A stretch of 35,246 nt of DNA from NCBI GenBank assembly GCA_013286575.1, contig JABDFL010000010.1, positions 1-35,246 of the forward strand, in the 5' to 3' direction. Positions 1 through 35,246 of the stretch are shown one piece after another. The notes under the pieces were generated by a model. That model was not told where the DNA came from and ran no database searches. It worked only from the letters and a program-made list of their open reading frames with translations. This DNA is from Candidatus Omnitrophota bacterium (lineage in GTDB: Bacteria > Omnitrophota > Gorgyraeia > Zapsychrales > Fredricksoniimonadaceae). The position numbers and the translations under genes are program-made. The stretch's first letter is position 1. Every line of letters begins with the position of its first letter.

Positions 1-2
1 AG

Positions 3-305
3 AATTTCGCCCAATTGCGCCAAGTCTACAATTCTCTTATCCTGGCCACATGGTATAAAAAGAAAATCAAAGACAGCATTTTAGCGCAGGTTTATGAGAA
101 CAGGAATAAAGTCGCAGGAGTCAATATCAACGACCCCTTGGAAAAACAGAAGATATATGAGCGCTATCTGCAGGCATTTAAGAAGGGCGTCTACAACTAC
201 ATCAAAGAAGAGACCGACCCGCTGATATCTCTAAAGCAGGTTGTCCAAATTTTGGCGCAATCATTGCCAAATCCAAGCCTCCTGAAAAATATTTCCTCGG
301 GATAA
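3..305 (+). CDS. Giant modular protein, N-module remnant (partial, cut by window edge)
   Basis: The frame is open from the window edge, so the track's TTG start at 15 is not a real start. The visible residues begin NFAQLRQ and run through ILATWYK and AFKKGVYNYIKE. They match, residue for residue in many places, the stretch starting near residue 254 of the giant protein at 13292-20851, so this is the end of the same N-terminal module. The frame stops at TAA 303-305, but the next large frame (342-4442) is in the same phase with only 12 codons between. The conserved P-x-KYF-x-G that ends the module in the other copy is found here in a different frame (PPEKYFLG, about 278-301). The simplest reading is one gene with two compensating indels, either real decay or assembly error. 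Function of the module is unknown to me. Confidence 0.75.
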   Translation, partial: NFAQLRQVYNSLILATWYKKKIKDSILAQVYENRNKVAGVNINDPLEKQKIYERYLQAFKKGVYNYIKEETDPLISLKQVVQILAQSLPNPSLLKNISSG

Positions 306-341
306 CCTGCTGCGTCAGCGGATCCGGCGCAAGTTTCAGAA

Positions 342-3300
342 TTGGATTACAATGCGTTTTTAGTGGATGTTGATGCAAGCCCTGTGGGAATTAGCTTTAA
401 TAATGATTTTGCAATGGCATCAAAAGAGGCAAGGCGTGTTTTAAAAGAAGGTGATGATTTGTTAGGAGTTTTACAAGAATACATTGATGAACATATTAGA
501 AATCTTAAGACGTACGCACAAGATACAGATTATAAACTACTGGAAACGTTTAAAATCTTTTCAGATGCGAATAAACGTTATCGCACGCCCCGAAGGGAAA
601 TTTTGGAAAAACTCAGAGGGATGATTTCAGAAGAGCTGAAAAGATCAGCAGAAAAGCATTTTTCTCCAGAGCGGACAGTTACGGCAATTTTGGAATCCGA
701 AGGCACTATATTAGATGCGAAAGATATTGAATATCTGTATAGGGAACGTTTCGGGATGGGTGATGGAATTAAAAGCGTTAAGCAGATGGGTTATATTTTG
801 GAAAGGTATTATACCGGGGTTCCTTTTCTCAGAAAAATGTTAGATAAGGGGGTGGTAGGTCCCCAAACGATTTTGACCCTTCCTCCTGTACGGGTTGATG
901 AATTGTTGATTTGCTTAGACGCATTCTCTAAAAGGGAAGAGCTTTTGGATGTTGAAAAAGGTACGTTTTTATTTGGTATGCCAAATTTAAAACATGTAAT
1001 AGCATCAGACACGGATAATTTTTTAGAAGCTGCAGAAATTTTGAATGAGGCCTACAACGATGTCATAAGTGCTTATGATTTTTTAGTATTCGAGAAAAAA
1101 TTATCTTCTGCCGTGATTGATGAAAATTTTTATTTGAATCCAAAGAATTTTGTTTTTGCTATGTCTATATTGGGAAAACTTATCCAATCCCAGGAAGGAA
1201 AGGCCCGGATTGAGAAATATTTAAAAGGTAATAAGATCGATATTGAGGGCATCCTCAGAGATCACCCAAGTTCGGGTCAGGAAATAAGCGCTGCCAGAGG
1301 AAGCGTAAAATTCGTTGATCACCCTGTAAATACGGCCCCGGAAGACTTGGCTGCTTGGATGCGAGAGGTGAAGGCGAAGGGTGTTTTATCCCAAACAGTC
1401 GCTGATTTTCAAGCATTATGGTCGCAACACAGCCATTGCCCTGCCTTGGTTTTTCCGGAGACTTTAATAGAAAAAATCGTTGATAAAATTTCTATTTTGG
1501 ATTCACCTATTCTTCTCCAAGTCATGTTTGGGGATTTTCATCCGGATGTTATTGCCGCATTGAAAAATAGCGGCGTTCATTTTAGCCCTGAAGAAGAAAA
1601 TTTTATATGGAGAGTTTTCCAGCAAAAATATCCTGCCTGGGTTAACAGGGATTATTACCTTTTAGATCAAAGGGATTTTATCGGCGAATTTCTTAAAAGT
1701 AAACCCGTTGTTTCTTTGCTTGATATCGGATCCGGATCCAATGGGGAAGCTCTTGCTAAAATCAAGGAGCTTTACGGGGAAAAGCTGGATGCGGTAGGGT
1801 TAGATATGAATATTGATGAAGAAAATATTGCTCGCCAATATGGTGTAAAGTTGGTGCAGGGAGATGTCCGGCGTATGGAATTCGATAATGATTCCTTTGA
1901 TATTATTAATGAATATAAATTGATGGGTTATTTCCCCTCTTTACATGAAACCGTGAGTATATTACGGGAAATCATGCGTGTTTTAAGAGTAAACGGTGTT
2001 TTTATTTTTACAGATAGCTATAATTTTTACAAAGACGAGGCAAGATTGAGAACAATTTTAAATGGGTTAGGCTATGAGGTCAATATTCAAAAGGGGATGG
2101 CAGAGGCGCTTTATATCCGTAAAATGTCTTATAAAAGGCCAAATGGAAGTGCACAAGCCGTTATAAGCAATATTGAAGAAAGTTTAGTAGCAATAAATCC
2201 GACAAAAGATAAACCGACGTCTCAGGACCAGGCGATGAATGCGCGTACTCAACGGATTATCATGAGGAACTGGCCGTTTAATATGCCATTAAGGGATCAA
2301 CGCAAAATGTTGAGTATTTTGGAGGCTTGGACGAATAAAGTTTATTTATTCAACAGGGATTCTCAGTTCATTCGTAACTATGGGTTTAGTGCTGGAGATT
2401 ATGCGAGTGCTTTACATTATATTTTGTATATTATAATCAAAAATGAAAAAAGATTTAAACAACTTGACCTCACAAAGCATGGCCAATTCGTGGATATAAA
2501 GGGCCGGCAAAGCGATGTTGAGCTGTTAGTGACTGAATTTAAGAAAGTCGTCCCTAAAATTGAAGCCGGGATGAATGATCAGATCATAAAACGATTTGCC
2601 AGGGCTATGGCTATGCTTCTGACGAGGCAGAGCAGTTTTGAATTTTCTGATCAAAATTCGGAACCAAACCCAGAACCAATGAGTAAAATAAAGCTGGAAC
2701 AATCAGGCCCTGGACAGCTAACACTTTCCTTTCCTGAAAGCTTTCAGATGTCGACCTCTGATGTGTTGTATTTATTAAGAAGGTGGTTTTCCTTTAAATT
2801 TGAGGGAAAACTAACTGTTGTCGCCGGTGAACAGCCGAACACCTTTATTATCAAAAAAAGATCTAAAACCGGATCATGGGCGCCTTATCGAAGATCCTTA
2901 CAAAGAAATTTTATTAAACGTGTGCAAGATGCGGCGATGAATGTCAGTACTGCGACGAATCAATGGTCAGAATATTTTTTTCCTAAGCCTATTGATGCAC
3001 AGGTTTATAGCTATGCTGAGAAATTAATTCTTCAACAGGCGCATTTCAATCCCCAAACGGAAGGCAAAGAGATTGCTGCAGAGCAGGGATATTTAAGGTT
3101 GACCATATTTGGTAATAGTTTTGCCCAGGTTTATGATCAGGCAAGGGCTGATTACCTGGATTCTTTTCAAAAATACGGCTATGGGATGAGCCAATCAGGT
3201 TTCGCCTATAGTTTACTGGCTCATGCGGGGTTTGAAGCTACAGCCATGCCGAGGCTTAATTATTATTGGGAAATAAGTGATTTCGTGACCAAGCATAGTG

Positions 3301-4442
3301 ATTTTTATGTTCAACACAACGCCACACTGACATTTCCCGACCTCCAATACCTTTTTGGCTACCGTTCCACTCGATTTGAGGCCTTTTATAACCAGTTGGC
3401 GGCCCTTAGAAAAAGCGGTATTACCCATGAAAAAGTAGTAGAGACGATGGAAACCTTCTTGAAAGATACAGCTTATGCGGAATTGACCCTTTTTGTTCAA
3501 CGTAATAGGCACAGTGACTCCACCTATCGGCGCTGGGAAGGTGGTTCTCCTGAAACAGTGGCTCCTAAGCACGATAATCCTTATTTTATCGGGTTTTTAA
3601 AATTTCTTTTGCAATATAAGGCCAGCGAGGCATTTGCCAATTGGAAAAGGATCATTGCAGAAGGGGCCCATTATACAAGCACCAAGACAGATGAAGAATT
3701 AGTAACAGTATTGGGAAAAGAACAAGATGTGGTGGTTCTAACAAAAAATCAGGAAGCCGTAAGAGGCATGATTAGATTAACCATAGAAGCGTTAAATGAT
3801 CTGGACCTGGTTAATGCGAGAAGATTGTTAGAAAAAATTACTCATCATTATGAGACAGACATAAGCGAAGAGCAGAAGCCCATCTTAGTAAATTTATTAA
3901 CAGACTACAACAGGCTTTTTGGTAAATATAAAGAAGCGAAAAATGAGCCATTCATTATCAGGGAAGCTCATGAAGAATCTTTTACTGTTTTGGGTGTGAT
4001 GAAAAATCTGGTAACTGCATCTTTGCTTGCGGAAGCTTATAGAAATCAAATGAAAGCCAATCATCCAGATGCTGTAGGTGGCAATGTAAAAACTGCGGAT
4101 GAAATTGCCAAAACCATCAATAATGCAAGGGAGGAATTAAGAAAAGCATTAAATGCAAAAGTAGAACGAGCGAAAGCAAGGTCTGTCCAATTTCCAGATC
4201 AAGCAATGGTTGCAAAAGAGAATGAGGTCCACAGAAGCGATACAGGCGGTATCGATTTAACCTCTGACAAAGCCCTATCCGTTCAAAACAACGGCCAGGG
4301 GATTAAATTCCGTGTTGACCCCGCGATGCTTGAGCAATTGCAAAACGCCCCTGGCTTTACGCCGGTGATTATCAGCATCCAGCCGATGACCAACATCAGG
4401 GCCTTCTTAGGCCTTAAAGAAGATCCCCAGTCAATAGCATGA
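342..4442 (+). CDS. Giant modular protein with methyltransferase-like and J-domain-like segments
   Basis: This is a 1366-codon frame and probably the continuation of 3-305, because the TTG at 342 has no ribosome-binding site and the frame is in phase with the upstream fragment. Using this start, residues about 454-593 look like a class I SAM-dependent methyltransferase: LLDIGSGSNG (motif I), VGLDMN (post I), GDVRRMEFDNDSFDII (motif II region) and LRVNGVFIFTD. Residues about 1214-1272 resemble a DnaJ J-domain with His-Pro-Asp at 1241-1243 and a following helix with INNAREEL. Residues 1302-1366 (GGIDLTSD...) match the C-terminal end of the second giant protein. D-x-A-M motifs at codons starting 405, 2226, 2928 and 4197 lie at apparent segment boundaries. 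The remaining sequence is largely helical and unrecognised. By eye the coding DNA is AT-richer than the housekeeping genes. No substrate can be assigned. Confidence 0.8.
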   Translation: MDYNAFLVDVDASPVGISFNNDFAMASKEARRVLKEGDDLLGVLQEYIDEHIRNLKTYAQDTDYKLLETFKIFSDANKRYRTPRREILEKLRGMISEELKRSAEKHFSPERTVTAILESEGTILDAKDIEYLYRERFGMGDGIKSVKQMGYILERYYTGVPFLRKMLDKGVVGPQTILTLPPVRVDELLICLDAFSKREELLDVEKGTFLFGMPNLKHVIASDTDNFLEAAEILNEAYNDVISAYDFLVFEKKLSSAVIDENFYLNPKNFVFAMSILGKLIQSQEGKARIEKYLKGNKIDIEGILRDHPSSGQEISAARGSVKFVDHPVNTAPEDLAAWMREVKAKGVLSQTVADFQALWSQHSHCPALVFPETLIEKIVDKISILDSPILLQVMFGDFHPDVIAALKNSGVHFSPEEENFIWRVFQQKYPAWVNRDYYLLDQRDFIGEFLKSKPVVSLLDIGSGSNGEALAKIKELYGEKLDAVGLDMNIDEENIARQYGVKLVQGDVRRMEFDNDSFDIINEYKLMGYFPSLHETVSILREIMRVLRVNGVFIFTDSYNFYKDEARLRTILNGLGYEVNIQKGMAEALYIRKMSYKRPNGSAQAVISNIEESLVAINPTKDKPTSQDQAMNARTQRIIMRNWPFNMPLRDQRKMLSILEAWTNKVYLFNRDSQFIRNYGFSAGDYASALHYILYIIIKNEKRFKQLDLTKHGQFVDIKGRQSDVELLVTEFKKVVPKIEAGMNDQIIKRFARAMAMLLTRQSSFEFSDQNSEPNPEPMSKIKLEQSGPGQLTLSFPESFQMSTSDVLYLLRRWFSFKFEGKLTVVAGEQPNTFIIKKRSKTGSWAPYRRSLQRNFIKRVQDAAMNVSTATNQWSEYFFPKPIDAQVYSYAEKLILQQAHFNPQTEGKEIAAEQGYLRLTIFGNSFAQVYDQARADYLDSFQKYGYGMSQSGFAYSLLAHAGFEATAMPRLNYYWEISDFVTKHSDFYVQHNATLTFPDLQYLFGYRSTRFEAFYNQLAALRKSGITHEKVVETMETFLKDTAYAELTLFVQRNRHSDSTYRRWEGGSPETVAPKHDNPYFIGFLKFLLQYKASEAFANWKRIIAEGAHYTSTKTDEELVTVLGKEQDVVVLTKNQEAVRGMIRLTIEALNDLDLVNARRLLEKITHHYETDISEEQKPILVNLLTDYNRLFGKYKEAKNEPFIIREAHEESFTVLGVMKNLVTASLLAEAYRNQMKANHPDAVGGNVKTADEIAKTINNAREELRKALNAKVERAKARSVQFPDQAMVAKENEVHRSDTGGIDLTSDKALSVQNNGQGIKFRVDPAMLEQLQNAPGFTPVIISIQPMTNIRAFLGLKEDPQSIA

Positions 4443-4449
4443 CGAAAGA

Positions 4450-4479
4450 TTGACATCTTCTTTCTGCAAATATAGAATA
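4450..4479 (+). promoter_or_regulatory. Putative sigma-70 promoter for the DUF5678/protease pair
   Basis: A perfect -35 hexamer TTGACA (4450-4455) is followed after 18 nt by TAGAAT (4474-4479), five of six matches to the -10 consensus. It begins just after the giant-gene stop codon, and transcription would start near 4486, ahead of either candidate start of the next gene. A perfect TATAAT also occurs at 4478-4483, but with a 22-nt spacer, so the 18-nt pairing is preferred. Confidence 0.6.
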
Positions 4480-4566
4480 TAATCAAGTTATGATTTTTTA
4501 AAATCCGGGGGGTAAGCTCAATTGTATTCGAATAAAAATAAGAGCATCCATCAAATAATTGTAAAT

Positions 4567-4782
4567 ATGAAATCCACACTTACACGATCAAAAGTTAAGA
4601 CTGTTAATCAGTTAATTAAACCATACCCAGGCCGTTGGGTCGCGCTATCACAAGATGACACGTATGTTGTTAGTGTCGCTAGTAGTCCTAAAGCTGTTTT
4701 GAGCCAGGCTCGTAAAAAAGGTGAGACGAGTCCACATTTGGTCAAATCTCCTGATGGTTCAACATCTGCGATTGTCTTTTGA
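4567..4782 (+). CDS. Small DUF5678-like protein
   Basis: This small protein has the pattern YPGRWVALS, then a hydrophobic strand with a turn, then SPKAVLSQARKKG and HLVKSPDG. That pattern is what I know of DUF5678 proteins (YPGKWVA... and a helix with A..KG). I chose the ATG at 4567, which gives 71 aa. The track's TTG at 4522 adds 15 residues outside the domain and has only a run of G as possible ribosome-binding site. Neither start is well supported. The gene overlaps the next one by TTGA, so the two are probably translated as a unit. Biochemical role is unknown. In other genomes, as I recall, DUF5678 proteins often precede retropepsin-like proteases, which is the arrangement here. Confidence 0.7.
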   Translation: MKSTLTRSKVKTVNQLIKPYPGRWVALSQDDTYVVSVASSPKAVLSQARKKGETSPHLVKSPDGSTSAIVF

Positions 4783-5222
4783 GCTATACCACCATTCCAT
4801 ATCAGAAAATTCAAATACCTGCCCGTGGTGATTTACCCTCTAAAATAGTTCATGCTCCCATCTTGAAGACAGCTTTATTGTATAAAGATAATGAGCCCTT
4901 TTATTTTGATTCTGTCGTTGATTCTGGTGCTGATTTTTGCGTATTTCCCGCAAGTTTGGGAGAACTCGCAGGCATAGATATTACTGAAGGCAGGAATGCT
5001 TTCACTTTTGGGGTCGGCGGTAAAGAAACGTTATACTTTCATAAAGTAAAGGTGCAGGTCACTATCAAAGATGAACCTTGGGTTTTTGAATGCCAAGCTG
5101 GATTTTCTACCAAAATGAATGCCAGAGGTGTAGGGTTTTTGGGAAGAGATGGCTTCTTTGATCTCTTTCAGGAGGTTGCTTTCAATCAAAAAACGAAAAT
5201 GTTTCGTCTTAAAGAATTTTAG
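4779..5222 (+). CDS. Retropepsin-like aspartic protease domain protein
   Basis: This 147-aa protein carries VVDSGADFCVFP near residues 46-57, the Asp-Ser/Thr-Gly catalytic signature of single-domain retroviral-type aspartic proteases. A later GFLGRDGFFD and a final strand pair (VAFNQKTKMFRL) are typical of bacterial members of this clan. Such proteins act as homodimers, each subunit giving one catalytic Asp. No signal peptide or membrane segment is visible, so it is probably cytoplasmic. The start is a TTG overlapping the stop of the DUF5678-like gene (TTGA), with no independent ribosome-binding site, which fits translational coupling. Substrate is unknown. The small partner may be a substrate, inhibitor or adaptor, but that is inference from pairing alone. 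Confidence 0.75.
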   Translation: MSYTTIPYQKIQIPARGDLPSKIVHAPILKTALLYKDNEPFYFDSVVDSGADFCVFPASLGELAGIDITEGRNAFTFGVGGKETLYFHKVKVQVTIKDEPWVFECQAGFSTKMNARGVGFLGRDGFFDLFQEVAFNQKTKMFRLKEF

Positions 5223-5240
5223 AGAGTCTAAGTAAGCTTG

Positions 5241-5269
5241 TTGACCTCAAGCCTTCAGCCTGTTAAAAT
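5241..5269 (+). promoter_or_regulatory. Putative sigma-70 promoter of tRNA-Pro
   Basis: TTGACC (5241-5246) and TAAAAT (5264-5269) are separated by 17 nt, each one mismatch from consensus. Transcription would start near 5276, about 23 nt upstream of the tRNA 5' end. Confidence 0.6.
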
Positions 5270-5298
5270 ACCGCCCTTATTGATGGAATGATTATTTT

Positions 5299-5372
5299 CG
5301 GGAAGTAGCGCAGTTGGCTAGCGCGCTTCGTTCGGGACGAAGAGGTCGTGGGTTCGAATCCCGCCTTCCCGA
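5299..5372 (+). tRNA. tRNA-Pro (anticodon CGG)
   Basis: The acceptor stem CGGGAAG pairs with CTTCCCG and is followed by discriminator A. The D arm is GCGCAGTTGGCTAGCGC, the anticodon stem CTTCG/CGAAG encloses loop TTCGGGA giving anticodon CGG with G37, and the T arm GTGGG-TTCGAAT-CCCGC is complete. C1-G72 and G37 fit proline tRNAs. The 3' CCA is not encoded (the next bases are CTTTTT), so it depends on the nucleotidyltransferase; a member of that family is encoded at 9580. An 18-bp copy of the tRNA 3' end occurs 120 bp downstream, this time followed by CA so that CCA is present. Confidence 0.93.
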
Positions 5373-5373
5373 C

Positions 5374-5495
5374 TTTTTATAGAAAAGGGATTCGAAGCCG
5401 AGTCGAGCGCCATTGGTCCGAGCGAGACCGGCCGGCTTCGGAGGAGGCCTGGCGAATGCCAGGCTGGGGGAGAAGGAATCCCGCCTTCCCGACCA
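5374..5495 (+). repeat. Structured palindromic element that duplicates the tRNA-Pro 3' end
   Basis: An outer stem GGGATTC (5387-5393) / GAATCCC (5476-5482) encloses two hairpins: GAAGCCG (5394-5400) / CGGCTTC (5433-5439), and GCCTGGC-GAAT-GCCAGGC (5447-5464). The element ends with GAATCCCGCCTTCCCGAC, an exact copy of the 3' end of the tRNA (5356-5373), and here it continues into CCA. The arrangement looks like a small element inserted at a tRNA 3' end and leaving a direct repeat. No coding capacity is present; the track ORF at 5348-5614 reads through tRNA and element and is an artefact. Confidence 0.65.
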
Positions 5496-5614
5496 TACGC
5501 TTACCCGCCTATATGTTGGATGAGATCAAGCTTTTGGCCAATAAGAAAGATGTTCCTTATCAATCACTCATGAAGGTTTTCTTGGCTGAAAAAGTAAAAG
5601 AAGAGTTAGCTTAG
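5495..5614 (+). pseudogene. CopG/ribbon-helix-helix-type antitoxin remnant
   Basis: The frame encodes IRLPAYMLDEIKLLANKKDV followed by PYQSLMKVFLAEKVKEEL. It resembles the C-terminal half of CopG-like antitoxins, where RLP..LLDEIK.LA...G.PYQSLI...L.EKV is characteristic. The DNA-binding strand and upstream part are missing: the open frame passes straight into the tRNA-duplicating element at its left boundary. The first in-frame ATG (5513) would give only 33 residues. No toxin gene lies next to it. Most likely it is the tail of an antitoxin gene whose 5' part was lost when the element arrived. Confidence 0.55.
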
Positions 5615-5626
5615 TTTGGTGTCCTA

Positions 5627-5896
5627 ATGGTTCGAGCCCATATTCATTTCTCAGGCACCGTTCAAGGTGTCGGTTTCCGCTATACCTGCCTTTCCTTTGC
5701 CCAAGCATTGTCCCTGACCGGGTGGGCCAAAAATTTATCCGACGGCAGGGTGGAAGTCGTTGCCGAAGGCTCCCGTGAGAAAATAGAAGAACTTATATCA
5801 AGATTAAAGAAGCAGTTTGGCGGTTTTATCCGGGACACAAATATTGAATGGTTGGAGGATAAGGGGGAATTTAGTAAATTTTTTGTTGTATTTTAA
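5627..5896 (+). CDS. acyP: Acylphosphatase
   Basis: This 89-aa protein has the normal length for the family and contains [11 protein letters not shown] (phosphate-binding loop with the catalytic Arg) and [17 protein letters not shown] (catalytic Asn and the second signature). It hydrolyses acyl phosphates such as carbamoyl phosphate or 1,3-bisphosphoglycerate in the cytoplasm; its physiological role is generally uncertain. ATG at 5627 is the only sensible start, although no strong ribosome-binding site precedes it. The stop codon is followed at once by a palindromic repeat, then by ligA. Confidence 0.93.
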
Positions 5897-8460
<2,564 letters not shown>

Positions 8461-8489
8461 CTTTACCAGCCACAAGGAATAAAGGGACC

Positions 8490-9377
8490 TTGAAAGCATT
8501 TATCGACGAGTTCTTGAATTACCTGTCCGTCGAGCGCGGCTTGGCCCGTAACACCCTTTTAGCTTACCGGCGTGACCTTGAAAAATACATCGAGTATCTT
8601 TCCCAAAAAAGCATTAAGGCGTCAAACCAGGTCAGCCGTGAGCACGTGTCTAATTTCATGTTTGATCTAAAGAAACATGATATGTCCGCAACATCGATTT
8701 GCAGGAACCTGGCAGCGGTCAAAATGTTCCATCGTTTTTTGGTACGGGAGAATTTGGCCAAGGAAGACCCCACGACGCTCGTGGACACACCGAAATTATG
8801 GACGCGCATACCTTCCGTATTGACCCAGGCGGAAATTGAATCGATGATCGCGGCGGCCTCGGGGAAAAAGGCCCAACAGGTCAGGGACCAGGCGATATTG
8901 GAGATTTTTTATGCCAGCGGCCTGCGGGTCTCGGAATTGGCAGATTTGAAGACTACAAGCATTAATTACGACGTGGGTTTTGTGCGGGCGGTGGGCAAGG
9001 GCAGTAAGGAGAGGATCATTCCTTTGGGCAAGAAGGCGCGTGAGGCCCTGCAGAAATATTTGCTCAAAGCCCGTCCTCAATTATTAAAGAGCCAGGCTAA
9101 TGATGTTTTATTTTTGAGCCGTTTGGGCAAAAAGATCAGCCGCCAGAGCTTATGGGCGGTGATCAAGTTTTACGCGCGAAAGGCGAATATCAAGAAAACG
9201 ATCAAGCCGCATACCCTGCGCCATACCTTTGCGACGCATTTATTGGAACACGGCGCGGACCTGCGGTCTGTCCAGGAAATGCTGGGGCACGCGGATATTT
9301 CCACGACGCAGATTTATACGCATGTGGATAAAGAGCGCCTAAAGAAGGTGCATAAACAGTTTCATCCGAGAAGCTAA
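8490..9377 (+). CDS. xerD: Tyrosine recombinase XerD-like
   Basis: This 295-aa site-specific recombinase has the expected length for XerC/XerD, which resolve chromosome dimers at dif with the help of FtsK. The N-terminal SAM-like core-binding domain (FLNYLSVERGLARNTL) precedes a catalytic domain with Arg146 (ASGLRVSEL), Lys173 (GKGSKERIIPL), His241/Arg244 (HTLRHTFATH), His267 (LGHADISTT) and Tyr276 (IYTHVD). The ending LKKVHKQFHPRS resembles XerD more than XerC. The start is TTG at 8490, preceded by AAAGG. No second Xer gene is in the window. A 173-nt hairpin lies just downstream. Confidence 0.92.
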   Translation: MKAFIDEFLNYLSVERGLARNTLLAYRRDLEKYIEYLSQKSIKASNQVSREHVSNFMFDLKKHDMSATSICRNLAAVKMFHRFLVRENLAKEDPTTLVDTPKLWTRIPSVLTQAEIESMIAAASGKKAQQVRDQAILEIFYASGLRVSELADLKTTSINYDVGFVRAVGKGSKERIIPLGKKAREALQKYLLKARPQLLKSQANDVLFLSRLGKKISRQSLWAVIKFYARKANIKKTIKPHTLRHTFATHLLEHGADLRSVQEMLGHADISTTQIYTHVDKERLKKVHKQFHPRS

Positions 9378-9386
9378 AGTAGCGCC

Positions 9387-9559
9387 GATATGGTCAAATG
9401 GTATTGTTCCCGAAACGGGATATTTTGGCCGTCTGCTTCGGTTTACGTCAAAAATTTTCTAAAGATTCTCTTCATTTGGAAAATTTTTAACGTAATTCCT
9501 CGCAGACATTTGGCCAAAAATCCCTGATCGTTTCGTCCACAATACCATTTAACCATATC
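9387..9559. repeat. 173-nt imperfect hairpin / foldback element
   Basis: The interval between xerD and the cca-family gene is almost entirely one inverted repeat. The left arm GATATGGTCAAATGGTATTG pairs with CAATACCATTTAACCATATC. It continues through CGAAACG/CGTTTCG, TTTTGGCC/GGCCAAAA and GTCTGC/GCAGAC to an inner pair TTTACGTCAAAAATTTTC / GAAAATTTTTAACGTAA around a roughly 20-nt loop. It has no open frame. It could be a MITE-like foldback element or encode a structured RNA. Confidence 0.8.
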
Positions 9560-9579
9560 TTCACGAAGGCATCTAAAAA

Positions 9580-10299
9580 GTGAAAAATTTATTATCCAAT
9601 TTAAATCCTAAATCCTTGGCCTTGGCGCGGGATATCGGCCTTTTGGCGCAGAAGCAGGGTGCTGCGGCTTATCTGGTGGGCGGGCCGGTTAGGGATTTGA
9701 TGTTAAAGCATCCCAATGTTGATCTGGACATTGCGGTTGAAGGTAACGGTATTCGATTGGCTGATGGTTTTGCCGGCCTGCATCGCGGTGCCAAGGTAAC
9801 ACGCTACCCTGCTTTTAAGACGGCAACGGTGCATTTGCCGGATGGCTCCCTGGTTGATTTTGCGACTGCCCGTCAAGAGACCTACGTGCGGGGCGGTGCT
9901 TTTCCGGAGGTCGAACCTTCGAGCATTAAAAATGATCTTCTCCGCCGGGATTTCACCATCAATGCCATGGCCATCGCCATTAACCCCGAAACTTGGGGCA
10001 AGCTCGTGGACCCTTTCGGCGGCAGGACGGATTTGATCTCAAAGAAAATTCGCGTCCTGCACGAAAAAAGTTTTTTGGATGACCCTACACGTATTTTGCG
10101 GGCGGCCAGGTTTAAGGCGCGGCTGGGTTTTAAGATGGAGGCCAAAACGCTTCAATTGTTAAAATCTGCCATAAAAATTAAAGTGCTTGATACAATCAAG
10201 CCGCAGAGGTATCTTAAAGACTTTAATAAGCTCCTTAAAGAGCCTAAATCTAAAGAAGCTGTTAAGTGTTTAAAAGTATGGGATGCGTATAGATTTTAA
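9580..10299 (+). CDS. CCA-adding enzyme / poly(A) polymerase family protein, short
   Basis: This nucleotidyltransferase belongs to the class II tRNA CCA-adding/poly(A) polymerase family. It shows LVGGPVRDLML, the metal-binding DLDIAVEG, RRDFTINAMAI, and DDPTRILRAARF. At 239 aa it is only about the head and neck of the family, whose bacterial members usually exceed 400 aa with a body/tail or HD domain; whether it is active alone is unclear. The GTG start at 9580 is the first in frame after the hairpin and lacks a clear ribosome-binding site. The tRNA-Pro in this window lacks an encoded CCA, so some enzyme of this kind is required. rbfA follows after a palindromic repeat. Confidence 0.85.
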   Translation: MKNLLSNLNPKSLALARDIGLLAQKQGAAAYLVGGPVRDLMLKHPNVDLDIAVEGNGIRLADGFAGLHRGAKVTRYPAFKTATVHLPDGSLVDFATARQETYVRGGAFPEVEPSSIKNDLLRRDFTINAMAIAINPETWGKLVDPFGGRTDLISKKIRVLHEKSFLDDPTRILRAARFKARLGFKMEAKTLQLLKSAIKIKVLDTIKPQRYLKDFNKLLKEPKSKEAVKCLKVWDAYRF

Positions 10300-10330
10300 A
10301 AAGATTGCTTCGCTGCGCTCGCAATGACAC
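10298..10330 (+). repeat. Palindromic repeat family A, copy 1 (short form)
   Basis: AAAAAGATTGCTTCG...CTCGCAATGACAC, with ATTGC/GCAAT pairing. It overlaps the TAA of the cca-family gene and ends 21 nt before rbfA. Confidence 0.85.
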
Positions 10331-10351
10331 AGATCGAAGGGAGTAATACAG

Positions 10352-10720
10352 ATGCGTATTGAAAAAGTCAATTCATCTATTAAACGGGAACTTGCTAATA
10401 TCATTTTGTTGGGTGAAGTGCGCGACCCGAGGATTTCTTTTGTGACCATTCTCAATGTGGACGTCAGCAAAGATCTGCAGCATGCCAGGGTCAAGTTTAG
10501 CGTACTTGCCGATACCCCTGAGAAGATCAATGCGGCGAAAGCGGGCTTTGAGAGCTGCCGCGGGTATATCCGCAAGCTGATCAGCCAGCGGGTGCCCTTG
10601 CGTTATACGCCGGAATTCCAGTTTATTTATGACAAAGGCATCAAACATGCGGCTGATGTTGATAAGGTCTTGGAAGAGATCAAACAATTAAAAACAGCCC
10701 AGGAAAGCCAACAACAATGA
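10352..10720 (+). CDS. rbfA: 30S ribosome-binding factor RbfA
   Basis: RbfA binds the immature 30S subunit near the 5' helix of 16S rRNA and helps late maturation and cold adaptation. The 122-aa protein has the family pattern: RIEKVNSSIKRELANII at the N-terminus, VRDPRISFVTILNVDVSKDLQHARVKFSVL in the KH-like core, and LRYTPEFQFIYDKGIKHA toward the end. GAAGGGAG lies about 9 nt upstream of the ATG. It overlaps nrnA by ATGA, the usual rbfA-nrnA-truB-ribF order. Confidence 0.95.
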   Translation: MRIEKVNSSIKRELANIILLGEVRDPRISFVTILNVDVSKDLQHARVKFSVLADTPEKINAAKAGFESCRGYIRKLISQRVPLRYTPEFQFIYDKGIKHAADVDKVLEEIKQLKTAQESQQQ

Positions 10721-11679
10721 ACTCCTTTAAAACTGTTTTAAATACCATCCGCCGCCACCGCAAATTCCTGGTGACTTCCCACCATAATCCTGACGCGGAC
10801 GCGATATCCTCGGTGTTGGCGATGGCGATGTTTTTAAAAAGCCTGGGCAAGCAAGCCTATGTGCTTAATGAAGATGCCTGCCCGCAATGGCTTAAATTCC
10901 TGCCCGGGACCTCCCGGCTTAAAAAAGCCGGTGATGTAAAAAAATTGGACTATGACGCTGCCATTGTGCTGGACAGCGGTGACCTGGAGAGGGTAGGCGG
11001 CGTTAATAAATTTATCCAAAAGGGCAAGCCGCTGGTCAATATAGACCATCATGTGACCAATAAGGGTTTTGGCAGTGTCAATGTGGTCCGGTCCAAAGCG
11101 TCTTCCACCTGCGAGATGATATTTGATATGTTCCAAGAGGCCCGCCATCCGCTTAATAAGAATTTGGCCGTCCTTCTTTATGCCGGCATCATGACGGACA
11201 CGGGATCGTTCCGTTTTGAAAACACCTCCGCGCACACTCACGCCGTCGCTGAACAATTGATGGCTTTCAAATTCTCAGCGGCCCGCATGTATGACCGCCT
11301 TTATGTCGGGATACCGGTGGCGGACATGAAGATGTTTACGGACCTCATTCACGGCGCTAAATTACTCGACGGCAACAGGGTCTTTTGTGTGTCGTTGTCC
11401 AAGAAGGCGGCAGAGGGTTTCTCCAAGAGTTTTGACTTAAAAGAAAAATTATTCACCTTTTTGCGTTCGGTGGACGGCATTGAGGTGGTGGTGATTTTAA
11501 CTGAATTGAAGCCCAAGGAAGTGCGGGTCAATTTGCGCAGCCAGAATGATTTTGATGTGGCTGTTTTAGCCCAGCAATTCAACGGCGGGGGGCATAAAAA
11601 AGCCGCCGGCGGCAAGATCTATGACTCTCTTTCAAACGCGCAAAAAATAATTTGTTCCGCCATCCATAAAAAATTATGA
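10717..11679 (+). CDS. nrnA: Bifunctional oligoribonuclease / PAP phosphatase NrnA (DHH family)
   Basis: This 320-aa DHH/DHHA1 phosphoesterase degrades nano-RNA and can dephosphorylate 3'-phosphoadenosine 5'-phosphate. The DHH domain shows SHHNPDADAISS (metal ligands), AIVLDSGD, the IDHH motif with VTN, and GIMTDTGSFRFENT. The DHHA1 domain ends in FNGGGHKKAAGGKI, the substrate-binding glycine motif. The start ATG overlaps the rbfA stop (ATGA), and the end overlaps truB in the same way, indicating a tightly coupled operon. Confidence 0.93.
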   Translation: MNSFKTVLNTIRRHRKFLVTSHHNPDADAISSVLAMAMFLKSLGKQAYVLNEDACPQWLKFLPGTSRLKKAGDVKKLDYDAAIVLDSGDLERVGGVNKFIQKGKPLVNIDHHVTNKGFGSVNVVRSKASSTCEMIFDMFQEARHPLNKNLAVLLYAGIMTDTGSFRFENTSAHTHAVAEQLMAFKFSAARMYDRLYVGIPVADMKMFTDLIHGAKLLDGNRVFCVSLSKKAAEGFSKSFDLKEKLFTFLRSVDGIEVVVILTELKPKEVRVNLRSQNDFDVAVLAQQFNGGGHKKAAGGKIYDSLSNAQKIICSAIHKKL

Positions 11680-12368
11680 AACTCCAAGCCGCTGTCCAAA
11701 ATTCTTTTCAGGGCATAGTGCTGGTCAATAAGCCCGCAGGCATCACTTCTCACGACGTGGTGGGCTTTGTCCGGCGCACGTTTAAAATGCGCCGCGTGGG
11801 GCATGCGGGCACGCTTGATCCGATGGCGACCGGCGTATTGGTCATTTTGCTGGGGAGTTCAACCAAGCTTTTTGATAAATTTGTGGCCTTTGATAAGACG
11901 TACCGGGCGACTTTGCGGCTGGGCCTTAAAACCACCACCGCGGACATCATGGGGCAGACCCTGCTGGAAAGGCCTTATGACGGTATTGATGAAGATGCGG
12001 TCAAAAAAGTCTTTGTGCAATTTACCGGCGAGATCGAACAAAAGCCTCCGATGGTTTCTGCGGTCAAGCATCAGGGAGAACGTTTGTACAAGATCGCCCG
12101 CCAGGGGATAGAGGTCGAACGCATTGCCCGCCGTGTCCGTATCGATGAGTTAAGGATCCTGCAATGCCGTCTGCCGGATGTGGAATTCCTGATGAGCTGC
12201 TCTAAAGGCACCTATGTGCGTCAATTGGCTGAGGATGTCGGCGAGATTTTAGGCTGCGGGGCGTGTATTTCCCAAATCGAGCGCACCAAGGTGGGGCCTT
12301 TTGACATCAAGGACGCCGTGACACTGGAAAATTTGAATGAAGGTCATATCCTTAAATGGCAGTTCTAA
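11676..12368 (+). CDS. truB: tRNA pseudouridine(55) synthase TruB
   Basis: TruB isomerises U55 in the T loop of elongator tRNAs. The 230-aa protein has GIVLVNKPAGITSHDVV, the catalytic-Asp motif GHAGTLDPMATGVL, a TYRATLRLGLKTTTADIMG segment, KPPMVSAVKHQGERLYK and SKGTYVRQLAEDVGE. It is somewhat short because a C-terminal PUA-like tail is absent or reduced. ATGA overlap with nrnA on the left, and a 32-nt overlap with ribF on the right. Confidence 0.95.
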   Translation: MKLQAAVQNSFQGIVLVNKPAGITSHDVVGFVRRTFKMRRVGHAGTLDPMATGVLVILLGSSTKLFDKFVAFDKTYRATLRLGLKTTTADIMGQTLLERPYDGIDEDAVKKVFVQFTGEIEQKPPMVSAVKHQGERLYKIARQGIEVERIARRVRIDELRILQCRLPDVEFLMSCSKGTYVRQLAEDVGEILGCGACISQIERTKVGPFDIKDAVTLENLNEGHILKWQF

Positions 12369-13266
12369 GCTGCGATTGAAAAAAACCTGCGCTGCTATCG
12401 GTATTTTCGACGGGGTGCATCGCGGGCATCAGTATCTGATCAAAAAGATGACGGCATGCGCCCGGCGGCTTGGCGCCCAGCCCATTGTCATTACTTTTTT
12501 CCCTCACCCGGCCCATGTGCTTCGGCCTGATTTGAAATTGGGGTACTTAACTTCGCTTGATGAGCGTTTCCGTTTGCTTGGTGATTTGGGTGTCACGGCC
12601 TGCCTGGTCATTCCTTTTAACCGGACCTTTGCCAAAATCGAGCCTCAGAAATTTATTAAAGATATTTTGGTCAAAAAATCAGGGGTCAAGGCTGTATTTG
12701 TCGGTGAGGATTTCCGCTTCGGCAAGGACAGGAGCGGGGACATCGCTTTATTTGAAAAACTCGCTTTAGAATGCGGCTATGAAATGCACGCTGTGCCGGG
12801 CCTCAAGCAGGGACGGACGGTTATCAGCTCGACGCGTATTCGGCAGTCGGTGGGTGAAGGTAAATTAAAGGAGGCGGGACAGCTTCTGGGCCGTGGCGTG
12901 TCCATTTCAGGACATGTTGTCAAAGGCTCAGAGCGCGGTAAGGGCCTGGGTTTCCCGACAGCCAATATTGCCTATGAGGCGGATATTCTTCCGCCGCAAG
13001 GGGTGTATATTGTCAAAATTTTGCTGGGGAAAAAGGTTTATCCAGCCGTCGCTAATATCGGTACAAGGCCTTCGTTTGAAAAACAAATTTCCAAACTGCA
13101 TCTGGAAGCCCATATTCTTGATTTTTCAAAAGATATTTATGGCAAGCGTTTAGAGGTGGTATTTTTAAAGAAAATCCGCAATGAAAAGAAGTTTTCCAGC
13201 CCGGAAGAACTTGTCCGCCAGATCCAAAGAGACGAAGCCTTTGCCCGAAAATATTTTGGCAGATAA
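12337..13266 (+). CDS. ribF: Bifunctional riboflavin kinase / FAD synthetase
   Basis: RibF converts riboflavin to FMN and FMN to FAD. In this 309-aa protein the N-terminal adenylyltransferase domain shows GIFDGVHRGHQYL and TFFPHPAHVL. ISSTRIRQSVGEGKLKEA marks the domain's end. The C-terminal flavokinase domain has GHVVKGSERGKGLGFPTANI, the Mg-ATP and riboflavin-binding GKxxGFPTAN motif, then PAVANIGTRPSF and the catalytic-Glu segment HLEAHILDF. The ATG at 12337 lies within the end of truB. No FMN riboswitch is visible upstream, which fits its place inside an operon. Confidence 0.95.
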   Translation: MKVISLNGSSKLRLKKTCAAIGIFDGVHRGHQYLIKKMTACARRLGAQPIVITFFPHPAHVLRPDLKLGYLTSLDERFRLLGDLGVTACLVIPFNRTFAKIEPQKFIKDILVKKSGVKAVFVGEDFRFGKDRSGDIALFEKLALECGYEMHAVPGLKQGRTVISSTRIRQSVGEGKLKEAGQLLGRGVSISGHVVKGSERGKGLGFPTANIAYEADILPPQGVYIVKILLGKKVYPAVANIGTRPSFEKQISKLHLEAHILDFSKDIYGKRLEVVFLKKIRNEKKFSSPEELVRQIQRDEAFARKYFGR

Positions 13267-13285
13267 CGCCAAAATATGGCATACT
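13256..13285 (+). promoter_or_regulatory. Weak candidate promoter before the second giant gene
   Basis: TTGGCA (13256-13261) and CATACT (13280-13285) are 18 nt apart. Transcription would begin at about 13292, the chosen ATG itself, so the transcript could be leaderless. No ribosome-binding site precedes that ATG. Support is only moderate. Confidence 0.3.
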
Positions 13286-13291
13286 TTCTTC

Positions 13292-16200
13292 ATGTCAGGA
13301 TCATCTAAACTCTTTAAAGACATTATAAGCTGTTGGCTTATTGTGGCGTTTTTAGGCCTTTCGGTGTATGTCCCGCAAGCCCAGGCAGAAGATTTTGCTT
13401 CTACGCTTTTGCGATCCAAGGAACAGGGAATATTGGTCCATTTAAGTCCTGCCTACATTCCTGCTCACCTGATGGGGATGAGTATTCATACGGATAATCC
13501 TTTAAAATTTGACTTTTTAATCCATAAAGGTGATGGGAGTTTAAGCGGTACCCAGAAAAAGCAGGAATACACCAGGTTGGTCAAATATTTTTTGGCTTCA
13601 TTGACCATCCCTGATAAAGACCAGTGGGTCAACCTGTCTCCCTATGAGCATAATCGCATTATAGCGGATAATTTTGGCAAGACCGAGATGGGCCATGATC
13701 TTTTAGGCCAGGATTATTTATTGAAGCAAATGACATCTTCCCTGATGTATCCCGAATCCGGTTTAGGCAAGAGTTTTTGGAACGAAGTCTATTCAAAAGC
13801 CTGGACTGAATTTCATACAACCAATATTCCGGTCAATACCTTTAATAAGGTCTGGATAGTCCCTGACCAGGCCACTGTTTATGAAAGTGGTAATACGGCC
13901 TATATCATTCAAAGCCATTTGAAGGTGATGTTGGAAGAAGATTATCTGTCTTTGTCTAAACACGTATCAACCAGTACGCACACCATTGGTTCCCAAGTTA
14001 TCCGGGAAATCATCCTTCCCGCCCTGGAAAAAGAAGTCAACGAAGGCAAAAACTTTGCCCAATTGCGCCAAATCGTCAGCGGCATGATACTCGCCACTTG
14101 GTATAAAAGAGCACTTAAAGAATCCTTGCTTGGAAAAATTTATGCCGATAAGGGCAAGGTCAAGGGGGTGGACCAGGACCCGAGGACCAATGAAGAAATT
14201 TATCAGCAGTATCTGAAGGCTTTTAAAAAAGGCGTGTATAACTACATCAAAGAGGATGAAGATAAATATACTCATCAATCAATTCCAAGGAAGTATTTCT
14301 CAGGGGGATTTAATAGGGCGGCAGTTTCCATCGTTAAGGATATACCTGACAATTTGGTGCTCACGGTCCGGGATGAGTGGGCAAATGCAGCAATGGTGAT
14401 TGATAGGGCGATGGTAAATATATTGCCTTCAGCACAAGCGGCGAATGCGGCGGTGGCTTCCCGTAGAGCCATGGGACAAAGGTTGAAAGGAATAATGGCT
14501 TGGGTTTCATCTAATGTAAAATCCACCAGACGGTTGCCAGGCACAAACATAGTTGCTTTTGATTATAAAAAAGAAGGGCTGCGCCGTTTGGCTCAAGTAA
14601 CTATAGAAAATATAAATGCAAAGGAACAATCCCAGCCCAAGAATGTAAGGAATTATCTGATTGAAACAGTATTTAATAGTTATGTAGATCGGATAACAAC
14701 AGAGGATGCTCCTGCTTTTGCCCAGGTGTTAAATGAAGAATGGAGAGCCTCTGGTTTTAATGAAAGGTACGGGCCGCTTTTTGATTGGATCGTTCTTAGC
14801 ATGGGCGCTCAGGGAGGGTCTGTCAGCAGGGTTAAATATACTTATCAATGGATCTATCGCTTTTTAGAAGGCGGGAGTCCTTTAGAAAGGGCGTTTGGGT
14901 TATGGTTACTGGTAGTTGGGAATGTGTCCCATTTGCGGGAGCAAGGCCTGCACCCGGAATCTGATAAAAAAGGCGGCAGATTAATATATGCGGATAATAA
15001 TTTGATCATTGGTGATGGTTTAAATCCCGGAATTTTACGGGAATATATTCAATCAATATTGCGGCTAAATGAAATGGGGGAGCTTACTGAAGTATTGTCG
15101 GGGCCTGACGGAAATCCTAATACATTGGGGTTGACTCCAAAAGATTTTTTATTGTGGGGACTGGTTTTAGCTGCAGACCCCTCTATCCATGCGCCGTTTG
15201 AATATTTTAGTGACGCTAAATTGCATACATTGCAGGATATATTTGGGAAAGATATGACTTTTGATAAAGTTATGGTCAAAAGTTTGGAAAAAGCTTTCAG
15301 TCATATACCTAAAAATAGTTTAAAAGAGATACAGCCTTTACTGATGGAAGCATTTTCTGTAACAGATGAACAATGGGCAGTCAAAGGCTTCAAGTCTCCT
15401 TATTTTTACGGGTCTATTGATTTTATAAATAATTTGGTGAGATCTGATGATTTTCAAAATGATGTTTTTTGGCAAACTTATCCGTTAATGGATAGATTTA
15501 AAATGTTTCCGTTTTTGAGGAAATATTTACCCGCTTATAAAGTAGTCAGGGGTTTGATCGAGGCAAGGGATATTTTTGAAATAGACCACGACCAGAGCAT
15601 ATATAGAAACCTGGCCGTAAAACAAAATCCTGACGGGCTTAGAAAATTCTATGCGCAGACCTTCACGTCACGGCCTTTGGCGGTGCTTTTGCCGGATGTT
15701 GCCGCTGTATTTGATAAAGAAAAACAAGACGCGGCGATGCAAACGGATTCAACAGGCTCAAATGCGCCGAGTGGGCCTTATCGTGAACTTGACGGAGGAA
15801 GCAGGTTAATAAAAATTACTCCCAATGTGAATGCGTTCATTAACCGTATTAAAGCTAAAAAAGAAGGTGAGCGCCTTCAGGGCGCATTTAGAATTACATT
15901 TTCTTTAGAGGATCTCGGCATTATCGAGAGCTTCCCGATAGCAGGCATGTTGAATTATCATTATCAAAAATATGTGAATAACGTCCCTCAAGATGGCTAC
16001 GTAGACGTGTATGTTACGGATGCCTTATATAGAAAGAGTGTTCCAAGGATTGACTTTAAGATAAGGAAAGGCATTTCCAGCATACTGGTTTCAATCAATC
16101 CTTCCTATATCATAAGAATCGAAAAGGTTGATACAGTGCCTGAAGCGGTTTTTAAAAGCACGATGGTGGCTGAAATCCTCCAGACCAGCCAGGATTTGCC

Positions 16201-19200
16201 CAGCAAAGAGGCAATTATGGCTACGTTAAAAAACGTCAGCCTCGAAGAGTTTATTAGAAACATCGGTGAATGGTTAAACAAAAAACCTTTAATTACAAAA
16301 TTAATAGTACAGGCGCTATTAAAACAACGCCCCGGCATAATAAATTTCTTTCGCCCCATTGATCCTTATTTTAAGGAAGCCTTAGGCCTTAGATTTGACG
16401 CGGCGATGAGTGGTCCGTCAAGATTAGCGGAAAGATTTTCTGAGATTATAAATCAATTGAGCCGTTCATTCTATCCGAGGGACGCAAGAAAAAGCGGGTT
16501 ATTCAGGGAAAGCTTTAGGGGATTTCTTGACGAAATAGACCGGGGCCTTCCTTCCGTTGTTGCAAGGTCAATCAACAGGCGCTCTCTGGTGAGTATCGCA
16601 TTCGAATTCCACGCCCTTTTTCAGACTCAATTTTTATTGGATTATCTTCCTGATGCAATGGAAGTTTTGAAAGCTACCGCCCGAAGGAGTGCCAGTAAAT
16701 TTTCAGGAAATAAAATTTTACTTATGTACCAATTGGAATGGGACCTTGTTGCTGCCCATTACCTGAAGTTGGTAGGTAAAAAATTAGTTGAACGTAATGG
16801 TTTGGGCAGCTTTGTGCGGGTGAATAAATTAAGTAAAGGGGAAACCGCAATTGTCGATCTGATCCATACCATTTGGGTCCAATCAATGGGGGCAAAATAT
16901 GCAGCTACTAAAGGCGTGCTTTCAGGTTATTACCATGATCCCGGCCCTATGGGTTTGGATACTTGGGAACAAGTAGCGGAGTTATTAAAGTACATTAATG
17001 GAATTTGTGACCAAGAAGAAGTTATGTCTTTTTTATCTTCATTAGATGAGCTTTCCAGCGCCAAAGAAATGGACAGGCCCAGGCATTTGGAAATCGTTGT
17101 TCCAACAATCCTAATGACGGTAATCCCGCTTTTGCTCGGGAAAAGAAAAAATAGCATTCTTAAACCTCAAACAGATCAATTTGATCATTTAAGAGCCAGG
17201 CTTAACCGGCTTGTTAACAGGATGAACCGTTTGATTATAACAAAGCCCAACGGAAACAGAGATCCCGATTTGGTAAGAGAGTATGAAAGGCAAGTAAACG
17301 GTATTTTGGAAGAATTCTTTGTAGAAAGGCATTATTTGTCATTTAGTCAATACAGTTCCAATATGCTTTGGGGATTGAGGGAAGATCTCCGGACGGCACA
17401 AATTATTTTGGAAGTGCCGGATTTTTATGAATCAAATGGGAATGACATTAATGAGGTAATCAATTATATATTATGGATTGAAAAAACCCAAAATCGGGAT
17501 TTCTCTATGACGGCAGAGGAAGGTCAAGCTCAGATAAATAAGGACGCGGCGATGAATGTTGAGAACATAACATTAACAGATGATTTGAGGTCCAAGTTAG
17601 CTGCCACGGTCAACTCGCTATTTAAGGATGGGCGGACCAGAAAATCATTGAGGACGCTGGGTTTAAAAACGCTTTTGGATATCGTCATTGAAGAGGAAGG
17701 ATTTTTCCCTGATGAAATCAGGCAGGGTGTAAAAGCTATCGTAGATAAGCCTCCTTTTTCTTTCCACGCTGCCAGATCACAAAATAATAATATAGAAGCT
17801 TCAACGTCAGTCTGGAGTTTTTTGATGATCGTCAGGCAAGACTTGATCAAAGGTGCAGAATTAGGGGGCGCAGAAGCTCAAGATTTTGCGGAAGATAAAA
17901 AAGGGATCCAACAAACAACAAGGTCAATTATCGGCAAATTGGTCTTACAGGGGATAAAAACGGTGGGAGAGTTTAAATTTAAAGACAGGAACGATTTGAA
18001 AGAAGGGAAAGAGGGATTAACGGATGAGGAGACAGCTTTTTTAGCTGAACAGTTAAGAAAATATGGATTTCATCTAAAGGGAGAGGAGCCTGTCATCGAA
18101 CAGGTTGCCGTAATTCCGAGGGTTAAAAGAATAATACCTGCAGGGCCGATCAGCCTTGAATTAGAATTGGAAGCCGTAGATATGCCTGCTTCCATAAGAG
18201 GCATGATAGAAAAGATCGGGGCAGTGCCGGGAATTGAACGGGTGATCCAAGGCATGTATTCAGCGCATGCCAAGCGGGCCATTGACATATTGAAATGCGC
18301 GTCAAAATTGATCGATGAAGGCTATCTTTTAGTAGCTTTTGACTTGAATTTCGACATAGATCAAAACAATGGAAGGTTGCATATAGATATAGCGGCCAAG
18401 CACCCATCACCTATAGGAATGAAAACAAAAATAGATCTTTTCAATGTGGTCGATCCCCGGCCCAGGGTGCGTATGAACACTGAGCTTTATGAATATGGAT
18501 ATCCAGAAAAATGGGTCCAGTCAAACATACTCCAGGCACATACAGAATTACAAATGGAGAAATTCCTTAAGAAACTAAGCAGTGACGACGCTTACGGAAC
18601 ATTGCTGAACAGGCAATTAATAACACAATTAGGTGAAAACAACGGTCAAATAGTATTCGAATATTTTACGGGGTCGCCCAAAATCGGTATTTTTTATGTT
18701 GCACCGTACTCGGCGGGTTTTATTTATGTAGACGGGTTGGAGTACATTTATATCAGAAGATCAAGCGCTCCTTTGAGAGTTATGAACGCATTTTATGATG
18801 GCGATTTTCTTCCTAAGATCGTTCAGGAAGAGCTTGATCTTATGGACAATGTTTGTGCGAAGGCTTCTTTAGTAATAACTCAAAATGATAAACAAAGGCA
18901 TGTTAACGTAGGTCTTGTATATGTCCCATTATCTCTGAACACGGAAGAAACAAGTTTTGTTAAGAAACAGGCCAGGTACAGCCAAAGCAAGGCCAATGCC
19001 CAACCGACCATTGTCATTCTTGAAGATGATGCTGTTTTAGGGCAACTCCTGCAAAGAGATTGGCAAATAGAAGTTAATAATATGTTTGGAGAAGGCAAGG
19101 TGGGCGTGCAATGGGCCAAGACTGTCAAATATGCGAGGGAAATCCTTGAGTCATATCATGTTGCTTTAGTTGTTGCTGATACTGAGAATAGAGGTAGCCA

Positions 19201-20851
19201 ACAATGGATCGATTTTGTCCGGAAGAGAGCGGAAGAAGGCTTGATAAGTTCCCCTATTTTTGGTTCTAGTAAAAATAGTTTGAGATCATCAGAGTGGCCC
19301 TCAGTAAACGGTTTCGTCGGAGTGCTGGCGAAGCCATATGGTCCTGATGATATCCATGAAGCTTTGTTTAAAGTGGCTAAGAGTATTGAAAAGAGAATAG
19401 ATCTATATGAGCGATTTTTGTCTGCAGCATCTGTTGAGGCTGACAGGGCGATGAATGTTTCGGATATTTTGAACAAGCCCGGGCAGTGGCAGGACAGAGA
19501 AATCATAAGGATGAAAACAACGGCATTGCATCAATTGTCAAAAGAAGTGGATGCAAGTCGGCTATCGTTTGAGCACATACTTAAGGACAATAAATCTGTA
19601 CGACCCGAAGAAAGGGAGGTTTTTGAAGAAAATATTAAACGGCTAAAAAGCGGACTTAATAGGATTCGCACGCAAATCCTTGCCAGGGCGTTGTTAGAAG
19701 CGGTGGTTGAAAGAAGCGCTTTTGAAGCTGTGCCGCAATTCCGGGACGGCGGGGCCATATTTGACAAATTGGTCGAACGCGGCTATTTGAAAACCCGGTT
19801 TAAGGGAAAAAGCATCGCTGAGGCTAAACTATATGGTGTGCCCAGCGTTGATGATATTTTGAATATTTCTGAAGGAAGCATTTCTTATGAGGATGCTGAG
19901 AGGGCTGTCGGGATATTGCAGGAATCTTTGGGAGACCAGCCTTGGCGGAGTTTTGGAATGTTAATCAGTGATTATACTGCGCCGAAGGGCTTCGAAAGCG
20001 CCATAGCGACAAATCAAAAGCTTGACGTGTTAAGATTTTGGGCTGAAGAATTAAAAACAAAGGTAGTCAAGTTTCGGCGGCTAAGGACGATGCTCAGTCC
20101 ATCGGATGAGGAAGTTCAGGAATTTGATATTCAGGAAGATGCGGTCGCAGATGCTTTAGCCATAATTGATAAAGTGATCAAGCAATATGGGAACGCCTTT
20201 GCCAATGCCCGGATCATAGAAGTATCGGGAAAGGGTGAAACAAGCAAAAACAGCGGGACGAATAATGAGGATGTCGAAAAGGATGAAAAAGCTTTAATGG
20301 TTTTGAAGAATTTTTTAGACTGGCGAAAGATCGAGAAAGGGAACAAGGATTTAACGGAATTGATCGTTTTTTTAAAGCAATCAAGTCTTGGGGACCTGGA
20401 AAAGTGGAGATTTTTATTAAAACAAAAAAGATACGGCAAGGCCCCTGAAATGGGCCTGGTCTCTTTTCGCGTCTATCAAATGTTTATGCGGGAAAACCTT
20501 TTGGGCGCTGTCACCAATGAGCTTGTTGAACGAAGAATTGAATTTAGAATCCAGGCATTCAATGAGACCAGGCAGAAGGCTGCTGCAGCCGCAGCGATAG
20601 AAGATGCTGCAATGAGCAGTGATGAAAACCCCGGTGGTATTGATTTAAACTCCGCGAATTTGAATTTGGAAATTAAGCGTGATGGCCGTGGGGTGCCTTT
20701 GCCGTTGGCCGATCAGGACATGGCGCAATTAAGCCGCATCCAGGGCTTTGAGCCGGAAATTATTGATATTAGACCGGCCGCTGATTTGCCTATCTTAAGG
20801 GAGCTGCAGCAAAAATTGCAATCCGCTTCTGTTGTTTCCATCGGAAAGTAA
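13292..20851 (+). CDS. Exported giant modular protein with receiver-like domain (2519 aa)
   Basis: The track start at 13181 lies inside ribF; I prefer the ATG at 13292. It gives a signal peptide (SCWLIVAFLGLSVYVPQAQA, then ED). Residues about 30-330 are the same N-module as the fragment at 3-305, ending IPRKYFSGG. D-x-A-M motifs start at residues 371 (DRAM), 813 (DAAM), 1036 (DAAM), 1418 (DAAM), 2051 (DRAM) and 2438 (DAAM), cutting the chain into segments of about 220-630 residues. Residues about 1904-2035 look like a response-regulator receiver domain: acidic pair near E1911-D1912-D1913, Asp1963 in VVADTEN, Lys2014 in LAKPYG. Residues about 1545-1602 resemble a helix-hairpin-helix of the RNAP alpha-CTD type (weak). 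Residues 2448-2519 (GGIDLNSAN...) match the C-terminus of the first giant protein. The other segments are unrecognised. By eye the middle is AT-richer than its neighbours. Confidence 0.85.
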   Translation: MSGSSKLFKDIISCWLIVAFLGLSVYVPQAQAEDFASTLLRSKEQGILVHLSPAYIPAHLMGMSIHTDNPLKFDFLIHKGDGSLSGTQKKQEYTRLVKYFLASLTIPDKDQWVNLSPYEHNRIIADNFGKTEMGHDLLGQDYLLKQMTSSLMYPESGLGKSFWNEVYSKAWTEFHTTNIPVNTFNKVWIVPDQATVYESGNTAYIIQSHLKVMLEEDYLSLSKHVSTSTHTIGSQVIREIILPALEKEVNEGKNFAQLRQIVSGMILATWYKRALKESLLGKIYADKGKVKGVDQDPRTNEEIYQQYLKAFKKGVYNYIKEDEDKYTHQSIPRKYFSGGFNRAAVSIVKDIPDNLVLTVRDEWANAAMVIDRAMVNILPSAQAANAAVASRRAMGQRLKGIMAWVSSNVKSTRRLPGTNIVAFDYKKEGLRRLAQVTIENINAKEQSQPKNVRNYLIETVFNSYVDRITTEDAPAFAQVLNEEWRASGFNERYGPLFDWIVLSMGAQGGSVSRVKYTYQWIYRFLEGGSPLERAFGLWLLVVGNVSHLREQGLHPESDKKGGRLIYADNNLIIGDGLNPGILREYIQSILRLNEMGELTEVLSGPDGNPNTLGLTPKDFLLWGLVLAADPSIHAPFEYFSDAKLHTLQDIFGKDMTFDKVMVKSLEKAFSHIPKNSLKEIQPLLMEAFSVTDEQWAVKGFKSPYFYGSIDFINNLVRSDDFQNDVFWQTYPLMDRFKMFPFLRKYLPAYKVVRGLIEARDIFEIDHDQSIYRNLAVKQNPDGLRKFYAQTFTSRPLAVLLPDVAAVFDKEKQDAAMQTDSTGSNAPSGPYRELDGGSRLIKITPNVNAFINRIKAKKEGERLQGAFRITFSLEDLGIIESFPIAGMLNYHYQKYVNNVPQDGYVDVYVTDALYRKSVPRIDFKIRKGISSILVSINPSYIIRIEKVDTVPEAVFKSTMVAEILQTSQDLPSKEAIMATLKNVSLEEFIRNIGEWLNKKPLITKLIVQALLKQRPGIINFFRPIDPYFKEALGLRFDAAMSGPSRLAERFSEIINQLSRSFYPRDARKSGLFRESFRGFLDEIDRGLPSVVARSINRRSLVSIAFEFHALFQTQFLLDYLPDAMEVLKATARRSASKFSGNKILLMYQLEWDLVAAHYLKLVGKKLVERNGLGSFVRVNKLSKGETAIVDLIHTIWVQSMGAKYAATKGVLSGYYHDPGPMGLDTWEQVAELLKYINGICDQEEVMSFLSSLDELSSAKEMDRPRHLEIVVPTILMTVIPLLLGKRKNSILKPQTDQFDHLRARLNRLVNRMNRLIITKPNGNRDPDLVREYERQVNGILEEFFVERHYLSFSQYSSNMLWGLREDLRTAQIILEVPDFYESNGNDINEVINYILWIEKTQNRDFSMTAEEGQAQINKDAAMNVENITLTDDLRSKLAATVNSLFKDGRTRKSLRTLGLKTLLDIVIEEEGFFPDEIRQGVKAIVDKPPFSFHAARSQNNNIEASTSVWSFLMIVRQDLIKGAELGGAEAQDFAEDKKGIQQTTRSIIGKLVLQGIKTVGEFKFKDRNDLKEGKEGLTDEETAFLAEQLRKYGFHLKGEEPVIEQVAVIPRVKRIIPAGPISLELELEAVDMPASIRGMIEKIGAVPGIERVIQGMYSAHAKRAIDILKCASKLIDEGYLLVAFDLNFDIDQNNGRLHIDIAAKHPSPIGMKTKIDLFNVVDPRPRVRMNTELYEYGYPEKWVQSNILQAHTELQMEKFLKKLSSDDAYGTLLNRQLITQLGENNGQIVFEYFTGSPKIGIFYVAPYSAGFIYVDGLEYIYIRRSSAPLRVMNAFYDGDFLPKIVQEELDLMDNVCAKASLVITQNDKQRHVNVGLVYVPLSLNTEETSFVKKQARYSQSKANAQPTIVILEDDAVLGQLLQRDWQIEVNNMFGEGKVGVQWAKTVKYAREILESYHVALVVADTENRGSQQWIDFVRKRAEEGLISSPIFGSSKNSLRSSEWPSVNGFVGVLAKPYGPDDIHEALFKVAKSIEKRIDLYERFLSAASVEADRAMNVSDILNKPGQWQDREIIRMKTTALHQLSKEVDASRLSFEHILKDNKSVRPEEREVFEENIKRLKSGLNRIRTQILARALLEAVVERSAFEAVPQFRDGGAIFDKLVERGYLKTRFKGKSIAEAKLYGVPSVDDILNISEGSISYEDAERAVGILQESLGDQPWRSFGMLISDYTAPKGFESAIATNQKLDVLRFWAEELKTKVVKFRRLRTMLSPSDEEVQEFDIQEDAVADALAIIDKVIKQYGNAFANARIIEVSGKGETSKNSGTNNEDVEKDEKALMVLKNFLDWRKIEKGNKDLTELIVFLKQSSLGDLEKWRFLLKQKRYGKAPEMGLVSFRVYQMFMRENLLGAVTNELVERRIEFRIQAFNETRQKAAAAAAIEDAAMSSDENPGGIDLNSANLNLEIKRDGRGVPLPLADQDMAQLSRIQGFEPEIIDIRPAADLPILRELQQKLQSASVVSIGK

Positions 20852-20879
20852 CAAACTTTCTTTATTAAAATTCTTTTTC

Positions 20880-20931
20880 TGGATTCCCGCTTTCGCGGGA
20901 ATGACAGTGTTTGTAAGTACGGGAATGACAT
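20880..20931 (+). repeat. Palindromic repeat family B, copy 2 plus a partial copy
   Basis: A full ATTCCCGC-TTTC-GCGGGAAT hairpin with GACA (20880-20906) is followed by a second partial copy, GGGAATGACATAAGAC (from about 20919). It lies between the giant gene and the mraZ promoter. There is no T-run, so it is not a standard intrinsic terminator. Confidence 0.8.
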
Positions 20932-20955
20932 AAGACAAAGAACCTATTTTGTGTA

Positions 20956-20984
20956 TTGACAATGCTTTTGTCTGGGTCTATACT
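20956..20984 (+). promoter_or_regulatory. dcw cluster (mraZ) sigma-70 promoter
   Basis: A perfect TTGACA (20956-20961), a 17-nt spacer and TATACT (20979-20984), one mismatch from consensus. Transcription should start near 20991, just ahead of the MraZ-box-like repeats. It is the strongest promoter seen in the window. Confidence 0.8.
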
Positions 20985-20992
20985 TGGTTTTA

Positions 20993-21019
20993 AGTGGAGC
21001 AAAGTGGAGGAGAGTGGAG
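20993..21019 (+). promoter_or_regulatory. Three 10-bp-phased repeats, likely MraZ operator
   Basis: AGTGGAG occurs at 20993, 21003 and 21013, exactly one helical turn apart. MraZ of E. coli binds three direct repeats of TGGGN separated by 5 nt upstream of its own gene; here the pattern is TGGAG-N5 three times. The last two repeats overlap the ribosome-binding region of mraZ (GGAGGAGAGTGGAG), so binding could block both transcription and access to the site. Confidence 0.7.
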
Positions 21020-21022
21020 TAG

Positions 21023-21463
21023 ATGTTTTACGGTGAATACAGCCATGGTATTGATACCAAAGGCCGTTTGATTTTGCCTGCCCGGTTCCGGGAAGTGGCG
21101 AAAGAAAACGGGATCGATAAATTTTTTGTCACCCGCGGGCTTGATAAATGTATTTTTATGTTCGCCGAAGGGGAATGGCGGCTGCAGGAGCAGCGCTTTA
21201 AGAACCTTTCTTTCACTAAAGGCGAGGCGCGTTCTTTCAACCGTATGTTTTTCTCCGGCGCCGTCGAGGTCTTGCCGGACAAGCAGGGGCGTTTTATCAT
21301 CCCCCAGTACCTTAAAGATTTTGCCGGCATCAAAAAAGATGCGGTGGTCATCGGGATTTCCAATCGCATTGAAATTTGGGAAACCGCGTCATGGCGGGAA
21401 TTTTTCAGTAAATCCAGCGGGGATTTTGAGAAAACCGCGGAGCATATGTTAGATGTTGATTAA
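21023..21463 (+). CDS. mraZ: Transcriptional regulator MraZ
   Basis: MraZ is the autorepressor of the division and cell-wall cluster and forms ring-shaped oligomers that bind repeats upstream of mraZ. The 146-aa protein has two SpoVT-AbrB-like halves: FYGEYSHGIDTKGRLILPAR at the N-terminus and FSGAVEVLPDKQGRFIIPQ in the middle, each with the D-K/T-x-GR-I-P signature. The ATG at 21023 is preceded by GGAGG and by three phased TGGAG repeats. The stop TAA overlaps a palindromic repeat that separates it from rsmH. Confidence 0.95.
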   Translation: MFYGEYSHGIDTKGRLILPARFREVAKENGIDKFFVTRGLDKCIFMFAEGEWRLQEQRFKNLSFTKGEARSFNRMFFSGAVEVLPDKQGRFIIPQYLKDFAGIKKDAVVIGISNRIEIWETASWREFFSKSSGDFEKTAEHMLDVD

Positions 21464-21504
21464 AAAGATTGCTTCGTCGCCCTTCGGGCTCCTCGCAATG
21501 ACAC
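21462..21504 (+). repeat. Palindromic repeat family A, copy 2 (long form)
   Basis: AAAAAGATTGCTTCG, an inner GCCC-TTC-GGGC hairpin, then CTCGCAATGACAC. It overlaps the mraZ stop codon and ends 12 nt before rsmH. Confidence 0.85.
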
Positions 21505-21516
21505 CGGTGATAGAAC

Positions 21517-22413
21517 ATGAATGAAATATCTCATGTACCGGTCATGCCTAAGGAAGCCTTGGAATTGCTGCGCCTGCCGCAGGGCGGTGTGGCCGTGGAC
21601 GGGACCTTAGGTTTAGGCGGACATGCTTTTTTAATGGCCCAGGCATTGGGGCCTCACGGACATTTGATCGGTATTGATCGCGATAGCGCCTCTTTAGGGC
21701 TGGCCCAAAAGAAATTGGCTTCTCTTATTTTAAAGATTGATTTGTTAAAGGGGAGTTTCAGCACGCTTGATAAATTTCTTGCCGGCCTTAAAGTCAGCGC
21801 TGTCGACGGTATATTGCTGGACCTGGGGATCTCGAGTTTTCAGCTGGATGACGGGCAGCGCGGTTTTGCTTTCAGCCACGACGGCCCTTTGGACATGAGG
21901 ATGGACATAGAGGCCCAAGGGATGTCAGCAGCGGATTTGGTCAACACATTAAAGCAGGCTGAACTTGAGAAAATTATTTCAGAATACGGCGAAGAACGTT
22001 TTGCCCGCCGTATTGCCGAAGCGATCGTGATGCAGAGGTCCAGGGCAAAAATAACGACCACCAAGGGTTTGGCGGACATTATTTTGCGCGCCTTGCCTAA
22101 AGGTTATACCCGCGGGCGCATTCATCCGGCCACCCGCGCGTTTCAGGCCTTGCGCATTGCGGTCAATGAAGAACTGGAAGCGTTGTCTTTGGGTTTGGAA
22201 GTATGTTTCAGGGCGCTTAAGAAAGGCGGACGTTTGTGCGTGATTTCCTTCCATTCGCTGGAAGACCGCCTGGTGAAGAATAAATTCAAGTCTTTAGGCT
22301 TTGAGCAGGAAGGTGTTATTTTGACAAAAAGGCCGCTGGTGGCAAGTGATGAAGAATGTAAGGAGAATCCTCGTGCCAGGAGCGCGAAGATGAGAGGGAT
22401 TGAAAAAGCGTGA
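21517..22413 (+). CDS. rsmH: 16S rRNA (cytosine(1402)-N(4))-methyltransferase RsmH
   Basis: RsmH (MraW) methylates N4 of C1402 in the 30S decoding centre using SAM. This 298-aa protein shows HVPVMPKEAL at the N-terminus, the SAM-binding VDGTLGLGGHAFLM and GIDRD, then GILLDLGISSFQLDDGQRGFAF, PLDMRMD and VISFHSLEDRLVK near the end. The size is normal. The start ATG at 21517 has only a weak ribosome-binding site (GGTGAT) just after the palindromic repeat. The stop codon overlaps another copy of the same repeat. Confidence 0.96.
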   Translation: MNEISHVPVMPKEALELLRLPQGGVAVDGTLGLGGHAFLMAQALGPHGHLIGIDRDSASLGLAQKKLASLILKIDLLKGSFSTLDKFLAGLKVSAVDGILLDLGISSFQLDDGQRGFAFSHDGPLDMRMDIEAQGMSAADLVNTLKQAELEKIISEYGEERFARRIAEAIVMQRSRAKITTTKGLADIILRALPKGYTRGRIHPATRAFQALRIAVNEELEALSLGLEVCFRALKKGGRLCVISFHSLEDRLVKNKFKSLGFEQEGVILTKRPLVASDEECKENPRARSAKMRGIEKA

Positions 22414-22444
22414 AAAGATTGCTTCGCTGCGCTCGCAATGACAC
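22413..22444 (+). repeat. Palindromic repeat family A, copy 3 (short form)
   Basis: AAAAGATTGCTTCG...CTCGCAATGACAC. It begins in the last base of the rsmH stop codon, in the same orientation as transcription. Confidence 0.85.
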
Positions 22445-22505
22445 TAGGGTTCGACGACCAAGAAAGCATTCACTAAAGCCTTTTGCGGGGCATTGAAAGG
22501 TCCTG

Positions 22506-22829
22506 ATGAGCTTAAAAGTTTATTTTAAAGTAGCCTCCTTTGTCACTATAATGGCTTTGTTGTACATCCATATGCAGATGAAAATTTTTGAATTATCCTA
22601 CAACGGCAAAGATAAGGAAAAAATCATCCATCAGTTGAATGACAGCAACGGCGCTTTGAGCCACCAGATCCTGACCCTTGAATCCGCTAATAATCTGGGC
22701 AATCAGCTCCTGGACCATGATAATAACAGTTTGCAGTTTATGGACAATGAACGCGTCATGAAGGTCATGGCGCCGGCTAAAGTCGAAAAACCCGTCTGGA
22801 ATATGTTTTCATTCTTAAACAGAGGTTAA
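22506..22829 (+). CDS. ftsL: FtsL-like cell division protein
   Basis: This 107-aa bitopic membrane protein sits between rsmH and the septal PBP, the classic position of ftsL. A single membrane segment (about residues 8-24, VASFVTIMALLYIHMQM) follows a short cytoplasmic N-terminus. The rest is a polar, probably coiled-coil stretch (ELSYNGKDKEKIIHQLNDSN, then LTLESANNLGNQLLD). Sequence conservation of FtsL is low everywhere, so the call depends on topology and position. FtsL forms a complex with FtsB and FtsQ that activates FtsWI. AAAGG precedes the ATG. Confidence 0.75.
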   Translation: MSLKVYFKVASFVTIMALLYIHMQMKIFELSYNGKDKEKIIHQLNDSNGALSHQILTLESANNLGNQLLDHDNNSLQFMDNERVMKVMAPAKVEKPVWNMFSFLNRG

Positions 22830-22830
22830 A

Positions 22831-24540
22831 TTGTTCCTGCGCAAGTATCCACTCCGCTTTGCGGTCGTGTGCATTGTTTTATTCATCGGTTTCGCTTACT
22901 CCATCGGCTTTTTGATCTTCATCCAGATTTTCCGTTCTGATTTTTTAAGTGATCTCGCCCAGCGCCAGCATGAGCATTCCATCGTCTTGGAACCCCGGCG
23001 GGGGACCATTTATGACCGCAACATGAGGGCCCTGGCCATCAATTTGCCGGTGTACTCCATTTATGCCAATGCCCGGGCCATGCACCAGGAAGGTGACATG
23101 GATGCAGTGGTGGAAAAAATGTCCGGCATTTTTAAAATAGACCCCAAACTGATCCGTGACAAACTGGACCGTGATAAATATTTCGTCTGGATAGCGCGCA
23201 AGGTCCCGCAGGAAGTTTATCTTTATATCAAGAATTTAAAATTGCCGGGCATCGGTTTTATTAAAGAGAGCAAACGTTTTTATCCCAACCAGAGTCTGGC
23301 CTCGCATTTGATCGGTTTTGCCGGCCTGGATAATAATGGCTTGGACGGCCTTGAGCGCGATTATGATAAATATTTGAAAGGGCAGCCGGGCCACGCCATC
23401 ATCCTGCGTGATGCCCATTCGAGAGAGCTGATGTTTGATAAGGGTTATATTGCTCCGGTGGACGGCTTTAGCGTTGTCCTGACCATTGATGAAACGATCC
23501 AGTATATCGCCGAGCGGGCCTTGGATCGGATGTACAAAAAATACAATTGCAAGGGGGCCAGCATTATCGTGATGGACCCAAGGACAGGCGAAATCCTGGC
23601 TTTTGCCAACCGTCCCACCTATAATTTAGAACAGGCCTCCAAAAGCACACCGGAGTCACGCACTGACCGCGCCATTGTTTTTACCTTTGAACCCGGCTCT
23701 GTATTTAAGATCGTGACGGCCTCAGCGGCCTTGCAGGAGGGTGTGATCAGCGAGAATAGCATGATCAACTGCGAGCATGGCGCTTACCGCGTGGCCAATC
23801 ATATTTTGCATGACCATGAACCTTTGGGCACGATCACCTTCAAGCAGGTCATTGAGCAGTCGAGCAATATCGGGACCACCAAGGTGGCCCAGCGCCTGGG
23901 CGCCCAGCGGGTCTATAATTACGCGCATCATTTCCGTTTTGGCATAAGGACGGGCATTGATCTGCCCGGCGAGGCCCAGGGGATATTAAAACCGGTGAGC
24001 CGATGGTCCAAGACGTCGATCGGTGCCATACCCATAGGCCAGGAAGTGACAGTCACACCGATCCAATTGATGGGGGCCATCTCGGCCATTGCCAATGACG
24101 GGACTTATATGCGTCCCTTTGTGGTGAAATACATCAAGGACGCCCAAAATCAAATCATTTATCAGCGCAGGCCTGAAATCCTGGATAAAGTCATTTCTAA
24201 ACTGACATCCAAACGGATGAAGGGTATTTTAAAAGGGGTGGTGGATGAAGGGACCGGCACCAAGGCGGCCATCAAGGGTGTCACTGTCGCCGGTAAAACC
24301 GGGACCGCGCAAAAAGTGGTCGGCGGTTCTTATTCACACTCGCATTTTTACGCGACCTTTGCCGGCTTTGCCCCGGTGGATAATCCCCGCCTGGCCTGTG
24401 TTGTGGTTTTTGACGATCCGCATCCGGCCTATTATGCATCTGAAGTGTCAGCGCCTGTTTTTTCCGAAGTGGTGGGGGATGCTTTGAAATACCTTAACAC
24501 CCAGCGGGAGCCTGCGACGGAAGATGATGCTCCCGGATAA
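22831..24540 (+). CDS. ftsI: Septal peptidoglycan transpeptidase FtsI (PBP2/3-type)
   Basis: FtsI is the class B penicillin-binding protein that cross-links septal peptidoglycan alongside FtsW. The 569-aa protein has an N-terminal membrane anchor (FAVVCIVLFIGFAYSIGFLI), the dimerisation/pedestal motif RGTIYDRNMRALAIN, and the transpeptidase motifs S290-V-F-K293, S344-S-N346 and K489-T-G. There are no PASTA repeats. The start is TTG at 22831, placed by AGAGG 6 nt upstream and by the 1-nt gap after the ftsL stop. The acidic C-terminal tail is short. Confidence 0.95.
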   Translation: MFLRKYPLRFAVVCIVLFIGFAYSIGFLIFIQIFRSDFLSDLAQRQHEHSIVLEPRRGTIYDRNMRALAINLPVYSIYANARAMHQEGDMDAVVEKMSGIFKIDPKLIRDKLDRDKYFVWIARKVPQEVYLYIKNLKLPGIGFIKESKRFYPNQSLASHLIGFAGLDNNGLDGLERDYDKYLKGQPGHAIILRDAHSRELMFDKGYIAPVDGFSVVLTIDETIQYIAERALDRMYKKYNCKGASIIVMDPRTGEILAFANRPTYNLEQASKSTPESRTDRAIVFTFEPGSVFKIVTASAALQEGVISENSMINCEHGAYRVANHILHDHEPLGTITFKQVIEQSSNIGTTKVAQRLGAQRVYNYAHHFRFGIRTGIDLPGEAQGILKPVSRWSKTSIGAIPIGQEVTVTPIQLMGAISAIANDGTYMRPFVVKYIKDAQNQIIYQRRPEILDKVISKLTSKRMKGILKGVVDEGTGTKAAIKGVTVAGKTGTAQKVVGGSYSHSHFYATFAGFAPVDNPRLACVVVFDDPHPAYYASEVSAPVFSEVVGDALKYLNTQREPATEDDAPG

Positions 24541-24548
24541 TCTAAAAT

Positions 24549-25997
24549 ATGCGCCTAAGTGAACTGCTCAAGGGAATTTATACCAAACCTTTGCCTGCCC
24601 ATTTTCAGGACCTTGAAGTCTTGAATATTTCCTGTGATTCGCGTGAGGAACAAAAAGACGGGCTATTCGTGGCTTTGCCGGGTTTTAAATTCGATGGAAA
24701 GGATTTTATCAAGGACGCAGTGGCCCGCGGGGCAAGGATAATTGCAGTGAAGGGGGATGGCGTAAATTCGGGGGGCGATATCTGTGTCTTAGAGGTGGAT
24801 GATCCAAAAAGTTTTTTGTATGCGATAGGCCGGCGATTTTACGGCAATCCCTCTGACAAAATTAAAAGTGTCGGCGTCACCGGCACCAATGGTAAAACCA
24901 CTGTTACGTATTTGCTCGAGTCTATTATCCATGCCGACGCCAAACGCTGCGGTGTCATCGGAACGGTCAATTACCGCATCGGTGAGAAAATTCTTCCTTC
25001 TAAAAATACCACTCCCGGATTTCTGGATAATCAGCGTTACCTGGCGCAATTGGTTGGCTCGGGTGTTGATTATTGCGTGATGGAAGCATCAAGCCATGCG
25101 CTGGACCAGGGGCGGCTGGAAGGGATCAGTTTTTCAGCGGGCATTTTTACCAATCTGACCCAGGACCATTTGGATTATCACAAGGACATGGAAGGTTATT
25201 TCAGGGCCAAGTCTGTTTTGTTTATCAGCCTTGCCTCGCAAGACGTGGCAGTCATCAATGCCGATGATCCTTATGGCCAGCGCCTTTTGCCGATATGCCA
25301 AAGCCGGATCTTTACCTATGCCATCGACGCGCAGGCAGATGTGCGGGCCCAAAATATAAATTATCATTTGAGCGGCACTCATTTTGAAATTGTTTTTCCC
25401 CAGGGCAGGATCAAAATCCATACCCGGTTTATCGGGAAACATAACATTTATAATATTTTGGCGGCATTTGCCTGGGGGCTGTCCCAGGACTTTAGCCCGG
25501 AGCTTATCCGCCGGGGCATTGAAAATCTGACCCATGTGCCGGGCAGGCTTGAGCCGGTTGAGAATAATAATGGTTTTTTTATATTTATCGACTACGCGCA
25601 TACCGAGGACGGGATCGTTAATGTGCTTAAGGCGCTCAGGGCTGTGAAGCCTGAAAAAATTATCATTGTTTTCGGATGCGGCGGGGACCGTGACCGTACG
25701 AAACGCCCTAAAATGGGGCGGGCAGCCTGCGATTTGGCGGATTATTCCATCGTTACCACCGATAATTCCCGCAGTGAAGACCCGCAGGCGATCATTGATG
25801 AAGTCGTGACAGGTTTTACAAAGAATAATTATGAAGCCTGCGTTGACCGCAAAGAAGCCATCGGCCGCGCGCTTAAAATGGCCCGGAAAAATGAAATTGT
25901 TTTAATTGCCGGTAAAGGCCACGAGGATTATCAAATATTCAAAGACCGTACCATTGCTTTTAATGAGCGGGAAATCGTGAAGGAATTATTGGGATAA
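24549..25997 (+). CDS. murE: UDP-N-acetylmuramoyl-tripeptide synthetase MurE
   Basis: MurE adds the third stem residue to UDP-MurNAc-L-Ala-D-Glu. The 482-aa protein has the Mur-ligase order: SCDSREEQKDGLFVALPG in the UDP-binding N-terminal domain, the ATP loop VTGTNGKTTVTYLLE, MEASSHALDQGR, FTNLTQDHLDYHKDMEGY and the C-terminal domain with FGCGGDRDRTKRPKMG. The amino-acid selection motif reads DNSRSEDP from Asp405, where meso-diaminopimelate enzymes usually have DNPR. The Asn-x-x-Arg frame supports diaminopimelate over lysine, with a Ser in place of Pro. It ends sharing one base with the murF start. Confidence 0.96.
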   Translation: MRLSELLKGIYTKPLPAHFQDLEVLNISCDSREEQKDGLFVALPGFKFDGKDFIKDAVARGARIIAVKGDGVNSGGDICVLEVDDPKSFLYAIGRRFYGNPSDKIKSVGVTGTNGKTTVTYLLESIIHADAKRCGVIGTVNYRIGEKILPSKNTTPGFLDNQRYLAQLVGSGVDYCVMEASSHALDQGRLEGISFSAGIFTNLTQDHLDYHKDMEGYFRAKSVLFISLASQDVAVINADDPYGQRLLPICQSRIFTYAIDAQADVRAQNINYHLSGTHFEIVFPQGRIKIHTRFIGKHNIYNILAAFAWGLSQDFSPELIRRGIENLTHVPGRLEPVENNNGFFIFIDYAHTEDGIVNVLKALRAVKPEKIIIVFGCGGDRDRTKRPKMGRAACDLADYSIVTTDNSRSEDPQAIIDEVVTGFTKNNYEACVDRKEAIGRALKMARKNEIVLIAGKGHEDYQIFKDRTIAFNEREIVKELLG

Positions 25998-27373
25998 TGT
26001 TTACGATCGCTGAAATTATAGAGGCGACCAAGGGAAGCTTGGTGCAGGGGGCTGCCCGGGGGCAAGTGCGGGCTGTTTGTATTGACTCGCGCGTTGTTAA
26101 AAAAGGGGAATTGTTTATTGCGGTCAAGGGTGAAGTTTTTGACGGGCATGATTTTATTGACGGTGTTATTGCCAAAGGTGTGCGTGTCCTGGTCGTGCAT
26201 AAACCTGTTAAGGTTAAAGACCCTAAAATCAGCGTTATCTTTGTCAAGGATACGGTGCGCGCTTTGGGGGACATCGCGCGTTTTCACCGTTTGCGTTTTA
26301 AAATACCGGTCATTGCCTTGACCGGCTCCGCAGGCAAGACCACGACCAAGGAAATGATCGCCGCTGTTTTAAGCCGCAAATATAAAGTTTTAAAGAATGA
26401 AGGCACCCAGAACAACCATATCGGCGTGCCTTTGACCCTGCTTAAATTAAAGCCGGTGCATCAGATGGTTGTTTTGGAATGCGGCACAAACCAGCCCGGT
26501 GACATTGTCTGGCTGGCTGATGTGGCGCGGCCTGACGTCGGTGTTTTTACCAATATCGGTGAGTCACACTTAGAAAAATTAAAGACCGTCAGCGGTGTCC
26601 TCAAAGAGAAATGGGCATTGACTTCTTTTATGGGGCCTAAGGACACGGTGATCATTAATGCTGACGATGCGCTGTTGTCCCGGCAGGCCCGGAAGAAAAA
26701 TGTTTTTAAGGTCATTGCTTTTGGTATTAAAGCCAAGGCGCTTTGGCGGGCTTCGGACATTCATATCCATTCCGGCCGGTATCTGAATTTCCGGGTGGGG
26801 GGAAAAATAGTGGAATTGAATTCCTGCGGCGTTAATAATGTTTATAATGCTCTCACGGCCATAAGCTGCGGTGTATTTTTTAAAGTACCTTTCCACCACA
26901 TTGTCCAGGCGCTCAAATCTTTTGAATTTCCGCAAGGACGCGGGCAAATTGTCCGTTTGGGACGAGGATGGCTCATTAATGATACCTATAATGCCAATCC
27001 CGTATCAATGAGATCGGCCCTGCAAACCCTGCAGGCCATTGAAACAGGTCAGAAGCGGATCTTTGTGGCTGCTGATATGCTGGAATTAGGCAAACAATCC
27101 AGGGCTTTGCATCAGGCCATGGGTGTAGTCATCGGGGCGGCGGGCGTGGATGTTTTGGTTACGGTGGGCCGTTGGGCCGGATTGATGGCAGCGAGCGCCA
27201 AGCGGCGTTTTAAAAAAATGCAGGTATTTGCTTGCAGAGATGTGGAGTCCGCGCAAAAATGTTTAGCAAAGGCCTTTCATAACGGGGATGCGGTTTTGAT
27301 CAAAGGCTCCAGGCGCATGCGGATGGAGCAGGTGGCTGAATTCTTACTGGCGTCACCAAAGGGCTCAGGTTAA
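25997..27373 (+). CDS. murF: UDP-MurNAc-tripeptide:D-Ala-D-Ala ligase MurF
   Basis: MurF attaches the D-Ala-D-Ala dipeptide made by Ddl to the UDP-MurNAc-tripeptide. The 458-aa protein contains VCIDSRVVKKGELFIAVKGE near the N-terminus, the ATP loop ALTGSAGKTTTKEMI, NEGTQNNHIGVPLTLL, NIGESHLEKL and NDTYNANPVSMRSAL, the MurF signature in the C-terminal domain. The start ATG overlaps the murE stop by one base (TAATG). mraY follows after 45 nt. Confidence 0.96.
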   Translation: MFTIAEIIEATKGSLVQGAARGQVRAVCIDSRVVKKGELFIAVKGEVFDGHDFIDGVIAKGVRVLVVHKPVKVKDPKISVIFVKDTVRALGDIARFHRLRFKIPVIALTGSAGKTTTKEMIAAVLSRKYKVLKNEGTQNNHIGVPLTLLKLKPVHQMVVLECGTNQPGDIVWLADVARPDVGVFTNIGESHLEKLKTVSGVLKEKWALTSFMGPKDTVIINADDALLSRQARKKNVFKVIAFGIKAKALWRASDIHIHSGRYLNFRVGGKIVELNSCGVNNVYNALTAISCGVFFKVPFHHIVQALKSFEFPQGRGQIVRLGRGWLINDTYNANPVSMRSALQTLQAIETGQKRIFVAADMLELGKQSRALHQAMGVVIGAAGVDVLVTVGRWAGLMAASAKRRFKKMQVFACRDVESAQKCLAKAFHNGDAVLIKGSRRMRMEQVAEFLLASPKGSG

Positions 27374-27418
27374 GCAAACGATCTAAAGAGGCCTTGGCCG
27401 AGCAAGAAAGAGGGAATA

Positions 27419-28507
27419 TTGTTTTATTTTTTATCGCAATATTATTATAATTCCACCCATTTTAACATTTTCCGCTATATCACTTTTCGCGCCGGCATGG
27501 CCGCGGTCACGGCTTTTTTGCTGTGCATGATATTGGGGCCCATATTTATCGAATTAACCAAACGCCGCCGTATCCATGAAGCAGCCAAACGGCAGGATGC
27601 CCCCGGCCTTGATGCGTTTCAGGTCAAAAAAGAAGGCACTCCCACCATGGGTGGGATTTTTATCGTCGCCAGTATTTTGATTTCGGTGGGCTTATGGGGC
27701 AATTGGTCAAACATGTTTGTGGTCATGACTTCCTGGGTCTGCCTGTCTTTCGCGGTGCTGGGGGGGATTGATGATTATATAAAATTGAAAGGGATCGGGC
27801 CGCATCGGGGGCTTTCTTCCAAGACCAAAGCTTTTTGGCAGGTGCTGATCGCTTTTATCGTCGGGATCTTTGTGTATTTGTACCCGTTTATAACGACCAA
27901 TCTGGATATTCCCTTCTTTAAGAATTTGATTATCAATCTGGGGCCGTTTTTTGTGTTCTGGGTGGTTTTAGTCGTGGTGGGCTCCTGCAATGCGGTCAAC
28001 CTGACCGACGGCCTGGATGGTTTGGCCATCGGCACCACCTTGATGGTGGCCTTTACCATGGCGATCTTATCTTATGTGACGGGTAACGTTGAGATGAGCG
28101 ATTATCTCTATGTTCCCTATGTGCCGGGGGCCGGAGAATTGACGGTTTTTGCTGCTGCCATTACCGGGGCGAGCCTTGGATTCCTGTGGTTTAATTGTTA
28201 TCCGGCGACGGTCTTTATGGGAGATGTGGGGTCGCTGGCATTGGGCGGGTCTTTGGGGATGATCGCTGTGCTGATCAAAAAGGAATTATGGCTGGTTGTT
28301 TTGGGAGGGGTCTTTGTTATCGAAGCAGGGTCTGTGATCCTGCAGGTATTTTCTTTCAAGCTTACGGGCAAGCGCATATTTAAAATGTCGCCCTTCCACC
28401 ATCATTTGCAGTTATCCGGCTGGAACGAAAATAAAATCATCGTTAGGTTCTGGATCCTCGCCATTATCCTGGCGATGCTGACGATAACGACGCTTAAAAT
28501 CCGTTAA
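27419..28507 (+). CDS. mraY: Phospho-N-acetylmuramoyl-pentapeptide-transferase MraY
   Basis: MraY transfers phospho-MurNAc-pentapeptide to undecaprenyl phosphate to make lipid I in the inner membrane. This 362-aa polytopic protein shows KKEGTPTMGGIFI, the catalytic-Asp region GGIDDYIKLKG, NLTDGLDGLAIGT, WFNCYPATVFMGDVGSLALG and the histidine motif SPFHHHLQLSGW, all in normal order across about ten membrane segments. The start is TTG at 27419, supported by AGAGGG about 7 nt upstream. A large palindromic element follows the stop. Confidence 0.96.
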   Translation: MFYFLSQYYYNSTHFNIFRYITFRAGMAAVTAFLLCMILGPIFIELTKRRRIHEAAKRQDAPGLDAFQVKKEGTPTMGGIFIVASILISVGLWGNWSNMFVVMTSWVCLSFAVLGGIDDYIKLKGIGPHRGLSSKTKAFWQVLIAFIVGIFVYLYPFITTNLDIPFFKNLIINLGPFFVFWVVLVVVGSCNAVNLTDGLDGLAIGTTLMVAFTMAILSYVTGNVEMSDYLYVPYVPGAGELTVFAAAITGASLGFLWFNCYPATVFMGDVGSLALGGSLGMIAVLIKKELWLVVLGGVFVIEAGSVILQVFSFKLTGKRIFKMSPFHHHLQLSGWNENKIIVRFWILAIILAMLTITTLKIR

Positions 28508-28509
28508 GG

Positions 28510-28707
28510 TATAAATTTATTATTTGATCATTGCATTCGGCTATTGTATTTTCTTCTCAGGCACGCTCGCCGAAACCAGCGTTTCGGCGTCGCTAGTCAC
28601 CAGGCTGCTTTACCCCGAACTGGACGTTCGGGGACCAGCTAAAGCAGCCTTCTACTACCTTCGAAGAAAACACAACGTCCGAATAAACGCATAAATAATA
28701 ATTTATA
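28510..28707. repeat. About 198-nt branched palindromic element
   Basis: The mraY-murD gap is one nested palindrome. The outer arms are TATAAATTTATTATTT (28510-28525) and AAATAATAATTTATA (28693-28707). The next arms are ATTCGG...TTGTATTTTCTTC (28535-28556) and GAAGAAAACACAACGTCCGAAT (28663-28684). Inside are two perfect hairpins: CGCCGAAAC-CAGC-GTTTCGGCG (28568-28589), and AGGCTGCTTTA plus CCCCGAAC with their complements (28602-28650). The fold would be a three-way junction. No open frame and no terminator T-run are seen, and the murD start is 6 nt beyond. Confidence 0.8.
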
Positions 28708-28713
28708 ATTTGT

Positions 28714-30039
28714 ATGTCTTTCAATCTCAAAGGTAAAAAAGTGACCATCATCGGTGCGGCGCGTAGCGGGATTGCTGTGGCTGACGTGGTGTTGCGTCTT
28801 GGAGGGATTGCTAAGATTTCGGAGGGGAAGGCGCTTGCGGAATTTAGGGATGTTTTGGATTCCCGGGTGATTGTTGAAGCTGGCGGGCACACCCGGAGTT
28901 TTATTGAAGATAGCGATTATGTCGTGCTGAGTCCGGGTGTGCGGTTGGATGCGGTGCCGGTGACGTGGGCACGGGCCCATGGGATTGAAGTGATGGGAGA
29001 GGTGGAATTTGCTTTTCGTTTGTGCCCTTGCCCGGTCGTCGCGGTGACCGGCAGCAACGGGAAAACAACGACTTCAACGGTGATCGCGGAGATTATTAAG
29101 CGTGCGGGGCGTAAGGTTTGTTTATGCGGGAATATCGGCTCTCCGTTTTCTAAACATGTATTGGATTTGAAGGCTTCGGACACGGTTGTGTTGGAAATCA
29201 GTTCTTTTCAGTTAGAGAGCACCATTCATTTTAAACCGCATGTGGCGGTATGGACGAATTTCAGCCAGAACCATTTGGACCGGCATAAAGACTTGGAAGA
29301 ATATTTTCAGGCCAAGTGTAAGATTTTTGCGAATCAGGATCCGAAAGATTTTGCGGTGTTGAATTATTCGGATGATCGACATCGGGAGTTGGCGGAACAT
29401 TTAAAAGCTAAAGTGCTTTTTTTTAAAAAGATTGCTTCGTCGCCTTCGGCTCCTCGCAATGACACAATGGTGGACAATCCTCATAATGGCACAATGGTGG
29501 ATAATTTTCATAATGACGTCATGGTCGATAATCCTAATTATCTGGCGGCGATGCAGGCGGCGTCGGCTTTGGGCATTAGTGAAGATATTTGTTTAAAGGT
29601 GTTTTCGGAATTTAAGGGAGTGGAGCACCGTCTGGAGTTTGTGCGGGATTTGGGGGGAGTTGATTTTATCAATGATTCTAAATCAACGACGGTGGAAGCG
29701 GGGCGATGGGCATTGGAGCGCGCACTTAAGCCCATGGTGATGATCTGCGGCGGGTTGGACAAGCATTTGGATTATTCACCTTTAAAACCTTTAGTGGCCC
29801 GGAAAGTCAAACATATGATCGCCATCGGCCAGGCGCGTGAGATCATGAAGGCGACCTTTGGTGATGTGGTGGCGGTGGATACTTTCACTTCTTTGGAAGA
29901 AGCGGTGAAAGCGGCCAGGGAAAAAGCAAAATCAGGCGAAGCTGTCCTGCTTTCACCGATGTGTGCGAGTTTTGATATGTTTAAGGATTATGAACACCGG
30001 GGACGGTGTTTTAAGGAGATTGTTAATAGTTTGAAATGA
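28714..30039 (+). CDS. murD: UDP-MurNAc-L-alanine:D-glutamate ligase MurD with repeat-derived insert
   Basis: MurD adds D-glutamate to UDP-MurNAc-L-Ala. The 441-aa protein has the N-terminal VTIIGAARSGIAVADVV, VLSPGVRLD, the ATP loop VAVTGSNGKTTTSTVIAE, EISSFQLEST, NFSQNHLDRHKDLEEY, and the C-terminal EHRLEFVRDLGGVDFINDSK, ICGGLDK and LLSPMCASFDMFKDYEHRG. Residues about 238-273, where the family has a variable loop before its HNxxN motif, are encoded by a family A palindromic repeat (KKIASSPSAPRNDT) followed by a 27-bp tandem repeat (MVDNPHN...). The frame stays open through both. The start is ATG at 28714 with no clear ribosome-binding site. Confidence 0.95.
   Translation: MSFNLKGKKVTIIGAARSGIAVADVVLRLGGIAKISEGKALAEFRDVLDSRVIVEAGGHTRSFIEDSDYVVLSPGVRLDAVPVTWARAHGIEVMGEVEFAFRLCPCPVVAVTGSNGKTTTSTVIAEIIKRAGRKVCLCGNIGSPFSKHVLDLKASDTVVLEISSFQLESTIHFKPHVAVWTNFSQNHLDRHKDLEEYFQAKCKIFANQDPKDFAVLNYSDDRHRELAEHLKAKVLFFKKIASSPSAPRNDTMVDNPHNGTMVDNFHNDVMVDNPNYLAAMQAASALGISEDICLKVFSEFKGVEHRLEFVRDLGGVDFINDSKSTTVEAGRWALERALKPMVMICGGLDKHLDYSPLKPLVARKVKHMIAIGQAREIMKATFGDVVAVDTFTSLEEAVKAAREKAKSGEAVLLSPMCASFDMFKDYEHRGRCFKEIVNSLK
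29425..29465 (+). repeat. Palindromic repeat family A, copy 4, inside murD
   Basis: AAAAAGATTGCTTCG, a hairpin GCC-TTC-GGC, then CTCGCAATGACAC. It lies in frame within murD and contributes KKIASSPSAPRNDT to the protein. Confidence 0.9.
29464..29541 (+). repeat. 27-bp tandem repeat in murD, about 2.9 copies
   Basis: Copies at 29464-29490, 29491-29517 and 29518-29541 encode MVDNPHN-GT, MVDNFHN-DV and MVDNPNY. They follow directly after the family A repeat; since 27 is a multiple of three, the frame is unaffected. Confidence 0.85.
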
Positions 30040-30042
30040 TGA

Positions 30043-30082
30043 GAGATTGCTTCGTCGCCCTTCGGGCTCCTCGCAATGACAC
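30043..30082 (+). repeat. Palindromic repeat family A, copy 5 (long form)
   Basis: GAGATTGCTTCG, an inner GCCC-TTC-GGGC hairpin, then CTCGCAATGACAC. It starts 3 nt after the murD stop and ends 9 nt before ftsW, so the ftsW ribosome-binding site GGAGAT abuts its 3' end. Confidence 0.85.
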
Positions 30083-30091
30083 GGAGATAAT

Positions 30092-31180
30092 ATGCGGCAG
30101 GAACGGGTTAATTTAACGATCACTGTTTTGACACTGATTTGTGTGGGCATTGTGATGATCTATTCTGCCAGCTGCGTCAATGCCATGCAGACCTATGGGG
30201 ACAGCCTGTATTATCTGAAACGGCACGTGTTCTTTTTGGCATTGGGGCTGGTGGCTTCATTTTTTATTTTGCGCATGGACTATCGACAGATCCAGCCGCA
30301 CGCGCGCATGCTGATCGGGATTTGCGCGGTCCTTTTATTTTTTGTCCTTATCCCTCATATCGGTTCTGAAAGTTATGGCGCCAGGCGGTGGTTTAAGCTG
30401 GGTGTTTTTCACTTTCAACCCTCTGAATTAGCCAAGCTTGCCATGATCATCTATACCGCGGATTTTTTGAGCCGCAAACAGCAGGTCATCAAAAGTTTCT
30501 GGCATGGTTTTGTGCCGCCTCTTTTAGTCATGGGTGTTTTGTGCGCTTTGACCGTCAAACAGCCGGATCTGGGCACCACCCTTGAAATAGCCGTGGTGAC
30601 CTTGACCATGCTGTTTTTAGGCGGTGCCAGGCTTTGGCATCTGGCGCTTATTTTTTGTTCCGCAGCACCTTTGCTTATTTATTTAATTGCCAAGGAGCCG
30701 TATCGCATGGCGCGCATCATTGCTTTCTTAGACCCCTGGCAGGACAGCCAGGGCATTGGATTCCAGTTGACCCAATCGCAAATTGCCCTGGGGTCAGGCG
30801 GGATTTTCGGGGTGGGGCTGGGGCACAGCCAGGCAAAACTTTTTTATCTGCCGGCGGCGCATACGGATTTTATCCTTTCTATTATCGGCGAGGAATTAGG
30901 TTTGGTGGGGACGCTCAGCATCATCATGCTCTTTAGCCTTTTCATCTGGCAGGGTACCCGCATTGTCCGGCAGACCAATAATCCTTTCGGGTATTTTACA
31001 GGCATGGGCATTGTGATGATGTTGGGATTACAAGCCGTGGTCAATGTGGGGGTCAGCATCGGGGCCTTTCCCACGAAGGGGCTGCCTTTGCCCTTTATCA
31101 GCTACGGCGGGTCAGCGTTGATTTTCCATTTGATGGCCATTGCCTTGCTTTTGAATATTTCAAAAACAGAGGATTACTGA
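30092..31180 (+). CDS. ftsW: Septal peptidoglycan glycosyltransferase FtsW (SEDS family)
   Basis: FtsW polymerises lipid II at the septum together with FtsI. The 362-aa protein has about ten membrane segments and the SEDS landmarks: IVMIYSASC near the N-terminus, ARRWFKLGVFHFQPSELAKL, KQPDLGTTLEI, FLDPWQDSQGIGFQLTQSQI, GVGLGHSQAK, FILSIIGEELGLVG and the final GLPLPFISYGGSAL. The start is ATG at 30092 preceded by GGAGAT. The stop shares one base with the murG start (TGATG). Confidence 0.96.
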   Translation: MRQERVNLTITVLTLICVGIVMIYSASCVNAMQTYGDSLYYLKRHVFFLALGLVASFFILRMDYRQIQPHARMLIGICAVLLFFVLIPHIGSESYGARRWFKLGVFHFQPSELAKLAMIIYTADFLSRKQQVIKSFWHGFVPPLLVMGVLCALTVKQPDLGTTLEIAVVTLTMLFLGGARLWHLALIFCSAAPLLIYLIAKEPYRMARIIAFLDPWQDSQGIGFQLTQSQIALGSGGIFGVGLGHSQAKLFYLPAAHTDFILSIIGEELGLVGTLSIIMLFSLFIWQGTRIVRQTNNPFGYFTGMGIVMMLGLQAVVNVGVSIGAFPTKGLPLPFISYGGSALIFHLMAIALLLNISKTEDY

Positions 31181-32244
31181 TGAAGATACTCATTGCCACC
31201 GGCGGGACAGGCGGGCATATTTTTCCGGCCATTGAGACAGCCAAGGCCTTGAAGGTCCGCGGCCATCAGGTGAGCTTTGCCGGAGTTTTGGGGCCTGCTG
31301 AAGAAAAGATCAAAGCTTTGGACTTTCCTGCTTTTTCACTATCGGCGCAGGGGCTTGTTGACCGTTCATTTAAAGGGTGGATCAATTTTGGCAAGATCAT
31401 GTCCCAGGCGATATTTCGTTCTTTTGGGGTGGTGCGCAAAATCGCCCCTGATAAAATCATAGGCTTTGGCGGTTATGGGGCTTTCCCGGTTGTCATGGCT
31501 GGGTCTTTGATGCGATGTCCTGTCTTGATCCATGAACAGAATGTGGTCCCGGGCAAGGCCAATACAGTGCTTTCAAAGATCGTTAAAAAAATTGCCATTA
31601 GTTTTGAAGGCAGCCGCCGGTATCTTGATCCGGCCAAGGTGGTGTGGACCGGCTGCCCGTGCCATCACAGCGCTGTCCCGTCGAAATCTGAAGGGCTTCT
31701 TGCTTTTGGTCTTGAGGAGAATAAAAAAACGATCGTGCTTTTAGGAGGCTCTCAGGGCAGTCAGCGGCTGAATGAGATTTTTTTAGAACTGATGAAGGAT
31801 TTGTCCCTATCCGGGTTTCAGGCGATACACATGACGGGCAAAAAAGATTTTCCGTTATATGAAGCGCGTTACGGGCAGGCGAATTTACCGGTCAAGGTGT
31901 ACGCTTTTATCAACAATATCAGTCAGGCCTATGCTGCGGCAGACATTATCATTGCCCGCTCCGGTGCGGCGACAGTCAGTGAACTGGGGCTTTTGGGGCT
32001 GCCGTCCATTTTGGTGCCGTATCCTTTTGCCGGCAACCATCAAAAATATAATGCCGATGTCCTGGCAGGTGCAGGGGCTGCGATCATCATTGAACAGAAG
32101 GATTTGACTAAGGCATCTCTCAAAGAGGCCGTGACCCGTATGCTGTCTTCAAATTTTTCAAGGGAAGAGATATTAAAGAAAACGCAGGGCTTGTTTCAAA
32201 CGGACGCGGCGTTACAGTTGGCCTTGGTGGCGGAGGGGCTATGA
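31180..32244 (+). CDS. murG: Lipid II synthase MurG (UDP-GlcNAc transferase)
   Basis: MurG adds GlcNAc to lipid I on the inner face of the membrane, giving lipid II. The 354-aa GT-B protein shows TGGTGGHIFPAIETAKAL (N-terminal glycine-rich loop), IGFGGYGAFPVVMAG, HEQNVVPGKAN, LLGGSQGSQRLNE, and the C-terminal UDP-GlcNAc site RSGAATVSELGLLGLPSILV followed by PYPFAGNHQKYNADVL. AGAGGA precedes the ATG. Its stop overlaps the next gene by ATGA. Confidence 0.97.
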   Translation: MKILIATGGTGGHIFPAIETAKALKVRGHQVSFAGVLGPAEEKIKALDFPAFSLSAQGLVDRSFKGWINFGKIMSQAIFRSFGVVRKIAPDKIIGFGGYGAFPVVMAGSLMRCPVLIHEQNVVPGKANTVLSKIVKKIAISFEGSRRYLDPAKVVWTGCPCHHSAVPSKSEGLLAFGLEENKKTIVLLGGSQGSQRLNEIFLELMKDLSLSGFQAIHMTGKKDFPLYEARYGQANLPVKVYAFINNISQAYAAADIIIARSGAATVSELGLLGLPSILVPYPFAGNHQKYNADVLAGAGAAIIIEQKDLTKASLKEAVTRMLSSNFSREEILKKTQGLFQTDAALQLALVAEGL

Positions 32245-33047
32245 AAAAAGACTGCTTCGTCGCTTCGTTGCGCTGGACTGCGCTTGCCGCAATGACACTA
32301 TGTGTCAATGTTGCTTTTGCTGACGACGTTCAGAGTGGGTGGCAGCAGACGAAGGGGCAGGATTTTATTGTTTATTACCGTTCGGATGTGCCTGATGATT
32401 TTGTGCAGACGACGATGGACACGGCTGAGGATGAATTAAAGGAGATCACGGACAATCTGGGCATCACTAATAATCAGTATTGGGCCTGGGACTCCCCGGC
32501 CAAGATCTATATTTATAGTGACCACAAGGACTATGTCAGAAATGCCGGCCAGGCAGGCTGGTCGCACGGGGCGGCTTTTGCCAAGGCGCGTACGATCAAA
32601 ACTTACCCGGAGGTCCAAGGGTTTTTTGATACCATCCTGCCTCATGAGTTGGGGCATATTGTTTTCAGGGATTACATCGGTTATACCGTCGGTGTTCCTT
32701 TATGGTTTGAGGAAGGTGTGGCTATTTACCAGGAGAAAGCCAAGCGTTTAGGGGCCGGTGATGATGTTCGCGCAGCGATTGAAAATGGTCAATTTATTCC
32801 TTTAACACAGCTCACAGGTGTGAGATTATATAAAGATTCCAAATCCCAGGTCGTGGATTTATTTTATTCTGAATCCGCCAGCGCTGTTTATTACATGATC
32901 ACGGAATTAGGTGAACAGGAATTTTATATGTTTTGCAATGAGATCAAAAATGGCACGCCTTTTCAGGATGCGCTCCATAAAGTTTATTTGAGGTTTGAAA
33001 CGATAGATGATTTGAATAAAGCGTGGGTTGAGTATTTGCAAGGATAG
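32241..33047 (+). CDS. Exported peptidase-MA-like zinc metalloprotease
   Basis: This 268-aa protein has a HELGH zinc motif (His135, Glu136, His139) and a downstream WFEEGVAIY with Glu157 or Glu158 as a likely third ligand, the pattern of gluzincin peptidases of the peptidase-MA-like group. The N-terminus looks like a signal peptide: MKK, then FVASLRWTALAAMTLCVNVA, ending AFA before DD. The DNA for about the first 19 residues is a copy of palindromic repeat family A, so the export signal appears to derive from a repeat. It sits between murG and murC with an ATGA overlap to murG and 4 nt to murC. That suggests an envelope role, but the substrate is unknown. Confidence 0.85.
   Translation: MKKDCFVASLRWTALAAMTLCVNVAFADDVQSGWQQTKGQDFIVYYRSDVPDDFVQTTMDTAEDELKEITDNLGITNNQYWAWDSPAKIYIYSDHKDYVRNAGQAGWSHGAAFAKARTIKTYPEVQGFFDTILPHELGHIVFRDYIGYTVGVPLWFEEGVAIYQEKAKRLGAGDDVRAAIENGQFIPLTQLTGVRLYKDSKSQVVDLFYSESASAVYYMITELGEQEFYMFCNEIKNGTPFQDALHKVYLRFETIDDLNKAWVEYLQG
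32244..32299 (+). repeat. Palindromic repeat family A, copy 6, encoding a signal peptide
   Basis: AAAAAAGACTGCTTCGTCGC...GCCGCAATGACAC is a diverged long-form copy with an extended loop. It begins at the ATGA overlap of murG and the peptidase gene and encodes most of the peptidase signal peptide. Confidence 0.8.
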
Positions 33048-33051
33048 GATC

Positions 33052-34464
33052 ATGAGCAAACATTATCATTTGATCGGTATTGGCGGGATTGGCATGGGGA
33101 CCCTGGCTTCTTTGCTTTTGGATAAAGGGCATAAGGTGAGCGGCTCGGACTTGAAAGACAATGACATGTGCCGGGGGCTTCGCGCCAAAGGGGTGGTCAT
33201 CCATATAGAACATAAGACCAGCAATGTTGTTAAGGGCACTGATTATGTTGTCTATTCTTCCGCGGTCAGGGTCAATAACCCTGAACTTATTGAAGCAGTG
33301 AGCCGTAATGTTCCTGTCCTGCGCCGGGCAGAAGTATTGGCCCAGCTGGTCAACAGCCAGGTCGGGATCACCATTGCCGGCGCGCATGGCAAGACAACAA
33401 CGACGTCGATGGTTTCAAGCCTTTTGATCAACGCGGGCCTTAAACCCACGACCGCCATCGGCGGGATCATCAACGGCCAGGCGGCATATAATGCCAATTT
33501 AGGAGAAGGTAAATATTTTGTGGCTGAAGTTGATGAAAGTGACGGGACCTTCCTTTATTTTAATCCGCATTACTCAATCATTACCAATATGGATTTTGAG
33601 CACGTGGATTTTTATAAGAATTGGGAAGGCATCACCCAGGCCTATGCCAAGTTTATGGCCTGCACCAAGAAGGAGGGGTGTTTGATTGTCTGCGGTGAGG
33701 ACAAGAAGCTCATTGAGCTGGTGCGCCAACAGAAGGTCCCGGCAATCACTTACGGCATGAGCGACGAACAAGAGGTGTATGCCACGCGAGTGCTGACGGA
33801 CGGGTTCCAGTCTTCTTTTTCATGCCATACCAAGAAGGGCAAGCTGGGTGATTTTGAACTCAACGTCCCGGGCAGGCATAATATTTTAAATGCTTTGGCG
33901 TGCATCAGCCTGGGATTACAGCTGGGCATTCCTTATGAAGTCATGTTTAAGACGCTTAAGAATTTTACCGGGGTCAAACGCCGTTTCCAGTTGAAAGGCC
34001 GTGTCAATGAGGTGACGGTGATCGATGATTACGGCCATCATCCCACTGAAATTGCGGCGACCCTTAATGCCGCGCGCCTATTCCATCCCAAGCGCCTGGT
34101 CACTGTATTTCAACCTCACCGGTATTCCAGGACTAAATTTCTTCTGGATGAATTTGTAGGGTCTTTAAGCCTCAGCGATGAACTGGTATTGACGGACATT
34201 TATGCGGCCAGCGAGAAGGTCTCTGAAGGTGTGGGGATCGCGGCATTGCTTGAGAAATTACAAAAAATACTGGGGCCCAGGGTCGTGTTTTTAAAAAAAG
34301 AAGGCATTTTGAAGCATTTACAGGAGTATGTTCAGCCAGGCGACATGGTCATTTTTCTGGGGGCAGGGGACATTTATCATCTTTCCGATGAATTGGTTAA
34401 AATTTTAAATTTAGAAATGGATTCCCGCTTCCGCGGGAATGACAAGGCTTTGAGAGCATCATGA
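33052..34464 (+). CDS. murC: UDP-N-acetylmuramate:L-alanine ligase MurC
   Basis: MurC attaches L-alanine to UDP-MurNAc, the first stem-peptide step. I chose the ATG at 33052 (470 aa) over the track's TTG at 33028; AAGGATAGGA lies just upstream, and the protein then begins SKHYHLIGIGGIGMGTLASL, the family's N-terminal glycine loop. Further motifs are GSDLKDND, VVYSSAVRVNNPE, the ATP loop AGAHGKTTTTSMVSSL, VAEVDESDGTFL, NMDFEHVDFY, PGRHNILNALA, DDYGHHPTEI and FQPHRYSRTKF. The last residues ([15 protein letters not shown]) come from a family B repeat read in frame. ATGA overlap with ddl. Confidence 0.96.
   Translation: MSKHYHLIGIGGIGMGTLASLLLDKGHKVSGSDLKDNDMCRGLRAKGVVIHIEHKTSNVVKGTDYVVYSSAVRVNNPELIEAVSRNVPVLRRAEVLAQLVNSQVGITIAGAHGKTTTTSMVSSLLINAGLKPTTAIGGIINGQAAYNANLGEGKYFVAEVDESDGTFLYFNPHYSIITNMDFEHVDFYKNWEGITQAYAKFMACTKKEGCLIVCGEDKKLIELVRQQKVPAITYGMSDEQEVYATRVLTDGFQSSFSCHTKKGKLGDFELNVPGRHNILNALACISLGLQLGIPYEVMFKTLKNFTGVKRRFQLKGRVNEVTVIDDYGHHPTEIAATLNAARLFHPKRLVTVFQPHRYSRTKFLLDEFVGSLSLSDELVLTDIYAASEKVSEGVGIAALLEKLQKILGPRVVFLKKEGILKHLQEYVQPGDMVIFLGAGDIYHLSDELVKILNLEMDSRFRGNDKALRAS
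34418..34444 (+). repeat. Palindromic repeat family B, copy 3, inside murC
   Basis: ATTCCCGC-TTCC-GCGGGAAT with GACA, in frame at the 3' end of murC, where it encodes DSRFRGND. Confidence 0.88.
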
Positions 34465-35246
34465 GTCGTCAGTCATATGGAACAATAGGCGTGTTGATGG
34501 GAGGCTATTCCTCGGAGCGGGAGATTTCTTTGCGTTCCGGCCAGGCAGTGGCTGAGGCTTTGTCCCAGGAAGGCCACCGTGTTTTACCTTTGGATATAAC
34601 CACGGATGATACAGCCAAAATCATCCAGCAGATCCAGGCCATCCCGTTGGACATTGCCTTCATCGCCCTGCACGGGCGCCTGGGAGAGGATGGCGTGATC
34701 CAGGGCATTTTAGAAAAACTGGAAATCCCTTATACCGGATCGGGTGTTAAGGCCAGCCAACTGGCCTTTAACAAAATCCTGACCCAAAAAACACTTGAGG
34801 CGGCCGGTTTGCCGGTGCCGGCGCATTTTTTTATTACCGACGGAAGAAATGTGGATTTTAAAACGGCCTGGGCCCAGATCAAATCAACACCCCTGGTCGT
34901 CAAGCCTGCCTGCGAAGGGTCAAGCATCGGTGTGCATATTGTGCGCCACCCCTCCGAGTGGGAACCGGCTTTTAAAAACGCCTCAAGCTATGGGCCGCAG
35001 ATCATCGTCGAAGAATTTATCAAGGGCCGTGAATTCACCGCGGGGATCTTTGACCGCGAGGCCCTGGCCCCGGTCGAAATTTGTCCCAAATCGAATTTCT
35101 TTAGTTTCAACGCCAAATATCAAAAAGGGGCGACCCGGTACGTATGCCCGGCAGAAATCCCTGAACATTTGACCCGCAAAATCAAAGAGCTGTCAGTGGC
35201 CGCCTATAATGCTTTAGGCTGTGAGGGCTTTGCCAGGGTGGATTTG
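34461..35246 (+). CDS. ddl: D-alanine--D-alanine ligase (partial, runs off window)
   Basis: Ddl makes the D-Ala-D-Ala dipeptide used by MurF. The frame (262 codons to the window edge, missing from the ORF track because no stop is reached) begins MSRQSYGTIGVLMGGYSSER followed by EISLRSG, the N-terminal signature. It continues with FIALHGRLGEDGVIQGILE, LEIPYTGSGVKASQLAFNK, the ATP-grasp VVKPACEGSSIGV, EFIKGREFTAGI, NAKYQKGATRYVCPAEI and GCEGFARVDL. The remaining part with the last metal ligands lies outside. The start is the ATG in the ATGA overlap with murC. murB is not between them, although it often is in such clusters. Confidence 0.96.
   Translation, partial: MSRQSYGTIGVLMGGYSSEREISLRSGQAVAEALSQEGHRVLPLDITTDDTAKIIQQIQAIPLDIAFIALHGRLGEDGVIQGILEKLEIPYTGSGVKASQLAFNKILTQKTLEAAGLPVPAHFFITDGRNVDFKTAWAQIKSTPLVVKPACEGSSIGVHIVRHPSEWEPAFKNASSYGPQIIVEEFIKGREFTAGIFDREALAPVEICPKSNFFSFNAKYQKGATRYVCPAEIPEHLTRKIKELSVAAYNALGCEGFARVDL

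Follow-up and report, generated by a model that had tools for sequence, protein, structure and literature searches.

A REP-like palindrome and a 27-bp tandem array lie in frame within murD of an Omnitrophota bacterium

The window analysed here is the whole 35,246-nt stretch of contig JABDFL010000010.1 (positions 1 to 35,246, forward strand) from Candidatus Omnitrophota bacterium assembly GCA_013286575.1. It contains murD, a palindrome and a tandem array within this gene, and several further repeats (Table 1). In a structure comparison, the closest solved structures to the murD product were MurD chains, and both the Mur ligase domains and the conserved ligase positions are present in it. The catalytic and other invariant positions of MurD are kept, with invariance judged among 41 MurD sequences, and dN/dS outside the loop that holds the insert was 0.07–0.10 against congeners, with dS saturated. 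Because of these ratios and the kept positions, murD can be read as a constrained gene and not a pseudogene, and the comparisons indicate that purifying selection acts on it outside the loop.

Table 1. Coordinates of murD, its insert and other repeats in the window.
Feature	Coordinates	Strand	Basis or remark
murD, 441 aa	28714..30039	+	Frame open across insert; Pfam Mur_ligase_M, Mur_ligase_C, MurD-like_N
REP-type palindrome GATTGCTTCGTCGCCTTCGGCTCCTCGCAATGACAC in murD	29430..29465	+	Encodes residues 240-251 IASSPSAPRNDT; one of 74 genome copies
27-bp tandem array, 3.1 copies, residues ~248-275	29451..29535	+	Tandem Repeats Finder, relatives compared
Native loop end VDNPNY, residues 271-276	29524..29541	+	Same residues in insert-free same-genus relatives
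Palindrome, longer core, 4 nt past murD stop codon	30044..30082	+	Repeat family D1
Palindrome, downstream of 146-aa ORF 21023-21463	21466..21504	+	Genome pattern search
Palindrome, short core	10299..10330	+	Repeat family D4
Palindrome, short core, at end of ORF 21517-22413	22413..22444	+	Repeat family D4
dRS3/CGTC-1-like palindrome (TGGATTCCCGC...GCGGGAATGACA), second family, in frame	34412..34444	+	Repeat family D2

Other elements were seen in the window. A structured element of ~150 bp with long inverted ends (28539–28690) lies between murD and the ORF that ends at 28507; 7 more copies of it, 70–97% identical, occur in the genome, and it represents a second, longer palindromic repeat family. 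The dRS3/CGTC-1-like copy gives MurC the C-terminal tail MDSRFRGND, and MurC of relatives is without this tail. A long inverted repeat between genes (9387–9559) has 31-nt arms that are 87% complementary and a second 33-nt pair inside. A Peptidase_MA_2 gene begins (32241–32300, MKKDCFVASLRWTALAAMTL...) with what resembles a decayed palindrome copy that would supply the N-terminal portion of a signal peptide; relatives carry other signal peptides. Two very large ORFs, 342–4442 (1366 aa) and 13181–20851 (2556 aa), contain segments common to many large ORFs of the genome, with recurring (D/E)xAM motifs between the segments and a GGIDL-type C-terminus, and are possibly members of a secreted multi-domain paralogue family.

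An earlier note made from this DNA had described a palindrome and a 27-bp array in frame within murD, and both were recovered there by the repeat search and Tandem Repeats Finder, with the frame open throughout. In its own orientation, on the – strand, the palindrome reads GTGTCATTGCGAGGAG-CCGAAGG-CGACGAAGCAATC. The array is the sole tandem repeat that Tandem Repeats Finder reports in the window (period 27, score 93), and its match at lag 27 was 43/54, against at most 27 across 300 shuffles.

MurD of relatives was aligned, as the note had suggested. The insert segment was missing in all 29 aligned relatives of the same order, which have a short loop between ...VxFF and NPNxLA. A longer loop in L002 is different and unrelated. 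These data support the claim that an essential enzyme carries a repeat-derived, in-frame loop at a variable position. Same-genus relatives without the insert share (I/V/T)DNPNY at the loop, which makes the final part of the array native. Of the three 9-residue MVDN units proposed earlier, the repeat itself is present, whereas the third unit overlaps this native segment and about two units were added; a wholly foreign origin of the MVDN units was rejected because VDNPNY is native in relatives. The placement of the HNxxN motif in the C-terminal region also needs correction, since the native NPN, which corresponds to its second N, belongs to the central domain. The surroundings of the loop are ~75–80% identical to relatives at the protein level, a distance at which neither the empty site nor the target-site duplication of a miniature inverted-repeat transposable element can be defined base by base.

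Structure modelling, another check proposed, placed the insert in a predicted disordered loop. The AlphaFold model made with 41 sequences had a mean pLDDT of 90.7, and the sole stretch below 50 was residues 242–268, located between a strand (233–237) and a helix (274–285). This model supports the idea that MurD tolerates the insert as a disordered loop.

The murD palindrome belongs to a dispersed family. The pattern GATTGCTTCG-N0-30-CGCAATGAC had 74 exact-ended matches of 26–47 nt in the genome of the window, a fragmented metagenome assembly of 1.32 Mb that is ~52% complete, and a reversed control pattern had 0. Each copy consists of a head TGTCATTGCGAG, a variable hairpin core and a tail CGAAGCAATC, and several frames are open on both strands. 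Among the 73 copies with context, all have a TGTC tag at the head (opposite orientation) and the tail is a C followed by a T-run. The stem has an outer part of 5 bp (ATTGC/GCAAT), an internal loop and an inner stem of 0–5 bp. The ends are constant and there are 38 distinct cores among the 73 copies. These varied cores still pair, with a mean longest inner stem of 2.84 bp versus 2.23 in 1000 shuffles (sd 0.10, maximum 2.55), and two-sided swaps such as GCC/GGC to GGC/GCC were seen. Close pairs, which are few, are tail to tail at L070 and L073. Within the genus the distribution is patchy (74, 37, 15, 14, 7, 1 and 0 copies per genome), and in the phylum the palindrome was found in 43 of 78 Omnitrophota genomes with up to 178 copies.

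An Rfam search gave no family for the palindrome, with tRNA the only match. A full-text literature search with its letters returned nothing except primers and unrelated words, and we found no description of it in the literature searched, which was largely open access. No transposase linked to the palindrome was found in the ~52% complete genome. A Y1_Tnp search of this genome gave one match, in L088, where nearby hairpins are unrelated and the palindrome does not flank the gene; no link to a RAYT transposase was found. The Y1 transposase-like gene (L088:1380–1890) has near-perfect palindromes of the ACCATTACACCTCC...GGAGGTGTAATGG type inside and beside it, and the gene and these palindromes could be a separate REP-transposase pair. 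A second module, GTGTCAAAAGGC(CC/TT)..., often adjoins the palindrome at its head (L034, L043, L052, L055, L056, L059–L064, L065, L079 and L086), and it is translated together with the palindrome in MnmE, ValRS and an aldolase/SDR fusion (VKRPN..., VKRLD...).

Palindromes also occur inside other genes of this genome. Counting ORFs of at least 200 aa with at least 30 residues on either side of the palindrome, 31 copies lie inside 27 ORFs. Copies less than 30 residues from an ORF end were excluded, as translation may truly begin further downstream. Several of the insert-bearing large ORFs are likely paralogues (the unannotated O09, O10, O22, O26, O29–O31, O34–O36 and O39) whose insertions are perhaps not independent, so the number of independent events is below 31. 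Carriers identified by Pfam include MnmE, MutL, a pyruvate-dehydrogenase-type E2, PdxA, LpxB, LpxK, valyl-tRNA synthetase (ValRS), an aldolase/SDR fusion with three copies, TonB, a glycosyltransferase and others. In MnmE, LpxB, ValRS and the aldolase/SDR fusion, inserts of 10–31 residues are missing in relatives. Compared with congeners, MnmE has 29–31 extra residues, LpxB has 10 that come from the dRS3-like family, and the aldolase/SDR fusion has two clean inserts. One LpxB loop holds the palindrome of the murD family in the genome of the window, a copy of the same palindrome in the opposite orientation in congener G001 and a dRS3-like repeat in congener G003. The ValRS loops at ~228 and ~610 have repeat-like peptides in different species. 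Permissive loops are thus repeated targets.

The intragenic copies bear on whether assembly or binning artificially fused repeats with unrelated sequence within genes. The assembly is fragmented and incomplete, and short repeats can confuse assembly. However, dozens of insertions leave the reading frame open, the sequences on the two sides of the insert in each gene belong to one and the same protein, and 36 nt is shorter than a read. Intragenic palindromes also occur in the independently assembled G001, one of them in the same LpxB loop. An artefact is thus extremely improbable.

Another explanation is that the insertion was selected, with the hairpin or loop recruited, for instance to adjust murD translation as a hairpin in the mRNA or to take part in binding. 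It would fit with the paired inner stem that is kept through varied cores, with the second palindrome just past the murD stop codon, and with a possible RNA function of published REPs (PMC3733652). By contrast, the palindrome occurs in unrelated proteins and in both orientations, which leaves no shared role as protein or RNA apparent, the MurD loop is predicted to be disordered, and the murD hairpin is weak as RNA (z –0.63, sense strand). We regard selection of the insert as very unlikely.

To understand how the array arose, we compared its units (CTCCTCGCAATGACACAATGGTGGACA, ATCCTCATAATGGCACAATGGTGGATA and ATTTTCATAATGACGTCATGGTCGATA). A unit is composed of 14 nt of palindrome head (CCTCGCAATGACAC) and of murD DNA (AATGGTGGACAAT), and this second half came from the native VDNPNY end of the loop. 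Because every unit holds both palindrome head and local murD DNA, the array is best read as a by-product of the palindrome, and because the array ends in the native (V)DNPNY segment as its final copy, insertion of the palindrome would have come first and slippage after. It is plausible that slippage made the array, possibly on AGGA, a 4-nt sequence that, on the other strand, is common to the flank ATTAGGATT and the palindrome GCGAGGAG. The units are 17–22/27 identical (including 22/27 and 20/27), so the array is not brand new, and it might instead have existed first as an ordinary minisatellite with the palindrome arriving alongside later. We consider this order of events highly unlikely since every unit holds a decayed palindrome head (CCTCGCAATGACAC, CCTCATAATGGCAC, TTTCATAATGACGT) and other palindromes show head-side arrays of the same type at unrelated sites.

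Such arrays were found on the head side of 6 of the 73 palindromes and on the tail side of none (Fisher p = 0.03 only). The five outside murD (L053, L054, L062, L084 and L087) have periods of 23–24, and L053 and L054 are not independent, being ~1 kb apart with similar spacers. Exact two-head patterns occurred once each in G001 and G052. These arrays show how a palindrome insert can seed new protein tandem repeats. One tentative reading, which we think has some chance of being correct although the odds are against it, is that the head stutters, with its first 13–14 nt and ~10–13 nt of flank copied repeatedly as 23–27 bp units, always on the head side; as part of the same doubtful reading, this copying could occur at insertion or in later replication. 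If true, it would be a general route from a REP to in-frame protein tandem repeats inside enzymes, and the head-side arrays would be the footprint of a polarised copying process.

Together, these data make it very probable that a REP-like palindrome was inserted in frame into a permissive loop of murD, was tolerated as a disordered segment and was later extended by slippage duplication. A mobile or formerly mobile palindrome would have entered a surface loop, with a strand that ends near residue 237 on one side and a helix that begins at 274 on the other. Its extra residues would be tolerated by the cell as a loop that the model predicts to be disordered, and two duplications of ~27 bp by replication slippage beside the hairpin would then have fused the palindrome head to neighbouring murD codons and given the 9-residue repeats of MurD. 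The insert-bearing MurD is probably made and active, and the palindrome presumably spread by a transposition process.

The note had likened this insert to Rickettsia palindromic elements (RPE-1 and others; Ogata et al., 2000, 2002, as cited in PMC10969869 and PMC2229807). The likeness holds for behaviour, since both occur in frame in many conserved protein genes as well as between genes (here the 31 copies in 27 ORFs, missing in relatives) and in both cases loops or surface positions are where the inserts should be tolerated. It does not extend to membership. Elements of the RPE-1 type are ~105–150 bp long and come from Rickettsia (PMC2229807, PMC10969869), whereas the palindrome is 26–47 nt, has another sequence and resides in an Omnitrophota host; the nearest records with a MurD come from metagenome genomes of Candidatus Omnitrophota. 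A guanylate kinase carrying an RPE was shown to be active (PMC2229807).

Intragenic GTAG and CGTC REPs have been described in many species (Di Nocera et al., 2013; PMC3733652). CGTC-tagged REPs include Neisseria dRS3 and R. conorii RPE-4 and RPE-6, and TGTC is a listed variant of the tag (PMC3733652). Like these, the palindrome has an unpaired end tag of the CGTC, TGTC or CCTC type (here TGTC), a stem that starts from A-T pairs, many intragenic copies and no dedicated transposase found. Unlike them, it has an outer stem of only 5 bp followed by an internal loop and a variable inner stem, as compared with 8–9 bp from A-T pairs and a loop of 4–5 nt, and its tail does not fit the CCA-like unpaired tail. 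CGTC REP pairs are mostly head to head; the few close pairs of the present palindrome run tail to tail. A true dRS3/CGTC-1-like family is present in the window too. GTAG REPs with RAYT transposases (PMC3733652) are likewise short, abundant hairpins that occur within genes, tRNA synthetase genes among them, but the palindrome has no GTAG tag and does not flank the sole Y1 transposase found in the ~52% complete genome. In Nematomorpha mitochondria, palindromes are also translated in essential proteins (PMC6649704); there both arms encode conserved protein, whereas the Omnitrophota palindrome is a dispersed insert of non-conserved residues.

Because it differs from RPE-1 in length and host and from CGTC REPs in stem length and tail, the palindrome falls outside RPE-1 and outside the four CGTC families published so far; we describe it as a related variant, TGTC-tagged and REP-like. 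Intragenic REPs are already described, and the palindrome works like RPEs and REPs. Our results take the Rickettsia-type habit of palindromes within essential proteins into a distant phylum that is uncultured, and show it for a palindrome of different build. Species of the genus can serve as natural replicates, in that the same LpxB loop and the same two ValRS loops took different repeats in different species, so which protein loops tolerate invading DNA is directly testable.
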